DNA of 64,000 bases from Asticcacaulis sp. AND118 (GTDB lineage Bacteria; Pseudomonadota; Alphaproteobacteria; Caulobacterales; Caulobacteraceae). Shown here piece by piece: positions 1 through 64,000 of this stretch; positions within the stretch are counted from its first letter, which is position 1; every line of letters begins with the position of its first letter. The DNA lies in assembly GCF_020535245.1 (NCBI RefSeq), contig NZ_CP084911.1, forward strand, positions 446,001 through 510,000. The letters run 5' to 3'. Under the pieces are notes generated by a model, which saw nothing but the letters and a program-made list of their open reading frames with translations, ran no database searches and had not been told where the DNA came from. Made by a program: the position numbers and the translations under genes.

Positions 1-1
1 A

Positions 2-172
2 GGGCTTTTTATGAATATCGTGCTCGGCATTATCGGGTCTGTGCTCGCAAATGGCCTTTTGTCGTGGCTCGGTGTGTCATTCGGCGGTGTGATTGGTTTC
101 CTCGTTGCGGGGGTATCGGGTGCCTGCCTGCTCATCGGCGCCAGTCGCACAATTCGCCGCCGACGCTTGTAG
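2..172 (+). CDS. GlsB/YeaQ/YmgE family stress-response membrane protein, C-terminal part
   Basis: The frame is open from the window edge and encodes about 57 residues. They contain a run N-I-V-L-G-I-I-G-S followed by two glycine-rich hydrophobic stretches and a final Arg-rich tail. This is the layout of the second and third membrane segments of the small transglycosylase-associated (GlsB/YeaQ/YmgE) proteins, which are usually 80 to 90 residues. An in-frame ATG lies at position 11, but family length suggests the true start is upstream of the window. The family sits in the inner membrane and is linked to general stress; its molecular role is not established. Confidence 0.6.
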   Translation, partial: GLFMNIVLGIIGSVLANGLLSWLGVSFGGVIGFLVAGVSGACLLIGASRTIRRRRL

Positions 173-251
173 GTTCGTCGAAGCGGCCCCCAGTCCTTGC
201 CTGTCCGTCGGCGTCTTGCCGAATAGTCCTCCGCCCCGGAAAGGGCTTGCC

Positions 252-746
252 ATGACATCTCAAGATACGGCTATCGAGCGCCGAATGCTCGTGCACGAAC
301 AGATCCTTCAGGCCCTCATTGCGCACATGGTTGAAACGGAGCCGAAATTTCTGGAAAGGCTGAGCGCGACATTTGGTCGGCCTGTTCGGGTGGCCCAGGC
401 GTTGCGTGACTACAAAGATACGGCGGAATACGCCGCGTCTTTTGTCCGCGAGATTGTCAAGCTCGGAGAAAGCGGGTCCGGAAAGTCCGGCTTGTCCTTA
501 GTGGCGAAATGGGACGATCTCTGGCCAACCCGGGGCGAAACCGACCTGCAAAACGAGAACGTGCCTGTGCGTTTTGAGATATTCCATCGGGACGGTGTCT
601 GGGAAGTCATTCGCGACGGTCACCTCATTGGCGGATATGTGCATCATGTAGGTGCGCGCGAGGCGGCTTTGGCGGCCGTGCAGGTTCTGTTCGAGGACGG
701 TCGATCTGCAGAGATATGGCCCCCTTTCAGTGGCGTGCCCAACTAG
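252..746 (+). CDS. Hypothetical protein, possibly truncated by an IS insertion
   Basis: This frame encodes 164 residues, soluble, with no signal peptide and no motif I recognise. It begins with a helical, charged N-terminus and ends with a beta-rich part in which HRDGVWEVIRDG and a Gly-Gly-Tyr-Val turn stand out. The ATG at 252 was chosen because it follows an AAAGGG run about 7 bases upstream and the longer frame upstream overlaps the preceding gene. The stop codon lies in a CTAG tetramer exactly at the edge of the IS5-like remnant. CTAG-type sites are common targets for this IS family, so the natural C-terminus may have been lost. The function is unknown. Confidence 0.55.
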   Translation: MTSQDTAIERRMLVHEQILQALIAHMVETEPKFLERLSATFGRPVRVAQALRDYKDTAEYAASFVREIVKLGESGSGKSGLSLVAKWDDLWPTRGETDLQNENVPVRFEIFHRDGVWEVIRDGHLIGGYVHHVGAREAALAAVQVLFEDGRSAEIWPPFSGVPN

Positions 747-1140
747 GCTCAGGACTCATTGATCAGAGCCAGAAGATGACGGTAGCAGCGATGAGTATGG
801 CGGAGAAGAAAGTGTGGGCACAGCGGTCGTATCGAGTGTGTACGCGCCGCCAGTCCTTGAGTTTGGCGAACATGTTTTCGACCTTATGGCGTTGCTTATA
901 GAGTATTTTGTCATGGTCGATCTGAACTTTTCGATTACGCTTTGAAGGGATGCAGGGATTTATTCCCTTACCTTTCAGAGCGTTACGGAACCAGTTGGCG
1001 TCATATCCCCGATCGCCCAGCAAAGTTTTTGCTTTGGGCAGTGTATCCAACAGCAAGGCTGCGCCCTTGAAGTCGCTGACCTGTCCCGCGGTCAGCAACA
1101 GGCGGATAGGCCTGCCGTGCGGGTCGGTAACCGCATGATC
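747..1140 (-). mobile_element. Remnant of an IS5-family (IS427/IS1031-like) insertion sequence
   Basis: The segment holds the 3' part of an IS transposase plus about 15 bases of terminal sequence, starting GGCTCAGGACTCATTGATC just after the stop codon of the preceding gene. The other end is missing: at about 1140 the IS sequence switches without a gap into a glycoside hydrolase reading frame on the opposite strand. This looks like an insertion followed by a deletion that removed the IS 5' half together with the front of the hydrolase gene. Confidence 0.75.
763..1140 (-). pseudogene. IS5-family transposase, C-terminal fragment
   Basis: Reading leftwards from about 1140 gives DHAVTDPHGRPIRLLLTAGQ, then a block with LLGDRGYDANWFR, then KRNRKVQIDHDKILYKQRH. 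This is the typical second half of IS5/IS427-group DDE transposases: the second catalytic Asp lies in GDRGYD and the Glu in the KQRHKVENMFAKLK segment. The upstream half with the first Asp is absent, so the product cannot be active. The fragment ends at a normal stop near the element's terminus. Confidence 0.8.
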
Positions 1141-1142
1141 CG

Positions 1143-1388
1143 TCGAACTGGCTGGGGCCGGTATGGATCGTCTCCAACTATTTTGTCTGGCGCGGGTTGA
1201 AGAATTATGGCTTTACCGCCGAAGCCGCCGATCTGTCGGCACGCACGGTCAGGCTTCTGTCGGATGATCTGACGGCGTCGGGCTCGCTCAATGAATATTA
1301 TCACCCTGATACGGCCAAAGCGCTTAGCCACAAGGGCTTCATGAACTGGAACCTACTGGTTCTGGAGATGGTGGACGCCGCCATTTAA
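1143..1388 (+). pseudogene. GH63-like glycoside hydrolase, C-terminal fragment
   Basis: The frame opens directly at the IS junction with NWLGPVWIVSNYFVWRGL and runs about 80 residues to a stop, including NEYYHPDTAKALSHKGFMNW. This matches the end of the (alpha/alpha)6 barrel of GH63-type enzymes (alpha-glucosidase or mannosylglycerate hydrolase-like), in which an N-W-x-G-P-V-W motif lines the active site. Everything before that motif, including the catalytic acid region, is missing. No start codon or ribosome site is present, so this is a dead 3' remnant. The substrate cannot be told from this piece. Confidence 0.7.
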
Positions 1389-1568
1389 GATGACCACCTT
1401 ACGGCGATAATGATGGCCGGTTCTTATAGACGCATCAGCTTGTTCTCCTGCGATCGCAGTCGAACATGCTTATGCGGGCAAACCACTTCTCTGGAAGTTC
1501 AACGGTAGAATTTGCACTTCGCGAGCTATCTCATGTAAGCTTCATGTCAATAAAACGGGAGCGAAATC

Positions 1569-2963
1569 ATGGCAGTTCATATATCGCGGCGCATCTTGGT
1601 GGGAGCCGCTTTGGGCTGTGTTATAGCAAGACCGGCGCTAGCGGCAGGCAAACCTTGGAATCGTGCAAGCGCTATCGTCAAACATCTTCGGGCGCCGGTG
1701 TTTCAAAACCGGGTCTTCGATATCATTGACTATGGTGGGGTCGGTGACGGCAAAACATTGAACACGGACGCGATCGCCCGCGCCATTGACGCCTGCCATG
1801 CGGCGGGCGGCGGGCGCGTTGTGATCCCGGCGGGGAAGTTCCTCACCGGCGCGGTGCGGCTGCGGTCGCGCATTGATCTCCATGTGGCTGAGGGTGGGAC
1901 TCTCCTGTTCAGCCCCGACCCTGCTCACTATCCCAATGTCCTGACGCGATGGGAGGGCGTGGAGGTGATGAACCATTCGCCGCTCATCTACGCTTACGGT
2001 GAAAAAGACATCGCCGTCACCGGCCCGGGCACGATTGACGGTCAGGGCAGCAACGAAAACTGGTGGTCGTGGAGCAGCGGCGCGCGTTTCGGCTGGCGCG
2101 ACGGGATGCCGGACCAACGCCCGGCGCGCAACGCCCTGTTCAAAATGGCCGAGGATGGCGTACCGGTCGAAGAGCGTATCTTCGGTCAGGGCCACTATCT
2201 GCGCCCGCCGCTGCTTCAGACCTATGCCTGCGAGAATGTGCTGATCGACGGCGTGCGTCTGCGCAATTCGCCCTTCTGGAACATCCATCCGGTCCTGTGC
2301 CGCAATGTCATCGTGCGTGGCGTCGATATCTTCGGCCACGGCCCAAACAATGATGGCTGCGACCCTGAGTCGGTGGACGGCATGCTAATCGAGCGTTGCG
2401 TCTTCAATACCGGTGACGATTGCATCGCCATCAAATCGGGGCGCAATGCCGACGGCCGCCGACTCAATGCGCCGTCGCAGAATATCGTCATCCGTGACTG
2501 TGTCATGAAGGACGGCCACGGCGGTGTCGTCACCGGCTCGGAAATTTCCGGCGGGGTGCGCTGGGTCTTCGCCGAAAACTGCCGCATGGACAGCCCGGAC
2601 CTGTGGTACGCCATCCGCTTCAAGAACAATGCAATGCGCGGCGGCGTGCTGGAACACTTCCATTTCCGCAACATTTCGGTGGGGCAGGTGTCGCGCGCAG
2701 TCATGACCTGCGACTTTAACTACGAGGAAGGCGCGAAGGGTCGCTTCACGCCGGTGCTGCGCGATGTGAGCATTGAGAACCTCCTTGCGGAAAAGGCGCT
2801 GCGCGTGCTGGACAGTCAGGGCCTGCCGGGCGCGCCGGTCAGTGATATCCGCCTGCGCAAGTGCCGCTTCGACGGCGTGACGCAGGCGAGTGTCGTCACC
2901 CACACCCACGGTCTCAGGCTCGACGGTGTGAGGGTCAACGGCAAAAGGGTCGCGGCGCTCTAG
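1569..2963 (+). CDS. Exported GH28 polygalacturonase-like pectinase
   Basis: This 464-residue protein begins with a signal peptide (Arg-Arg at 7-8, hydrophobic core, A-x-A near 25). The mature part is a right-handed beta-helix of glycoside hydrolase family 28. The active-site signatures are visible: N-N-D at about 260-262, G-D-D at 282-284, G-H-G-G around His317 and R-F-K at 350-352. The family hydrolyses galacturonic acid bonds in pectin, and the insertions around 160-210 suit an exo-acting enzyme, which is inference. The gene faces the CAZyme operon and its stop shares a CTAG with the GH10 stop. The 180-base region before it must hold its own promoter; I see no clear operator there. Confidence 0.88.
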   Translation: MAVHISRRILVGAALGCVIARPALAAGKPWNRASAIVKHLRAPVFQNRVFDIIDYGGVGDGKTLNTDAIARAIDACHAAGGGRVVIPAGKFLTGAVRLRSRIDLHVAEGGTLLFSPDPAHYPNVLTRWEGVEVMNHSPLIYAYGEKDIAVTGPGTIDGQGSNENWWSWSSGARFGWRDGMPDQRPARNALFKMAEDGVPVEERIFGQGHYLRPPLLQTYACENVLIDGVRLRNSPFWNIHPVLCRNVIVRGVDIFGHGPNNDGCDPESVDGMLIERCVFNTGDDCIAIKSGRNADGRRLNAPSQNIVIRDCVMKDGHGGVVTGSEISGGVRWVFAENCRMDSPDLWYAIRFKNNAMRGGVLEHFHFRNISVGQVSRAVMTCDFNYEEGAKGRFTPVLRDVSIENLLAEKALRVLDSQGLPGAPVSDIRLRKCRFDGVTQASVVTHTHGLRLDGVRVNGKRVAAL

Positions 2964-4078
2964 GCCCGGTTTGGGGCGCTGCGGAAGGCGACGGCCATGG
3001 CCTCGCGCAGGGGTTTGGGTTTGAACGCCTCGTCATAGGGCGTCGGGCGCAGCGGCAGGCCATCCGTGCGCGGCCTGGTCGATTGCAGCCAGCTATAGCG
3101 ATCGTCCAGACCCCAGCACAGAAAGTCCTTCACCGCGGTATTGGCCAGGGTCAGGTCGATATAGGTCCTGGCCACCTCTGCCACGACGGCGTCGCGGCGC
3201 GCAATATCGCCCTCGACCTTGCGGTCGTTGACGTCGAACTCCGTGACCATCAGCGTGAAACCGAGCGCCGCCGCGTCATCGAGGAAGCGCGTCCACTCGG
3301 CGTATTGCGGTGTGGTGTCGTCGCTGGTCATCTGGCTCGTCACGCTCTGATCCGTGCCAATATGGCCCTGAATGCCTAGGGCATCGACCGGTAGTTTGAT
3401 GTCGCGGAACCAGCGCAGCAGGTCGAGCGCCGCCTTGCGGTGGATCGCGTCTTTCGGCCGCCAACTCATATAGTCGTTATAGACAAGTTCTATCTTCGGC
3501 AGGTGCTCGCGCGCCGCTTCGAAGCAGATGCGCAGGGCGTCGCGGCCCAGAATGCGGGTGAAGACATTGGCGCGGATATCGCCGGTTTTTTCGTCGATGG
3601 CCTCGTTGATGACGTCCCACGAGGTCAGGCGCGCGCCGTAGTGGCTGGCGACCGTGCCGATATAGTCGCGCAGCATCCGCTCAGCCCCCAGCTTCGGATT
3701 AGATCCGAAATCGTGGGTCAGGAGCCATTTGGGCAGAAACTCGTCCTTGGCCCAGAACAGGGTGTGCCCACGCAGGGGCATCTTATGCGTCTCGGCAAAG
3801 GCCAGCACCGCGTCGCCGGGGCCGAAATCGTAGACCTTGGGCGGGGCGTTGCGGATGGTGTACATCTTCATCTCGTTACGCGCGACGAGGATGCGGCATT
3901 CGCGGGTGAGAATGCCAGCCACCTTTGGGTTGGTCAAACCTCCCGTCTTGATGCCGGTGGCCGAGCCGAAACGGATGCCTTTGGCGGCCGCCAGTTCTCC
4001 CAAGGAAGAGGGGGACGCAGCGAAGGCCGGCGTCGCCGCGAGCGTAAGGCCTGCGCCGATCAGTTGGCGGCGGTCCAT
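2960..4078 (-). CDS. GH10 endo-1,4-beta-xylanase
   Basis: This 372-residue protein has a short N-terminal signal ending around A-F-A at 18-20. It carries the full TIM barrel of family GH10: the acid/base Glu159 lies in WDVINEA and the nucleophile Glu280 in VTEFDVND. GH10 enzymes cut the beta-1,4-xylan backbone. It is the last gene of the minus-strand CAZyme run; its start codon overlaps the GH43 stop (TAATG), so the two are translationally coupled. Together they would convert xylan into oligosaccharides and then into xylose or arabinose. The protein has normal length and no attached binding module. Confidence 0.93.
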   Translation of the reverse strand: MDRRQLIGAGLTLAATPAFAASPSSLGELAAAKGIRFGSATGIKTGGLTNPKVAGILTRECRILVARNEMKMYTIRNAPPKVYDFGPGDAVLAFAETHKMPLRGHTLFWAKDEFLPKWLLTHDFGSNPKLGAERMLRDYIGTVASHYGARLTSWDVINEAIDEKTGDIRANVFTRILGRDALRICFEAAREHLPKIELVYNDYMSWRPKDAIHRKAALDLLRWFRDIKLPVDALGIQGHIGTDQSVTSQMTSDDTTPQYAEWTRFLDDAAALGFTLMVTEFDVNDRKVEGDIARRDAVVAEVARTYIDLTLANTAVKDFLCWGLDDRYSWLQSTRPRTDGLPLRPTPYDEAFKPKPLREAMAVAFRSAPNRA

Positions 4079-5649
4079 TATTTCACCTCGTGGGTGACGC
4101 GGACCCAGTCGAAATCGACGGAACCCTGCGCGGCGATCTTATTAAAGGTGAACAGGGCCGGGCGACTGCCCTTCCACCACGAGAAGGTAGAGAGCGGCAG
4201 GGCCTCGCCGAACGGCGTGAAGGCCTTTTCGTCAAGACTATAGGCGAAGCGTCCGATCTGGTCGGCCTGCACCTCGGCGCGCAGGATGACGGTCGCGCCC
4301 GTAATCTCCGGGCCCGGCGTTTCAACGCCTGCCGAGGCATAGGTCAGGCGCGCCACGCCGTTTTCGCGCACCACACCGATCCACACCGGCTTGACGCCGA
4401 ACAGGCTGAGCCCCGCGCGCTGCCCGTCGGCCATGCGCGAGACGTCCATGCGCGTTGTGGTCTGCATGGCTGGGCCTTGCAGGATCTGGGTCAGGGTGTT
4501 GCGCGCCGTCGTCAGATGGTTGGCCTGCTGCGCCTCAAGACGCAGCCAGCCGGGCCGGGCGCTGAGGCTCCAGCGCTGGATGTCGGGATTGTGGTTCCAC
4601 GACCATTGCAGGCCCAGTTCGCGGCTGTCGAAGCTATCGGAATCCTGCAACCGGGCGTTCGAGCGCACCCCCGTATCCGGCACCGAGTGGGTCAGTACCG
4701 GCTTGCCTTCATCGCCCATGACCGGCCAGTCGTCGCGCCAGACGACGGGTTGCAGGTGGTTGATCCGCCCGAAGGCCCCGGTCGAGTTGAAGTGAAGGAA
4801 CCAGCCCTGACCCGCAGGCGTCTCGACATAGCCACCCTGATGCGGCCCTAAAATGCCGGGTATGGGCACCAGCACGTCGCGCCATTCGTAGGGCCCGTAG
4901 ATGTTGCGGGCGCGTCCGACCGCCTGCGGCCCGGTGCCGACGCCGCCGATGGGGGCGAAGATATAGTACCAGCCGTTGCGCTTGTAGACTTTCGGACCTT
5001 CGAGGATGGGCAGGCGCATCTTGTCCTCGGCCACGACGACACCTTCATCCAGCACCTTCGTGCCGTCCGGGCTCATGCGGTGCAGGATCAACGGACCGGC
5101 CCCGACCTTGCCATGGATCAGGAAAGCCTGCCCGTCGTCGTCCCAGAAGGGGCAGGGGTCTTCCAGCTTCGGCTGAGCGATGACGTGGACGGGCGGGGCC
5201 CACGGCCCCTCCGGCGATTGGGCCGTGGACATGAAGACGCCTTCGTCCGGCGTCGCCCAATAGACGTAGAACAGGCCGTTGTGATGGCGGATCGACGGCG
5301 CCCAGACGCCGCTGGCGTATTTGGTGCCGGTGACGGGTTTGGAACGGGTGTCGTCGAGCTCATAGGGGCCGGGCATGTCGTATTCCGGCGCGAAGGTCAG
5401 TTTGGGCAGGACGTGGCCAATGATCGACCAGTGCACCAGATCGTCGGATTTCAGCACGGGGATACCGGGCGAAAAATGGAAGCTGGACGAGACCATATAA
5501 TAGCTCTGGCCCACACGGATGACGTCGGGGTCCGAATAGTCGGCATAGAGGACCGGGTTGCTGTAGGTCGCCGTCGTCTGCGCGGACACGGCGGCGCATC
5601 CGGCAAGCGGGAGGAGAGCCAGACAGGTTCCGAGAAGCAGAGTTTTCAT
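4078..5649 (-). CDS. GH43 beta-xylosidase/alpha-arabinofuranosidase lipoprotein
   Basis: This 523-residue protein has a lipoprotein signal with the lipobox L-A-G-C at 15-18, placing it at the membrane surface. Residues 28-320 form a five-bladed GH43 domain: Asp40 in DYSDPDVIR is the expected base, Asp164 in LEDPCPFW the pKa modulator and Glu217 in ILEGPKVY the acid. The C-terminal 190 residues resemble the concanavalin-like GH43 C2 domain found in beta-xylosidases. The substrate is probably xylo-oligosaccharide or an arabinose side chain. It is coupled to GH10 downstream and sits 16 bases after the six-hairpin gene. Confidence 0.88.
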   Translation of the reverse strand: MKTLLLGTCLALLPLAGCAAVSAQTTATYSNPVLYADYSDPDVIRVGQSYYMVSSSFHFSPGIPVLKSDDLVHWSIIGHVLPKLTFAPEYDMPGPYELDDTRSKPVTGTKYASGVWAPSIRHHNGLFYVYWATPDEGVFMSTAQSPEGPWAPPVHVIAQPKLEDPCPFWDDDGQAFLIHGKVGAGPLILHRMSPDGTKVLDEGVVVAEDKMRLPILEGPKVYKRNGWYYIFAPIGGVGTGPQAVGRARNIYGPYEWRDVLVPIPGILGPHQGGYVETPAGQGWFLHFNSTGAFGRINHLQPVVWRDDWPVMGDEGKPVLTHSVPDTGVRSNARLQDSDSFDSRELGLQWSWNHNPDIQRWSLSARPGWLRLEAQQANHLTTARNTLTQILQGPAMQTTTRMDVSRMADGQRAGLSLFGVKPVWIGVVRENGVARLTYASAGVETPGPEITGATVILRAEVQADQIGRFAYSLDEKAFTPFGEALPLSTFSWWKGSRPALFTFNKIAAQGSVDFDWVRVTHEVK

Positions 5650-5665
5650 CGTGATGTCCTTATCT

Positions 5666-7918
5666 TTACGGAAGCGGCTGGATGTTTTCGACGCGTACGC
5701 GCCAGCCCTCTCTGGGAAAGCCGGGGGCGGGGCCGGTCGAACCGTCCCAGCCGGCGGCCATCATACCAACCGCCAGCAGCAGCGAACCGTTGGAGGGAAA
5801 GTAGGTTTCGGCGGCACGGCGGTAACCGGGACCGTCCGGCCCCACCGCCTTGGCCACGTCGGGCAGCATGGAATCACCCGCCGTGTCGAGATGGACGCGC
5901 GGCGTCATGCCGGTCGATCCCCACCGGTTGTTCTTCAGGTCAATAAACAGCCAGTCGAGTGCGTCTTCCGGCTCGCCCAGTCGTGCGGCCGTCATAGCGA
6001 TCATGGGAAAATCCCAGCCCCAGGTCTGACGCAGGTCCCAGTTGCCTTCGGCGGCGCGCAGGGTGCGGCGCATGGTGTCGGCATCGACACGGTCACTGCC
6101 GATCAGGCCATAGGCCATCAGGAAGGACGGATGGTCCTTGTTCTGGCACTGGGGCGCGGCGGCGTGACGGCGGCAGGCGGGCGAAAAGGCGTTGCGCCAG
6201 AACTCGGGTGAGGTCTCGGCCGGCAGGTACAGGCCATCGCGCACGGTCAGGGGGGCGATTTTGGCGATTACCGTGTCCCAGTCCGCGTTGCGCGGCAGGC
6301 CCTGCCGTTCGCGCCACTTTTGCGCCGTTTGCAAACCGAAGCGCACATATTCCAGTTCGAAGGCCGGATTCTGCGTGGTCATCGGGTCGTAATTTTCCTG
6401 CACAGGAATGATCGGCGGGCCCAGCACGTAGCGCTTGCCGGCCTCGTCCCACAGGGGCCAGGTCGCCAGCAGTTGTGCCGACTGATCCACCAGTTCGCCA
6501 TAGGCTCTTAGAGTCTTCTTTTCTGGATTGGCGCGCCACGCCAGTTCGGCAAGATAAATCGGGTGTGGTTGCTGCCACATGATGAAGGGGCCGATGGGGC
6601 TGGGGCTGTTGCGCGCCTCCGGGCCCGACATTTTTGGCCACCACGCCCCCTTGACGCCGTGCCGAGCAGCCGCGGCTTTCGCTTTCGGCAGACGGGTTAC
6701 GTACCAGCCGAGGCTTCGCTCCAGCTTTTCCGGTCGACCCCAGGTGGCGAAGTGCCCGCTATGCCAGGGGTGCATTTCGAGGTGGAACTTGCCTGACCAG
6801 CTATTGGAAAACAGGCCCTCTTCCTGAGGGGGTAACTCGCCCGCGCCGTTGATGGCCTGAAGGTATTGCGACAGCACCACACGGCGCTCCAGTTCGACGG
6901 CGCGCGGGTCGGTAGAGCCGCTGAAATCGATCACTCCGCCGGTCTTCCAATACTGCCGCCAGTTGTCGGCGACCGCCGTAACGGCCTGCGCATAGTCCTG
7001 CGGATTGGCGGCCGCAGCCTGTGTGCGCTCGAAACTGACCAACACGGTTAGGCGGTCGCCTTTTTGCGCCACCACGCGGACACTGTGCGCGCCGGTCTTG
7101 CGGATCGTCGCACCGGGCGCGAGCAGGCCGGAATAATAGACCGTGTTATCGAGTTGGCGTTTAAGCAGCATCCGCCCCGGCGCAGTTTTCAGCACCTGCG
7201 TTTTATGCAGATCGTCGCGAACCCAGTCGGACGGGTCGGGATTGACGTTGGCCGCCACGCCCGGATAGCGCACATCGATGGCGATGCGGCCCGTCGCTAC
7301 GGCCTTCGAGAAGATGTTGACCAGCACCATATCGCGCGTCGGATGCACCCGCGTCTGCACCTCGACAGGTTCGCCCTCGAAGACGAAACGGCTGGTGAGC
7401 ACACCCGTCCACATGTCGAGCGTCTGATCCGTGGCGCTGAGGTCGGCGAATGTTGCGCGTTTGCCGTCCCTGCCGGTCAGGGCCAGCGCGATGCGCCCCA
7501 GCGAAAAGCGGTGCGGATTGTCACGCAGCCAGCCATAGGCTGGATGGGTCTTCAGATCGTCGAACGAAGCCATATAGTCGAAGGCCTGCGGCCCGCGACC
7601 GGGCGCCTCGATCCTGCGCTGACCGTCGGTTTCCTTATAACCCTGTGGATTGGGGAAGGTGTGGAACGCCCACTGCGCCATAGTCAGCAGCGGCGCTAGA
7701 TTGGAATATTGTTCCGGGAAGGTCTGGAGTCCGGTAATGTCAGCGGTGAAGCCGAGATTGCCGTTGCCCAGCATGACCGGCGCGTGCGGATCGGGCCTTG
7801 TGAAGTGCGGATTGTGCCGCGTCACCAGCGCCTGACGATCAATGGGGGTTTGGGGCGGCGCTTCAGCGTGGGCCGTGACGGCCCAGCCCAGACAAAAGAC
7901 AAGCAGCCACTTAAGCAC
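5666..7918 (-). CDS. Secreted six-hairpin glycosidase-like protein, family not assigned
   Basis: This 750-residue protein has a Sec signal peptide ending near A-H-A at 16-18. Its N-terminal part has a beta-sandwich look and starts with LGNGNLGFTADITGLQ. The middle and C-terminal parts have the pattern of an (alpha/alpha)6 barrel, with the Trp/His-rich block GKFHLEMHPWHSGHFATWGR and IGPFIMWQQPHPIYLAEL. This resembles GH65/GH95-like proteins, but I cannot place it in a named family and do not claim catalytic residues. It overlaps the GH28 stop by 8 bases and lies inside the pectin/xylan operon, so a role in trimming a hemicellulose or pectin side chain is likely. Confidence 0.6.
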   Translation of the reverse strand: MLKWLLVFCLGWAVTAHAEAPPQTPIDRQALVTRHNPHFTRPDPHAPVMLGNGNLGFTADITGLQTFPEQYSNLAPLLTMAQWAFHTFPNPQGYKETDGQRRIEAPGRGPQAFDYMASFDDLKTHPAYGWLRDNPHRFSLGRIALALTGRDGKRATFADLSATDQTLDMWTGVLTSRFVFEGEPVEVQTRVHPTRDMVLVNIFSKAVATGRIAIDVRYPGVAANVNPDPSDWVRDDLHKTQVLKTAPGRMLLKRQLDNTVYYSGLLAPGATIRKTGAHSVRVVAQKGDRLTVLVSFERTQAAAANPQDYAQAVTAVADNWRQYWKTGGVIDFSGSTDPRAVELERRVVLSQYLQAINGAGELPPQEEGLFSNSWSGKFHLEMHPWHSGHFATWGRPEKLERSLGWYVTRLPKAKAAAARHGVKGAWWPKMSGPEARNSPSPIGPFIMWQQPHPIYLAELAWRANPEKKTLRAYGELVDQSAQLLATWPLWDEAGKRYVLGPPIIPVQENYDPMTTQNPAFELEYVRFGLQTAQKWRERQGLPRNADWDTVIAKIAPLTVRDGLYLPAETSPEFWRNAFSPACRRHAAAPQCQNKDHPSFLMAYGLIGSDRVDADTMRRTLRAAEGNWDLRQTWGWDFPMIAMTAARLGEPEDALDWLFIDLKNNRWGSTGMTPRVHLDTAGDSMLPDVAKAVGPDGPGYRRAAETYFPSNGSLLLAVGMMAAGWDGSTGPAPGFPREGWRVRVENIQPLP

Positions 7919-9443
7919 GGCAAACCTCCACGCTGTCCGTCTGCATCAGGAATTGCGGGCGCGGATCCGGCGTCGCGGGCACGAAGGTGAGTTTGATCAG
8001 CGTCACGCGCGTCACGTGGCGCGTCCACAGCCCGTAGGCCGGGGCGTCGCCACCTTGTGGCTTGCCGTTGGGCTCGGTGCCCAGCCGCCCGCGGTCGCGG
8101 TCGATCATGTGCGCGTCCGGATAGACGCCGCGCATTTCAGGAATCTCGTTTTCTTCGAGCCAGTCGGTCGAAGCCTTCATGCCGATGCGGATGTCGTGCA
8201 GCACGACGTCCTCGATATGCTTTTCGGGGATGCCGATAAAATAGGACCCGCGTGAGCCGTTATCCGCTCCGGTCAGGCGGTCGAACACTACCCGGCGCAG
8301 ACTACCGACGGCGGGTTTCGGCTGATTGGGTTGGACGCGGCCGCGGTTCTCCAGTCGCATGAACAAAGGGCTGCGGGCGCGGACGATATGGATGTCGGTG
8401 GCCAGAATATTCTCGGCCAGTCCGCCGTCGACCACCTCCCACGAAATGCCGGAATCGGCCCCGGCGGGCTTGACACGGCGCATTTCCTCGGAGACCCCAC
8501 CGACTTCGCAGCGACGCACCAGCACATTGCGAAAGACGCTCTGGCTGTCGGTCCCCAGTTTGATGGCGTTGCACGAGGTGTAGAGGCGGCAATCCTCGAT
8601 CAGCACGTTTTGCGTGGGGCGTTGCGAGGCGCCCTTGAAGCACAGGGCGTCGTCTCCGGCGCTGATGCGGCAGTGGCGGACGATCACGCGGCGGCAGCCG
8701 TCGATATCGATGCCGTCATTATTGTAATTGGCCTGATTTTCGACGGTCATATGCTCGACCAGCAGGTCGTCGCAGTTGAGATAGTTCTGCATCCAGCACG
8801 GCGAATCCTTCAGCGTCAGGTCACGGACATGCACGCGGCGGCAGTCGATGACGCGGATGACGAAGGGGCGTCCTGGTGTGCCGTGGATCGTCTCGTCGCC
8901 GGGGAAGTTGGTCATGTTGCCGCGCCCGTCGATCGTACCTTTCCCGGCCAGAGCAATATTCTCGCAGCCTTCGGCGAAGATCAGCGACTGGTTCATGCCC
9001 ATATTGGTGTCCTGCACCGTACGGCGTTTGGCGACGCGTTCGGGATAGTCCTTCAGGTCCAGCGAGCCCAGCAGGCGCGCGCCTTTGGCGACCTCCAGCC
9101 GGATATGGCTGCGCAGGTCGAGCGTGCCGGACACGTAATCACCCTTGCTCAGCCTGACCGTGCCACCACCCAGTTTCGCCGCCGCGTCGATGGCGGCCTG
9201 AATATAGGGGGTGGCCAGTTTTTGACCCGCATAGCCGTGCTGTTCTGGTGTCACGACGCGCTTGGGCCCATCCCACGGTTTCAGTACCGAAGTCAGTTCC
9301 TTCGCCATGCGTTCGAGATCGGCGCGCAGGGCGGGCACCCAGTCGGGCAGGGCGCAGCCTTGCGCGCGGGAAGGCAGGGCGGCCGCGAGGCCTAAGCCGG
9401 CCAGACCGGCTCCCAACTGGCGGCGAGACAGGGAACGGGGCAT
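7911..9443 (-). CDS. Exported GH28-family pectinase
   Basis: This 510-residue protein has a twin-arginine type signal (RRQLGAGLAGLG) ending about residue 28. The mature protein is a GH28 parallel beta-helix: YNNDGIDIDGC gives the N-x-D site and SAGDDALCFKG the G-D-D site. The usual G-H-G motif is replaced by YTSCNAIKLGTDS, a variant seen in divergent GH28 subgroups. It may therefore act on a different pectic linkage (rhamnogalacturonan or xylogalacturonan) than the GH28 at 1.6 kb; that is inference. It lies 69 bases after the esterase gene and overlaps the next gene by 8 bases. Confidence 0.83.
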   Translation of the reverse strand: MPRSLSRRQLGAGLAGLGLAAALPSRAQGCALPDWVPALRADLERMAKELTSVLKPWDGPKRVVTPEQHGYAGQKLATPYIQAAIDAAAKLGGGTVRLSKGDYVSGTLDLRSHIRLEVAKGARLLGSLDLKDYPERVAKRRTVQDTNMGMNQSLIFAEGCENIALAGKGTIDGRGNMTNFPGDETIHGTPGRPFVIRVIDCRRVHVRDLTLKDSPCWMQNYLNCDDLLVEHMTVENQANYNNDGIDIDGCRRVIVRHCRISAGDDALCFKGASQRPTQNVLIEDCRLYTSCNAIKLGTDSQSVFRNVLVRRCEVGGVSEEMRRVKPAGADSGISWEVVDGGLAENILATDIHIVRARSPLFMRLENRGRVQPNQPKPAVGSLRRVVFDRLTGADNGSRGSYFIGIPEKHIEDVVLHDIRIGMKASTDWLEENEIPEMRGVYPDAHMIDRDRGRLGTEPNGKPQGGDAPAYGLWTRHVTRVTLIKLTFVPATPDPRPQFLMQTDSVEVCRA

Positions 9444-9512
9444 GATTTCCTCCTTTTTGTTCTGGCCGCTTCTGTTGGCGGTCCGGGTTATGAAGATGCC
9501 GGTAAGCCGGCC

Positions 9513-10745
9513 TTATTTAAACAGCTCCAGCGAAATGGCTTCGCCCATGGCGGTCTCGCCGGCAGGATTGGGGTGCAGGTGATCGCCGGAATCGTAGGCG
9601 GGGTTAAGGCTCAACGGATCGGCAGGATCGCGCATGACGGTGTCGAAATCGACGACGGCATCGAAGACGCCGGAGGTGCGTATCCAGCGATTGACGGCCT
9701 GCCGCGCCTCTTCCTTGGCCGGTGTGTAATAGAAGGCCCCTTTGAACGGCAGGAGCGTGCCGGCAATGACCTTGCCGCCGCGCGCGTGGACGCGGGCAAC
9801 GATCTGACGATAGGCGCCGATCAACTCATCGGTGCGGATGTCCGGCTGGACCGTACCGAACTGTTTGCGGCCCGGAAAGCCTATATCGTTGATCCCTTCG
9901 AGCACGAATACATGCGTAAGCCCGTCGATGCGCAGCACGTCGCGATCCAGGCGCGCCAGAGCCGCCTGCCCGTAACCGTCGCTGAGGAGGCGGTTCCCGG
10001 CGATACCGGCATTGACGACCGATGCGTGGCTGTTTGCTGCAATCAGCCGCCGCGACAGGATTTCGGGCCAGCCGTGCGTTTCGGCGGCGGTCTTTCGTCC
10101 CCCGGCGGTGATAGAATCGCCCAGCGTAACGATGACCGGCCCCTTGTGGTCGGACAGAACCGCCACACCACTGACCAGTGGGCGGCCAATGACGACGGTT
10201 GAGTTTTGCAAGGCGGCAGCGTGCGTCTGGTCGCCCGGCGCGATCCACAGGCCGGTCGCGCCGTAGCTGTCGAGCGTCAGGCCGTCGGGCAGATGCAGGC
10301 TGATCAGCAATTGCGCCCCCGGTTTGACGAGCAAGGGCAGGGCGTCGCTGATCAGCGGCGTGCCCGCCGGGATTGTCGCGCCTCGCGCGCCACTGAAGGT
10401 GACGGGGAGGGCCGGCCCCGTAGCTGCGCCTTCCGTGCCGGTGGCAAGCGCGACGCTGGCGGCGGCGATGTCGAGGGCTTGAGTGCCCATCTCATTGCTG
10501 AGGCGCAGGCGGAGGGCGGAACCGCCCGCGCTGACGGCCAGTTGGAAACGCAGCGTGCCCTTGATCGGGGTGCGCCGTTCTGCGGTTTCGGTTTGCCAGC
10601 TTTCAGGTGCGTTGACGCCGTAGGCGGCGGGGCTGGATTGGAACGCCTCTATCCAGTGACTGTCTGCCAGAGCCGGAAGCGGCAAGTAGGCGGCAAAGAG
10701 CGCGGCGGTAGCGATCCAGCATGTGCGGAGCCATTTCCCGTCCAT
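9513..10745 (-). CDS. Secreted SGNH/GDSL-family esterase
   Basis: This 410-residue protein has a Sec signal peptide ending near A-L-A-D at 25-28. Residues 30-195 form a beta-rich domain, followed by an SGNH hydrolase domain: block I is VTLGDSITAGG with the nucleophile Ser211, and the C-terminal Asp/His pair lies in SGDHLHPNPAG. In this context it is likely a pectin or xylan deacetylase. The ATG at 10745 is preferred over a TTG 18 bases upstream because GAGGTG lies six bases before it. It is the first gene of the CAZyme operon, downstream of a terminator that ends the receptor transcript. Confidence 0.82.
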   Translation of the reverse strand: MDGKWLRTCWIATAALFAAYLPLPALADSHWIEAFQSSPAAYGVNAPESWQTETAERRTPIKGTLRFQLAVSAGGSALRLRLSNEMGTQALDIAAASVALATGTEGAATGPALPVTFSGARGATIPAGTPLISDALPLLVKPGAQLLISLHLPDGLTLDSYGATGLWIAPGDQTHAAALQNSTVVIGRPLVSGVAVLSDHKGPVIVTLGDSITAGGRKTAAETHGWPEILSRRLIAANSHASVVNAGIAGNRLLSDGYGQAALARLDRDVLRIDGLTHVFVLEGINDIGFPGRKQFGTVQPDIRTDELIGAYRQIVARVHARGGKVIAGTLLPFKGAFYYTPAKEEARQAVNRWIRTSGVFDAVVDFDTVMRDPADPLSLNPAYDSGDHLHPNPAGETAMGEAISLELFK

Positions 10746-10761
10746 TCGCACCTCACAAAGC

Positions 10762-10800
10762 AAAAAAGAAGCCCGGCCGGAACTGGCGCGCCGGGCTTCG
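10762..10800 (-). terminator. Rho-independent terminator after the TonB receptor gene
   Basis: Arms GAAGCCCGG (10768-10776) and CCGGGCTTC (10791-10799) pair perfectly over nine bases around a 14-base loop. On the minus strand the stem is followed by TTTTTTG. It lies about 90 bases past the receptor stop and 17 bases before the esterase start, so it would separate or attenuate expression between the sigma/FecR/receptor unit and the enzyme genes. Confidence 0.8.
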
Positions 10801-10886
10801 CAGTTGAGCGGATCAGGGAGTGTGTCCGCAGAACACGCGCCGGACGCACCGAGGCGGATGAACGCCAGCGGAGGTCCAACGCGGTA

Positions 10887-13800
10887 TCAGAACTTCAAAT
10901 TCACGCCCACAAACGCCACCCGGCCTTGCACGTCATAGGTCGCAGCGATGGTGTTGTTGGCGGGAAGCTGCGACGAACCAAGGATCGGCGGGTCTTTGTC
11001 GAAGACGTTACGTATACCCGCCGTCAGACGGACATTGTCACGCAGGGCGTAACCCGCTGTCAGATCGATATAGGTGTAGTCCTCGATAACCGGATTGGTC
11101 AGGGTGTTGAGCGCCGGTGGCGTCGCACCTTGACCCAGCGGGACCATGTAGGTGTCGACCGTGACGCTGCCGATGTAGCGGGCGCGCGCTGACAGGGTCA
11201 GGGGGCCGCTACGCATGGTCAGGCGGGTCGAGCCCTTCCATTCCGGCAAAGGCTGGCCGCAGGTCGCACCGAAAGCACCAAGGCAGTTGTTCTTGATATT
11301 CGGCAGGTCCTGCACCGGGGTGACTATATATTCGTCGATATAGGTCCAGCTTCCGCCGATGTCCCAACGCGTCTCGCCCATCAGCCCCCAGGTGGTGCGG
11401 AAGCCGTAGCGGGCCTCGATATCGATGCCAGCTGTGCGGATCTGACCGATGTTGGCGTTGGTCGTGGTGACGTAGTTCGGGCCGACAATCTGACCGGTAA
11501 GCGGATCGCGATGGATAGCCTGACAATAGACGCTGGAGGCGTTCTGGATCGTGTTATAGCACAGGTTCAGAACGTTCTGCAGGCTGCCGCCGCCCAGCGT
11601 CGATATCGCGTCGTCCAGCGTGATCTTGTAGTAGTCCAGGCTGACTTGAAGCCCGCGCAGAGCCGTTGGCGCGTAGACCAGACCGATGGTGGTGGTGTTC
11701 GAGGTTTCCGGTTGAAGGTTGGGATTGCCACCGGTGACTTGCGTCAGGAAGTTAGTCGGTTGCACCGACTGATCGAAGACCAGTGCGGTAGGCACGCCCG
11801 TGGCGACGCACAGTTGACGTACGGTGGTGGTCTGCTGCGAGGCGGGTTGACGGCTGGAGCAGGGGTCCGTCGCCGAAGGGCCGTTAGTGCCTGCGCCGCC
11901 GAACAGTTCGCCGACATTGGGCGCGCGGATGGCGTGCTGGTACTGCGTGCGCAGCGCCAGATCGTCATTGAAGGCCCATTCCACGCCGACCGAATAGGTT
12001 TCGACGCCGCCGACGCCTTCAAGGTCGTAGTCGGAGTAACGGTAGGCGCCGTTGAGGCTCAGACGCTTGGCCATCGGCAGTTCGGCCAGCAGCGGCGCGC
12101 GGAATTCCAGATAGACTTCCTTGACCGTGGTCGATCCGTTGGTCGCCTTGGCGGCGTTCCAACCGGACACGTCGCCCGAAGCCAGATAGGCGTCGGGGAT
12201 GTAACGGCCGGAGTCGTAGCGCCATTCGAAGCCGGTCGAGAACGCAACGGGCCCCGCCGGCAGATCGAAGGCCTCGCCGGTGATGTTACCAGCAAACACC
12301 TGACGTTCGGCGCGCAGACCGGCATTGGACGAGATGCTGATGGCGGAAATGGCCGCCGAGGTCAGATTCTGACCGAACGGATTGAGCACGGGGGCCTGAC
12401 CGTTCTGCGACAGGATACTGTTCTGGAAGCGGCTGAGCGAGATCGAACCCGTCTGCGATTGCGACTCCGACGTGCGGGCGTAGCTGTAATAGACGTCGTA
12501 GTTCAGGTCGCGCAGGAAGGTCGGCGACGCGCTGCCGAGATGCCCGCGGACACCGAAGGCGGTGCGGAACACGGTGTGATCGGTTTCGCCGGCGCGGGTG
12601 CCGATGTCGTTCAGACGTCGGTTCAGGTTGAGGATGGCCAGACCGTCGTTGGGCGTGGTCGACAGGGTCTGCGTGCCCTGCGTGATGTTGGTGGTGCCGG
12701 TTTCGCGGCGGTCCAGTTCGACCAGCACATTGCGCATGGCGGCGCTGAGATACGGGTTGTTGGTGTTGACCAGGAAATTGCCCGAGGCCGAGGTCGGCGC
12801 GATCTGCACCTTGGCCGTCGTGTTGCTGAAGTGCATTTCCATATAGCCGGTGGCGCGGTCGTTGAAGTCGTAGTGGGCGAAGACATTGCCCATCCACGTC
12901 TTCTGCGGCGTAACGATGTACGACATTGGCCCCAGATCGTAGGCGTCTGCGGTTGTGTAGGGACGCACCGTCTGGCCGGTAGCGTCGAAGATAGCGCCCA
13001 GCGTCGATATGTTCTGCAGACCGGCGGCGATCAGGGCGGCATCGAGCGCCGGGTTCGAGCTTGAGGAACCAACGACAGGCAGGTTGCCTATGCGTCCGGT
13101 GGGTACGGTGCTCGACCCGCTGTAGACAAGGCCGGGGCGGCCGCCCGCCGAGAGACAGGTCTGACCCGACGGCACTGCCAATGGCGTGCCCGGACGGGTT
13201 TCGCTCCACGAAGCGGCGGTGACGCAGCCGTCGCCCAGGGACGGCATGGACCAGCCGCCCAGTTCGCCGCGCGTGTAGCCGCCGCGATCGAGGAAGCCGA
13301 GCGAGGCGACGACATTGCCGCGACCGTCGGCGAAGTCGCCGCCGCCGCTGATGTCGACCGTATAGGTCGGCGTGCCGGTCGGTTCGTCCCACGAACGCTG
13401 GGCGTTGATTTCCACGCCTTCGAAGTCGTCGCGCATGACGAAGTTGACGACACCGGCGATGGCGTCGGATCCGTAGACCGCCGACGAGCCGCCGGTGACG
13501 GTTTCGATGCGTTTCACCAGCGCGGCGGGAATGGTGTTGATGTCGGTCGTGAAGTCCGGACCGGTGATGGCGAAACGGCGGCCATTGACCAGCACCAGAT
13601 TGCGCGTCGGACCGAAGTTACGCAGGTTCAGCGTCGCCGTGCCGCTGGGCTGACCGGCCTGCATGGTGTTGGCGGTCGGGCTGTTGAGCTGGTTGGCGGT
13701 GAACTGCGGGCTGTCGCTGAGCAGGACATCGAGGTTTTGCGTGCCACTGAGCAGGACTTCCTGCGCATCGACGACGGTAACCGGTGTCGGCGCTTTGAAG

Positions 13801-14225
13801 CCGCGATTGCCCAGACGAGAGCCGGTGACCACGACGACTTCTGGTTCGGGCTCAGCTTCCGGCTGCGTTTCGGAAGCCGGGACGACCGCCGCAGCTTCGG
13901 TGGCCAGAGCGTCGGCGGAGCGGATGCGCAGCGAGATCACCGAACCGTTTTCGGAGGCGATCTCAAGCCCCGTGCCTTGCAGCAACTGCTCAAGGCCGTC
14001 ATGGACGTCCATTGTGCCCTTGACGGGCTGAGTGCGGATGCCTTTGAGGTGACCGGCCGGGGCAACGATCTGGATGCCGGCCTGGCTGGCGAATTGCGGA
14101 ATGGTCTTTACGGCGCCGGCGGACGGCACGTTGAAGGCCCGGCTTTGCGCCCACGCCCCCGACGAAAGGGCCAAGGCTAGCATTGCCGTACCCGCGAACA
14201 GCCATGATTTGTGTTTTGAGAGCAT
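10887..14225 (-). CDS. TonB-dependent receptor with N-terminal STN signalling domain
   Basis: This 1112-residue outer-membrane protein begins with a signal peptide ending A-W-A-Q about residue 27. An STN domain follows at about 30-110, the part that talks to a FecR-type protein. The plug domain begins near 150 (TPVTVVDAQEVL) and includes LVNGRRFAITG and GSDAIAGVVNFVM; the beta-barrel ends in VGVNLKF with a terminal Phe. Start 14225 is chosen for its signal peptide and GGTAG ribosome site rather than the open frame 34 codons upstream. With the adjacent FecR and sigma genes it should import oligosaccharides released by the neighbouring enzymes and signal their presence. Confidence 0.93.
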   Translation of the reverse strand: MLSKHKSWLFAGTAMLALALSSGAWAQSRAFNVPSAGAVKTIPQFASQAGIQIVAPAGHLKGIRTQPVKGTMDVHDGLEQLLQGTGLEIASENGSVISLRIRSADALATEAAAVVPASETQPEAEPEPEVVVVTGSRLGNRGFKAPTPVTVVDAQEVLLSGTQNLDVLLSDSPQFTANQLNSPTANTMQAGQPSGTATLNLRNFGPTRNLVLVNGRRFAITGPDFTTDINTIPAALVKRIETVTGGSSAVYGSDAIAGVVNFVMRDDFEGVEINAQRSWDEPTGTPTYTVDISGGGDFADGRGNVVASLGFLDRGGYTRGELGGWSMPSLGDGCVTAASWSETRPGTPLAVPSGQTCLSAGGRPGLVYSGSSTVPTGRIGNLPVVGSSSSNPALDAALIAAGLQNISTLGAIFDATGQTVRPYTTADAYDLGPMSYIVTPQKTWMGNVFAHYDFNDRATGYMEMHFSNTTAKVQIAPTSASGNFLVNTNNPYLSAAMRNVLVELDRRETGTTNITQGTQTLSTTPNDGLAILNLNRRLNDIGTRAGETDHTVFRTAFGVRGHLGSASPTFLRDLNYDVYYSYARTSESQSQTGSISLSRFQNSILSQNGQAPVLNPFGQNLTSAAISAISISSNAGLRAERQVFAGNITGEAFDLPAGPVAFSTGFEWRYDSGRYIPDAYLASGDVSGWNAAKATNGSTTVKEVYLEFRAPLLAELPMAKRLSLNGAYRYSDYDLEGVGGVETYSVGVEWAFNDDLALRTQYQHAIRAPNVGELFGGAGTNGPSATDPCSSRQPASQQTTTVRQLCVATGVPTALVFDQSVQPTNFLTQVTGGNPNLQPETSNTTTIGLVYAPTALRGLQVSLDYYKITLDDAISTLGGGSLQNVLNLCYNTIQNASSVYCQAIHRDPLTGQIVGPNYVTTTNANIGQIRTAGIDIEARYGFRTTWGLMGETRWDIGGSWTYIDEYIVTPVQDLPNIKNNCLGAFGATCGQPLPEWKGSTRLTMRSGPLTLSARARYIGSVTVDTYMVPLGQGATPPALNTLTNPVIEDYTYIDLTAGYALRDNVRLTAGIRNVFDKDPPILGSSQLPANNTIAATYDVQGRVAFVGVNLKF

Positions 14226-14359
14226 TTTTTCTACCTGATGTTTGAGCCCGCTTGTTCTGGACAGGCGTGCGGGCTTCTGCAGGTCAAGACGCATGGTGAA
14301 TCGGATTTCCACCATGCCTGTCGTCAAAAAAATTTTCGAGGTGAGCGTAACCGCACCGG

Positions 14360-15355
14360 TTAGCGGTGCAGGCGTACCTGCTTCTCGCCGACATCGGCCT
14401 TGAGGTTAAAGCTGTCAGCCACAGCGCGTGCAAAACCGACCGGATCGTTCACCTGGAACAGGCCGGTGATCGGTTCGTTGGCAATCGCCGGATCGTCGAT
14501 GACGATGCGGGTGTCGCTGTAGCGCAGAAATTCAGCGGCGGCTTCGCGCAGGGTATCCCCCTCGAAGGCGATGCGCCCTTCGCGCCAAGCCATGTTGCGT
14601 TCTATCTCGATCGGGGCCACGCGGGTGGCGGAAGCCAGTTTGAGTTGTCCGTTCGCCACTGCGGCGAGCGCGCGCATATTGGCGCCTAGCCTGACCGGCG
14701 TGCGTTGCAAGGTGCCGCCCTCAACTTCGACCGCGCCGCTGCTGACCAGTACTTCAATGGGGGCTTCGTTCAGGTGGCGGACAGCGAAACGGCTACGCGC
14801 TGCCGACAGGCGCGCGGGGCCCGCTTCGACCACGAAGGGACGTTCGCGATCGGGTACCACCTCAAAAAACACCTCGCCAGCCTCAAGATGCACGGTGCGC
14901 CGGGTGGAGGTATAGACCACGCGGATGCGCGATGCGGTGTTGAGGCTGACGATCGACCCGTCGGCCAATGGCACGACGGTCATCTGCCCACGCTGAGTTT
15001 CATAGGCTTCGCCGCGCGAAGTCCATAAAGCCGTACCCACTACAGCGGCGCTGAAACCCGCTGCGATGCTGCCGCCGCGCCATAGAAATTGACGTCGGGT
15101 AGGGGGGGGGGCGGTGTGGGAAACCGGCGCCACCTCAACAAATTGTTCGGGATTGTAGGTTTCGCCCAGCGCTCTGGCGCGTTCGGAATAGAGGGATACG
15201 GCGCGGGCGCGCGCGAACGCGCCGGCATGGCGCGGGTCTTGCGCCAGCCAGGCTTCGAGCGTTCGGTCATCGGTTTCTGACAAGACGCCGCGATCCAGAC
15301 GCGCGGCCCAATCAGCCGCGGCACTGTCAATCTCTTTGGCGGTCTTTCGATCCAT
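14360..15355 (-). CDS. FecR-family anti-sigma/signal-transducing protein
   Basis: This 331-residue protein has an N-terminal cytoplasmic DUF4880-like region (W-L-A-Q-D-P-R-H-A near 40) and one membrane helix after FLWRGGSIAAGFSAAVVGTA. A periplasmic FecR domain follows, with QMTVVPLADGSIVSLNTASR and a C-terminal STN-like end. FecR proteins hold or activate the cognate ECF sigma factor in response to the loaded TonB receptor. The ATG at 15355 gives a 29-base overlap with the sigma gene, indicating translational coupling. The gene lies directly between the sigma and receptor genes. Confidence 0.88.
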   Translation of the reverse strand: MDRKTAKEIDSAAADWAARLDRGVLSETDDRTLEAWLAQDPRHAGAFARARAVSLYSERARALGETYNPEQFVEVAPVSHTAPPPTRRQFLWRGGSIAAGFSAAVVGTALWTSRGEAYETQRGQMTVVPLADGSIVSLNTASRIRVVYTSTRRTVHLEAGEVFFEVVPDRERPFVVEAGPARLSAARSRFAVRHLNEAPIEVLVSSGAVEVEGGTLQRTPVRLGANMRALAAVANGQLKLASATRVAPIEIERNMAWREGRIAFEGDTLREAAAEFLRYSDTRIVIDDPAIANEPITGLFQVNDPVGFARAVADSFNLKADVGEKQVRLHR

Positions 15356-15935
15356 CACGTCCTGCGTCGCTCTTGTGCACTTTATTCGCCCACGTCCTAG
15401 ACGCACGGGCGTTTAGATTTCCGCCATTGGAAAGGAGATTCATTAGCAGATAAATACCGCGACTCATGTGCTTTTCGACGGTACTTTCTGACAGGCCGAG
15501 CTTACGGGCCACATCGCGCTGCGACAGGCCGGAGACACGACGCAGCACGAAAACGTCGCGTACCTTACCCGGCAGCGTTGCGATAGCGGCCGCCAGTCGG
15601 CGAAGCTCGTCGCGGTCTGCAGTCTGTTGTTCGGGGGAGCTGCCCTCAGCCATGGCCCCCAGTTCGTCGAGATCGCTGACAACGTGGAAGGGCACGACCT
15701 TGGCGCGCCGGACGTGGCTGATCATGACGGAATAGGCCGTCTGGAACATGTAGTTCTTGATATTGCCGATGTCGTCGACCGACCGTACCGCGATCAGGCG
15801 GGCATAGGTTTCTTGAACAATATCATCGACGTCGAGGCCATCGATACGACGATGGCTAAGCCACGCCCTGAGTGCCGGTTCGTGCGGTAACACAAACCGG
15901 GACAGCCACAATGCTCGTTCGTCCGATGCGCGCAT
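15327..15935 (-). CDS. ECF sigma factor, FecI-like
   Basis: This 202-residue protein has sigma region 2 (VDDIVQETYARLIA) and region 4 (LPGKVRDVFVLRRVSGLSQ followed by a helix-turn-helix). Start 15935 (MRASDER) is used because the 25 codons upstream have no sigma-factor character. It heads the sigma-FecR-receptor unit and is expected to direct RNA polymerase to the receptor promoter when FecR is relieved. A LacI-type palindrome lies 91 bases before its start, so the signalling unit itself is probably induced by sugar. Confidence 0.9.
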   Translation of the reverse strand: MRASDERALWLSRFVLPHEPALRAWLSHRRIDGLDVDDIVQETYARLIAVRSVDDIGNIKNYMFQTAYSVMISHVRRAKVVPFHVVSDLDELGAMAEGSSPEQQTADRDELRRLAAAIATLPGKVRDVFVLRRVSGLSQRDVARKLGLSESTVEKHMSRGIYLLMNLLSNGGNLNARASRTWANKVHKSDAGRDGSKDRQRD

Positions 15936-16326
15936 GGTTCGCCGCTCGCTGAAAACAACTGGACTATGTGCGGCGGTTGGGGGAGCTCCCGGCGGACATA
16001 TACCACACAAAATGCGGTTTTATTTTGGTAACGCTACCATTGGTCCGGCCCAACGGCAAGCGTCACATTACGTCAGGTTTTATGCGTACTCACATTGTGC
16101 GCACTTATGACTATCGCTGACGTTGTTGCGATCTATTGCTTACATTGCTGCATCATTCGAGCAGCAGGGTCGCAAGATTTGGTGAGGCTTCACACCTAGG
16201 GTCCAAAGCGCGATTCAATGCCGCTTCCTGGCGGTTAGCTATTGGAGCTGGTCACTTCCGCATTGGGCGCTTATCCGTCACCGGTGCGACGGGGCAGACT
16301 GATTGGGAATTCGACAATTTCGTAGG
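15936..16326. other. 391-base intergenic region upstream of the sigma factor
   Basis: No credible gene is seen here. It separates the divergently placed ends of the sigma gene (minus strand) and the 3' end of the MFS gene (also minus strand). It holds the LacI-type palindrome and presumably the promoter of the sigma/FecR/receptor unit. The part from 16080 to 16326 shows no further motif. Confidence 0.6.
16026..16039. promoter_or_regulatory. LacI-family operator-like palindrome
   Basis: TGGTAACGCTACCA has perfect five-base arms (TGGTA/TACCA) around a central CG. That is the usual shape of LacI/GalR-type operators in sugar regulons of Caulobacterales and Xanthomonadales. It lies 91 bases upstream of the sigma-factor start. 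No LacI gene is present in the window, so the regulator would act in trans. Confidence 0.6.
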
Positions 16327-17574
16327 TCATCGCGGTGAACGCAGGCGATTGGTGGAGTCATGGTGCCCAAACGTCATCCCGATTACAGCAAGCATCATTC
16401 CGCCAGCGAGCAGGAAGGTAAGCTGCATCCCTGAGGTAATCTCCGAAGCCGTCGCGTGTTCTAACGCGTCGCTTCCCACGCCGAACGTGAACACCGCTCC
16501 CATCAAGGATGCCCCCGTAATCAGACCGATGTTGCGTGACAGGCCAAGCAGTCCGGAGACCATGCCGCGCCGATCTTTTGCAATGTCGCCCAACGCTGCG
16601 GTGTTGTTGGCGGACTGAAAGAGCTGATAGCCGGGCGTCAGCGCCATGAGGGAGAGGACATAACCCGTGACGCCGATAGCGGTTGGTAGGAATGCCAGCA
16701 GGAATGCGCCTATGGCCACTAAGGCAAGGCCAACCAGGAGCACGCGGCCACTGCCCCAGGCATCCACCAGTCGCCCTGACGGAACGCCGCTGAAGATGGA
16801 GATCACGGGGCCCACTGCCATGACAAAACCCACCTGCGTCGGCGTCAGACCAAGGCGGATGCCAAGAAAAAACGGGCCAATCACAAGCGTCGTCATCATC
16901 ACGGCGGCGACCACGATGTTGGTGAGGAGATTGGAGGCCAGGGTCCAGTTCATGCTCGACCAAAGGCCGATGGAGGGTGTCATTTTTTTACCGGTATCGG
17001 TGGGAAGCGTGGTGAGCGTAAGTACCAGGGCCAGGAGCGCCAGCGGGACCTGCACCCAAAAGACGCTCCGCCATCCCATCACCGGTATCAGCAGCCCTCC
17101 AAGCGCGGGGCCGAGTGCCGTCCCGAGCGCCGAAACGGTCCCGAGCAGACCCATGGCGCGTCCAACCCGAGCTTCGCTCGCGGTCTGGCGCATCAGCGCC
17201 ATTGCGAGTGTCATGAGGAAGGCCGCACCGCCACCTTGAATCGCTCGCGCACCGATAAGCAGCGGCAGGTTCGGGGCGATGGCACACAATAGCGAGGCGA
17301 CCATGAACAGGGTGAGACCGGTCACGAGCATAGGTTTCAGCCCGTACCTGTCGCCGAGGCGCCCCGCAATCACCGCCGAGATCGTCAGCGCCAGGAGATA
17401 GACGACCACGACCGCCAGTACATTCGAAAATGGCGCGGAGAACGCGTCGGCCAGAGTTGGCAGCGCAACGTTGGCGATGCTGGTTCCCAGGGAGGCCAGC
17501 AACGTCGCCAGAGCCAGCGTGATTCGGATGGTCGCCTCTCTAATCCTCGCTGCGCGGGGGTGTGTCCGATCCAT
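16327..17574 (-). CDS. MFS multidrug-type efflux transporter
   Basis: This 415-residue protein shows about twelve hydrophobic segments. The MFS motif A is visible in the loop after helix 2 (GRLGDRYGLKPML), with ALGTALGPALGGLL as the motif C-like antiporter signature in helix 5. The family pumps drugs or small toxic molecules out in exchange for protons. ATG 17574 is used because the preceding 14 codons run into the divergent promoter. It is divergent from a MerR-type regulator with a SoxR-like dyad between them, so export is probably induced by a compound or redox stress sensed by that regulator. The substrate is unknown. Confidence 0.85.
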   Translation of the reverse strand: MDRTHPRAARIREATIRITLALATLLASLGTSIANVALPTLADAFSAPFSNVLAVVVVYLLALTISAVIAGRLGDRYGLKPMLVTGLTLFMVASLLCAIAPNLPLLIGARAIQGGGAAFLMTLAMALMRQTASEARVGRAMGLLGTVSALGTALGPALGGLLIPVMGWRSVFWVQVPLALLALVLTLTTLPTDTGKKMTPSIGLWSSMNWTLASNLLTNIVVAAVMMTTLVIGPFFLGIRLGLTPTQVGFVMAVGPVISIFSGVPSGRLVDAWGSGRVLLVGLALVAIGAFLLAFLPTAIGVTGYVLSLMALTPGYQLFQSANNTAALGDIAKDRRGMVSGLLGLSRNIGLITGASLMGAVFTFGVGSDALEHATASEITSGMQLTFLLAGGMMLAVIGMTFGHHDSTNRLRSPR

Positions 17575-17615
17575 CTGATCCCTTGCCTGAATGTCGGTTC
17601 TCGAGCAAACTGCCA

Positions 17616-17633
17616 CTTCAAGTCAAGTTGAGG
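17616..17633. promoter_or_regulatory. MerR/SoxR-type operator dyad
   Basis: CTTCAAGTCAAGTTGAGG is an 18-base imperfect palindrome. Its reverse complement matches the SoxR box CCTCAAGTTAACTTGAGG at 15 of 18 positions. It lies in the 65-base gap between the divergent MFS and MerR genes, 7 bases before the regulator's start. Binding by the adjacent regulator is inferred from position. Confidence 0.65.
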
Positions 17634-17639
17634 TCAAGC

Positions 17640-18074
17640 ATGAAATTTCTGGATATCGGAGAGGTCGCGCAAAAGAGCGGAATTAAGCCGTCGGCGTTGC
17701 GATACTACGAGCAGGCCGGCCTGATTTCGTCCATCTCCCGTCACGGATTGCGTCGGCAGTTTTCGCCGGAAGTGCTTTTGCAACTGAAGCTGATCGCGAT
17801 GGGAAAGACGGCAGGATTCTCGCTTGAGGAAATCGGCGGAATGTTCGGTCAAGGCGGTGGACCGCATATCTCCCGTGACAGGCTTCACGCGAAGGCCGAT
17901 GAAATTGACCGTCAGATCAGCGAGCTGACCGCACTGCGCGACACCATCCGCCATGTCGCCGCTTGCCCCGCGCCCTCCCATATGGAATGTCCGACGTTTC
18001 GGCGACTGGTAGAGGTTGCGGGCAAACGCCAGGGAAAGCGCCGGATTCGAAGGCCGCTTAAGGAAGGGCTATAG
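17640..18074 (+). CDS. MerR-family transcriptional regulator
   Basis: This 144-residue protein has the MerR winged helix at 3-70 (IGEVAQKSGIKPSALRYYEQ, then GLRRQFSPEV), a dimerisation helix at about 80-110, and a C-terminal segment with two cysteines spaced C-P-A-P-S-H-M-E-C. The cysteine pair is not the four-Cys iron-sulfur set of true SoxR, so the signal may be a thiol-reactive compound or metal; this is inference. ATG 17640 is placed by the domain start. It is divergent from the MFS exporter and likely controls it and itself through the dyad upstream. Confidence 0.87.
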   Translation: MKFLDIGEVAQKSGIKPSALRYYEQAGLISSISRHGLRRQFSPEVLLQLKLIAMGKTAGFSLEEIGGMFGQGGGPHISRDRLHAKADEIDRQISELTALRDTIRHVAACPAPSHMECPTFRRLVEVAGKRQGKRRIRRPLKEGL

Positions 18075-18080
18075 ACCCAT

Positions 18081-18110
18081 AGCACTCTCGTTTCACTGGG
18101 CGAGAGCGCT
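18081..18110 (+). terminator. Stem-loop after the MerR gene, possible terminator
   Basis: AGCACTCTCG and CGAGAGCGCT form a ten-base stem with one mismatch around a ten-base loop, starting 7 bases past the MerR stop. There is no T-tract after it, so it may be only an RNA-end hairpin. Confidence 0.35.
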
Positions 18111-18243
18111 ACAGGCCTTCGGCTCTTTGTGGCTCAAGAGGGACGTCGGTTAGCCCGTGACTACCGTACCCGAAAACGGTCATCAGAATCCAATATTCTC
18201 CGGTCAGACCGATCGAGGAGCGGGGCAATGCCGGCACAGACTT

Positions 18244-19272
18244 TTACGCGTCAAAGCCCGCGCGGTACTGACCCTGCCGCTCCAGCATCCATCCCGGATA
18301 TTCGGCGGGCAGGCGCGAGGCGGCGTCCAGCGCACTTAGGTCTTCGGCGCTGAGCTTCACTTCTACCGCCTTAAGATTCTCGCTTAGTTGCTCCGGGTGC
18401 TTGGCCCCGATGATGACGCTGGTCACGTGCGGCTGATGCAGGAGCCACGACAACGCCACCTGCGCCACGCTGACACCCTTTGCCGCCGCCACCTCACGCA
18501 GCACCGCGATCACGGCGTCGCCGCGCGCGAGATCGACCGGGGGGAAGTTGAACTTGGCGCGGCGACTGTCGTCATCGGCCACCCCGCCAGAATACTTTCC
18601 AGACAGAAAGCCTCCGGCCAGCGGGCTCCATACCATGAGACCCAGTCCCTCGGATTTGAGCATCGGCACGATGTCGCGCTCAAGATCGCGCCCGACAAGG
18701 GTGTAATAGGCCTGAAGAGACAGGATGGGGGCAAGCTTGCGCGCCTCGGCGATCCCGATGGCCTTGACGATCTGCCAGGCGGCCCAGTTGGACAGCCCGA
18801 CATAACGCACATGCCCGTGGCGCACGAGGGTGTCCAGCGCCTCAAGCGTTTCGGTGATCGGCGTCAGTGGATCGAACCCGTGGATATGATAGAGGTCGAT
18901 ATGGTCCATCTGTAGGCGCTTCAGACTGTCCCTGGCCTGCGCCATGATGTGGGCGCGTGATGCCCCACGCTGATTGGGGCCATCGCCCATCACGCCCATG
19001 ACCTTAGTGGCAATGACGAGATCGTCGCGGTTGAGCCCCAGATTGCGCACGGCCTGGCCCACAATGCGCTCGCTTTCGCCAAAGGCATAGACATTGGCCG
19101 TGTCGATGAAGTTGACGCCCGCCGCAACAGCGGCACCGATAAGTGTATCGGCTTCGGACTGGTTCAGTTGCCCGATCAGGCCCCACATCCCCTCTGACCC
19201 GCCAAAGGTCATGGTCCCCAGACACAGTTCCGATACCAGCAGGCCGCTTGGCCCCAGACGACGATAACGCAT
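18244..19272 (-). CDS. Aldo/keto reductase
   Basis: This 342-residue NADPH-dependent oxidoreductase has the TIM-barrel AKR pattern: the catalytic Asp lies in NFIDTANVY with the Tyr at the end of the same motif, the Lys in ATKVMG and the His in LYHIHGFD. The cofactor-binding C-terminal end has VIIGAKHPEQLSENL. The substrate is not predictable; this group reduces aldehydes, sugars or quinone-like compounds. It is divergent from an AraC-type regulator across a 162-base gap, a very common pairing in which the regulator controls the reductase. Confidence 0.9.
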   Translation of the reverse strand: MRYRRLGPSGLLVSELCLGTMTFGGSEGMWGLIGQLNQSEADTLIGAAVAAGVNFIDTANVYAFGESERIVGQAVRNLGLNRDDLVIATKVMGVMGDGPNQRGASRAHIMAQARDSLKRLQMDHIDLYHIHGFDPLTPITETLEALDTLVRHGHVRYVGLSNWAAWQIVKAIGIAEARKLAPILSLQAYYTLVGRDLERDIVPMLKSEGLGLMVWSPLAGGFLSGKYSGGVADDDSRRAKFNFPPVDLARGDAVIAVLREVAAAKGVSVAQVALSWLLHQPHVTSVIIGAKHPEQLSENLKAVEVKLSAEDLSALDAASRLPAEYPGWMLERQGQYRAGFDA

Positions 19273-19434
19273 GATGTATGTCCTTGACTTTGGATGACGG
19301 AAAACTCCGGCAGGGGATAACTAGGCCCAACGCCCGCACCGCGCACCTCCTGATTGTCGCGTAAAACTGCCTGATTCTCTCAATCGCGGTCCGTGCCCTT
19401 TCGCGGGACAGGGCGGGCGATATATAACAGCTGT

Positions 19435-20352
19435 ATGACCCAAACTGCGTCTTCCCTGCCTGCCGAACTGACCCCGCTGGCCACCCATATCCACCGTCAG
19501 TGGCAGGCGCATGGCCGTGAAAGCCCCATTCCCGGGCTGTTCCTAACCTGCGCCGAAGCCCCGTCCGGTCCGATTCACGCCGTCTATTGCCCGTCCCTGT
19601 GCGTGGTGGTACAGGGTGCGAAGACCAGTCAGCTGGGTGAGCGCCTCTATCACTATGCAGCTGGAAAATGCCTGATCGCCTCACTGGAGGTGCCTGTTCG
19701 CGCCCACATCGTCCGCGCCAGTCCGGAGGCACCCTATCTGGCCTTCAGTCTGAGTATAGATTCCGAGCTGGTCGCCGATCTGCTGCTCGAGCACGGGCCC
19801 GCCGATGCACCTGACGCCTGCGCCGCGCTTGAGGTGCAAAGCCTGCCTACCGACCTGATTGACCCTTTGATGCGCCTTTTGGCTCTGTGCGATCAGCCAC
19901 GCGACCGGCCCGTTCTGGCCCCGTTGATCCGGCGTGAGATCGTCTGGCGGCTGCTCAACAGCCCGCTGGGCCGCAATCTGCGTCAGATCGGCTTTGCGGA
20001 TACACGCCTGTCCCGCATCGGGCGCACCATCGCCCATATCCGCGACCATTACGACGCGCCGCTGAATGTGCCGTCTCTGGCGGCGCTGGCCGGCATGAGC
20101 CCGGCCACCTTTCATCGTCATTTCAAAGCTGCCACCGCCCTGTCGCCGGTACAGTTTCAGAAGACGCTGCGCCTTCAGGAGGCGCGTCGCCGACTTCTGT
20201 TGAATGACGCCGACGTGACCCAGGTCGGCTATGCGCTGGGCTATGAAAGCCCTTCACAGTTCAGCCGCGAATACCGCCGACTGTTTGGCGCGCCGCCGGG
20301 GCGCGATTCCACCCGCATTCGCCAGAGCCTGACCCCTGAGGTCGCCGCCTGA
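19435..20352 (+). CDS. AraC-family transcriptional regulator
   Basis: This 305-residue protein has an AraC N-terminal sensing domain at about 15-170 (PSLCVVVQGAKTSQLGERLY) and two helix-turn-helix motifs at the C-terminus (PSLAALAGMSPATFHRHFKA and VGYALGYESPSQFSREYRR). ATG 19435 was selected because the 14 upstream codons are not family-like. It probably regulates the divergent aldo/keto reductase. The gene converges with the SRAP gene across a 60-base gap with no clear terminator. Confidence 0.88.
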   Translation: MTQTASSLPAELTPLATHIHRQWQAHGRESPIPGLFLTCAEAPSGPIHAVYCPSLCVVVQGAKTSQLGERLYHYAAGKCLIASLEVPVRAHIVRASPEAPYLAFSLSIDSELVADLLLEHGPADAPDACAALEVQSLPTDLIDPLMRLLALCDQPRDRPVLAPLIRREIVWRLLNSPLGRNLRQIGFADTRLSRIGRTIAHIRDHYDAPLNVPSLAALAGMSPATFHRHFKAATALSPVQFQKTLRLQEARRRLLLNDADVTQVGYALGYESPSQFSREYRRLFGAPPGRDSTRIRQSLTPEVAA

Positions 20353-20412
20353 GGTTAAGGGCGTGCCTTCGTCCAACAAAACTGATCTTTCGATGCGAAC
20401 CGCCGCAGCGTA

Positions 20413-21093
20413 TCAGGGTATATTCAATTCATCCAGATGCGGCCCGTCCTTGCGCCGTCCGGTCGCCACGACGCTGAGGCTGCCGTCGGGGAGGGGGCGC
20501 TGCAGCGCCTGAACTTCGCGCCATGAGCCCGTCATCCAAAGCTCGCGTTCGGCCTCCGTCGTCAGAATAACGGGCATAGCCTTGTCATGAACCGCGCCGA
20601 CTTCGGCATTCGCCGTCGTGGTCAGGAAGGCATAGAAATCATCCGTCGTCTCGCCATCCTTGACCTTGCGCACGGAGTTCCATTGAGGCGTCCAGATGCC
20701 GGCAAAGAAGAGCAGGGGGCGCTCAGGGTTTTGGGCGAACCAGTGGATGACATTGCTGCCGGTCACCTGATCGGGCTCAGAGAAGGACGTAAAGGGGACA
20801 AGGCACCGGTTTGCCGGATCCGTCAGCCATCTGGCCCAGTAGGGCTTGTCCGTGTTGCGGATATTGGTGACGCCGGAATCGTAGTTTTTGCCTTTAAGCG
20901 TGAAAGGCGGAGAGGGCATCCCCCATCGGCACATAGCGAGTTCGCGGCCCTCGCCGGTGTTGCGCACAATGGGGCCAAAGCCGTTGGCCCCGATGTATTC
21001 GAACAGAGGCAGATTGCCGACCGATGATTTGAGGGCCCTGGCAAGGGCGCGAATGGCCGCTTCATTGCTGGTCATTGCGTAGAGATTACACAT
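20413..21093 (-). CDS. SOS-response-associated peptidase (YedK/HMCES, SRAP family)
   Basis: This 226-residue protein starts MCNLYAMTS. After Met removal, Cys2 is the residue that cross-links to abasic sites in single-stranded DNA in this family. Other SRAP hallmarks are RWGMPSPPF, a central FTSFSEPD block, FFAGIWTPQW and HDKAMPVIL with the conserved His. The family protects abasic sites at replication forks. ATG 21093 is required to place the Cys at position 2, which overrules the longer open frame. No LexA box is obvious upstream. Confidence 0.88.
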   Translation of the reverse strand: MCNLYAMTSNEAAIRALARALKSSVGNLPLFEYIGANGFGPIVRNTGEGRELAMCRWGMPSPPFTLKGKNYDSGVTNIRNTDKPYWARWLTDPANRCLVPFTSFSEPDQVTGSNVIHWFAQNPERPLLFFAGIWTPQWNSVRKVKDGETTDDFYAFLTTTANAEVGAVHDKAMPVILTTEAERELWMTGSWREVQALQRPLPDGSLSVVATGRRKDGPHLDELNIP

Positions 21094-21201
21094 CGGTCGT
21101 TCTTCCTGTGGGCCGTTCAGTGAAACCCAAGATCGGCACCTTGCCAAGGGCTTTGCCGGCGTGGCACCTCACCGTTCTCGCTGACAGATCGGAAGGATGA
21201 T

Positions 21202-21564
21202 ATGAGCCTCAACCCCGAAGGCCTGCGCCTCTATCATGACCGCCTGGCCGCAATGATCACCGCCTTGCGAGACCTGCCGCAACCCCTTGTCAAAGGCCGC
21301 GCCTGTACGCTCGGCACCCTGACCTCCATGCAGCGCCGCATCGAGAAGCTGCTGACTGACTGGGAGACGCGGGCCATGACCGAAGTCGATCGAAAGGACG
21401 TCTCGCGCGATGGCGCGACCCTGCGCATGCTGCGCGATGACAAATGGGTCTATGGCGATTTTGACGGTATCGCGTTTGATCTGCCGCAGGCAGGTAACAG
21501 CCTGACTTTTGTTGAGGCCATGGCGGCGCTCGAAGCGGCGCAAGCCTCCGCCGTTTCGGGTTAG
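21202..21564 (+). CDS. Hypothetical protein
   Basis: This frame encodes 120 soluble residues with no signal peptide, mostly helical in the first 70 (HDRLAAMITALRDLPQPL, RRIEKLLTDWE). The compact C-terminal part contains VYGDFDGIAFDLP. I do not recognise a family. A GGAAGGATGAT stretch lies just before the ATG as a ribosome site. It stands alone between the SRAP gene and the EEP-nuclease gene, on the same strand as the latter. Confidence 0.6.
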   Translation: MSLNPEGLRLYHDRLAAMITALRDLPQPLVKGRACTLGTLTSMQRRIEKLLTDWETRAMTEVDRKDVSRDGATLRMLRDDKWVYGDFDGIAFDLPQAGNSLTFVEAMAALEAAQASAVSG

Positions 21565-21635
21565 AGATCCTCTCAAAACCGCTGGACGGTATCGAAATCC
21601 TGCCGGTAAATGAGCCAACATCAAAGGAGCCCGTG

Positions 21636-22691
21636 ATGACCCTGAAAACTGCCCCCTGGCTGGTAAGTGGCCTGTTGAGCCTTGTCATTGCGGGCGGCGC
21701 TGCCGCGCAAGAGGTGGCGTCGCGCCTGACCGTCATGACCTACAATGTCGAGAACTTCTTTGACGCCGAAGACGACCCCCGGATGCCCAATGGCTCGAGC
21801 AACGAGGTCATCAATACACCGGCCTGGGTGTCGGCCAAGGCCGCAAACGTCGCGCGCGTCATCCAGCGCTTTGATTTCGGGCGAGGGCCGGATGTCCTTG
21901 TTCTGACCGAGGTGGATAGCCAGGCGAGCCTTGAGGCGATCAAAGGCGCCCTGAATAATGCCGGTGCCGCCTATGTGACGGCGGTGCTATTGGATGCCGA
22001 TCCCAACCGTCCCGCCCCGAAGCCCGATCAGCGTGGGATCAAGGCCGCTCTTCTGTCCAAACTGCCTCTGGCCAATGGCTTTACGCCTAAATCTTTCCCG
22101 GTGGATCTGACAAAGGCCTCTGACTGCAAGAGCCGCGATGGCTCGGCGGGTACGACGCGCGACCTTCTGCAGGTCGATCTCGCTCTGCCCGACGGCAAGA
22201 CGATGACGATCTTTGGCGGACATCTGCCGTCGGGCGGCAATCCGCGCGTGTGCCGGGAAATCGCGGCCCAGACAATAGCAACCCTGGCGGCCAAACTGCC
22301 GCAAAGCCACGTCATCCTTGCGGCCGGAGACTTCAATTTCAACTGCGCGCCGGAAGAACGCAAAGGCCTTGCGGCGGCCTTCACTGGCTGGGTCTTGCCA
22401 ACTCAGCTTGACAATGCCTGCCGGGGGAGTGGTAGCCAGTTCTATGGCCGGGAGAAGACCTGGTCCTATCTCGATGTCATCACCCAGAAGGCCAGCGGTT
22501 CGAGCCAGGACTGGGCCATTGATCCCAAGACCTTCCGCACGGTTCTGACCGACACTGAACAACTGCAGTGGGACGATCGCGATCAGGTCATGCGTCCCAA
22601 GGCCTTTCGCTTCAACGCCGAAACCGGCAAAGGGTCTGGCACCTCTGACCATTGGCCGATCGCCATTGATCTCGTTCGGGGAGGCAAGTGA
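21636..22691 (+). CDS. Exported endonuclease/exonuclease/phosphatase-family protein
   Basis: This 351-residue protein has a Sec signal peptide ending A-A-A-Q near 25. The EEP fold motifs follow in order: MTYNVENFFD (metal-binding Asn/Glu), VLTEVD, FGGHLPSGG (His), AAGDFNFNC (Asp/Asn) and the terminal SDHWPIAIDL (Asp-His pair). Such secreted members degrade extracellular DNA or act as phosphodiesterases; which one is not decided here. AAAGGAG precedes ATG 21636. The stop overlaps the next start (TGATG), so the pair is co-translated. Confidence 0.82.
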   Translation: MTLKTAPWLVSGLLSLVIAGGAAAQEVASRLTVMTYNVENFFDAEDDPRMPNGSSNEVINTPAWVSAKAANVARVIQRFDFGRGPDVLVLTEVDSQASLEAIKGALNNAGAAYVTAVLLDADPNRPAPKPDQRGIKAALLSKLPLANGFTPKSFPVDLTKASDCKSRDGSAGTTRDLLQVDLALPDGKTMTIFGGHLPSGGNPRVCREIAAQTIATLAAKLPQSHVILAAGDFNFNCAPEERKGLAAAFTGWVLPTQLDNACRGSGSQFYGREKTWSYLDVITQKASGSSQDWAIDPKTFRTVLTDTEQLQWDDRDQVMRPKAFRFNAETGKGSGTSDHWPIAIDLVRGGK

Positions 22692-23089
22692 TGACCGTAA
22701 CAACACTGATCGCATTTCTGGCAGGGTTTATCGCGGGCGCGGCCCTGACCTATCTGATCGCCATCAAAGGGCGCGAGGCGCCGGCCGAGGCCCTTCGCAA
22801 TCCCTCGAAATATAAACGGGCCGATCCGGAGGTCGCGCGGACGCTCGATGAGCATGATCGCGATATGGCCGCAACGGATCCCCGCTGGGGCGAGGGCGAA
22901 GCCGGTGAATTTGCCACCTTCACCTATGCCGATCGCGACGGGGTGGTCACCGAGCGTCGCGTCTCCAACTGGCGTAGCCATGGCGCCTATATCGAAGGTG
23001 TCTGCCTCAACCGGCAGGAAGAACGCACGTTTCGCAAGGATCGCATCACCGGGTGGTCTGTGCAGCCCCAATCTGAAGTGCAGGCGTAA
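22691..23089 (+). CDS. Small membrane-anchored protein with WYL-like C-terminus
   Basis: This frame encodes 132 residues. An N-terminal membrane helix (LIAFLAGFIAGAALTYLIAI) is followed by a charged linker and a domain with FTYADRDGVVTERRV and RTFRKDRITGW. That pattern, a beta-strand with D-x-x-G-x-x-T-E-R and a closing R-T-F-R-x-D-R-I, is what the end of WYL domains looks like, but there is no helix-turn-helix. The assignment is by eye only. It is coupled to the exported nuclease gene upstream. The role is unknown. Confidence 0.6.
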   Translation: MTVTTLIAFLAGFIAGAALTYLIAIKGREAPAEALRNPSKYKRADPEVARTLDEHDRDMAATDPRWGEGEAGEFATFTYADRDGVVTERRVSNWRSHGAYIEGVCLNRQEERTFRKDRITGWSVQPQSEVQA

Positions 23090-23165
23090 GGGTAAAGCCG
23101 CCGCATTTCAGACGGGGTAATGGCTTATTTTTTAGCAAACCCACAGCCGCTGAGAGGAGCGACCG

Positions 23166-23942
23166 ATGAAGCCGATAGCCCTGAGCCCCGTTCTGCTGGT
23201 CGCTATGTGCGTTTTGAGTGCCTGCGGTGCGCCTGACGGCGAGGCACCCGATACGGCCTCCCGGGCAGAGTCCGGTACTACAGCCTCGGGCGGCATAGAG
23301 ATCGTCGATCCCGTGGCGGCTTCGGCCCCGGTTTCGCGTTCGGCGCTGGAAACCCTGCCTGCGACCGAGGCGGAGAGACCCGTGTCCTGTTCGACCGAAA
23401 TCGGTGCAAAGGCGGCCGAGCGCCTGGCCAAAACCTGCCGGAACGTGTCCCCGGCGACGCATCCGCCCTGTAACGTCGCCAACAGTTGCGCCCTGATGTC
23501 CGATGAGATTGCCCGCAGTTGCGCGCTGTTCGACGAGAAGGACACGCCGATCGCTGACTGCCAGCCCCATCCCAAAAGTGCACAAGCGGCCGCGGCGGTC
23601 GTCCGCCTCTACTATTCGGCCATCAATGCGCATGATTACGGCACGGCCTGGTCGCAGTGGGGTGAGGACGGGCCGCCCAACCAGTCTTTGCCGCAGTTCA
23701 GCGCGGGCTTTGCAGAGACGAAGTCCACCAGGGTGACGATTGGGGAGCTGCCCGAGGGCGATGCCGGGGCGGGGTCGGTGTTTCAGAGTGTGCCGGTTAC
23801 CATCGATGCGGTGCTGAAGACCGGCGAGCATCAGCGCTTTATGGGGAGCTACACGCTTCGTCGCGTCAACGATGTGGACGGTGCCACCCCGCCTCAGCGT
23901 CGCTGGCATATCGAGTCGGCGAAGCTGGCGCCGGTGAAATAG
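23166..23942 (+). CDS. Hypothetical lipoprotein
   Basis: This 258-residue protein has a lipoprotein signal with the lipobox L-S-A-C at about 17-20. A Ser/Thr/Ala-rich linker follows to about 70, then a Cys-rich middle (seven Cys between about 75 and 140). The C-terminal domain from about 140 (AAAVVRLYYSAINAHDYGTA) resembles NTF2-like or DUF4440-type folds in its opening helix. I cannot name a function. GAGAGGAGC precedes the ATG. Confidence 0.65.
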   Translation: MKPIALSPVLLVAMCVLSACGAPDGEAPDTASRAESGTTASGGIEIVDPVAASAPVSRSALETLPATEAERPVSCSTEIGAKAAERLAKTCRNVSPATHPPCNVANSCALMSDEIARSCALFDEKDTPIADCQPHPKSAQAAAAVVRLYYSAINAHDYGTAWSQWGEDGPPNQSLPQFSAGFAETKSTRVTIGELPEGDAGAGSVFQSVPVTIDAVLKTGEHQRFMGSYTLRRVNDVDGATPPQRRWHIESAKLAPVK

Positions 23943-24059
23943 ACGAACAGAGATAATGCCGGCGACGTTTAGACTCGAGACGTTCGCGCTGGTGAAAGAC
24001 GCCGGGCGTGAGTAAGTTACCGCCTGAAAATCGCGCTACCCCGACCCAACCGGACCACC

Positions 24060-24569
24060 ATGGCCTTTAACCCCAAATCCAGTCTCGCTAAATTGATTCA
24101 GGCACCGGTGCGACCCGGCACGGTGCAGTGGATAGGTTTGCGGCCGGAGCGGCGAGGGGAGATGATCGCTGCGGACGAGGCCCAGCTGTCACCTGAGATT
24201 GGCTTAATCGGTGATCACTATCAGGGACGCAGTGGCAACCGGCACCTGACGCTTATCGGCCAGGAGGACATACATGCGATCGCAAGCTTCCTCGGGGTTA
24301 CCGTGCAGGCGCACCTTCTTCGGCGCAATGTCGTCACGGTCGGGATCAACCTCCTGGCATTGAAGGATAAGCGATTCCGATTGGGTGAAGCGGTGCTCGA
24401 ATACACCGGCGAATGTCATCCCTGCTCGCGCATGGAAGAGATATTCGGTGTCGGCGGCTATAATGCCGTGCGCGGACACGGCGGTATCACTGCACGGGTC
24501 ATTACGGGTGGCCGTTTTCGTGTCGGGGATCGGCTGATTGTCGAAGGCGACGGGACCTCGGAGGCCTGA
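24060..24569 (+). CDS. MOSC-domain protein
   Basis: This 169-residue protein is a single MOSC domain: IGLIGDHYQGRSGNRHLTLI near the start, then LRRNVVTVGINLLAL, a conserved Cys in GECHPCSRME, and GHGGITARVITGGRFRVGD at the end. MOSC domains are tied to molybdenum-cofactor sulfur or ligand handling; the physiological substrate of stand-alone members is unclear. It has normal length. It converges with a membrane-protein gene across 100 bases without visible terminator. Confidence 0.88.
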   Translation: MAFNPKSSLAKLIQAPVRPGTVQWIGLRPERRGEMIAADEAQLSPEIGLIGDHYQGRSGNRHLTLIGQEDIHAIASFLGVTVQAHLLRRNVVTVGINLLALKDKRFRLGEAVLEYTGECHPCSRMEEIFGVGGYNAVRGHGGITARVITGGRFRVGDRLIVEGDGTSEA

Positions 24570-24670
24570 GGCAAGTCCGATCTGTTTTCTGTGGGGACGC
24601 GCCTGCTCTTTCGCCCCGGCTTATCTCGGGCCGCAAGACTTTTGTTTGGGCGCGATGGCTGGCTTTAAAT

Positions 24671-25492
24671 CTAACGATGCCGCACCCTGAAGAAAGGCCG
24701 TCCCTGACTGGCTTGATGGAACAGCCAGATCGTCAACAGGACACTCAGGCCGGCCAGAAGCGCCACGAGAGCCGTTGCCACAGGCGGCGGCAATGCCTGA
24801 TCGAAGATCAGGCCTGCGACGGGTAGGACCTGCATCACATGGGTCGCCACGAAATGGGCCGGGCGCCGGTCGCCAACGGTGAATGACCAGCCGGTCACCG
24901 GCATCTTCGGTGCCCCCGCCGCTTCCTGACCGACATGGTGCGATAAGGCCCCGCCCATGGCAAAGGCCGTGATCAACGTCATCAGCGTGCCAAGACACAG
25001 ACCGAGGACGCTGCCCCATCTCAAACCGGCGCCACCGGCAAAGTCTGGGTCAAAAAATATGTAACCGCCCAGAATGCCGGCTGCCAGCGTGAGCACGATG
25101 GCCCCGAGCGCCATCAGAGCGTACATCAGGCGCGCTACTGGCGTGCCCACGTTGAAGTGAGACCGCTCCTGGCGCGCAGCTCGGAACCCGATATAGACAA
25201 TTTCAAAAGCGGCAGCCGCGCAGGCGGCAATGGCCGTTGCGGTTAAGAAACCGCTCTGATGCAGCTCTTTGGACACGCCGCCCGTCAGCAAAGCCAGCGT
25301 CAGGAAGTGGATGAAAAGCGACAGAGCAAATTTCAGAGGCTTCAGCCATACGGACTCGCCTGCAATGCGCCGTCGATCAAGAGCCAGAAGGAGGGTCGTA
25401 AGGATAAAGGCCAGCCCGAAGCACACGGTAGTTGCCCAAAACCAGTCTTGCGCCTCGCTGAACGCGAAGCCGTAGTCTTCCGCTCTGAACAC
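24671..25492 (-). CDS. Polytopic membrane protein of unknown function
   Basis: About 273 residues with seven hydrophobic segments and a C-terminal basic tail (FFRVRHR). A GTG start at 25492 is chosen: it lies after AAGGGGA at the right distance, whereas the much longer open frame upstream runs antisense through imuA and has no ribosome site. Notable features are HFLTLALLTGGVSKELHQSG and a His-rich loop GGALSHHVGQE. No family was recognised. It is divergent from imuA. Confidence 0.6.
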   Translation of the reverse strand: MFRAEDYGFAFSEAQDWFWATTVCFGLAFILTTLLLALDRRRIAGESVWLKPLKFALSLFIHFLTLALLTGGVSKELHQSGFLTATAIAACAAAAFEIVYIGFRAARQERSHFNVGTPVARLMYALMALGAIVLTLAAGILGGYIFFDPDFAGGAGLRWGSVLGLCLGTLMTLITAFAMGGALSHHVGQEAAGAPKMPVTGWSFTVGDRRPAHFVATHVMQVLPVAGLIFDQALPPPVATALVALLAGLSVLLTIWLFHQASQGRPFFRVRHR

Positions 25493-25838
25493 GATTTTCC
25501 CCTTAGCCGTCTGATAGGTCTTACGTCCCCGGCTTGAAATGGATTGCGGAAGAGCGGTCGAAATCAAGGCGGGCGTGCGCTGAACGCCTATCAGGGGTAG
25601 GGCCTGCGACGTACACCGAAGCGACTGGCCATTCGACAATTCACAGAAAGTTGTTCCTGATTTGTTTCTCAAGAGTCCGTCGTTAAGGATTTGTGACTCC
25701 TCACGATTCCACACCGACCTATAGCCCTGACATTTTCTGGCAGCATGGAGACGCCGATTTCGCCCTATTGACTCTTGTCGGAATTGAAGAACAAAAAGCG
25801 AACATAGTCTTTGGCGTTCAGAAAGGATGCTTGATGTC
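25493..25838. other. 346-base divergent intergenic region before imuA
   Basis: No gene is supported here. The region separates the membrane-protein gene from imuA and must contain both promoters. The only clear element is the LexA box near its right end. Confidence 0.6.
25789..25803. promoter_or_regulatory. LexA (SOS) box
   Basis: GAACAAAAAGCGAAC is GAAC-N7-GAAC, the exact reverse complement of the alphaproteobacterial LexA consensus GTTC-N7-GTTC. It ends 35 bases before the chosen imuA start, where a repressor would block the promoter. It explains damage induction of the whole downstream cassette. Confidence 0.9.
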
Positions 25839-26579
25839 ATGCCCGCTGCCAACCCCTCCGTCCTCAGCGCACTGCGAGACCGGATCGACCATATCGGCGG
25901 CCAAAGTGCGCCCAGACGCGCCGTTCTCCCCTTTGGCGTTCCCGACATCGACGCCCGCATTCCCAAAGGCGGGCTGGCCTTTGGGGCCCTGCATGAGATC
26001 GCCGGTGGCGCCAATGGCGCGGTAGATGGGGCCGCCGCCATCGCCTTTGCCGCCGGGATCGCCGCGCGCAGTGGCGGGCGTGTCCTGTGGGCCTATACGC
26101 AGCCTGATCTGTTTGCCCCGGCGCTCGCCCGTGCAGGCCTGACCGATGACAAGGTCGTCTTCTTCGAAGCCGGCGATGAAGCCGCCGTGCTGGGGGCTTG
26201 TGAGGAAGCCCTGCGCCACGGCGGCCTCACCGCAGTCGTAGGCGAACTCGCCAATCTCTCCCGTGTCGCCTCGCAACGCCTTCAGATGGCGGCGGAGGGC
26301 ACAGGGACGCTGGCCCTGATTGTGCGCCGCTGGCGCCGGCAGGTCGATGCCAAGGACTTTGGCCGCCCCACAGCCGCGTTTACCCGCTGGCGCGTCACCG
26401 AACTGAACTCAGCGCCTTTGCCGGTGCGCGGCGTCGGACGCGCGCGCTGGATGCTGGAGCTGATCAGGGCCCGCGGCGGCGAGTGCCATGATTTCGAGGT
26501 CGAGGCGTGTGACGGGGAGGGACGTATCCGCCTGTCCGGGGACGCACAAATGCCAAACACCTTGCGGGCCGCATCTTAA
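25839..26579 (+). CDS. imuA: ImuA, RecA-like accessory factor of the mutasome
   Basis: This 246-residue protein is homologous to a RecA/SulA core: PFGVPDIDARIPKGGLAFGA, LHEIAG, then VLWAYTQPDLFAPALARAGL and LALIVRRWRRQ. The Walker A is degenerate (G-A-N-G-A-V), as is usual in ImuA. ImuA binds RecA filaments and ImuB in damage-induced mutagenesis. AAAGGA lies 11 bases before ATG 25839; an in-frame ATG at 25827 is the alternative. It heads an SOS operon of imuA, two unknown genes, imuB and dnaE2. Confidence 0.88.
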   Translation: MPAANPSVLSALRDRIDHIGGQSAPRRAVLPFGVPDIDARIPKGGLAFGALHEIAGGANGAVDGAAAIAFAAGIAARSGGRVLWAYTQPDLFAPALARAGLTDDKVVFFEAGDEAAVLGACEEALRHGGLTAVVGELANLSRVASQRLQMAAEGTGTLALIVRRWRRQVDAKDFGRPTAAFTRWRVTELNSAPLPVRGVGRARWMLELIRARGGECHDFEVEACDGEGRIRLSGDAQMPNTLRAAS

Positions 26580-26592
26580 CAGGAGGGAGACT

Positions 26593-26850
26593 ATGCAGTT
26601 GTTTGAGACACCGGATGAACACACCCGATTAGCCCTGTTCGATGGGGCGGCGGTCCTGCTCACGGTCGCCCGCCATGAGCGCGACTACATGGCGTGTGTG
26701 CGCAAGTTCGGCCCCAAAGGCACGGTCTATTACGATGTGGCCGGCTACAGATACCACGCCGATGGCTCGCCCCTGCCGCAATTGCCGCGCGCGCCCCAGA
26801 TACTCGACGTCGTTGATCTCTATCAGACCGATTACGCGGATATCGCATGA
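26593..26850 (+). CDS. Small unknown protein inside the imu operon
   Basis: This frame encodes 85 soluble residues starting MQLFETPDEHTR, after a strong AGGAGGGAGA ribosome site. KFGPKGTVYYDVAGYRYH is a beta-hairpin-like block. I recognise no family. It lies 13 bases after imuA and its last codons overlap the next start (ATGA). Both features support a real cotranscribed gene. SOS control follows from its position. Confidence 0.7.
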   Translation: MQLFETPDEHTRLALFDGAAVLLTVARHERDYMACVRKFGPKGTVYYDVAGYRYHADGSPLPQLPRAPQILDVVDLYQTDYADIA

Positions 26851-27365
26851 GTGAACTTGTCACCTGTGCGGGGAAGGTGGTGGCGCTGGCGCCCCTCGTC
26901 GCTATCGGGCCGGTATGGGGAAATGGCCTTTATGAAGACACGCATCTGGCGTTCCCGGTCCATATCCAGGGCCTGCCTCAAACCCTGTGGTTCCAGTCGG
27001 AGGATGGTACAGACGCGGAAAGGGCCGCACTCAGACGCGCGCATGCCCAACTCGTCGCCGCCTGGCGGCGCTATCACCTAAGGGATGGCGTATCGCCGGG
27101 CCTGTTCGACCTGACCCATCTTCTGATCAGTCTTCAGGCCATCTCAGCCGTCAGTCCCATCTATACGAAGACGGTCACTGTGGGCGGCTGGGGCAGCGTC
27201 AGCCGTCATCAGCCGATCTACGACATCCATGTGTCAGGCCTCAGCGAATCCATTCGTCGCTCAGCCTCTGTGGCCGTGCCGCTGGACGTCCTGACGGCTG
27301 AGCGTAGTGCCCTTCTGGAAGCCTGGGCCGACTGGGTCGATCCTCTCACGCGACAGGCGGTGTAG
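26847..27365 (+). CDS. Unknown protein inside the imu operon
   Basis: This frame encodes 172 soluble residues. The start overlaps the previous stop by four bases and the stop is 6 bases before imuB. Visible features are a beta-rich N-terminus (VVALAPLVAIGPVWGNG), a helical middle (RRAHAQLVAAWRRYHLRDG) and KTVTVGGWGSVSRHQPIYDI. No known domain was recognised. Its location between imuA and imuB suggests a role in or near the error-prone polymerase complex; this is inference only. Confidence 0.7.
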   Translation: MSELVTCAGKVVALAPLVAIGPVWGNGLYEDTHLAFPVHIQGLPQTLWFQSEDGTDAERAALRRAHAQLVAAWRRYHLRDGVSPGLFDLTHLLISLQAISAVSPIYTKTVTVGGWGSVSRHQPIYDIHVSGLSESIRRSASVAVPLDVLTAERSALLEAWADWVDPLTRQAV

Positions 27366-27371
27366 GGTGTC

Positions 27372-28892
27372 ATGGCCCGCTACCTCAGCCTCTATCTGCC
27401 ATTCTGGGGGACCGATCGTCTGCGCCGCGCTGTGGGACTGGACGCGCTGCCGCTTGAGCGACCCCTAGTTCTGCAGGGCAAGGTCGGCAGCCGACGCCTC
27501 GTCACGGCGGTCGATGCGTTAGCTCATCAGCGCGGCGTGCGAGCGGGCATGGCGGTGGCCAAGGCGCAGGTGCTGATCGACGGGCTTGAGGTGCGTGACG
27601 CTGAGCTGGAGCGCGACGCCGAGGCGCTGGAGACACTCGCCGTATGGGCCTTGCGTCTCTACTCACCCGTGGTGGCCCCTGATACACCCGACGGTCTGAT
27701 CCTCGATATCACCGGCGCGGCCCATCTCTATGGGGGAGAGGCCGCTCTGGTCACAGATATACTGCGGCGTCTCGAGGCCCTTCACATCACCGCCTACGCC
27801 ACGGTCGCGGATAGCTGGGGGGCCGCCCATGCCCTGGTGCGCTTTGCGGGTAAATCTTCGCTGATCATTGCACCGGGTAAGTCCACCGAGGCCATCCTGC
27901 CCCTGCCGGTTGCGGCGCTTCGCCTGCCGGCCGAGACGGTCGAGGAACTGCGCCTTATTGGTATCGACACGATCGGCGAACTGGCGGCCAAGCCGCGCGC
28001 CCCGCTGGCGCTGCGCTATGGTCCCGACCTGTGGCGGCGCGTCGATATGGCGTTTGGGCGACTGGCCGAACCCATTGAGCCCGTCCAGGTCCCCGAACTG
28101 ATCTCGGTCGAACGCGCTTTCTTTGAGCCCATCGGGGCGCCTGACACCCTTGAGAAATATACCCGTCGTTTGACTGAATCCCTGTGCCTGAAACTGGAAG
28201 AGGCGGGGCTTGGGGCGCGACGGCTCGATCTGCACTTTGTGCGCGTCGATAGCCGCATCGAGACGATCTCCGTCGGCACCGCCAAGCCGGTGCGTGACGT
28301 CAAGCGCCTGTCGAAACTGCTGGTCGATAAGATCGAAACCGTCGAGCCGGGCTTCGGTATCGACAAAATGACCCTGTCAGCCCCTCTGGTCGAACCGCTG
28401 TGCTTCACGCAGGTGGCCACCAGCTTTGCCGCGCCCAGCCGCCCGGATGTCGAAGACCTGTGGGACACGCTCAGCAATCGCTATGGCGAGGGGCGACTTT
28501 ACCGCGCCGTGGAGGTCGCAAGCGATATCCCCGAGCGCTCGGTCAGACGGATCGCGCCTTCGGCATCCGGGACCGGCTCCGCTCGCAATGCCCGCTATCG
28601 CCGTCCGGCGCGCCTTTATCGCCCCGAACCGGTGCAGGCGCTCGCGGCCTTGCCCGATCATCCGCCGCGCGCCTTTACCTGGCGCGGTCAGCGTTACAGC
28701 GTCGTCTGTGCCGATGGCCCCGAACGGGTCAAGGGCGAGTGGTGGGTCAGCGACGCCGAAACCGGCAAGGTGCGCGACTACTATATCCTCGAAGCGGCCA
28801 CCGGCGAGCGCTTCTGGGTCTTCCGGGCCGGGGACGGCGAGCACACGGGCACCGGCTCTCTCAACTGGTATCTGCACGGGAAGTTCGACTGA
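27372..28892 (+). CDS. imuB: ImuB, catalytically degenerate Y-family polymerase homologue
   Basis: This 506-residue protein has the Y-family palm, fingers and little-finger layout ([58 protein letters not shown]). The N-terminal strand [15 protein letters not shown] lacks the metal-binding Asp of active DinB-type enzymes, as in known ImuB proteins. These act as a hub that binds the beta clamp, ImuA and DnaE2. The C-terminal tail from about 400 contains the ImuB-specific region ([15 protein letters not shown]). Its stop overlaps the dnaE2 start (TGATG). Confidence 0.9.
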
Positions 28893-31800
28893 TGCAGCCA
28901 CCTTACGTCGAGCTTCAGTGCGCGTCCTACTTCTCTTTCCTGCAGGGCTGTTCATCCCCAGATGAGCTGTTCGTGCGCGCACAGGCACTGGGTCTTGAGG
29001 CGCTGGCCATTGCGGATCGCAACACGCTCGCCGGTATGGTGCGCGCCCATGTGGCCGCCAAAGCCACGGGTGTGCGCCTGATCGTCGGCTGCCACCTTGA
29101 TCTGAGCGATGGCTCTTCGCTGCTCGTCTATCCCACCGACCGGGCGGCCTATGCGCGCCTGTCACGGCTTTTGACGGTGGGCAAGGCGCGGGGCGGCAAG
29201 GGCCGGTGCGACCTCACCTGGCAGGATGTGGAGGACTTCAACGCGGGCCTGATCGGCATCTTCATTCCGGAAGAGGCCGATGAGGTCTGCGCCCAGCGCC
29301 TGCGTCGCTTCAAGACCATCTTTGCCGAACGCGCCCATGTGGCGCTGACGCTGCGCCGCCGGCAGGGGGACCATCTGCGCCTGCATGAGTTGTCGAACCT
29401 CGCGGCGAGGGTGCGCGTGCCCACCGTCATTACCAATGATGTCCTCTATCATGTCCATGAGCGCGACCAGCTACACGATGTGGTCACCTGCATCCGCCAC
29501 AACTGCACCATCGACACCCTTGGGGATCTGCGCCACCGCTACGCCGATCGCTATCTCAAGACGCCGGAGGAGATGTATCGCCTGTTTCCGGGGTACGAGG
29601 GGGCATTAAGGCGCAGTGTCGAGATCGCCGATCAGTGCCGTTTCAGCCTCGACGAGCTTAAATACCAGTATCCGGAAGAGAAACTCCTGCCGGGACTGTC
29701 GGCCATCGACGCCCTCAAGAAACTGACCTGGGAAGGGGCGAAGCGGCGCTACCCGGAAGGCGTGCCGCAAAAGGTCATCGACCTTCTGCGCCATGAACTG
29801 ACCCTGATCGAGAAGCTCAACTACGCGCCCTATTTTTTGACCGTCAACGCCATCGTCAACTTCGCCCGCTCGCAGGATATCCTCTGTCAGGGGCGAGGCT
29901 CGGCCGCCAATAGCTGCGTTTGTTTTGTGCTGGGCATTACGAGCGTCGATCCGGACCGCAATGATCTTCTCTTCGAGCGCTTCATCTCCGAAGAGCGGGG
30001 GGAGCCGCCCGATATCGATGTGGACTTCGAGCACCAGCGGCGTGAGGAGGTGCTGCAATGGGTCTATGAGACCTATGGCCGCTCGCACGCCGCCCTTACC
30101 GCCGTCGTCACGCGGTTCCGCACGCGCGGGGCCATCCGGGCCGTGCTCAAGGTGATGGGCTATCCCGAAGACACGATCAAGCTGATCTCCAAGCAGGTGA
30201 CCCACTGGCACCGCGGCGGTATGACTTTGGCCGAGGCCGAAGGCTTAGGGCTCAATCTCAATGACCGGCGCCTGAAGCTCGCCATCGACCTGCACCTGTT
30301 GCTGATGAATGTGCCCCGGCATTTGAGCCAGCATCCGGGTGGCTTTGTCCTGACCCATGACCGGCTGGATGAGCTGGTGCCGATCGAGCCCGCACGCATG
30401 AAAGCCCGCCAAGTCATCGAATGGGACAAGGACGATATCGACGTGCTGGCCTTCATGAAGGTCGATTGCCTGGGGCTTGGCATGATGTCGTGCATGAAGC
30501 GCTCGCTCGATATGCTCGCTGAGGTCAAGGGCATAGAGCTTGATCTCGCCACCATCCCGGCCGAAGACCCGCGCACCTATGCCATGATCCGCAAGGCCGA
30601 CACGGTCGGTGTCTTCCAGATCGAAAGCCGCGCCCAGCAGGCCATGCTGCCACGCACCAAACCACGGACCTTCTATGATCTTGTGGTGCAGGTCGCCATT
30701 GTCCGCCCCGGCCCCATCCAGGGCGGCATGGTCCATCCCTACCTGCGACGCCGAGAAGGCACGGAAGAGGTCACCTATCCCTCAAAAGAACTGGAGGCCA
30801 TCCTCTCCAAAACCCTGGGCGTGCCTTTGTTTCAGGAGCAGGCCATGTCGGTTGTCATCAAGGCGGCCGGCTTTTCGCCTGGGCGCGCAGATATGGTCCG
30901 TCGCGCCATGGCCACCTTCAAACACACTGGCGGCGTCTCAAAATTCCATGACGAGATCGTGCAGGGGATGCTTAAAAACGGCTACACGCAGGACTATGCC
31001 GAGCAGATCTTCAGCCAGCTCGAAGGGTTTGGTTCCTATGGGTTTCCGGAGTCGCACGCCTATTCCTTCGCCCTGATCGCCTATGCCTCCTCCTGGATGA
31101 AATGCCATCACCCGGATGTCTTCTGTGCCGCGCTCCTCAACTCCCAGCCCATGGGCTTTTACGCCCCGGCGCAGCTGGTGCGCAACGCTCAGGAACACGG
31201 CGTGGAGGTCCGTCCGGTCTGCGTCAACGCCTCGCGCTGGGACTGTACGCTGGAAGAAACACACCGACCGGGACGCTATGCCGTACGTCTGGGCTTCCGG
31301 CTCGTCAAAGGGCTCAAAAGCGCGGACATCGCCAGGATGATCCTGCATCGCGGAGATTACCCCTTCACATCCATCCCCGATCTGTGGAAGCGGGCGCGCA
31401 CGCCGGTGGCGACGCTGCGGCAACTGGCTAAGGCCGATGCCTTCTCTCCCGCTCTCGGTCTCAACCGCCGGGACGCGCTGTTTGCCATCCGCGCCCTGCG
31501 TGATGATCCTCTACCCCTGTTCGATCATCTGGAGGCGGGGGCAGGGGGGACCGCCGCAATGCCCGAACCGCAGGTGAGCCTCAAACCGATGACGGCCGGG
31601 GCCGGGGTGGTCGAAGATTATAATCATCTCGGCCTGACGCTTGGGACGCATCCGGTCTCGTTCCTGCGCGAAGAGTTGCGTCAACGCGGCCTGATGACCT
31701 GCGCGGACGCTATGGCCTCAAAAGATGGGTGCCGCGTCAGCGTGGGCGGCATGGTGCTCGTCCGTCAGAAGCCGGGCTCGGCCAATGGCGTGATGTTCAT

Positions 31801-32119
31801 GACGCTCGAGGATGAGACCCGTGACGCCAATGTGGTGGTCTGGGAGAAGGTCGCTGCCGCCCACAAGGCCGCCGTCTATGGCTCGTCGTTTGTGGCCATC
31901 AACGGCTACATCCAGCGCGAAGGCGAGGTGGTCCACCTGATCGCGCGATCCGTCTTTGATCTCTCGCCGCTTCTGGCCAGTATCGGTGAGTGCGACACGC
32001 CCCTCAGCGTGCCCCGTATGCCCGGAGATGAGTTCCGCAATGGTGGGCCCGTACAGGATGCGCGAGTGGCCAGAGCGCAGGGCGGTGGCTGGGTGCAGAA
32101 GAGTAGGGATTTTAGGTGA
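28892..32119 (+). CDS. dnaE2: Error-prone DNA polymerase DnaE2
   Basis: This 1075-residue C-family polymerase has an N-terminal PHP domain ([15 protein letters not shown]), the palm with PDIDVDF (Asp374, 376, 378) and GRGSAANSC. Then come the fingers ([38 protein letters not shown]), helix-hairpin-helix and a C-terminal OB domain. Its length and lack of the long C-terminal tail of DnaE1 fit DnaE2. It carries out translesion synthesis and SOS mutagenesis with ImuA and ImuB. The longer open frame upstream is antisense-like overlap with imuB; ATG 28892 is coupled to the imuB stop. Confidence 0.95.
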
Positions 32120-32432
32120 TGGGGGGGCGAAGTCGGGGGCTGGTTTTGGCCCATTGCAGTCATTTGCCGGATCGCGGAAGAGCAAATTACCGGACATTGC
32201 GAAGCTGAGCCTATCGCCATCCCTCACCTGACATTATGGCGATTCCGACCTATCTACTCTTGAGTTATAGGCGCTGGCAAACCTGGGGCGGTTCACACCG
32301 ATGGTTCGAGCTCCTTGTCGCATCCTTCGATGTTTGCAGCGGCACGCTTAATCCGGCCGATTTACTCGATCCACCTGCCGACACTTTGATCCAACGCCGC
32401 TTCGTTTACGGCACTGTTAATGTCAGGTCGGC
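32120..32432. other. 313-base gap between dnaE2 and the IetAS-like operon
   Basis: This is where two convergent transcription units end. I see no terminator hairpin with a T-tract and no convincing gene. A 73-codon frame on the plus strand has no ribosome site and overlaps the protease gene's end. It may be the border between chromosomal DNA and inserted defence cargo. Confidence 0.5.
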
Positions 32433-34922
32433 TCAGCGTGTCGGAATGTCGATTTGAACGGGCTGCAGGATGGACGTCAGGATCGGGGTATAGAGGTCGA
32501 TATCCTGAGAAGGGGCCGACAAGGTCGCGACGAGGGCATACCGTGCCCTCTGGGCAAAGACACTCTCCGTCCGCCGCTCCTTCCACCAGCCGGAGACGGG
32601 TTTGACGCAAATCATATCCCGGGCGGCGAGACGGGCACCCGAGCCGCGCCACACGTCGCAGTGGAGAGATCCGGCGGCGATGCTATTGGCACCGAGCACC
32701 CAACCGGTATCTGCCGTCGTGATCCGTCCGAGGGGAGCGGGCTCGTCATCATTAACGCGATGCTTGAAGGCGCGGACGCTTTCGCCCGGTCGTTTGAGGT
32801 CGAAGCGCAAGCCATAGCTTTGATAGCGCTGAGGATCGACGGCAGCGGCGCGCCCCGGATTAGGGGCGACGAAATAGGAGAGGGTTACCTTAAGCTCGAA
32901 AATCTGATCAGCAAGGGCCCGTGATTCAAGAAGGGCCTTCGGCCAGGGCAGGTCAAAATAGTGGCAATCGTGGAACCCAACGCCACCGCTCTCACGCCGC
33001 CCATAGGGCTGTATGTCCTGCTGGACGATAATCGCCAGGTCGTTGGTCGCCGAGGATCGGGCGCGTTCATAATTGGGCACGCCGTACCCAAACTGGCGCA
33101 CCAGCTTCAACCGGTCCCTCTGGGCAGGATTGTCGTTGAGCAACTGTTCCATGGCGGGCGTCCATTGCGCACTGTGCACCATTAGGGCGCGAATGGTTTC
33201 CGGCCAGTAATCAGGGTGATCGGCCTGTAGGCGGGCCGCCATACGAGAGGCAAGCGCGGTGGCCGCACTGGTCGCCGCAAAATTGACCAAGGGTGCGCGA
33301 TCGACTTCACTGCCTGTCGTCAAAAGCTCAAGCGATGGACAATTCACGAGGGTGCGCCCGTCTGCCGACTGGGCGCGGTTGCCCGCCTCCATGACGATCT
33401 CGGGTTTGATAGGGGTCTTGCTCTGGCGCCAGCTCATGGAGTTTCGCGAGAACGGACTGACGCCGCCCGCGTCGGCGTGTGCCACGAAATCCCGCAAGCT
33501 CGGTTCGGCGATCACGGTCTTCTCGGTATAGCCGCCCACGGTGATGGCGTTCCAGGCCTGGGCCGGGTCCTCGATGGGGTATTGGTCCAAAGGCAGGTAG
33601 CGGGAGGCTTCTATATGGGCCGGACGGTTACCGGCTGAAATGAAAAATAGGCGCTTGGGTGCGGTTTCGTCGTCGCCGGCCATGAGGCCGGCTGCCGTAC
33701 GGTCAATGATTGCGCTCCATGTGGTCGCGCGTTCACCGGATATATCTTCGTTGGTGACCGCCAGACAGAAGACGCGCCGTTGTGCCGGGTTCTGAATTTC
33801 TGCAAGGGATACGGCTGACTGGGTGATGGAACCCAGTTTTGTCAGGTCGTTAGGCGGAAAACCGTCTGCGGGGAGTATGCGTACCGATTCCAGCCTATGC
33901 GTAAGCCGGAGCTCGCGTTGATCCTGTAGGACCGCGAACAGATCTCCGTGGAGCGCGAGGCCGGCCATTTCCGTGCCGTGCGGCTCTTCGATACTGTCGG
34001 TGGGTACCCAGTTCGCGTCGACTGTCAAGAGATCGGCCACGGACAGAGCCGGTTCAAGCAACGCATGTGCCCGGTTCACTCCCTTGTCCAGCACGCAGAC
34101 GCGGGGAACGTTCAGGCCAGGCCATCTGACGCGGGCCGCGTAGTCATCGACCCAGGCGTGCTGGTTGTCGGCCTGTTCGGCGACGAAGAAATGCGGGGTA
34201 TCCGTTCCGCGCCGCAGCTCCGCGATGCCATTGGTCGCAATGAGCGCCATCTCGATGTCGACGCGACGGGCAAATACGAACAGGACGGTGAGGTCGGGAA
34301 ACTGGAGCCATTGGTCTTCGGCCGCAAGGCGGCATTCAAGACGAGTGAAGGTATTGGACACCTCGGTTTCCAGACCCTTGTGACACCAGACCTCCCACCA
34401 GACAGAGGAAGGACGAACGGGCAGTAGCGAGAGCGGGTCAGTCCAGAAGGCTTCCAGGCGCGCCCGGCGAATGGCGTTTATCGGCTCGACATAGGATTTG
34501 TTCGGCGGGGCGTCGCTTTCACGCAGTGGGCCGGACCGATAATCTTCAAATATGGCCCTCAGCACCGGTACGGCCTCATCTGGTATGAAGACGACGGTAG
34601 TCGTGTCGTAAGTTTCCGGTTGGACCTTGGTCGCACCGCTTTGAATATGATCGCGCTTTCGTTCCAGTTTGGAAGGGGGCGCTCCCTTTTGCAGGTCGAC
34701 CTCGTAATAGGCACCTGCTGCGCGGGTCAGGCCGTCGATGGGTAGCACTTGCGCCTGTGCACTCGTGAAAGCGACCTGCAACTGATCGATCAGGGCCTGG
34801 CCATGGTCCTCTCTGATACGAGGGGCGCTGCCGCCGCCGCGACTGTTTGTTCGCGCCTTGTAGGTGTTGTGTGTCAGCCGGTCCGAGATATCGAAGTGAG
34901 GCAAATCGTACTCAGACGGCAT
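32433..34922 (-). CDS. ietS: IetS-like subtilisin-family serine protease (toxin/effector)
   Basis: This 829-residue protein has no signal peptide, so it acts in the cytoplasm. An N-terminal region of about 260 residues precedes a subtilase S8 domain with Asp279 (VCVLDKGVNRAH), His315 (PHGTEMAGLA), oxyanion Asn432 (SAGNRP) and Ser552 (FAATSAATALASR). Together with the AAA-ATPase eight bases upstream it matches the ietA-ietS pair of pTiC58. There the protease is toxic and the ATPase is the antidote, and the pair is also reported as an anti-phage system. The C-terminal 200 residues are of unknown role. The target is not known. Confidence 0.85.
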   Translation of the reverse strand: MPSEYDLPHFDISDRLTHNTYKARTNSRGGGSAPRIREDHGQALIDQLQVAFTSAQAQVLPIDGLTRAAGAYYEVDLQKGAPPSKLERKRDHIQSGATKVQPETYDTTTVVFIPDEAVPVLRAIFEDYRSGPLRESDAPPNKSYVEPINAIRRARLEAFWTDPLSLLPVRPSSVWWEVWCHKGLETEVSNTFTRLECRLAAEDQWLQFPDLTVLFVFARRVDIEMALIATNGIAELRRGTDTPHFFVAEQADNQHAWVDDYAARVRWPGLNVPRVCVLDKGVNRAHALLEPALSVADLLTVDANWVPTDSIEEPHGTEMAGLALHGDLFAVLQDQRELRLTHRLESVRILPADGFPPNDLTKLGSITQSAVSLAEIQNPAQRRVFCLAVTNEDISGERATTWSAIIDRTAAGLMAGDDETAPKRLFFISAGNRPAHIEASRYLPLDQYPIEDPAQAWNAITVGGYTEKTVIAEPSLRDFVAHADAGGVSPFSRNSMSWRQSKTPIKPEIVMEAGNRAQSADGRTLVNCPSLELLTTGSEVDRAPLVNFAATSAATALASRMAARLQADHPDYWPETIRALMVHSAQWTPAMEQLLNDNPAQRDRLKLVRQFGYGVPNYERARSSATNDLAIIVQQDIQPYGRRESGGVGFHDCHYFDLPWPKALLESRALADQIFELKVTLSYFVAPNPGRAAAVDPQRYQSYGLRFDLKRPGESVRAFKHRVNDDEPAPLGRITTADTGWVLGANSIAAGSLHCDVWRGSGARLAARDMICVKPVSGWWKERRTESVFAQRARYALVATLSAPSQDIDLYTPILTSILQPVQIDIPTR

Positions 34923-34931
34923 AGGGTCTCC

Positions 34932-35930
34932 TTAGCCCGCTGTCCTGTGCGTAAACGCCTCCTGCATGTCTCGGCGGGCTTGTAGACGCTGAACGAGCTG
35001 ATCGGAGGTGATACTATCGCGTTCGTTGAGAATGGCAAATTTAACCGCGTCGCCTGCTGCCTTGGCGATTTCAGCCTGACTGAGACCCGCGGAGGCGTCG
35101 AGGACCTTTGTCCAGGCGATAGCCTTGATTTTAAAGGGGCGAACCGCGCTTTGAACGATCTTTTTGACCTCGTCCTGGGTGGGCAGGCCGAATGCGAGAA
35201 CTGCGTCGAAGCGTCTTAACAGCGCCTTGTCCAAAAGCTCCGGGTGATTCGTGGCGCCGATGATCACGCTGTCGGTCGACGCCTCCTCCTCCATATACTG
35301 CAGGAAAGAATTCAGGACGCGTCGCATCTCGGCGACATCGTTGGAGGCGTCGCGCCGTCCGCCGACGGCGTCGAACTCGTCGAAGAGGTACACCCCGCGC
35401 CGTTTTGAGACCTCGTCGAAGATGAGACGAAGTTTCGCGGCGGTCTCCCCCATGAAGCGGGTAATCAACGTCTCCAGGCGGATGATGAAGAGCGGCAAGC
35501 CTAGTTGACCGGCCACGGCTTCCGCGGTCATGGTTTTGCCCGAACCGGGCGGACCGACAAACAGAATGCGGCGATTGGGCACGCGGCCATGTTCACGTAA
35601 CCAGTTGCGGCGGTGCTGCTCCTGTACCAGTTCATCCAGGCTGGTCCGTAGCCGGGCGTCTACCACGACGTCTTTCAGGCCGTATCGCGCGTCGCGATGC
35701 GAGATCAGGCCTTCTAGTTCGCCCCGTGGCTTGGAGAACTGAATGGCGACCGGTCCTTTGGGCGTTGCCGCCTGGGCAGACTCGACCGCGCTTCGCAACG
35801 CGTCGGCGGTTGACCGATGGCCCTGGCGCGCTTCTGCGGCAGCCACCTGAAGGGCGATGGAGTAAAACTGCTCCTGATCGCCTTCGGCGTGGCTCTGCAA
35901 CAGAGCAAGGATTTGCTTGGCGCTCGACAC
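34932..35930 (-). CDS. ietA: IetA-like AAA-ATPase (partner of the subtilase)
   Basis: This protein of about 332 residues has a helical N-terminus (SAKQILALLQSHAEGDQEQF) and a AAA+ module: Walker A GPPGSGKT at 126-133, Walker B YLFDEFD at 181-187, sensor 1 ATNH at 226-229 and an Arg finger at about 239. A GTG start at 35930 is used because homologues begin at this helix; an upstream in-frame start at 36029 would add 33 unlikely residues. It is the first gene of the operon, and the known role of IetA is to restrain IetS. An IS110 copy sits about 160 bases upstream, possibly affecting its promoter. Confidence 0.83.
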   Translation of the reverse strand: MSSAKQILALLQSHAEGDQEQFYSIALQVAAAEARQGHRSTADALRSAVESAQAATPKGPVAIQFSKPRGELEGLISHRDARYGLKDVVVDARLRTSLDELVQEQHRRNWLREHGRVPNRRILFVGPPGSGKTMTAEAVAGQLGLPLFIIRLETLITRFMGETAAKLRLIFDEVSKRRGVYLFDEFDAVGGRRDASNDVAEMRRVLNSFLQYMEEEASTDSVIIGATNHPELLDKALLRRFDAVLAFGLPTQDEVKKIVQSAVRPFKIKAIAWTKVLDASAGLSQAEIAKAAGDAVKFAILNERDSITSDQLVQRLQARRDMQEAFTHRTAG

Positions 35931-36172
35931 GGGCAGAGATTCTCTTATTTGCGTTAAATTAAGGGTAACGGGAATGGGCGGTGATGGCGAGGGTTTTATA
36001 GCGAACAGCCTGACATGTCCGGCTGACAAGACGTGTCAGCACCATCCAACCCCATCTGCTTGCAAGCGTTGCCGCAGGGAAACCGCCGAATGTCCGCTAA
36101 TGGGATGGACCGGCTGCTTCCCTTGCGAAGTAGTCGGAGTAGACTGCTTGGCGCCACCCGGAGAAGCATCCC

Positions 36173-37225
36173 ATGGATACGAACATTCCTGAGTTAGCGT
36201 CGATAGGCATAGATATCGGCAAGGACGTGTTTCACCTTGTCGGATTTAGTACAGATGGTCAGATCGTTCTTCGCCGTAAAATCAAACGGCTGGCTCTGAC
36301 AGAGACATTTAAAAAGCTGCCGCCGTGTATCGTCGGCATGGAGGCCTGCCTCAGCGCGCATTTTGTCAGTCGCACCCTTCGACAGCTCGGCCACGAACCG
36401 CGCATCATCCCCGCTATTTACGTAAAGCCGTTTCTGAAGGGGCAGAAGAACGACTACAATGATGCCGAGGCTATAGCCGAGGCGGCTCTGCGGCCGAACC
36501 TGTCGACAGTGAGTGAGAAGACCCAGGATCAATTGGATCTTCAGGCCTGCCATCGCGTTCGCTCGCGGCTGGTGTCGCGGCGCACAGCGACGATCAATCA
36601 GATCCGTGCCTTCCTAATCGAGCAGGGCATCACGGTCAGGGTCGGTGTGCGTGCCTTACGTGACTCGCTCTTCGACATCTTGAACAACCGCGCAGATGAG
36701 ATTTCGCCGCGTATGAGCCAACTCATCGTTGGCCTTTATGAAGACTGGTTGTGGCTCGATGAACGCATCGAGACCCTCAGCGGCGAGATCGAAGAAATCA
36801 GCCGGAATGAAGCCAACTGCCGTCGCCTGATGAGTGTGCCGGGCGTCGGGCCCCTGATCTCCACGGCGGTTGTTGCCGCCATTGGCACAGGTGAAGCCTT
36901 TGAACGTGGTCGCGACTTCGGTGCCTGGCTGGGGTTGGTACCCAAGCAGTTCAGCACGGGTGGCCGCTCTATTCTCGGGCGCATCTCAAAACGCGGAAGC
37001 CGATACCTTCGAACCTTGTTCGTACAGGCCGCCAATGTCCTCTTGATGAGGCCTCAAAATTGGCCGAAGTACAGCTTCGGAGACTGGCTCACCAGCGCCG
37101 CCACGCGGATGCACCGAAACAAGCTCGCCGCCGCCCTCGCCAACAAGCTGGCTCGGATCAGCTGGAGCGTATTGAGTACAGGAAAGGCTTTCGATACCCA
37201 CAGAACCGAGATCGAGGCCGTATAG
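36173..37225 (+). CDS. IS110-family DEDD transposase (copy A)
   Basis: This 350-residue protein has an N-terminal RuvC-like DEDD domain, with Asp in GIDIGKD, Glu in GMEACLS and two Asp in NDYNDAEAIAEA. The C-terminal transposase-20 domain has SVPGVGPLISTAVVAAIGTG and WLGLVPKQFSTGGR, with the conserved Ser region near GRSILGRISKRG. It is intact and full length. The enzyme mobilises the element as a circle and inserts it at specific sites, in this family guided by an element-encoded RNA. Confidence 0.95.
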   Translation: MDTNIPELASIGIDIGKDVFHLVGFSTDGQIVLRRKIKRLALTETFKKLPPCIVGMEACLSAHFVSRTLRQLGHEPRIIPAIYVKPFLKGQKNDYNDAEAIAEAALRPNLSTVSEKTQDQLDLQACHRVRSRLVSRRTATINQIRAFLIEQGITVRVGVRALRDSLFDILNNRADEISPRMSQLIVGLYEDWLWLDERIETLSGEIEEISRNEANCRRLMSVPGVGPLISTAVVAAIGTGEAFERGRDFGAWLGLVPKQFSTGGRSILGRISKRGSRYLRTLFVQAANVLLMRPQNWPKYSFGDWLTSAATRMHRNKLAAALANKLARISWSVLSTGKAFDTHRTEIEAV

Positions 37226-37460
37226 CATCGATCTCCACCCAGTTCGCGACTAAGACGACTGCATGGAACGGAACGATAAACGCGCCCTGAGCCTGAGCGC
37301 CCTAATGGCCGCTTGCCGGCCGATCCGCTAATGAGGCCAAAAGCGCGTGCGTATTCCCATCAAGGCCACGGCTCGCATGCCGATCAACAGGCCGGATACA
37401 TATAAGCGACTTCTGCTATTCATGCGAAATCTTACTTGCGATCGGCAGCCGGTCCATACA
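37226..37460 (+). ncRNA. Candidate bridge-RNA region in the right end of the IS110 element (copy A)
   Basis: The 235 bases between the transposase stop and the point where the two copies diverge have no gene and are identical in both copies. In IS110-family elements the longer noncoding end encodes a structured guide (bridge) RNA; for IS1111-type members this is the 3' end. The nonamer CCGCTAATG at the left end recurs here at 37325-37333. No secondary structure was computed, so this is a positional prediction. The matching region of copy B is 44113-44347. Confidence 0.35.
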
Positions 37461-37495
37461 ATTGGGCGCGAGGGTGCCAAAGGCCGCAGGCCTAG

Positions 37496-37894
37496 TTATG
37501 GCGTCGTGGGGGGCAACGGGCGGACGTCTAGATGTACGGCCAGGTTTTTCTGCTCATTCTTGAGTCTGACGTAAATGTTTCCCTGTTCATCTGTATATAA
37601 CAAACGGCAAACTTCCCCGTGGCCAATTCGCGTGACGCAAACGGCGCTTGAGCGCGCAATCCAAATTCCGTGAATGGGCCCCCGTCCGTAAAGCACATAG
37701 CTACCATCGCGTCGGAACACCTCCGCCATGTCGCAGCACTGTGGTCCGGCGGATGTGTCACTTAACCGGTGCCTGATTTCATCGTTACTCAACGAGCGTA
37801 GTTCAGAAATGGGCCTTGGAGACTTGTTTGGATCTGCAAATGCTGCCGGGCAGGTCAGCAGGGTCAGTTTCAAGGTCAGAATAAACCACTTCAA
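37496..37894 (-). CDS. Small exported protein of unknown function
   Basis: This 132-residue protein has a Sec signal peptide (FILTLKLTLLTCPAAFAD, cut near 20). The mature part is about 110 residues with four Cys, including the pair in GPQCCDMAEVFRRDG, and beta-strand segments such as GSYVLYGRGPIHGIW and EQGNIYVRLKNEQ. No family was recognised. It lies alone just inside the IS110-bracketed segment. Confidence 0.6.
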   Translation of the reverse strand: MKWFILTLKLTLLTCPAAFADPNKSPRPISELRSLSNDEIRHRLSDTSAGPQCCDMAEVFRRDGSYVLYGRGPIHGIWIARSSAVCVTRIGHGEVCRLLYTDEQGNIYVRLKNEQKNLAVHLDVRPLPPTTP

Positions 37895-38037
37895 GCTATT
37901 TCCCTTTCGGCAGGGCAGAATTATTGACTGCTAAATTGCACGCGGTAAAACGATAAATTTTCAGGGAGAAGTGCTGAGAAATGCCTTCTGCGATGGGCAC
38001 AACGTACATCCGCTAACGAGCCGAAATTTGCAATTAG

Positions 38038-38460
38038 TCACAGCGGCAGTCCTATTTCCCCTTCGGGCGCGAAGATGCCTAACCGATCGGATGGATTGCC
38101 ATGCCGGGTCGCCGGGGATAGTCGCCCACGCGCCTCCTCATTTTCAGGCGCTAGCGCGAGAGCTAAAGTGAACTCCTGCCTGGCAATTGAGGGATTTACC
38201 TTTCCAAGCCGAAGGTGGGCTTCAGCGTTTTCCGGCTCTTCCTGTATCCAATCCTCACAAGTCGGCAAAACAATCGACGTGAGAAGAGGAGATGGAACGA
38301 TACTGAGCCGCAAGGTCTCAAGGATCCAAAGTGACAGGTCTAGGCGCGCATTGAGTGGCCAATCGAAGCCATGATTTATACAACGGAACCAAGGGATTCC
38401 TGCGGCGAGGTCAAAGGTCTGAGTGAGCGATCGTGAAGCTGATGGCTCTTTCAGTGGCAC
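38038..38460 (-). CDS. Small protein with a TPR-like repeat
   Basis: This 140-residue frame contains EEPENAEAHLRLGKV and EFTLALALAPENEEARGRL, two helices with tetratricopeptide spacing; the rest is unassigned. The GTG start at 38460 lies inside the last 50 bases of the membrane-protein gene, so it would be translated by coupling. The ribosome site is weak. If real it probably binds a partner protein, perhaps the membrane protein. Confidence is limited because the repeat evidence is short. Confidence 0.45.
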   Translation of the reverse strand: MPLKEPSASRSLTQTFDLAAGIPWFRCINHGFDWPLNARLDLSLWILETLRLSIVPSPLLTSIVLPTCEDWIQEEPENAEAHLRLGKVNPSIARQEFTLALALAPENEEARGRLSPATRHGNPSDRLGIFAPEGEIGLPL

Positions 38461-39829
38461 GTTCGGCTAGTAGCTCGGTCATGCGACGGAAGATATCAGC
38501 TTGGGTGGCCTGGTATTGCCTGTCCTTGAGATAGGCGCTTAGGCTGGCTTCGATGCCTGCAGAAACGCCCGTGTCCAGGTCGTCATCGAAGTGATCGTCA
38601 AGCGCCATAGCCTTCATGATCGCAGAGGCAAATGAGATGAGGCCCATGCCGGTAATGGCCAGTAACCAGTAAGCAGCAGGCAATGTTTCAATCGGCAGCT
38701 TGTGAGCGTAAAAGCGTTCGGTCATGAATATGGCCGTAGCGACAGACAAAGCGACGTATATGGCTAGCCCGATCAACACAAAAGTGCGTTTAGAGAGTCC
38801 GAAGAAAAGATCGCCGGGTTGTCCCCATCTGAAATAACGCCCTCTGAATAGGGCTTCGGCTCGTTGGCCGCGGACAGCGATTTTTATATTGAAAATCTGA
38901 TCCTTGACGACTGCGTTATTGGCATGAGCCCGTGCGCGCAGGTGCAGGCAGTAGCTACACAGACGGGTTAACTTGCAACGGATTTGGTCTGTATTTTCAC
39001 GCGCCGAGTGAGTCGCCCGCAGGCGCGCCATCGTTTCCAGCAACCGGCCGAGGACGGACAGGATGCGTTCTTGGCGCAGGGCGATCTGCGCGCCCAATGC
39101 CGTCGCCATAGCCACCATCTCGGCGGCAAAACCTTCGCGATAGGAATGGTGCTTCAAGCGAACGCGTTGCTCAATGAGTAGGCCTATCAGAAAGAGTATA
39201 ATGGCAAGGAGGCAGGGCAGGGTGGGTGAGATGACGCTCAGAAACTGGTAGGTGGCCTGCTTTGTTGCGATTAGTCGCGCGATTAAGGTCTCGACCAGAG
39301 GCGTCGTCCAGGCCATGGCAAACCACAAAACGGGTTGCGAAAAGTGCCACAGCTTCAGGCTGCTTTTTCGACGACGTACGGTGACGTAATAGGTTGAAAG
39401 CTGTGCGTTGACGTGGGTCGTAAAGCGCCAGACGGTATCGCGCAGGTCTTTGTCGTTTCGTGGATCGAGGCGATCACCCGGAAAGCGGCGATCATACGCT
39501 TGCAGGCGCTTGCGAAACCACACGGCCGGACACGTATCCTCACACCCATCGAGTGAGGGAAGCGGTTCGCTGGGCACTTCGTCCGCGGGCAAAGGTGTTA
39601 GTGGCTGTAGGAATGATTCCTCGAAGGCGGTTGCGGCTTCCGTGTCTGACAGGAGGTTTAAATAAACATCTGCACTGAGGAGAGAATTACATTCCAAATC
39701 GGCATTTAGCGCGGACTGTGTATACTGAGAAGTTAACAAATCATTTGAAACGACCTCATCAATATGTCTGTAGATGCCATCTGTCAGGCATCTTTGATAT
39801 AGAGTCTTAACGTCTCTGTTGCTCAGCAT
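38411..39829 (-). CDS. Membrane protein of unknown function, divergent from a sigma-like gene
   Basis: This 472-residue protein has a soluble N-terminal region of about 165 residues with a Cys pair (GCEDTC). Two membrane helices follow at about 170-220, then a cytoplasmic helical block rich in Arg (LGRLLETMARLRATH), two more helices at about 345-405 and a helical C-terminal tail. I recognise no family. It is divergent from the sigma-like gene across 167 AT-rich bases. A membrane protein beside a sigma-like factor suggests a signalling or anti-sigma role, which is inference. Confidence 0.65.
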   Translation of the reverse strand: MLSNRDVKTLYQRCLTDGIYRHIDEVVSNDLLTSQYTQSALNADLECNSLLSADVYLNLLSDTEAATAFEESFLQPLTPLPADEVPSEPLPSLDGCEDTCPAVWFRKRLQAYDRRFPGDRLDPRNDKDLRDTVWRFTTHVNAQLSTYYVTVRRRKSSLKLWHFSQPVLWFAMAWTTPLVETLIARLIATKQATYQFLSVISPTLPCLLAIILFLIGLLIEQRVRLKHHSYREGFAAEMVAMATALGAQIALRQERILSVLGRLLETMARLRATHSARENTDQIRCKLTRLCSYCLHLRARAHANNAVVKDQIFNIKIAVRGQRAEALFRGRYFRWGQPGDLFFGLSKRTFVLIGLAIYVALSVATAIFMTERFYAHKLPIETLPAAYWLLAITGMGLISFASAIMKAMALDDHFDDDLDTGVSAGIEASLSAYLKDRQYQATQADIFRRMTELLAERATERAISFTIAHSDL

Positions 39830-39996
39830 GATGACACCTGCCGATCTTATAAATACGTGCGGAGGGGCGATCCTCCTGAATCCCTATGCAGTTCGGGCTG
39901 GGTGTTTTTACGGTAAATATTTTTTTAATTTTTTCTCGTTCCGGGCGTGAAAAAGTTGGCGTTCGACTGCATAGGTATATGTAGGAGGGTTGTGCC

Positions 39997-40692
39997 ATGA
40001 CAAAACTTCCATCCGCCGATACGGTGCCGACAGGGCCACTTCATTCGGCTGAGTCATCCTTGCCTGTAGGGTTTGACACGTCGGCCGCACTGGCGAAGAC
40101 GGTCCCTCCCGATGAGCCGCGTAAGTCGCGACCGCCGGATAGGGCACTCCCCCTATTTGATGACAAGCTTCTCCTTCGATTGATGGGAAAACTTGGCGCG
40201 TACGCCCGCTATCAGATCAAACTTTATCCATGGAAGTACTGTCCGCCGCCTGACCCGGACGATTTCGTTCAAGACGCCATTCTCGATGCCTTTGCCAACG
40301 TTTCCGGAGGCATGGTGAAGCGGATATGGAACATCGAGCGTATTGATTTGGAAACCTTCGCTAGAGGCCACATCCGAAGTCGTATAAATATGCTGGTGCA
40401 TTCTGCCAGAGCTACGACCACCACGCATACAGATGAAGTCGAAACCTATCAGGACACCTCCAATAGATTTAAAGGTCAATATTTGGACGAGTATATCGTC
40501 ATCAGTGACCTGAGAATAGATTTGCTCAATGCATTTAGTAAAAATCAACAAGTTATGGCGGTCCTTCGGATCGTTATAAGAGACGTCCATTATAGCTGCA
40601 CCGCAATAGCGCGCGAACTGCAATGGGATCCAAAACAGGTTCAGAGAACCTGGCTCCGTATTGCTTCAGTAGCACGAAACATAAGTAACTAA
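39997..40692 (+). CDS. Sigma-70-like (ECF-type) factor, divergent
   Basis: This 231-residue protein has an unstructured 50-residue N-terminus. A helix pair then resembles sigma region 2: LMGKLGAYARYQIKLYPWK and DPDDFVQDAILDAF at 86-99, the latter equivalent to the usual D-x-V-Q-E-x-F motif. The C-terminal region 4-like helices are VLRIVIRDVHYSCTAIARE and WDPKQVQRTWLRIASVARN. It is clearly remote from FecI-type factors. TAGGAGG precedes the ATG by 8 bases. The downstream gene, 9 bases away, is a ribonucleotide reductase subunit, so the pair is probably co-expressed. Confidence 0.65.
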   Translation: MTKLPSADTVPTGPLHSAESSLPVGFDTSAALAKTVPPDEPRKSRPPDRALPLFDDKLLLRLMGKLGAYARYQIKLYPWKYCPPPDPDDFVQDAILDAFANVSGGMVKRIWNIERIDLETFARGHIRSRINMLVHSARATTTTHTDEVETYQDTSNRFKGQYLDEYIVISDLRIDLLNAFSKNQQVMAVLRIVIRDVHYSCTAIARELQWDPKQVQRTWLRIASVARNISN

Positions 40693-40701
40693 GGTGTGAT
40701 C

Positions 40702-42846
40702 ATGTCCACTCTAACTCACAATAGCGACCTATTGGTCTCCTCCTCAGAGGAAGATGTCGTACGCGTTTCGGTACTTGAAGAATCCATGCCTTGGGAGGAC
40801 CTGGAAGAGCCGGTCACGACGTTCGCCTTTGAATCCTTGGTCGACAAACTTCAGGCCTTGCGTGACGCCTGTCCTGACCCTGAGAGAGCGGTCAGGCTGT
40901 TCAATAGGTCGCTGCGAAAACCTGAGGATGCGGAACCGTCTGCGGGGCCTGCACGTAAAGCGAAGCCTGTCCTGAACAGTCATACAGGGACCGACAACGG
41001 GACGTCCAAGCCGCCGCCGAATAAGCCCCTTACTGTGAGAAAGAAGGAGGCTCCGGAATTCAGATTGGTCAAATCTGTGGTTACGGATCCGCGTCTTGAC
41101 GCCAAACTGACCAATTTTGGCAAAAAGACGCTCGATGACCGCTATCTTCTGCCGGGTGAGACTTATCAGGACATGTTCGCCCGCGTTGCGACGGCCTATT
41201 CCGATGACTCCGAGCACGCCCAGCGAATATACACCTACATGGCCAATCTGTGGTTCATGCCGGCTACGCCTATCCTGTCGAACGGAGGCGCCAAGCGCGG
41301 CCTGCCCATCTCCTGCTTCCTCAACTCGGTGCCCGACTCGCTCGAAGGCATCGTCAGCGTGTGGAATGAGAACGTGGCGCTGGCCTCGAACGGCGGTGGC
41401 ATCGGCACCTATTGGGGCGGCGTGCGCTCCATCGGGGAGCGGGTTAGGGCCGGGGGGCAGACGGCAGGTATTATTCCATTTGTTCGGGTAATGGACTCGC
41501 TGACGCTGGCCATCTCCCAAGGTAATCTGCGGCGTGGTTCGGCTGCCGTCTATATCGACATCCATCACCCGGAAATCGAAGAATTCCTCGAAATCCGCAA
41601 GCCGTCGGGCGACTTCAACCGCAAGTCTCTCAATCTCCATCACGGTATCTCGATTACTGACGAGTTCATGTTGGCAGTGCGAGATGGTAGCCCGTTCGGA
41701 CTACGCTCGCCCAAATCCGGCGAGATCATGCGGTTGATCGACGCGCGCGCCCTGTGGCAGAAGATCCTCGAAATCCGCATGCAGACGGGTGAACCCTATC
41801 TGATCTTCGCCGACACGGTGAACCGGTCCATGGCCCCGCACCAGCGTGAGTTGGGCCTTAAGGTCAAGCAATCGAACCTGTGCGCCGAAATCATGCTGCA
41901 CACGGGTAAGGACCATCTGGGGCATGAGCGCACAGCCGTGTGCTGCCTGTCCTCGGTCAATGCCGAAACCTTCCTCGAATGGCGCGACGAACCGCGCTTC
42001 ATCGAAGACATCATGCGCTTCCTCGACAACGTGCTGGAAGACTTCATCCAGTCGGCCCCGGACGCCATGTCGGCGGCCGTCTATTCGGCGCAGCGCGAAC
42101 GCTCGGTCGGCCTCGGCCTGATGGGCTTCCACTCCTTCCTGCAATCGCAGGGCGTGGCCTTCGAATCGGCCATGGCCAAGTCGTGGAACATGCGCCTGTT
42201 CAAGCACCTGCGCCGCGAAGCCGACAAGGCCTCGGTCAAGCTGGCTCAGGAGCGCGGGCCCTGCCTCGACGCCGAAGAACGCGGCGTGATGGAACGCTTC
42301 TCGCACAAGCTGGCCATCGCCCCCACCGCCTCGATCTCGATCATCTGCGGCGGCACCTCGGCAGGTATCGAGCCGATCCCGGCCAATATCTATACGCACA
42401 AAACCCTGTCGGGCTCGTTTGCAGTGAAAAACCCCTTCCTGCAAAACCTGCTGGCCGAAAAGGGTCTCGATACGCCGGAAACCTGGGACTCCATCGTCGA
42501 ACACGAAGGCTCGGTGCAGCACATCGACGCTCTCAGCGAAGACGAAAAGGCCATCTTCAAGACCGCCTTCGAAATCGACCAGCGCTGGGTGGTGGAACTG
42601 GCCGCCGACCGTGCGCCGGAAATCTGCCAGTCGCAATCGCTCAACATCTTCCTGCCGGGTGATGTCGATAAGTGGGACCTGCACATGCTGCACTGGACGG
42701 CGTGGGAACAGGGCGTCAAGTCGCTCTACTATCTGCGTTCCAAATCGGTGCAGCGCGCCGCGTTTGCTGGCTCGGAAGGCAGGGGCAGGATATCGACGTT
42801 GGGGGTAGGCAAGACCGATTATCAGGAGTGCTTGACCTGTCAATAG
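40702..42846 (+). CDS. nrdA: Class I ribonucleotide reductase large subunit with atypical N-terminus
   Basis: This 714-residue protein reduces ribonucleotides to deoxyribonucleotides. The catalytic residues are present: Cys205 (PISCFLNS), Asn392, Cys394 and Glu396 (NLCAEIM), Cys414 (AVCCLSS), the radical-path Tyr pair in SLYYLRS and the redox Cys pair in the tail ECLTCQ. The core begins about residue 125 (DPRLDAKLTNFGKKTLDDRY). The first 120 residues are acidic then basic and low in complexity, and do not look like an ATP cone. ATG 40702 was used over a GTG six bases upstream. No nrdB is in the window, so it must borrow a small subunit. Confidence 0.9.
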   Translation: MSTLTHNSDLLVSSSEEDVVRVSVLEESMPWEDLEEPVTTFAFESLVDKLQALRDACPDPERAVRLFNRSLRKPEDAEPSAGPARKAKPVLNSHTGTDNGTSKPPPNKPLTVRKKEAPEFRLVKSVVTDPRLDAKLTNFGKKTLDDRYLLPGETYQDMFARVATAYSDDSEHAQRIYTYMANLWFMPATPILSNGGAKRGLPISCFLNSVPDSLEGIVSVWNENVALASNGGGIGTYWGGVRSIGERVRAGGQTAGIIPFVRVMDSLTLAISQGNLRRGSAAVYIDIHHPEIEEFLEIRKPSGDFNRKSLNLHHGISITDEFMLAVRDGSPFGLRSPKSGEIMRLIDARALWQKILEIRMQTGEPYLIFADTVNRSMAPHQRELGLKVKQSNLCAEIMLHTGKDHLGHERTAVCCLSSVNAETFLEWRDEPRFIEDIMRFLDNVLEDFIQSAPDAMSAAVYSAQRERSVGLGLMGFHSFLQSQGVAFESAMAKSWNMRLFKHLRREADKASVKLAQERGPCLDAEERGVMERFSHKLAIAPTASISIICGGTSAGIEPIPANIYTHKTLSGSFAVKNPFLQNLLAEKGLDTPETWDSIVEHEGSVQHIDALSEDEKAIFKTAFEIDQRWVVELAADRAPEICQSQSLNIFLPGDVDKWDLHMLHWTAWEQGVKSLYYLRSKSVQRAAFAGSEGRGRISTLGVGKTDYQECLTCQ

Positions 42847-42980
42847 ATGTTGCTTTGAGGCATGTCCCGAGGTCAGAGTGAACTGCTCCGAGTTTGCCGG
42901 GGGCTCTACTCGGGAGTAGATTGGTCGGGGCCGTCGCGATGTCTGCTTACGGGTTGCCTATGGGCTAGACCTCGCAATGA

Positions 42981-44347
42981 CCGCTAATGGGATGGACCGG
43001 CTGCTTCCCTTGCGAAGTAGTCGGAGTAGACTGCTTGGCTCCACCCGGAGAAGCATCCCATGGATACGAACATTCCTGAGTTAGCGTCGATAGGCATAGA
43101 TATCGGCAAGGACGTGTTTCACCTTGTCGGATTTAGTACAGATGGTCAGATCGTTCTTCGCCGTAAAATCAAACGGCTGGCTCTGACAGAGACATTTAAA
43201 AAGCTGCCGCCGTGTATCGTCGGCATGGAGGCCTGCCTCAGCGCGCATTTTGTCAGTCGCACCCTTCGACAGCTCGGCCACGAACCGCGCATCATCCCCG
43301 CTATTTACGTAAAGCCGTTTCTGAAGGGGCAGAAGAACGACTACAATGATGCCGAGGCTATAGCCGAGGCGGCTCTGCGGCCGAACCTGTCGACAGTGAG
43401 TGAGAAGACCCAGGATCAATTGGATCTTCAGGCCTGCCATCGCGTTCGCTCGCGGCTGGTGTCGCGGCGCACAGCGACGATCAATCAGATCCGTGCCTTC
43501 CTAATCGAGCAGGGCATCACGGTCAGGGTCGGTGTGCGTGCCTTACGTGACTCGCTCTTCGACATCTTGAACAACCGCGCAGATGAGATTTCGCCGCGTA
43601 TGAGCCAACTCATCGTTGGCCTTTATGAAGACTGGTTGTGGCTCGATGAACGCATCGAGACCCTCAGCGGCGAGATCGAAGAAATCAGCCGGAATGAAGC
43701 CAACTGCCGTCGCCTGATGAGTGTGCCGGGCGTCGGGCCCCTGATCTCCACGGCGGTTGTTGCCGCCATTGGCACAGGTGAAGCCTTTGAACGTGGTCGC
43801 GACTTCGGTGCCTGGCTGGGGTTGGTACCCAAGCAGTTCAGCACGGGTGGCCGCTCTATTCTCGGGCGCATCTCAAAACGCGGAAGCCGATACCTTCGAA
43901 CCTTGTTCGTACAGGCCGCCAATGTCCTCTTGATGAGGCCTCAAAATTGGCCGAAGTACAGCTTCGGAGACTGGCTCACCAGCGCCGCCACGCGGATGCA
44001 CCGAAACAAGCTCGCCGCCGCCCTCGCCAACAAGCTGGCTCGGATCAGCTGGAGCGTATTGAGTACAGGAAAGGCTTTCGATACCCACAGAACCGAGATC
44101 GAGGCCGTATAGCATCGATCTCCACCCAGTTCGCGACTAAGACGACTGCATGGAACGGAACGATAAACGCGCCCTGAGCCTGAGCGCCCTAATGGCCGCT
44201 TGCCGGCCGATCCGCTAATGAGGCCAAAAGCGCGTGCGTATTCCCATCAAGGCCACGGCTCGCATGCCGATCAACAGGCCGGATACATATAAGCGACTTC
44301 TGCTATTCATGCGAAATCTTACTTGCGATCGGCAGCCGGTCCATACA
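42981..44347 (+). mobile_element. IS110-family insertion sequence, copy B
   Basis: This is the same 1367-base element as copy A in the same orientation, exactly 6887 bases to the right. The single noticed difference (T at 43040) lies upstream of the transposase. Near identity indicates recent movement. Homologous recombination between the two copies would delete one IS and the sigma-like/nrdA segment as a circle. Confidence 0.88.
43060..44112 (+). CDS. IS110-family DEDD transposase (copy B)
   Basis: The translated product is identical over all 350 residues to that of copy A, with the same DEDD residues and C-terminal serine domain. It is intact and presumably active. It lies immediately after the nrdA gene and before the FseA-like genes of the conjugative element. 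Confidence 0.95.
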   Translation: MDTNIPELASIGIDIGKDVFHLVGFSTDGQIVLRRKIKRLALTETFKKLPPCIVGMEACLSAHFVSRTLRQLGHEPRIIPAIYVKPFLKGQKNDYNDAEAIAEAALRPNLSTVSEKTQDQLDLQACHRVRSRLVSRRTATINQIRAFLIEQGITVRVGVRALRDSLFDILNNRADEISPRMSQLIVGLYEDWLWLDERIETLSGEIEEISRNEANCRRLMSVPGVGPLISTAVVAAIGTGEAFERGRDFGAWLGLVPKQFSTGGRSILGRISKRGSRYLRTLFVQAANVLLMRPQNWPKYSFGDWLTSAATRMHRNKLAAALANKLARISWSVLSTGKAFDTHRTEIEAV

Positions 44348-44498
44348 TTCGGGCGCGAATGAGACCTTGGGAAAAGGCAATGGGGGCATAAAATGGGACA
44401 CGCTTTTTTCAAATGCGCACGGCAATAATCTGAATTTGCAACTTTTGCGGTAATATGCTATTTGGTATCTCTTGAGGCGGCTCAAAGGGGGGGAGCTC

Positions 44499-44720
44499 AT
44501 GGCGACATTCGATTGGTTAGATAGCAGTCGCTATAACGCGATGGCGGGGACGGATAGGGTTGGCTGGGCTTGGGCTTGGCTCAAGCGGAACCCAGATTAC
44601 CAAAAGGGCTTGCAGGGGCAGGACAGCGGACCGGTACGATCGGGACCCGGCGACGTAAGGGTCATTAGAGGACGCATGGCCGCCGATGCAGCTCGTTGGG
44701 GGGTATCCTTTCGTCGGTGA
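44499..44720 (+). CDS. DUF6499-domain ORF, first half of an FseA-like activator
   Basis: This frame encodes 73 residues beginning MATFDWLDSSRYNAM, followed by RVGWAWAWLKRNPDYQ, the hallmark of the DUF6499 N-terminal domain. A GGGGGGAG ribosome site precedes ATG 44499. It ends at TGA 44718-44720, 35 bases after the next ORF has opened in the +1 frame. In ICEMlSymR7A of Mesorhizobium the equivalent pair (msi172, msi171) is joined by programmed +1 frameshifting into FseA, the activator of ICE excision. Here the join would give about 262 residues. Confidence 0.75.
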   Translation: MATFDWLDSSRYNAMAGTDRVGWAWAWLKRNPDYQKGLQGQDSGPVRSGPGDVRVIRGRMAADAARWGVSFRR

Positions 44721-45285
44721 GCGCTACGGTCAGGAGCTACACGAGAAAGTCTTCTGGCGACCCGACTGGGACAAATCTGTCCTACTTGTCCGCACGTTAC
44801 CAGCGTTCACCACTGAGAACGCGTTTGACCTCCACATGTATGGGAAGCTGGCGACAGTGCTTGTCATGGAGGAAGGGTTCGAGGTCGTCTTGTTGACTGA
44901 CGGGGTCCACCATCTCCAGCTTTTCATTCTTGAAGGTACGGTTCTAAAAGGACCCGTCTATCTTCGTTATGCTCTTTCCGGCTTTAAACACCTAGAGACC
45001 CGTATTCTGAGCCTTCGAAGATTGGTTGGGTTACACCAGCAAGGGCGCTTCCTCCCTAAGCTTTACCGAATTGATACGAAGGCTGAACGATGGGTAGCCG
45101 CCGCACGCGCTCATGACGCATGGCGAGCAGGATTGAGCCAACGAGACATCGCAATAATGCTCTACGGGGAGACGGCTCGCGACGACTGGGTAAACGGTTC
45201 TGACTTTATGCGCTTAAGAGTTCGCAGGCTGCTCAGCTACGCAAAACAGATGATTGATGGTTCCTATCGCGGGCTCTTAGACTGA
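44686..45285 (+). CDS. DUF2285-domain ORF, second half of an FseA-like activator
   Basis: This frame encodes 199 residues in the +1 frame relative to the DUF6499 ORF. The DUF2285 pattern is complete: KVFWRPDWDKSVLLVRTLP, GVHHLQLFILEG, RWVAAARAHDAWRAGLSQRD, IAIMLYGETARDDW and RLRVRRLLSYAKQMIDGSYR, the last being the DNA-binding end. No good ribosome site precedes its in-frame ATG, so it is probably made as a frameshift fusion. Alternatively the fusion is broken by an extra G. Confidence 0.8.
   Translation: MQLVGGYPFVGERYGQELHEKVFWRPDWDKSVLLVRTLPAFTTENAFDLHMYGKLATVLVMEEGFEVVLLTDGVHHLQLFILEGTVLKGPVYLRYALSGFKHLETRILSLRRLVGLHQQGRFLPKLYRIDTKAERWVAAARAHDAWRAGLSQRDIAIMLYGETARDDWVNGSDFMRLRVRRLLSYAKQMIDGSYRGLLD
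44698..44720 (+). other. Putative +1 frameshift site joining DUF6499 and DUF2285
   Basis: The zero-frame codons here run TGG-GGG-GTA-TCC-TTT-CGT-CGG-TGA. Skipping one base at the CGG-TGA slow stop (44715-44720) moves the ribosome into the DUF2285 frame and gives a natural-looking join, SFRRERYGQELHEK. The run of six G at 44698-44703 is the alternative explanation: removal of one G also joins the frames. Which is right cannot be decided from one sequence. Confidence 0.55.
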
Positions 45286-45295
45286 AACAGGTGAA

Positions 45296-45607
45296 TCATT
45301 TTTTTCTGACCGTGGCTTCAGCAAAATCAATCAACATTTCCAGTTGCGTATCGTTTAGCTCGCGGGCCGCAGCGAGGAGGGCTTCGACTTTGGCTGACCG
45401 CTCCTCAGTCTCAAATTTCAACAGCAAGTTCGGAGTCGTCTTTAAAACACGTGCTATCCTGACCAACGTTGCCAGATCTGGTTCGTTTCTCCCAGTGACA
45501 TAATGGCCATATCTCCGAGCGTCTAAGCCTGCTCTCTCTGCAACTGTCGCGTTAGAAAGTCCAAGCGCTTTCGCGCGATCCTTCAATGTCGTTCCAAAGC
45601 TATCCAT
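45296..45607 (-). CDS. XRE-family regulator (first of a paralogous pair)
   Basis: This 103-residue protein has an N-terminal helix-turn-helix (LKDRAKALGLSNATVAERAG, then RRYGHYVTGRNEPDL) and a helical C-terminal dimerisation tail. It shares HTH features such as the RRYGHY motif with the next XRE protein, so the two are paralogues. The in-frame codons upstream contain a stop without any start, fixing ATG 45607. The start is preceded one base away by a 15-base palindrome and lacks a Shine-Dalgarno sequence. It converges with the FseA-like genes. Confidence 0.85.
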   Translation of the reverse strand: MDSFGTTLKDRAKALGLSNATVAERAGLDARRYGHYVTGRNEPDLATLVRIARVLKTTPNLLLKFETEERSAKVEALLAAARELNDTQLEMLIDFAEATVRKK

Positions 45608-45608
45608 A

Positions 45609-45623
45609 AGAACAAAATGTTCT
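45609..45623. promoter_or_regulatory. 15-base palindrome at the start of the first XRE gene
   Basis: AGAACAAAATGTTCT (arms AGAACA/TGTTCT, three-base centre) lies one base upstream of ATG 45607. The same 15 bases stand at the same distance before the paralogue's start. It is probably the autoregulatory operator of these repressors, and as RNA it would fold into a hairpin against the start codon. Confidence 0.7.
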
Positions 45624-45686
45624 TTTTGCCCCCTTAATTACATGAATTTATTGTAGATATCTCAGTACAATATGTAGTTCCGTGTG

Positions 45687-45995
45687 CTATTTTTTTGACG
45701 CGCTATCCGCAAAAGAAATTAGCATCTTTATTTGATCATCGCTGAGTGATTTGCAGACCTCGGTGAGCTGCTCTATCAAAAGTGACCTTTCGCCTTCATC
45801 AAACCCGAGCAAAATGTTAGGAGAAGTGTTTAACGCTATCGCTATTTTGACAAGATTTTCGTAATTGGGGCGGCTGCGGCCACTTATATAATGGCCATAC
45901 CGGCGAGTATCCAACCCACATAATTTTGCAGCCTCCGCATTTGAAATGCCCAAGGCTTTTGATCTTTCTTTCAGTCTCTCAGCGAAGCGGATCAT
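45687..45995 (-). CDS. XRE-family regulator (second of a paralogous pair)
   Basis: This 102-residue protein has the same architecture as its neighbour: HTH (LKERSKALGISNAEAAKLCG, RRYGHYISGRSRPNY) followed by a helical tail ending SFADSASKK. ATG 45995 is preferred over an upstream TTG because it matches the paralogue's start relative to the palindrome. The two genes are in tandem, 79 bases apart. Regulators of this kind control transfer genes in integrative elements (QseC in ICEMlSymR7A is an example), so a role in element control is plausible. Confidence 0.83.
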   Translation of the reverse strand: MIRFAERLKERSKALGISNAEAAKLCGLDTRRYGHYISGRSRPNYENLVKIAIALNTSPNILLGFDEGERSLLIEQLTEVCKSLSDDQIKMLISFADSASKK

Positions 45996-45996
45996 C

Positions 45997-46011
45997 AGAA
46001 CAAAATGTTCT
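45997..46011. promoter_or_regulatory. 15-base palindrome at the start of the second XRE gene
   Basis: AGAACAAAATGTTCT is identical to the sequence at 45609-45623 and is also one base before the start codon (ATG 45995). Identical sequence and spacing in two diverged paralogues point to a conserved binding site. Confidence 0.7.
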
Positions 46012-46093
46012 GAAATTCCCGGTTGCGATATGTACAAGTTGGTCCGTTTAATCTACAAAGTGTTCCATTAAAACGACTTAAAGGGCGTTGAAG

Positions 46094-46750
46094 ATGGTGC
46101 ACGTTTTCGACCCGGATCGTAGGCAAGGTGCCTGCCACCTTGTCCAACCGAGCAACTGGGTGCGCGGTGTTGACCGTTGGTTCGCAGACTTCGTTGTGGT
46201 CCATGAGCGCAGTTATCTGCGGCTGGCCCGGCGGATGATGGGGGATGCCGAGGCGGCGCGTGATCTGTTGCACGATGCCTACGCCAATGTGCTGGACGGG
46301 GAGGGGTGGCGCTCGATTGAAAACCCTCGTGCCTATGTCATGCGCACCATCTTCAATCTGGGGGTTCAGCGCATTCGTCGCGCCCGGGTGGTGGCGTTTC
46401 AGGCCCTGCCGGACTTTGAGACTTTGGAGTTTTCTTCGTCCGAGCCTGATGGCTTTCAGGCCGTGGCCATACGCGAGCAGTTGAAGGTCGGCTTGGCCGC
46501 CCTGAATGGGCTGCCCGATATGACGCGACGCGTGCTGATGATGCGCCGTTTGGAAGGGCTGCCGGTCAAAGAGATCGCCCGGCTTTTGGGCATGACGGTC
46601 AAAGGCGTGGATTACCACATCGCCCGCGGCGCCTATCAGTTCTCCAAGGCGGTCGAAGCGGCCGGGCTGGAAGGCCTTGGGCCGCTCGCGCAGGGCGGCG
46701 TCGTGGGCACACCGCGCGCCCTCCGTCGGTCTTCGCGCGACAGCGATTAG
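46094..46750 (+). CDS. ECF sigma factor of a lasso-peptide-type uptake module
   Basis: This 218-residue protein has region 2 (RSYLRLARRMMGDAEAARDL, LHDAYANVL) and region 4 (LNGLPDMTRRVLMMRRLEGL, VKEIARLLGMTVKGVDYHI). ATG 46094 was used; a TTG six bases before is weaker. Followed by FecR and a TonB-receptor gene, it controls uptake of an external ligand. The same sigma-FecR-receptor-isopeptidase order is known next to lasso peptide clusters in Asticcacaulis and related genera. Confidence 0.9.
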   Translation: MVHVFDPDRRQGACHLVQPSNWVRGVDRWFADFVVVHERSYLRLARRMMGDAEAARDLLHDAYANVLDGEGWRSIENPRAYVMRTIFNLGVQRIRRARVVAFQALPDFETLEFSSSEPDGFQAVAIREQLKVGLAALNGLPDMTRRVLMMRRLEGLPVKEIARLLGMTVKGVDYHIARGAYQFSKAVEAAGLEGLGPLAQGGVVGTPRALRRSSRDSD

Positions 46751-46829
46751 ACTGTAACCCTGAATTGAATTATGCTCTGATCGACAGCGCGCCCGGCGCG
46801 GTTTCGGGCCCTCAAAGGGGGGCAAACGC

Positions 46830-47783
46830 ATGACATCCGAATCTTCGACATCCGTCGATGACATTATGGAGACCGCCTCACAGTGGTTTGCCCGCATGGA
46901 CAGCGGCGAGGGCGATCAGGCCGCCTTCGAGGCCTGGCGTACCGCCGACCCGCGCCACGCGGCCGCCTTCGCCCGCATCTACGCCTCCATGCGCCAGATG
47001 GAACGCCTGCGCGGTCTGGCCGATCCGGAGCCGGTTGAGGTTCAGGTATCGGCTCCGTTGGCGACGCGGCGGCGCGTGTTGCAGATAGGCGGCGCAGCCG
47101 CCGTTGTGACGGTCGCCTCATTGGCGGGCATGGCCCTGTTCGCCCTGACCAGTGGACGCGTCGAAGCCGCCACCCGCGTCGGTGAGCGCAAGACCGTGGC
47201 CTTCCCCAATGGCGGTGAGATCGAACTGAACACCGACAGTCGGGCGGCCTGGAAGATCAAAGGCGACGAACGAACCTTGTGGCTGAAGCGCGGGGAAGTC
47301 GCCGTGAAGGTTCCGGTGTCCGGCCGCGGCCTTGAGCTGAAAGCCGGACCGCATGCCGCGTCGCTGGGGCCCGGAGAATACATCGCCCGGCTGCGCGACA
47401 ACTCACTCGACATCATCAGTCTCGCCGGCACCGCCACCGTATCCCAGGAAGGAGCGGCGCCCTTGCGCGTGAACGCCCATCAGGCGGCCATCCTCATCAA
47501 AGGGCAGGAGCGGGTCCGGCCCGTCTCGACCAACGATCTCGATTTTCTCACCGGGTGGCGCACCGACGAACTGGTGCTCAACGGTCAGGTCCTCAGCGAA
47601 GTCGTCGAAGAATATAACCGCTATCTCGACCGCAAGATCATCATCGCCAATCCGGAACTCGGCGCCATCCAGCTGGGCGGCCGTTTCACCAACCGCGATC
47701 CGGCTCGGCTTCTGGCCGGGCTTGAAATCTCCTTCGGCATCCATGTGACGCAGCAGGACAACACCATCATTCTTTCGCGATAG
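46830..47783 (+). CDS. FecR-family anti-sigma/sensor protein
   Basis: This 317-residue protein has a DUF4880 N-terminus (FEAWRTADPRHAAAFARIY), a membrane helix near 90-110 (GGAAAVVTVASLAGMALFAL) and a periplasmic FecR domain (RKTVAFPNGGEIELNTDSRA) with a C-terminal STN-like part (RLLAGLEISFGIHVTQQ). AAAGGGGGGC precedes the ATG. It transmits receptor occupancy to the preceding ECF factor. Confidence 0.9.
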   Translation: MTSESSTSVDDIMETASQWFARMDSGEGDQAAFEAWRTADPRHAAAFARIYASMRQMERLRGLADPEPVEVQVSAPLATRRRVLQIGGAAAVVTVASLAGMALFALTSGRVEAATRVGERKTVAFPNGGEIELNTDSRAAWKIKGDERTLWLKRGEVAVKVPVSGRGLELKAGPHAASLGPGEYIARLRDNSLDIISLAGTATVSQEGAAPLRVNAHQAAILIKGQERVRPVSTNDLDFLTGWRTDELVLNGQVLSEVVEEYNRYLDRKIIIANPELGAIQLGGRFTNRDPARLLAGLEISFGIHVTQQDNTIILSR

Positions 47784-47897
47784 TCAGCGTTTTCCGTGTA
47801 GGGATCAAATCCAGCGTAAAAGTGTAGGGTAAGCCCTCGTATTTTTATCAAGCGGTCCAGTGTCACACGAGTGACATATCAATCAGGGGATACCGCT

Positions 47898-50498
47898 ATG
47901 TCCGTTTCACGCACCACACTCCGTAACCGCGTCTCTGTCTGCACCCTGTCACTGGCCCTCTTCCTCGGCACCGCCGGGGCCATCGCCGCCGAGGATAGAA
48001 AAGTCTATGTCATCGAGGCCCAGTCCACGGCGGCGGCGCTCAACGCCTTTGCACGTCAGTCGGACCTCCAGCTCATGTTCGACTACGCCGAAGCCGCCCG
48101 CACCACCGCTCCGGTGCTCAAAGGCAGCTACACCCGCAAGGAAGCGCTGGCGATCCTTCTGGCCAATACGCGCTTTGAGGTGGGCTCGGAAGACGCGGCC
48201 GTCATCTATCTAAAGGTGTCGGAGAGACAAGGCAGTACAAGTGCCACCGCTGTCGAACCCGAACCCACCGAAGTGATCGTGACCGGGACGCGCATTCGTG
48301 GACGCGAACCGACCTCGCCGGTCACTCGCCTGACGCAAGCCCAGATCCAGATGGGTGGGCACGCCGATCTCGGAGAAATGGCCCGCGCTCTTCCTCAAAA
48401 TTTCGGGGGTGGGGCCAATCCCGGTATCGCCGTCGGGACGCCGGACCTGCGCAACAGCAACAATAACGCCGCCTCCACCTTCAATCTGCGGGGCCTCGGT
48501 CCCGACGCGACCCTGACGCTTCTGAACGGCAATCGTCTGGCCTACGACTCCATCGGTCAGGCCGTGGACGTCTCCGCCGTTCCGCTGGCCGCCGTCGATC
48601 GGGTGGAGATCGTCACCGACGGGGCCTCAGCCCTCTATGGCTCCGATGCGGTCGGCGGCGTCGTCAATATCCGGCTCAAGCGTGATTTCGAGGGTGTGGC
48701 GGTCGCCGCCCGCTACGCGGCGTCCACCGAAGGCGGGAACGCGCAGAAGGGGGTGTCCCTGACCGCCGGACGCGCCTGGACCGACGGTGGCTTCCTGATC
48801 GCGGCCGACCTCAGTGCCCACTCAGGCCTCTACGCCCGTGACCGGACATATACCCGAACCCTCGACGCAACGACGACCCTGATCCCGCAACAGGACGCGC
48901 GACTTCTCGTCCTGACCGGCCACCAGCGTCTGACATCGGCCTTGTCCTTCAGCATCGATGCCCTCCTGAGCGAGCGTAAATCCCTGTTCACCAAGGCCAA
49001 CGACGTCGGCGTCACCTACCTCGACAACGGCTCCAGGGAGACCCCGCGTGTGCGCTCCTACAGCCTCTCTCCACGCCTGAGCCTTGACCTGGACGGGGGA
49101 TGGCAAACCTACTGGAGCGCGACCGTCGCAGAGGACAAGACCGAACTGCATACCGACGCCTATCTTGCGTCCACGCGCACCGCGACCTATCCGGGCCGCT
49201 ACCTCAATCGGACTGTGGTGAGTGAAGTCGGGGGCGAAGGTCCGGTGTTTTCGACGGCGGCCGGTAGCGCCCGGCTGGCTCTGGGAGCCGGGTACCGCAA
49301 AATCGATCTCGACGGCTATCTCGCCTTTGAATACGTCAGCGGCTTCTCCATCGTCGCGACGGACTTCAAACGCGGGCGCACCTCTCACTACGCCTTCGCG
49401 GAACTGTTCGTGCCGGTCGTCTCCGCCCTTCAGGACGTACCCGGCGTGCGTCAGCTATCGCTAACAGGGGCGGTTCGAACCGAGCGCTACAGCGGTGCCG
49501 ACAGCGTCACGACCCCCAAGATCGGAGTGGTCTATGCGCCCGTCAACGGCGTGGACCTGAAGGTCTCGTGGGGCAAGTCCTTCAAAATGCCGACCCTCTA
49601 TCAGAGCTACAGAGGCGAATTGCCCTATCTGATGGACACCAGCCTCATCAGCACGACCACGCCCGCGGGCAGCACCTTCCTCTACCTCGATGGCGCCAAC
49701 GAGCACCTCGACCCCGAAACCGCCGAAACCTGGGTGGCGACCGCCGCCCTTCGACCGGGTAGCGTGCCGGGCCTTCGGCTGGAACTCAGCGCCTTCGATA
49801 TCGCCTACCGCGACCGCGTCATGCAACCCATCCTGTCCCTGTCCGGCGCCCTGCAGAACCCGGCCTACGCCGGGTCAGTGTTTCTGAACCCGACACCGTC
49901 GCAGGTTGCCGCAGCCATTGGGGACATGGCGCGCTTGCGTAACTACAGTAGCGGTGTCTTCGACGCGGCGAAGGTGGTGGCGATTGTCGATAACCGTGAA
50001 CAGAACGTGTTTCGGCAGGCGATTTCCGGCTATGACCTCTCCGTGCAGTATGGAAGGCCGTGGCAGGGGGGCAGTCTCGGGATCAATGGCACGCTCAGCT
50101 ACCTGAAAAGCCGTCAGACGCTTGACGCCAATGGCGCCGGCGAAACCCTGGCCGGAACGATCTTCAACCCGCCGCATTGGCGTGGACGTTTCGGTGCCAG
50201 TTGGCAATCGGACAGCCTGACCCTCGCAGGGTTCGCCAACTATGTCGGTGCCTTCGACGACGATCGCTTCGGAAGCCACCGCCATATCGCCGCGCAGACA
50301 ACCTACGATGCCACCGTGCAATATCGCTTCACCGGTGCCACCGATCGCGGCGTTTCGGTCTCACTTTCCATTCTCAATCTGTTCGACGAGACACCGGAAA
50401 CCATCCGCACGGCAGCCGCCTTCTATGTGCCCTACGACGCCACCAACCACGCGGCCTCTGGACGCGTCGTCTCCCTCACCTTAGGGACGCGCTGGTAA
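47898..50498 (+). CDS. TonB-dependent receptor with STN domain, lasso-module type
   Basis: This 866-residue protein has a signal peptide ending A-I-A-A-E near 32 and an STN domain at 35-110. The plug (TGTRIRGREPTSPVTRL, LLNGNRLAYDSIGQAVDVSA, ALYGSDAVGGVVNI) and a beta-barrel ending in SLTLGTRW with terminal Trp follow. In lasso systems this receptor imports the peptide, which the isopeptidase then opens. The next gene starts one base after its stop and encodes an isopeptidase N-terminus. ATG 47898 is set by the signal peptide. Confidence 0.92.
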   Translation: MSVSRTTLRNRVSVCTLSLALFLGTAGAIAAEDRKVYVIEAQSTAAALNAFARQSDLQLMFDYAEAARTTAPVLKGSYTRKEALAILLANTRFEVGSEDAAVIYLKVSERQGSTSATAVEPEPTEVIVTGTRIRGREPTSPVTRLTQAQIQMGGHADLGEMARALPQNFGGGANPGIAVGTPDLRNSNNNAASTFNLRGLGPDATLTLLNGNRLAYDSIGQAVDVSAVPLAAVDRVEIVTDGASALYGSDAVGGVVNIRLKRDFEGVAVAARYAASTEGGNAQKGVSLTAGRAWTDGGFLIAADLSAHSGLYARDRTYTRTLDATTTLIPQQDARLLVLTGHQRLTSALSFSIDALLSERKSLFTKANDVGVTYLDNGSRETPRVRSYSLSPRLSLDLDGGWQTYWSATVAEDKTELHTDAYLASTRTATYPGRYLNRTVVSEVGGEGPVFSTAAGSARLALGAGYRKIDLDGYLAFEYVSGFSIVATDFKRGRTSHYAFAELFVPVVSALQDVPGVRQLSLTGAVRTERYSGADSVTTPKIGVVYAPVNGVDLKVSWGKSFKMPTLYQSYRGELPYLMDTSLISTTTPAGSTFLYLDGANEHLDPETAETWVATAALRPGSVPGLRLELSAFDIAYRDRVMQPILSLSGALQNPAYAGSVFLNPTPSQVAAAIGDMARLRNYSSGVFDAAKVVAIVDNREQNVFRQAISGYDLSVQYGRPWQGGSLGINGTLSYLKSRQTLDANGAGETLAGTIFNPPHWRGRFGASWQSDSLTLAGFANYVGAFDDDRFGSHRHIAAQTTYDATVQYRFTGATDRGVSVSLSILNLFDETPETIRTAAAFYVPYDATNHAASGRVVSLTLGTRW

Positions 50499-50499
50499 C

Positions 50500-51300
50500 A
50501 TGACCTTCAAACTCTGGTGGGCAGGCGCGGCGATCGCCGCGCTTGCCGGGCCGGTCGCTGCCTTGGCGGCCGACTGCGACACTCTGCCCCCTTCAGTGCC
50601 GGCGACCGACACGCCCCGGACGGTGAGCGCCGACGATCTGCTTCGTCTGCGCGATATCGGCCCTCCGGGAGAACTCGCAGGCCTTCCCGGCAATCTCGGC
50701 GTTTCCCCCGACCATAAGCACGTGGCCGTGGTGTTACGTCAGGCTGATCCGGACCAAAACCGATACTGCACGGGGCTTTTCGTCGTTCCCTTGGACGGCG
50801 CAGGGCAGGTACGCTTTCTCGGGTCGGCCGGTGAGCCTCTTTACGCGAGCATCAACTTCTGGGGTATTCCCGACTACCCCAGCGGAGCGACCGTGCCGAT
50901 CACCCCCAAATGGTCGCCCGACGGCAAGAAGATCGCCATTCGGGTGCGTGAGGCGGGGCGCATTGCCGCCGCTGCACCGGTCGCTTTGCCAATTGAGTTG
51001 ACATTGGGAGCAAATGCGCAAACTGGAATAACTGTGTACCATGGCGTAAAAGGCTCAGCGAGTATTTACTCGGGAATTACAAATAATATGACCCTTCGGG
51101 CCGCTCAGCATGGAGTGAAGTTCGACAGCCTTGAAACGGTCGCGGAAGGACTTACAAGAGGTCAAGCCCGTGCGATTGAACAGGCGTTAATAGTGCGCAG
51201 TAAAGGGATTAACATAAGAAATTCTATTAGCCCGAATCACCCGTATTACAAACAAGCGGTGGAATGGGGTGAGGGCGCACTAAAAAGTATGGGATATTGA
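50500..51300 (+). CDS. Chimera: lasso-peptide isopeptidase N-terminus fused to a GIY-YIG-like toxin tip
   Basis: This 266-residue protein has a signal peptide (AAIAALAGPVAALAAD). Residues 25-150 then match Atxe2-type lasso isopeptidases: LLRLRDIGPPGE, SPDHKHVAVVLRQADPDQ, ITPKWSPDGKKIAIRV. The serine-peptidase domain that should follow (over 500 residues) is missing. From about 150 the base composition turns AT-rich. The protein ends like polymorphic-toxin tips of the URI/GIY-YIG group: ITVYHGVKGSASIYSGITNN, RAAQHG, LTRGQARAIEQALI, NSISPNHPYYKQAVEWGE. The fusion is in frame, so a secreted nuclease-like product could be made. An immunity-like gene follows 2 bases later. Confidence 0.72.
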   Translation: MTFKLWWAGAAIAALAGPVAALAADCDTLPPSVPATDTPRTVSADDLLRLRDIGPPGELAGLPGNLGVSPDHKHVAVVLRQADPDQNRYCTGLFVVPLDGAGQVRFLGSAGEPLYASINFWGIPDYPSGATVPITPKWSPDGKKIAIRVREAGRIAAAAPVALPIELTLGANAQTGITVYHGVKGSASIYSGITNNMTLRAAQHGVKFDSLETVAEGLTRGQARAIEQALIVRSKGINIRNSISPNHPYYKQAVEWGEGALKSMGY

Positions 51301-51302
51301 GA

Positions 51303-51791
51303 ATGGTTGCCACTAACTTTCAGTACATAAAGAAATCCAACAAACCACTATCAGTTGGTGATGTGTTTACTTTTAATGTAGCGGGAGTTGGTTTTCTTTA
51401 TGGATCCGTTATTTTTGCTAATATTGATTTTCCAAATGCGCCAACGCCCGGATCGAATCTCATATATATATACAATATGGTGACCGATGGTATCTGTTTA
51501 GATTTGCCGTCCCTAAAACCTAATAATCTGCTGTTGCCGCCTATTTGGACAAATCGAATGGCGTGGACAAAAGGATTTTTTCAGAACATTGGAGAAATCA
51601 ATTTGGATGCTGAAACTACTTTAAGGCGATATTGCTTTTACAGTGTGCTTCGAAAGGCACATGTTAATGAAGTTGGTGACTTGATACCAGCGAAGGTGGA
51701 GCCTTGCGGGACGTGGGGCTTGGCTAGCTATCGGCTTATAGATCAAATGGTTAGCGATGCGTTAGGTATAGAGCGTGCTCGCGAAGGGTAG
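51303..51791 (+). CDS. Imm26-like immunity protein
   Basis: This 162-residue, AT-rich gene begins after the toxin tip. It opens with KKSNKPLSVGDVFTFNVAGV, then GSNLIYIYNM and LLLPPIWTNRMAWTKGFFQ, the layout of Imm26 immunity proteins (a basic K-P-x-x-G-D-x-F start and a W-T-x-G-x-F motif). Such proteins block the cognate toxin in the cytoplasm. ATG 51303 is used rather than the TTG at 51297. Pairing with the upstream tip supports both calls. Confidence 0.7.
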   Translation: MVATNFQYIKKSNKPLSVGDVFTFNVAGVGFLYGSVIFANIDFPNAPTPGSNLIYIYNMVTDGICLDLPSLKPNNLLLPPIWTNRMAWTKGFFQNIGEINLDAETTLRRYCFYSVLRKAHVNEVGDLIPAKVEPCGTWGLASYRLIDQMVSDALGIERAREG

Positions 51792-51889
51792 AGTTTGATG
51801 GGAAAATGAGCGCACATTCTCTTGGAATGTATGTCGATATTCAGCTTGGTGACCAAACAAGGAATTGGATTTTCTCGGCTGCAAGACGA

Positions 51890-52200
51890 TCCCGCCTTTT
51901 TGGCCCGCATGCGGACTACGAACGCGTTCCATTTTTTCATGCCCGCGCGTTTTTCGGGCATATAGTTCCAACGGTCGTAGTTCTTCGAACTTACATCCTG
52001 AAGGGCATGGTTCTGCAAGCGATCTCGTATTTCCTTCGTAACGCCGGCCTTACCCGCGAGGCTCTTCGTCAGGTCTTCACCAGAACCATCACCGAGACTT
52101 CGATCCAAGCTTGGGTCGATGTATCCAGGTTGATCCACTCGGCATTTCCGCAGGGCCCAATCCCTAAGGAGACGTCGCCCAGATGAAACTTTAGGGTGCT
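51890..52200 (-). pseudogene. Decayed tyrosine integrase
   Basis: One frame gives LAGKAGVTKEIRDRLQNHAL, then SSKNYDRWNYMPEKRAGMKK (51890-52081), the His box and catalytic Tyr of tyrosine recombinases. A different frame just upstream gives NLDTSTQAWIEVSVMVLVKT, which resembles the middle of the same kind of integrase. The Arg-rich boxes between are missing, so this is a deletion-scarred remnant. It lies between the toxin/immunity pair and the conjugation operon. Confidence 0.55.
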
Positions 52201-52704
52201 TTTGCTATATTTTACAGAATTTTACTGATGGGCACCGGTAGTCATAAAAAATTTAGTGGGGAAAAGAAACGCAAGACGCGAACATTGGCCTTCACAAGTG
52301 TGTATTAACAATCTGCAACGCGGAACGAAAAGGTGGGCAACTATCCAGCTATCCGTCGAAACGGCGGTACGGTATAATGAGGCCGTAATAAGCAGCAAAT
52401 GGAATGGCAACATTTCGTAAATTTCAAACTTTCAATTCCTCGGGGCTATAATCAACATGCGAGTTTGAAAAGATTGGAAACAGGAAAGGTTCTTGAGATC
52501 AGAACCCTGATATCTGGGCCGCCCTCGTGATCTCGCACGGCTGGAGAAGGCCCGCCCGCATCCATAATTTTCCCAGTGCTCACATTAAGCTTGGGCGATC
52601 CAGGTCCAGACGGGTGCATACCGGCATCTAAGGGGTACAGACGGGCTATCTGCGATTCCCGGTGAGACCGCCATCATAGCGCAAGTCGTTCTCGGACCTG
52701 CGCC
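52201..52704. other. 504-base region before the conjugation operon
   Basis: No gene is supported. The left part (52200-52480) is AT-rich and belongs compositionally with the toxin/immunity insert. The right part returns to high GC and should contain the promoter of traG. I saw no tRNA, strong hairpin or direct repeat that would mark an att site or oriT. Confidence 0.5.
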
Positions 52705-54753
52705 ATGACCCCCACCAAACTCCTGATCGGCCAAATTCTGATCGTCCTCGCCGTCGCGGTGCTGGGCGTGTGGGCGGCCACCCAGTGGGCAGCGGCGCAA
52801 CTGGCCTTTCAACCGCAACTGGGCGCGCCTTGGTTCGTCGCCCTGGGTGCGCCGGTCTATCGCCCATGGCAGCTCTTCGTGTGGTGGTTCCACTTCGAAG
52901 CCTATGCGCCGCAAGTCTTCTACCGCGCCGGTTTGCTCGCGGCCTCCAGCGGGCTGCTTGGAACGGGCGCGGCCATTGTGGGTTCGATCTGGCGCGCGCG
53001 TCAGGCCCGGTTTGTCACCACCTACGGCTCGGCACGTTGGGCCACGCGCCCTGAGATCGAACAGGCTGGCCTGTTCCGCGACCGGGGTGTGTTTCTCGGT
53101 CGCATGGGACCGGATTATCTCCGCCACGACGGCCCGGAACACGTCATGGCTTTCGCGCCGACGAGGAGTGGCAAGGGCGTGGGTCTGGTCGTGCCGACCC
53201 TGTTGTCCTGGACCAACTCCGTCGTCGTCCATGACATCAAGGGTGAGAATTGGGAGCTAACCGCCGGATGGCGCTCAAAATTCTCCCACTGCCTGCTGTT
53301 CAACCCGACCGATCTGCGCTCAGCGCGTTACAATCCGCTTCTAGAAGTTCGCAAGGGCCCGCAGGAAGTCCGCGACGTGCAGAACATCGCCGATATCCTC
53401 GTCGATCCCGAGGGCTCCATCGAACAGCGCTCGCACTGGGAAAAGACGAGCCATTCGCTTCTGGTCGGCGCCATCCTGCATATCCTCTACGCCGAAGAGG
53501 AAAAGACGCTGGAGCGTGTCGCCACCTTCCTGTCCGATCCACAGCGGACCTTCGTCTACACCCTGCATCGGATGATGACGACCAACCATCTGGGCGACAA
53601 GCACGCGCCCAAGGTCCATCCCGTTGTCGCTTCTGCTGCACGTGAATTGCTTAATAAGTCTGAGAATGAACGCTCCGGGGTCCTGTCGACGGCCATGTCG
53701 TTTCTCGGCCTCTACCGCGATCCCGTCGTCGCCGCCACGACGTCGCGTTGCGACTGGCGCATCACCGACCTGATGGACGCGGAGCGTCCGGTCTCCCTGT
53801 TCCTGGTCATTCCCCCATCGGACATCTCGCGTACCAAGCCGCTGGTCCGACTGATCCTCAACCAGATCGGTCGCCGCCTGACTGAACGCCTCGAAGGCGA
53901 TCCCGATAAGCGCCGCAAGCATCAACTGTTGATGATGCTCGACGAGTTCCCGGCCCTCGGCCGTCTGGACTTCTTCGAAACGGCGTTAGCCTTCATGGCC
54001 GGGTACGGCATCCGCACCTACCTGATCGCCCAATCGCTGAATCAGATTTCGAAGGCCTACGGCGAGAACAATTCGATCCTCGACAACTGCCACGTCCGCA
54101 TCGCCTTTTCCTCCAACGACGAACGCACCGCCCGCCGTATCTCCGATGCGCTGGGCACGGCCACTGAACTGCGTGCGCAGAAAAACTATGCCGGACACCG
54201 CCTCTCGCCGTGGCTCGCCCACGTCATGGTCTCACGTCAGGAGACCGCCCGGCAATTGCTGACGCCCGGCGAAGTGATGCAGTTGCCGCCGCAGGATGAA
54301 CTGGTCCTCGTCTCAGGTGTTGCGCCTATCCGCGCGAAAAAGCTGCGCTATTTCGAAGACCGTAACTTCATTACCCGTCGTCTCCCGCCACCGGTGTTGA
54401 GCGAAGGCGTCTATCTGGATCGCCCCGAGGGCCGCCCCGACGACTGGGCCGGGCGCGTGCGCGCGACGTCCAAACAACTGGCGGCCGCTTTGGAAATCGA
54501 AAACGCTGCCGAAGACGAGGGCGGGTTACAGCAGCAACGCCACCCGAGCCTCGGTGACGAGAACGCCGTGGGTGCCCCCGGCGAAGTCGAGACCGTCGAG
54601 CGCACCCTCGAGGACGATGGAGATCTGGCCGGCGACAAGCGGGCGCTCGATCAGGCCCGCACCCTGACGCCGGTCCAGCGCGCCCATGCCCTACAAGAGG
54701 GGCAGCCAAAGGCGGTCAACCACCAAAACCATGACCTGTTTCAGGGTTTCTAG
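52705..54753 (+). CDS. traG: TraG/VirD4-type coupling protein
   Basis: This 682-residue inner-membrane ATPase has two N-terminal membrane helices (8-28 and about 75-95). Walker A PTRSGKG is at 152-158, HDIKGENWELTAGWR follows, and Walker B is LLMMLDEFPALGRLDFFE. It links the relaxosome to the type IV secretion channel during conjugation. The C-terminal 120 residues are acidic and variable. It heads the operon; the CopG gene follows after 9 bases. Confidence 0.94.
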   Translation: MTPTKLLIGQILIVLAVAVLGVWAATQWAAAQLAFQPQLGAPWFVALGAPVYRPWQLFVWWFHFEAYAPQVFYRAGLLAASSGLLGTGAAIVGSIWRARQARFVTTYGSARWATRPEIEQAGLFRDRGVFLGRMGPDYLRHDGPEHVMAFAPTRSGKGVGLVVPTLLSWTNSVVVHDIKGENWELTAGWRSKFSHCLLFNPTDLRSARYNPLLEVRKGPQEVRDVQNIADILVDPEGSIEQRSHWEKTSHSLLVGAILHILYAEEEKTLERVATFLSDPQRTFVYTLHRMMTTNHLGDKHAPKVHPVVASAARELLNKSENERSGVLSTAMSFLGLYRDPVVAATTSRCDWRITDLMDAERPVSLFLVIPPSDISRTKPLVRLILNQIGRRLTERLEGDPDKRRKHQLLMMLDEFPALGRLDFFETALAFMAGYGIRTYLIAQSLNQISKAYGENNSILDNCHVRIAFSSNDERTARRISDALGTATELRAQKNYAGHRLSPWLAHVMVSRQETARQLLTPGEVMQLPPQDELVLVSGVAPIRAKKLRYFEDRNFITRRLPPPVLSEGVYLDRPEGRPDDWAGRVRATSKQLAAALEIENAAEDEGGLQQQRHPSLGDENAVGAPGEVETVERTLEDDGDLAGDKRALDQARTLTPVQRAHALQEGQPKAVNHQNHDLFQGF

Positions 54754-54762
54754 GGGATCGCC

Positions 54763-55170
54763 ATGAAATCCGCACGCATCCGCCACCAGTTTCTCACCGA
54801 TCCCGATCTGGCCCGCCGGATCGAACAGCTCGCCGCCATGCCCGGCCAGACCAAGTCGGCCGTCATCGAGGCGGCCGTCAAGGCCTGGGTCGAACGCCGC
54901 GACATGCAGGCCTTTGAAGCGGCCTTCGCTCATCGCCTGAGCCGGCTGGGTCGCCAACTGGATCGCGTCGAGCGCGACCAGAAGATCGTGCTCGAAAGCC
55001 TGGCGGTCTATGTCCGTCTGACCCTTCAGCGCGACGCGCACCTGCCGGACCCCGATCCCGAAGCCCGCGCCAAAGGTAAGGCGCGCTTTGAGGCCTTCAT
55101 CGCCCAGGTCGCCCGTCGCCTGTCGCAGGGCGCGACCACCTTTCCCGACATCGAGGAGCCCCAGTCATGA
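54763..55170 (+). CDS. CopG-family ribbon-helix-helix protein
   Basis: This 135-residue protein has an N-terminal ribbon-helix-helix (RIRHQFLTDPDLARRIEQLA, TKSAVIEAAVKAW) followed by a coiled-coil-like helix (HRLSRLGRQLDRVERDQKIV). It is regularly found between traG and trbB in alphaproteobacterial elements, where it may regulate the operon or bind at oriT; this is family knowledge, not shown here. Its stop overlaps the trbB start (ATGA). Confidence 0.88.
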   Translation: MKSARIRHQFLTDPDLARRIEQLAAMPGQTKSAVIEAAVKAWVERRDMQAFEAAFAHRLSRLGRQLDRVERDQKIVLESLAVYVRLTLQRDAHLPDPDPEARAKGKARFEAFIAQVARRLSQGATTFPDIEEPQS

Positions 55171-56153
55171 CGATCACCCCGTCATCGCGCCGACTGCGCG
55201 ACATGCTGCGTACCGCCTTTGGCGAGACCCTCAATGCGGCTTTGGCCGATCCGATGGTCATCGAAGTGCTGGTCAACCCCGACGGCGCCGTCTGGCTCGA
55301 CCGGATGGATGACGGACGCGTCGATACCGGCACGGTCCTGTCCGCCGCCGATCGGGAGCGGATCGTGCGACTGGTCGCCAGCCATATGGCGACGGAGGTG
55401 CACGCCGAGTCGCCCATCGTCAGTGCCGAACTGCCGCCCCTCATGTCCAGGCGGCGAGGGGAGCGCTTCGAAGGCCTGTTGCCGCCCGTGGTCGAAGGCG
55501 CGTGTTTTGCCATCCGCAAGCCGGCCTCTCGGGTCTTCGCTCTGGGCGACTATGTCAGCGACGGCATGCTGTCGTCGACGCAGGCCCGCCTTCTCAAATC
55601 CGCCGTGCAGGACCGCCGCAACATACTGATCGCCGGCGGCACGTCATCGGGCAAGACCACCTTCGCCAATGCGCTTCTGGCGGAGGTGGCCGATCTGAAC
55701 GATCGGGTCGTACTGATCGAAGACACGCGGGAACTGCAGTGCGCAGCCCGCGATGTGGTGGCGCTCCGCACCCGGTCTGGCGTCGTGTCGCTGAGCGATC
55801 TGGTGCGCTCGACACTCCGCCTGCGGCCCGACCGCATCATCGTCGGTGAGGTGCGCGGCGGCGAGGCGCTGGAACTCCTGAAAGCCTGGAACACCGGACA
55901 TCCCGGCGGTGTCGCCACCCTGCACGCCAATTCCGCGATCGGCGCGCTCTATCGCCTCGAACAACTGGTTCAGGAAGCCGTCGTGCATGTGCCGCGCCGC
56001 CTGATCGCCGAGGCGGTCGATGTCGTCGTCTTCATCCAGAAATCCAACCCATTCACCCAGACGCCGCGTCGGGTCGAGGCCGTGATGGCGCTCGATGGCC
56101 TGACCGCCGAGGGCGATTACCGGCTTCGACCGCTTGAGACGGCGAAGGACTGA
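55167..56153 (+). CDS. trbB: TrbB, VirB11-like secretion ATPase
   Basis: This 328-residue protein has the secretion ATPase pattern: Walker A GGTSSGKTT at 157-165, an Asp box in VVLIEDTRELQC, Walker B RIIVGEVRGGEALELL, and the His box GHPGGVATLHANS. It forms the cytoplasmic hexamer that powers pilus assembly and DNA transfer. It has normal length. Confidence 0.95.
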   Translation: MTITPSSRRLRDMLRTAFGETLNAALADPMVIEVLVNPDGAVWLDRMDDGRVDTGTVLSAADRERIVRLVASHMATEVHAESPIVSAELPPLMSRRRGERFEGLLPPVVEGACFAIRKPASRVFALGDYVSDGMLSSTQARLLKSAVQDRRNILIAGGTSSGKTTFANALLAEVADLNDRVVLIEDTRELQCAARDVVALRTRSGVVSLSDLVRSTLRLRPDRIIVGEVRGGEALELLKAWNTGHPGGVATLHANSAIGALYRLEQLVQEAVVHVPRRLIAEAVDVVVFIQKSNPFTQTPRRVEAVMALDGLTAEGDYRLRPLETAKD

Positions 56154-56183
56154 CTGACTTCAACTCAAACATGGAGATATCTG

Positions 56184-56519
56184 ATGTGTAAGTCTTTTTA
56201 TCGCACTGACTATGCACGGCAGGCGCTACCGCTGGCCCTCGGGCTGGCCTTGGCGCTGACGACCTCCGGGGCCTTGGCCGCGGGGTCCGGCATGCCGTGG
56301 GAGGAACCCCTGCAGCAGGTGCTCGACAGCGTGCAAGGCCCGGTCGCCAAGATCGTGGCCGTACTGGCCATCGTCGTTACCGGCCTCGCGCTGGCCTTCG
56401 GTGAAAGCCAGGGCGGCCTGCGCAAGCTGATCCAGATTGTGTTCGGCCTCTCGATCGCATTTGCCGCGTCGAGCTTCTTCCTGACGTTCTTCTCCTTTGG
56501 CGGCGGGGCGCTGATCTGA
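56184..56519 (+). CDS. trbC: TrbC, VirB2-like pilin
   Basis: This 111-residue protein has a long signal sequence ending A-L-A-A near 34. Two hydrophobic helices follow (IVAVLAIVVTGLALAFGES and IQIVFGLSIAFAASSFFLTF) with a short hydrophilic turn, as in VirB2/TrbC pilins that form the conjugative pilus. Its stop overlaps the trbD start. Confidence 0.9.
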   Translation: MCKSFYRTDYARQALPLALGLALALTTSGALAAGSGMPWEEPLQQVLDSVQGPVAKIVAVLAIVVTGLALAFGESQGGLRKLIQIVFGLSIAFAASSFFLTFFSFGGGALI

Positions 56520-56782
56520 TGAGCACGGCGGTCGAAGGCTTCGAGGTGCCACTGCACCAGGCGCTCACCCAACCCCTCCTACTGGGCGGCGCGCCGCGCG
56601 GCCTGGCCCTTGTCAACGGCACTCTTGCCGCAGCGCTGGGGCTTGGCCTGCAACTGTGGACTCCCGGCCTCCTGCTCTGGGTCGCGGGCCACACCCTCGC
56701 GGTCTTCGCCGCCAAACACGATCCCTACTGCGTCGCCGTCACCCTGCGCCACCTGCGCCATAAGGGCTATTTCTCATGCTGA
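56519..56782 (+). CDS. trbD: TrbD, VirB3-like protein
   Basis: This 87-residue inner-membrane protein opens with FEVPLHQALTQPLLLGGAPR, the VirB3 signature, followed by two membrane helices. It is needed with TrbE for pilus assembly. Its last 7 bases overlap the trbE start, so the two are coupled. Confidence 0.9.
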   Translation: MSTAVEGFEVPLHQALTQPLLLGGAPRGLALVNGTLAAALGLGLQLWTPGLLLWVAGHTLAVFAAKHDPYCVAVTLRHLRHKGYFSC

Positions 56783-59202
56783 ATCTGCGCCAATACCGCC
56801 AGACGGCCGACCGTCTGGCCGATCATCTGCCCTGGGCCGTTCTGGTCGGCCCGGGCATCGTGTTGAACAAAGACGGCAGTTTCCAGCGCACGGCCCGCTA
56901 CGAGGGCCCGGACATCGAGAGCGCGACGCCGGAAGAGCTGGTGGCCCTCTCGGCGCGGCTCAACAACGTGTTTCGTCGTCTCGGGTCGGGCTGGGCCGTC
57001 TTCTTCGAAGCCCGGCGCGGTCGGGCACAGGCCTACCCCGAAGTGGGGGCAGAAACCGGCATCGCGCGCCTGATCGACGAAGAGCGCCGCGCCGCCTTTG
57101 CGGGCGACGAAGGGCACCACTTCGAGTCCCGCTATCACCTGACCCTCTGTTTCATGCCGCCCGCAGACCAGTTGGAGGGGGTGGGCGAAGCCTTCGTCGA
57201 GCGCGAAGAGAAGGTCGTCGGCCGCGACTGGCACGATGCCTTGCGCAAATTCGTCGATCGCACCGATGCCGTGTTCGATCTCCTGGGCGCCGTCCTGCCC
57301 CATATCCGGGCGCTCGATGACGCGGAAACTCTAACTTTCCTTCATGCCTGTGTCTCGACCAGGGATCATCGTGTCACCGTGCCGGACACGCCGGCCTATC
57401 TCGACGCAATTCTGGCTGACACACCCTTGTCGGGCGGGCTGGAGCCCCGGCTGGGCGACCAGCACCTGCGCACCCTCACCCTGCTGGGCTTCCCCAATCA
57501 CACCCATCCCGCATTGCTCGATGGGCTGAACCATCTCGACCTGGAGTACCGCTGGGCGACCCGCTTTATTGCGCTCGATAAGCCCGAGGCGGTGAAGACC
57601 CTGACCAAGCTGCGTCGACAGTGGTTCGCCAAGCGCAAGTCGGTGGCGTCGATCATGCGGGAAGTCCTCTACAAAGAGTCTTCGGCCCTGACTGATACCG
57701 ACGCTGACAACAAGGTGGCCGATGTCGATCTGGCCTTGCAGGCCATCGGCGGCGATCACGTCGGTTTCGGCTATCTGACCACGACGATCACCGTCACCGG
57801 TCCTGACCGCGATACGGCGGATGAGCGCCTGCGGAACGTCGAGCGGATCGTCAATGGCCTCGGCTTCACAGCCATCGTCGAAAGCCTGAATGCCGTCGAA
57901 GCGTGGCTCGGCAGCTTGCCGGGGCATCTCTATGCCAACGTTCGGCAACCGTTGATTCACACGCTCAATCTCGGACACCTCGCTCCGATGTCCACACTGT
58001 GGGCGGGGCCGGAGACCAATCGACACCTGAACGGCGCGCCCTTGTTCCATGCCGTCAGTTCGGGCTCGACGCCGTTCCGTTTCTCAACCCACGTCGGGGA
58101 CGTCGGTCACATGCTAGTCCTGGGCCCGACGGGCGCCGGCAAGTCCGTGTTGCTCGCCTTCATGGCCATTTCCTTCACGCGCTATCCGGACGCTCAGGTC
58201 TTTGTCTTCGACAAGGGTGGTTCCGCCCGGGCCGCGGTTCTGGCGCTTGGCGGCAGTCACCATGCCATCGGGCGGGAAGGGCAGGTGGCGTTTCAACCGC
58301 TGCGCCACATCGAAGATCAGGCGGAGCGAACCTGGGCGCTCGACTGGCTCTCGGCGTTGCTGGATCAGCAGGGCTTCGACCTGTCGCTCGATGGCCGTGA
58401 CGCCCTGTGGTCGGCGCTCGAAACCCTGGCGGGTGCGCCTATTCAACAGCGCACGCTGACGGGCCTCTGTGCCGTGCTGGCCTTCAATGACATCAAGCTC
58501 GCGCTGCGGCCCTACACCCTTGATGGTCCCTACGGCCATATCCTCGACGCCGACACCGAGACGCTGGAACTGGCGCCGATCCATGGGTTCGAGATGGAAA
58601 CCCTGATGGGCGACCCGCAACTGGTCGCGCCGGTTCTCACCTATCTCTTCCACCGGCTCGAAGCCCGGTTCGATGGCCGTCCCACCCTGATGATCCTCGA
58701 CGAAGCCTGGGTGTTCCTCGATCACCCGCTCTTCGCCGCCCGCATTCGGGAATGGTTGAAGGTGCTGCGCAAGAAGAATGTCAGCGTCCTGTTCGCGACC
58801 CAAAGCCTCGCCGATGTTGTCGACAGCCCGATTGCGCCGGTTCTGATCGAATCCTGCCCGCAACGGCTGTTCCTGCCCAATGAGCGGGCGGTCGAGTCGC
58901 AAAGCCGCGCCGCCTATCTGCGTCTGGGGCTTAATGATCGCCAGATCCAGATCGTGGGTCAGGCCACGCCCAAGCGCCACTACTACCTGCAATCCCGGCG
59001 CGGCAACCGCCTGTTCGATTTGCGGCTCGGGCCACTGGCCCTGGCCATCTGCGCCGCTTCGAGCCCCGACGACCAGCGCCGCATCGACCGAATTCTGGCG
59101 GAAGGTCCGGGTGAGACCTTCCCCCAACGCTACCTGATCGACCGAGGTTTGACGTGGGCCGCCGATCTTCTGCCGGTCACTGATCCCCCAATGAGATCCT
59201 GA
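56776..59202 (+). CDS. trbE: TrbE, VirB4-like ATPase
   Basis: This 808-residue protein has the CagE/TrbE/VirB4 N-terminal domain and a C-terminal ATPase with Walker A GPTGAGKS at 450-457 and Walker B TLMILDEAWVFL near 645. The motif LKVLRKKNVSVLFATQSLAD follows. It is the largest motor of the type IV secretion system and drives pilin handling. It has normal family length and no gaps. Confidence 0.95.
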   Translation: MLNLRQYRQTADRLADHLPWAVLVGPGIVLNKDGSFQRTARYEGPDIESATPEELVALSARLNNVFRRLGSGWAVFFEARRGRAQAYPEVGAETGIARLIDEERRAAFAGDEGHHFESRYHLTLCFMPPADQLEGVGEAFVEREEKVVGRDWHDALRKFVDRTDAVFDLLGAVLPHIRALDDAETLTFLHACVSTRDHRVTVPDTPAYLDAILADTPLSGGLEPRLGDQHLRTLTLLGFPNHTHPALLDGLNHLDLEYRWATRFIALDKPEAVKTLTKLRRQWFAKRKSVASIMREVLYKESSALTDTDADNKVADVDLALQAIGGDHVGFGYLTTTITVTGPDRDTADERLRNVERIVNGLGFTAIVESLNAVEAWLGSLPGHLYANVRQPLIHTLNLGHLAPMSTLWAGPETNRHLNGAPLFHAVSSGSTPFRFSTHVGDVGHMLVLGPTGAGKSVLLAFMAISFTRYPDAQVFVFDKGGSARAAVLALGGSHHAIGREGQVAFQPLRHIEDQAERTWALDWLSALLDQQGFDLSLDGRDALWSALETLAGAPIQQRTLTGLCAVLAFNDIKLALRPYTLDGPYGHILDADTETLELAPIHGFEMETLMGDPQLVAPVLTYLFHRLEARFDGRPTLMILDEAWVFLDHPLFAARIREWLKVLRKKNVSVLFATQSLADVVDSPIAPVLIESCPQRLFLPNERAVESQSRAAYLRLGLNDRQIQIVGQATPKRHYYLQSRRGNRLFDLRLGPLALAICAASSPDDQRRIDRILAEGPGETFPQRYLIDRGLTWAADLLPVTDPPMRS

Positions 59203-59245
59203 AAACTCCCCTGACCTCAACTCTCAACTGAAGGCTCAATTTGCT

Positions 59246-59965
59246 ATGAAAAAGAACCTGTTATCCGTGGTATTTGGTGTGGCACTGATGGCCCTTTCCG
59301 GAGCGTCTTTCGCTCCGGCGTCACAGGCCCAAGTCGTTGTCTACGACCCCAGCAACTACGTGCAGAGCGTGCTGTCGGCGACCCGCGCCCTGCAACAGAT
59401 CAACAACCAGATCCTCGCTCTGCAGAACCAGGCCATGATGCTCCAGAACATGGCGAAGAACCTCAAGCGGTTCGACCTCAGCGCGCTGGCGGGTCTCAAT
59501 CGCGATCTCGCCGCCATCGATGCACTGATCAAGGAAGCCAAGGGTATCGCCCTAAATGTCGAAGCCACGCGCGACGCCTTCCTCAAGCAGTTTCCGGGCA
59601 CCTACACGGGTGACCTCAGACTGGCCAGCCTCCTTACGGGTGCCGAGCAACGCTGGAAGTCGGCCATGGACGCCTACGGCCAGACCCTGAACGTGCAGGC
59701 GAAGGTCTCCGAAAGTCTGGCCGATGACGCCGCGGCGCTGAACCGCATCGTTTCGGCGGCGGAAGGGTCGGAAGGCGCGCTGGAGGCCCAACAGGCGGCA
59801 AACCAGCTTCTAGCGCTTATGGCAAAACAGCAGATGCAGATCCAGGCCTTGCTGGCGGCCCAAGGTCGCGCCGAGGCGCTCGATGCCGCGCGTAAGGCCG
59901 AAGCGGAAGCCGCGGCCAAGGCGGCCACCCGTCGTTTCCTCGGGTCCGGCAAGGCCGGCGAATAG
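59246..59965 (+). CDS. trbJ: TrbJ, VirB5-like minor pilus protein
   Basis: This 239-residue protein has a Sec signal peptide (ending S-Q-A-Q about 29). The mature protein is almost entirely helical and Gln/Ala-rich (ALQQINNQILALQNQAMMLQ), typical of TrbJ. It sits at the pilus tip or periplasmic channel. The gap to trbL is only 31 bases, leaving no room for the entry-exclusion gene trbK. Confidence 0.92.
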   Translation: MKKNLLSVVFGVALMALSGASFAPASQAQVVVYDPSNYVQSVLSATRALQQINNQILALQNQAMMLQNMAKNLKRFDLSALAGLNRDLAAIDALIKEAKGIALNVEATRDAFLKQFPGTYTGDLRLASLLTGAEQRWKSAMDAYGQTLNVQAKVSESLADDAAALNRIVSAAEGSEGALEAQQAANQLLALMAKQQMQIQALLAAQGRAEALDAARKAEAEAAAKAATRRFLGSGKAGE

Positions 59966-59996
59966 TCCCCCTCAGCTTCAGATTGGCGGCAGGACC

Positions 59997-61199
59997 ATGA
60001 CCGACCTCAATATCATCGACACCTTTCTCGACACCTTCCTGGCCTATCTGGATTCCGGCTTCGGTCTCCTGAAAGGCGATGTCGGTCACCTGTCTGCCAT
60101 CCTGATTGCTATCGACGTGACGCTGGCGGCCCTGTTCTGGGTCATGGACGAAGAAGCCCATCTCTTCGGACGCCTGATCCGCAAAATCCTCTATGTCGGC
60201 ACCTTCGCCTTCATCATCACTCATTTCAGCTTCCTGGCGGAAGTCATCTATGACTCGTTTGCCGGTCTGGGCTTGAGGGCCGGTGGCGGCGGGATGTCGG
60301 CTCACGACCTGCTTCGGCCGGGGAAACTGGCCGCGACGGGCTTTGAGGCCGCGCATCCGTTGCTTGAACAGATCGCCGATCTCCTGGGCCTCGACACGTT
60401 TTTCGGCAACCTGCTGACGATTGTCGTCCTGCTGGTCGCCTGGCTTCTGGTTATTCTCTCCTTCTTTCTGCTGGCCGTGCAGCTTTTCATCTGCGTGCTG
60501 GAGTTCAAGCTGACGACGCTGGCCGGGTTCGTCCTGGTGCCGTTCGCCCTGTGGAACAAGACCGCCTTCCTCGCCGAACGCGTCCTCGGCAATGTCGTCA
60601 CCTCCGGTATCAAGGTCATGGTCATGGCCGTCATCGTCGGCATCGGCTCGGGCTTCTTCGACACCTTCATTTCTGCACTCGACGGTGCCGAACCCGACCT
60701 GATGCAGGCCATGACCCTTGTACTGGCCTCTCTTACCCTTTTGGGGTTGGGCCTTTTTGGACCAACCGTCGCCTCGGGTCTCGTCTCAGGCGCGCCGCAA
60801 CTTGGCGCCGGATCGGTTGCCGGTACGCTGGGCGCAGCGGCTGGGGCAGGTCTTCTGGCTGGCGGCGCGGTATCCGGTGCCGGTGGAGGCGGAATGCAGG
60901 CCATCTCGTCGGCGGCATCGAAACTGGGCGGAGGTTCTGGTGGCGGGGTATCCGGTAGCGGTGGTGCTTCTCCGTCTCCGCCCCCTCCGCCGCCACCTTC
61001 TCCTTCATCTTCAGGTGGAAGCGGGCAGGGCGCCCCAGGCGCTGCGCCGAACAATGCCGAGGCCGCGCCGCCTGCCTGGGCGAAGAAGATGCAGGCCGAG
61101 CAGCGTACCCGCGCGCACATCCAGATGGTGCAATCCGCGATCCTCGCCGGCGATCAGGCCTCCGGCTCCGCATCCCCCAATCTCTCTCAGAAGGACTAG
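59997..61199 (+). CDS. trbL: TrbL, VirB6-like channel protein
   Basis: This 400-residue polytopic inner-membrane protein begins MTDLNIIDTFLDTFLAY. It has about six hydrophobic segments up to about 290, including KLTTLAGFVLVPFALWNKTA, the best-conserved TrbL block. The C-terminal 110 residues are Gly/Ser/Pro-rich with a run of seven prolines and end in a basic helix. ATG 59997 after GGCAGGACC was chosen over upstream in-frame codons inside trbJ. Confidence 0.93.
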   Translation: MTDLNIIDTFLDTFLAYLDSGFGLLKGDVGHLSAILIAIDVTLAALFWVMDEEAHLFGRLIRKILYVGTFAFIITHFSFLAEVIYDSFAGLGLRAGGGGMSAHDLLRPGKLAATGFEAAHPLLEQIADLLGLDTFFGNLLTIVVLLVAWLLVILSFFLLAVQLFICVLEFKLTTLAGFVLVPFALWNKTAFLAERVLGNVVTSGIKVMVMAVIVGIGSGFFDTFISALDGAEPDLMQAMTLVLASLTLLGLGLFGPTVASGLVSGAPQLGAGSVAGTLGAAAGAGLLAGGAVSGAGGGGMQAISSAASKLGGGSGGGVSGSGGASPSPPPPPPPSPSSSGGSGQGAPGAAPNNAEAAPPAWAKKMQAEQRTRAHIQMVQSAILAGDQASGSASPNLSQKD

Positions 61200-61202
61200 C
61201 CG

Positions 61203-61907
61203 ATGTTCAAACGCCCGCTCCAGCGCTACGGCGCGACTCCCGAACCCGTCACCCCCTATCAGAAAGCCGCGCAGGTCTGGGATGATCGCATCGGTTCCGC
61301 CGTCGTACAGGCGGCCAACTGGCGGTTTCTGGCGCTCGGTGCCCTGACCCTTAGCTTCGGCCTTGGTGCCGGTCTTATCTGGAGCACCACGCAAAGCCGC
61401 GTTGTGCCCTATGTAGTGGAGGTCGATCATCAGGGTGCCGTCCGCGCCGTCGCGCCAGCCGATACCGCCTATAGCCCGACCGATGCGCAACTGGCCTGGC
61501 ATCTGGGCCGCTTCATCACCCTTGTGCGATCCTTGCCGACGGACCCGGTCCTGGTGCGGGGCCAATGGCTGGATGCCTATGATCTGGCCACGGGCGATGC
61601 GGCGACCTTCCTCTCCGAACACGCCCGTCTGAACGATCCCTTCGCCAAGGTCGGGCGAAGCTCGGTGACGGTTTCAATCAACAGCGTCGTCCGGGCCTCG
61701 AAGACCTCATTTCAGGTGAAGTGGACTGAGCAGGTCTTTGAAAGCGGACAGATTATCCGCACCACCCGCTGGACCGCCATTCTGGGCATCAAGGTTCAGG
61801 CGCCGACGCGCGAAGACGTCCTGCGGAAGAACCCGCTCGGCCTCTACGTCACCGATCTGGCCTGGTCGAGCGACTACGCCCCCGAAATTACCAAGCCCAA
61901 CCCCTGA
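61203..61907 (+). CDS. trbF: TrbF, VirB8-like protein
   Basis: This 234-residue protein has a cytoplasmic N-terminus, one membrane helix at about 42-62 (FLALGALTLSFGLGAGLIW) and a periplasmic NTF2-like VirB8 domain (VPYVVEVDHQGAVRAVAPAD, QVKWTEQVFESGQIIRTTRW). It nucleates the assembly of the channel. It starts three bases after the trbL stop. Confidence 0.94.
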   Translation: MFKRPLQRYGATPEPVTPYQKAAQVWDDRIGSAVVQAANWRFLALGALTLSFGLGAGLIWSTTQSRVVPYVVEVDHQGAVRAVAPADTAYSPTDAQLAWHLGRFITLVRSLPTDPVLVRGQWLDAYDLATGDAATFLSEHARLNDPFAKVGRSSVTVSINSVVRASKTSFQVKWTEQVFESGQIIRTTRWTAILGIKVQAPTREDVLRKNPLGLYVTDLAWSSDYAPEITKPNP

Positions 61908-61918
61908 AGGAGATTTTG

Positions 61919-62833
61919 ATGAAACCCCTTGTCCTGTGGGGGCTTGCCCCCGTGTCGCTGATCGCCTCCCTCGCGTGCGCCGCCCCGGCGAAGAAACCGC
62001 CCATCAAATATACGGTCGCGCCATCTGAGGCATCGATACGTGTCGAGAAGTTGCCGCCTTCGGCCCGCGTCGAGGCAGCCAACCGGGCGGCCGTACGCGA
62101 GCCCGCCACGGAGAGCTACCTCAACGCCATCCAGACCTACGCCTTCACCGAAGGGGCCCTGTTCAGGGTCTATACCGCCCCGGATCGGGTGACGGATCTG
62201 ATGCTGGAGCCCGGCGAAACCGTCATGGCCATATCCGCCGGCGACACGGCGCGCTGGATCATCGGCGACACCAAGAGCGGCGAGGGGGCATCCGCCCGAA
62301 CCCACATCCTGATCAAGCCCCATGTCTCTGGCCTGAAGACCAATCTGGTGGTTCTGACCAGCGTCCGCACCTATCATCTCCAACTGGAGAGTACGCCGTC
62401 GACCTATATGGCAGCGGTGTCGTGGCGGTATCCCATGCTACCCGTGGTCAAGATTGAGCCACCGGCACCGTCAGTGGCGCCACCAATGCCACCGAACGCT
62501 GGGGTAGGTATTGATCCGACCCGGCTGAACTTCAACTACGTTGTCGAAGGCGCTTCCCCAGCGTGGCGGCCCCGGCGGGTGTTTGACGACGGCGCGAAGA
62601 CCTACATTGTCTTCCCGCCGGAAATGGCGACCTCGTCGGCACCGCCGCTGTTCCTGATCGGCCGAGCAGGAGAAGCCCAGTTGGTCAATTACCGGATCGT
62701 CGGCACGTCTTATGTCGTTGACCGGCTGATCGAGGTGGCGGAACTGCGCCTCGGCACGGCGCCCCAGACGGTCGTCCGGTTGCGGCGCTCGGACGTCGCC
62801 GCCCCGAATAAGAAAGGGCGTCGCCATGACTGA
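61919..62833 (+). CDS. trbG: TrbG, VirB9-like outer-membrane-complex protein
   Basis: This 304-residue protein has a signal peptide ending near A-C-A-A at about 21-24. The VirB9/CagX domain shows LFRVYTAPDRVTDLMLEPGE, RTHILIKPHVSGLKTNLVV and YIVFPPEMATSSAPPLFLI. It forms part of the outer-membrane core with TrbI. AAGGAG lies 8 bases before ATG 61919. Its stop overlaps trbI by 8 bases. Confidence 0.94.
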   Translation: MKPLVLWGLAPVSLIASLACAAPAKKPPIKYTVAPSEASIRVEKLPPSARVEAANRAAVREPATESYLNAIQTYAFTEGALFRVYTAPDRVTDLMLEPGETVMAISAGDTARWIIGDTKSGEGASARTHILIKPHVSGLKTNLVVLTSVRTYHLQLESTPSTYMAAVSWRYPMLPVVKIEPPAPSVAPPMPPNAGVGIDPTRLNFNYVVEGASPAWRPRRVFDDGAKTYIVFPPEMATSSAPPLFLIGRAGEAQLVNYRIVGTSYVVDRLIEVAELRLGTAPQTVVRLRRSDVAAPNKKGRRHD

Positions 62834-63908
62834 GCCAGTCCTCCCGCCGAAGCTCGATCCCGAAACCCTCGTCTTGCGCGCCAAGCCGCGGCGGGCGGTG
62901 CGGTTCCGACGCAACCTCTTGATCGGGGTAGGTGCGGTTGGAGCCTTGGCCCTCGCTGGCGTGACGTGGATCGGGCTGTCGCCGCCCGTCATCAAGGCCG
63001 TCGAGACGGCGGAGAAGGCGGGCGACCCACAGGCGCGCGTGCGTCAGCCTACAGAAACCTTGAGTGCCTTGCCGAAGACCTATACCGATGTGCCGCAACT
63101 CGGGCCACCACTACCGGGAGATCTAGGCGGGCCAATGTTGGAAGCCCAGCAGGCCAAAGTGGCGGTCGAATCCTCAGACGGTAGCGTCCCTCCGCCGTCC
63201 CGATCCCAGGCGGGCCAGTCCCAACCGCCGCTCAACCCCGTCAACGGCGGTCTTTTCGTCTCCGGTGCGGTACGCGCACCTGAAGTGATCAGCAATCTGG
63301 CGGCTACCGTAGCTGCGAAGTTGGAGACGCCCGCAGGCGCGACGGTGTCCGCCGGCACGGTGATCGCCGCGACGCTGATCACCGGCTTGAACTCCGACCT
63401 GCCGGGCGTCGTCCTGGCCCAGGTCACCGAAACGGTTCGTGACAGCCGGACAGGGCGGGAGGTGGTAATACCGGCAGGCAGCCGCCTCATCGGTCGTTAT
63501 GAACGCGCCACCGGTGCCCGGCAGGCCCGCATAAATGTGCGCTGGGAGAAACTGGTGCTGCCGGATGGGCGCTCGCTGGCCCTGATGGAGGCGCTGGCCG
63601 CCGATGAGGCGGGGTATGTCGGGTTGCGGGACCGGGTCGACTATCACCCGGGGCAACTGGCGAAGGGTGTCGGCCTGTCGACCATTCTGGGCCTGGCTGA
63701 TACGCGGTCGGAAGGGGGCGGTGACGATTTGAGCCGTGCTATCCGAGAGGCGGCAGGCCGCACCTTCAATCAGGCGGGACAACGTATTGTGCAGCAGGCC
63801 GTAGACGCGCCGGCGACCATCACCGTGCGACCGGGATGGCCCATACGTGTAATCCTCATAGAAGACTTTGTCCTGCCTCTCCTGATCATGGAGGCCCGAA
63901 ATGGGTGA
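62826..63908 (+). CDS. trbI: TrbI, VirB10-like core protein
   Basis: This 360-residue protein has a short cytoplasmic N-terminus, one membrane helix at about 33-53 (IGVGAVGALALAGVTWIGL), a Pro/Gln-rich periplasmic linker and a VirB10 barrel domain. The barrel contains AGTVIAATLITGLNSDLPGV, VIPAGSRLIGRYE and RPGWPIRVILIEDFVLPLL. It spans the envelope and couples ATPase energy to the outer pore. It overlaps trbG before and the DUF2274 gene after. Confidence 0.95.
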   Translation: MTEPVLPPKLDPETLVLRAKPRRAVRFRRNLLIGVGAVGALALAGVTWIGLSPPVIKAVETAEKAGDPQARVRQPTETLSALPKTYTDVPQLGPPLPGDLGGPMLEAQQAKVAVESSDGSVPPPSRSQAGQSQPPLNPVNGGLFVSGAVRAPEVISNLAATVAAKLETPAGATVSAGTVIAATLITGLNSDLPGVVLAQVTETVRDSRTGREVVIPAGSRLIGRYERATGARQARINVRWEKLVLPDGRSLALMEALAADEAGYVGLRDRVDYHPGQLAKGVGLSTILGLADTRSEGGGDDLSRAIREAAGRTFNQAGQRIVQQAVDAPATITVRPGWPIRVILIEDFVLPLLIMEARNG

Positions 63909-64000
63909 TCTCAAACTGCCGAAGCTGCCAGATCGCACGCCCATCAAGCTTACCATCGTGATCGGGGCTGATTTGCACGAAGGCTTGAAGGCGTATGCCG
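63901..64000 (+). CDS. DUF2274-domain protein, N-terminal part (runs off the window)
   Basis: The visible 33 residues begin MGDLKLPKLPDRTPIKLTIV and continue with LHEGLKAYA. This is the standard opening of the small DUF2274 proteins that close the trb operon in alphaproteobacterial elements. It overlaps trbI by eight bases. The function is unknown; the rest lies beyond the window edge. Confidence 0.85.
   Translation, partial: MGDLKLPKLPDRTPIKLTIVIGADLHEGLKAYA

What the first reader, a model, noticed from the sequence alone, without database searches (positions are those of the whole stretch)
37461..42980. IS110-bracketed segment with a remote sigma factor, a membrane protein and an unusual ribonucleotide reductase
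Two near-identical IS110 copies in direct orientation enclose a membrane protein of unknown family, a divergent sigma-like factor and an nrdA gene 9 bases behind it. The sigma-like protein and the membrane protein may form a signalling pair. The reductase has a 120-residue low-complexity N-terminus in place of an ATP cone and no nrdB partner. The set could be a stress or phage-related nucleotide supply module moved as a unit.
Basis: partly seen in the sequence, partly recalled or inferred. Interest (0 to 1): 0.6.

Follow-up and report, generated by a model that had tools for sequence, protein, structure and literature searches.

The report
Mobile module with spare reductase gene
A 4.9-kb DNA module carrying a second copy of an essential DNA-building enzyme and two proteins found nowhere else has moved between replicons of the bacterium Asticcacaulis; the two insertion sequences around it are later arrivals and did not carry it.

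Summary
The genes described are there, but the frame around them is wrong. The real unit is window 38065-42985. It recurs at 99.6% identity on plasmid pASDW145_1 of Asticcacaulis sp. DW145 with no IS110 at either edge, so the two IS110 copies did not carry it. All four IS110 copies in this genome sit at one target motif (CCGCT^..GGGCGC); the right-hand one lies inside a ~115-bp repeat that ends the unit. The reductase (NrdA2) is an extra class I large subunit of Asticcacaulis origin, with catalytic motifs intact and strong purifying selection. The chromosomal NrdA also lacks an ATP cone; NrdA2's novelty is an orphan N-terminal extension of ~80-85 residues. Its middle ~960 bp was overwritten by gene conversion from a related Asticcacaulis nrdA. 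The only nrdB is chromosomal. The 'sigma-like' and membrane proteins are orphans in every collection searched; the sigma assignment is plausible but not statistically supported. In both genomes the module lies beside a different, 37-42% identical IetAS anti-phage pair. Most likely it is a regulated accessory reductase subunit that borrows chromosomal NrdB. A defence 'guard' module is the most novel reading not excluded.

The parts
38065..42985 (.). mobile module: 4,921-bp block shared at 99.6% identity with plasmid pASDW145_1
   Evidence: blastn 4921 bp, 18 mismatches, no gaps; no DNA homology on either side
38411..39829 (-). orphan membrane protein, 472 aa, about four membrane segments by eye
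   Evidence: ORF; no Pfam, NCBIfam, PHROGs or PDB relative, only noise in 385 alphaproteobacterial genomes
39880..39978 (.). 13-nt inverted repeat (ATCCCTATGCAGT / ACTGCATAGGTAT), one arm before each divergent gene; candidate shared operator or promoter
   Evidence: the repeat finder 92% complementary arms, 73 nt apart
39997..40692 (+). orphan 231-aa protein with ECF-sigma-like motif order (DPDDFVQDAILDAF ... C-terminal helix-turn-helix-like region)
   Evidence: ORF; no database hit; weak hhalign match to region 4 of ECF factors; shuffle test p about 0.01
40702..41064 (+). N-terminal extension of NrdA2 (about 120 aa, of which ~80-85 exceed the chromosomal NrdA); coding-like, orphan
   Evidence: only open frame of six and best codon score; codon usage like the sigma-like gene, unlike the nrdA core; no homologue outside DW145
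40702..42846 (+). nrdA2, class I ribonucleotide reductase large subunit (listed from GTG 40696; ATG at 40702)
   Evidence: NF006577/PRK09102 992 bits against a cut-off of 620; catalytic motifs SCFL, SNLCAEI, CCLSS, YYLRS and C-terminal CLTC present
41752..42709 (+). gene-conversion tract in nrdA2, 96-97% identical to chromosomal nrdA of an Asticcacaulis clade; flanks about 79%
   Evidence: sliding identity and region trees
42872..42985 (+). ~115-bp repeat (model R1) that ends the module; it is the insertion site of the right IS110
   Evidence: cmsearch 105.5 bits; other copies at 32182-32301 minus and beside the module in DW145
32182..32301 (-). second copy of the ~115-bp repeat, beyond IetS
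   Evidence: cmsearch 97.6 bits
36099..37460 (+). left IS110 copy, 1,362 bp, in target CCGCT^ATTGGGCGC
42986..44347 (+). right IS110 copy, 1,362 bp, in target CCGCT^TTCGGGCGC
32433..36029 (-). IetS-like subtilase (32433-34922) and IetA-like AAA ATPase (34932-36029), an anti-phage pair next to the module
   Evidence: PADLOC IetS 5e-35, IetA 1.9e-70
37496..37894 (-). 132-aa ORF with a signal-peptide-like start, between the left IS110 and the module; not part of it

Best explanation
Window 38065-42985 is an accessory module of Asticcacaulis plasmids and secondary replicons. It consists of a divergent pair of transcription units: an orphan membrane protein on one side, and a regulator-like protein followed by a second class I ribonucleotide reductase large subunit (NrdA2) on the other. 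Shown by sequence: the module recurs almost unchanged in a different context; NrdA2 is intact, of Asticcacaulis origin, under purifying selection, and has been partly rewritten by gene conversion; the IS110 copies inserted at their own target motif. Inferred: the regulator-like protein and the shared inverted repeat control both units; NrdA2 is made when this switch is on and works with the single chromosomal NrdB as an extra dNTP-making subunit; the N-terminal extension, which looks like a foreign segment fused to nrdA, adds a binding or regulatory surface. How the module moves is not shown. Its left junction in the window reads CCCCTTCGGGCGC, one base from the IS110 target, which suggests an IS110-mediated deletion and precise excision in the past.
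For: The module is 99.6% identical over 4,921 bp in DW145 with no IS110 there. All 10 nrdA2 differences between the two copies are synonymous; dN/dS of the unconverted part against the chromosomal copy is 0.10, and catalytic motifs are intact. The gene is mosaic, with residues ~351-670 96-97% identical to nrdA of a related clade and only 92% to the own chromosome. There is one nrdB, on C1. The backbone nests within Asticcacaulis with support 0.957 in the protein tree. IS110 target motif CCGCT^(N)TTGGGCGC in 4 of 4 copies, with small variation. The extension is the only open frame, with codon usage like the upstream gene. Shared 13-nt inverted repeat. No NrdR box close to consensus upstream, whereas one with 3 mismatches precedes chromosomal nrdA (weak).
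Against: No expression or activity data exist. Only two copies of the module are known, so conservation says little. The sigma assignment is weak. All three differences in the sigma-like gene change the protein, which may mean relaxed constraint. NrdA2 without its own nrdB is unusual for mobile reductases; the Brevundimonas and Caulobacter phages carry both subunits.
Confidence: 0.5

Rival explanations
1. Guard or decoy defence module: NrdA2 is a bait that resembles host NrdA and is watched by its fused extension and the regulator-like protein; phage tampering with host reductase or dNTP levels releases the regulator, which switches on the membrane protein and kills or arrests the cell.
For: Next to two different IetAS anti-phage pairs; a membrane protein in a divergent unit with a shared inverted repeat; the converted tract keeps the core of NrdA2 like host NrdA; Caulobacteraceae phages carry their own NrdAB; a precedent for defence that senses phage reductase activity exists (Clover, PMC12265719).
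Against: No known defence model matches the three proteins. Catalytic residues are kept, which a decoy would not need. IetAS is common on alphaproteobacterial plasmids, so the neighbourhood may be chance. Two instances only.
Confidence: 0.12
2. IS110 composite transposon: the two direct IS110 copies mobilised the segment between them.
For: Near-identical direct copies at both sides.
Against: DW145 has the module without IS110; the left IS110 is 604 bp away from the module edge; all four IS110 copies sit in the same target motif, and two are elsewhere on the chromosome.
Confidence: 0.04
3. Neutral passenger: a duplicated nrdA captured on mobile DNA, kept for a short time and of little effect.
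For: Only this genome out of 299 Caulobacteraceae genomes has the sigma-like gene, so the module is rare; protein-changing differences dominate in the sigma-like gene.
Against: dN/dS 0.10 on a long branch and 10 of 10 synonymous differences in nrdA2 show selection on the protein over a long time.
Confidence: 0.2
4. Phage-derived nucleotide supply module.
For: Phages of Brevundimonas and Caulobacter carry related NrdA, 65-73% identical. One DNA tree grouped NrdA2 with the phage MaInes gene.
Against: That grouping disappears in protein and codon-position-1+2 trees, where NrdA2 nests in Asticcacaulis; backbone amino-acid identity is 84% to own NrdA and 62% to MaInes. No phage genes lie nearby.
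Confidence: 0.04

Closest known systems
Alphaproteobacterial class I NrdA without ATP cone (NF006577 / PRK09102), as in the chromosomal copy of this genome
   Same: Same family, same catalytic motifs, no ATP cone, tail CxxC
   Different: Extra ~80-85 N-terminal residues, mobile location, operon with a regulator-like gene, mosaic sequence
NrdAB of Brevundimonas and Caulobacter siphoviruses (BabaJaga, Seuss, MaInes)
   Same: Extra class I large subunit of the same family outside the core genome
   Different: Phages carry nrdB next to nrdA and no such extension; different tree position
IetAS anti-phage system
   Same: Adjacent pair (subtilase plus AAA ATPase) beside both known copies of the module
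   Different: A separate gene pair; the module itself matches no defence model
IS110 family / IS621 bridge-RNA elements (PMC11208160)
   Same: DEDD and Transposase_20 domains, target-directed insertion, CT at the insertion point
   Different: They are neighbours and later insertions, not the vehicle of the module; the bridge RNA was not modelled here
ECF sigma factors
   Same: Order of motifs in the 231-aa protein
   Different: No significant profile match; no anti-sigma gene recognised

Membership tests
Class I ribonucleotide reductase large subunit (NrdA) | Barrel and all-alpha domains over curated cut-offs | tested here: met
   PF02867 377 bits, PF00317 67 bits, NF006577 992 bits
Class I ribonucleotide reductase large subunit (NrdA) | Active-site cysteines, N-x-C-x-E motif, tyrosine pair and C-terminal cysteine pair | tested here: met
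   SCFL 204, SNLCAEI 391, CCLSS 414, YYLRS 676, CLTC at the C-terminus
Class I ribonucleotide reductase large subunit (NrdA) | A radical-generating NrdB partner in the genome | tested here: met
   Single nrdB on C1:389442-390260, 350-aa ORF; use by NrdA2 not tested
Class I ribonucleotide reductase large subunit (NrdA) | Enzymatic activity | not testable with these tools
   No bench data
ATP-cone-regulated NrdA | N-terminal ATP cone | tested here: not met
   No ATP-cone hit in NrdA2 or in its first 128 residues alone; the chromosomal NrdA has no room for one
ECF sigma factor | Significant match to sigma regions 2 and 4 | tested here: inconclusive
   No Pfam/NCBIfam/PHROGs/PDB hit; hhalign to region 4 only, probability 4%; 16 of 1,406 scored shuffles reach the score
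IS110 composite transposon | Segment moves with flanking IS copies | tested here: not met
   DW145 copy lacks IS110
IS110 family | DEDD_Tnp_IS110 and Transposase_20 domains; fixed target motif | tested here: met
   PF01548 1.3e-17, PF02371 6.7e-24, NF033542 312 bits; four shared target sites
IetAS anti-phage system (neighbour) | IetS and IetA adjacent | tested here: met
   PADLOC 5e-35 and 1.9e-70; below NCBIfam cut-offs, so divergent members

The most novel reading that the evidence does not exclude
A mobile immunity module in which a host-mimicking reductase subunit with a fused orphan domain acts as the sensor, a divergent sigma-like protein as the switch, and a membrane protein as the effector, exchanged between IetAS defence islands.
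Probability: 0.1. Interest if true: 0.85.

Novelty: new variant of a known kind. Interest (0 to 1): 0.4.

Why it matters
The closest mobile reductases found here, in phages of Caulobacteraceae, come as nrdA plus nrdB. In this module a lone large subunit of host origin was fused to an orphan N-terminus, placed behind a private regulator-like gene and moved between replicons, while its core has been rewritten by host nrdA. That makes a clean case for asking what an accessory large subunit does when it must borrow the host's radical-generating subunit. If the defence reading is right, it would add reductase to the host machines that bacteria use as bait.

Tried and rejected
Phage origin of NrdA2: a GTR DNA tree gave support 100 for grouping with phage MaInes; rejected as a composition/long-branch artefact after identity, protein and position-1+2 checks. 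Integron-like cassettes: the ~115-bp repeat and a GGGCGC at unit edges suggested attC-like sites, but folding is not above shuffles, GGGCGC is part of the IS110 target, and the first ~50 bp of the repeat is the end of an IS3-family element. A widespread AATGTCCGCTTT repeat: not enriched in the genus. AlphaFold models of the two orphan proteins without alignments were unusable (mean pLDDT 38), so no fold search was run. Searches for relatives of the orphans in 84,980 species genomes (close relatives only), IMG/VR, PDB and 385 alphaproteobacterial genomes found none or only noise. One iqtree run timed out; FastTree was used instead.

Full report
What is there. The two IS110 copies are real: 1,362 bp each, 36099-37460 and 42986-44347, identical but for one base. 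Between them lie a 132-aa ORF (37496-37894, minus), a TPR-like ORF (38038-38460, minus), a 472-aa membrane protein (38411-39829, minus), a 231-aa protein (39997-40692, plus) and nrdA2 (ATG 40702, stop 42846). The window lies on a 999-kb contig of a 4.05-Mb, four-contig genome; the near-identical hit in Asticcacaulis sp. DW145 places it in or next to the genus Asticcacaulis, and "congeners" below means the 24 other genomes of its genus in the search.

The real unit. Plasmid pASDW145_1 (345 kb) of Asticcacaulis sp. DW145, a duckweed-associated strain (PMC11008219), holds window 38065-42985 at 99.6% identity, 4,921 bp with 18 mismatches and no gaps. Neither side of that block matches by DNA. No IS110 is annotated around it. 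So the IS110 pair did not carry the module. The four IS110 copies of this genome all sit in the motif CCGCT^(N)TTGGGCGC, with small variation, which fits the target-directed insertion known for this family (PMC11208160). The right copy lies inside a ~115-bp repeat at the module's right end; the uninterrupted repeat is seen in DW145.

Neighbours. In both genomes the module is next to an IetS/IetA pair in the same orientation, but the two pairs are only 37% and 42% identical, against 99.6% for the module. Recombination therefore joined the module to two different IetAS pairs. IetAS-like pairs are frequent on alphaproteobacterial plasmids, so this is suggestive only.

The reductase. NrdA2 passes the curated NrdA model with a wide margin and keeps the catalytic motifs. 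The genome has a second, chromosomal nrdA (C1:278416-280260), a single chromosomal nrdB, and a protein at C1:1479514 with only a weak reductase-barrel match. The chromosomal NrdA and those of the 24 congeners have only a short N-terminus; class I reductases whose large subunit has no ATP cone are known (PMC5794259). NrdA2 is longer by ~80-85 residues. This stretch is the only open frame of six there, with codon usage like the sigma-like gene and unlike the nrdA core, which suggests a foreign segment fused to nrdA. It has no homologue outside DW145 in the collections searched.

Mosaic history. Residues ~351-670 are 96-97% identical in DNA to the nrdA of an Asticcacaulis clade (L068/L069), against 92% to the own chromosome; the flanking parts are about 79%. 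This is best read as a gene-conversion tract from a host other than the present one. The unconverted part nests in Asticcacaulis in protein and position-1+2 trees, with dN/dS 0.10 to the own copy. Between the window and DW145 all 10 nrdA2 differences are synonymous, while all 3 in the sigma-like gene and 2 of 5 in the membrane protein change the protein.

The orphan pair. Neither protein has a relative in Pfam, NCBIfam, PHROGs, PADLOC, PDB, IMG/VR or the 84,980-species scan; in 299 Caulobacteraceae genomes the 231-aa protein is found only in this one, and 385 alphaproteobacterial genomes gave only noise for both. The 231-aa protein shows the motif order of an ECF sigma factor by eye, but profile tests are inconclusive. 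A 13-nt inverted repeat places one arm before each of the two divergent genes, as expected of a shared operator or promoter. Chromosomal nrdA has an NrdR-box-like site with 3 mismatches; the best site in and around the module's intergenic region has 5, which is what shuffles give.

Reading. The best-supported account is an accessory, privately regulated reductase large subunit on a mobile module that relies on the chromosomal NrdB. Catalysis with NrdB, regulation by the 231-aa protein and the role of the extension are inferences. A defence guard module is possible; a reductase-sensing defence system has a precedent in Clover (PMC12265719), but nothing here tests it.

Noticed in passing
window 32182-32301 (-), 42872-42988 (+); L012 12956-13075, 17876-17998; L066 29693-29810, L192 527-643, L193 1021-1135, L191 9572-9688: A ~115-bp intergenic repeat recurring in several Asticcacaulis genomes and on the DW145 plasmid; its first ~50 bp match the end of an IS3-family element (L197), the rest is unexplained.
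   Followed up: partly
window 38052-38080: The module's left edge reads CCCCTTCGGGCGC, one base from the IS110 target, in DNA where no IS110 is now present: possible scar of an IS110-mediated deletion and precise excision.
   Followed up: partly
window 38038-38460 (-): 140-aa ORF with a TPR-like stretch crossing the module's left edge and overlapping the membrane protein gene; may be a gene remnant.
   Followed up: no
L007 2252-5113 (G000 C1:1479514): 953-aa chromosomal protein with a weak reductase-barrel match, possibly a degenerate class II relative; domain content not checked.
   Followed up: no
window 52705-63908: TraG/Trb-type conjugation genes (by eye) in the order seen in integrative conjugative elements, about 10 kb to the right of the module.
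   Followed up: no
window 25827-32119: ImuA/ImuB/DnaE2-type mutagenesis cassette (by eye) directly to the left of the IetAS pair.
   Followed up: no
L066 19740-25392: The DW145 plasmid carries Pnkp/Hen1-type RNA repair genes and a RelBE-type pair near the module: a defence-rich region.
   Followed up: no
L203: NrdA of Brevundimonas phage MaInes has low GC3 (0.54) and attracts long branches in DNA trees (false support 100 with NrdA2).
   Followed up: yes
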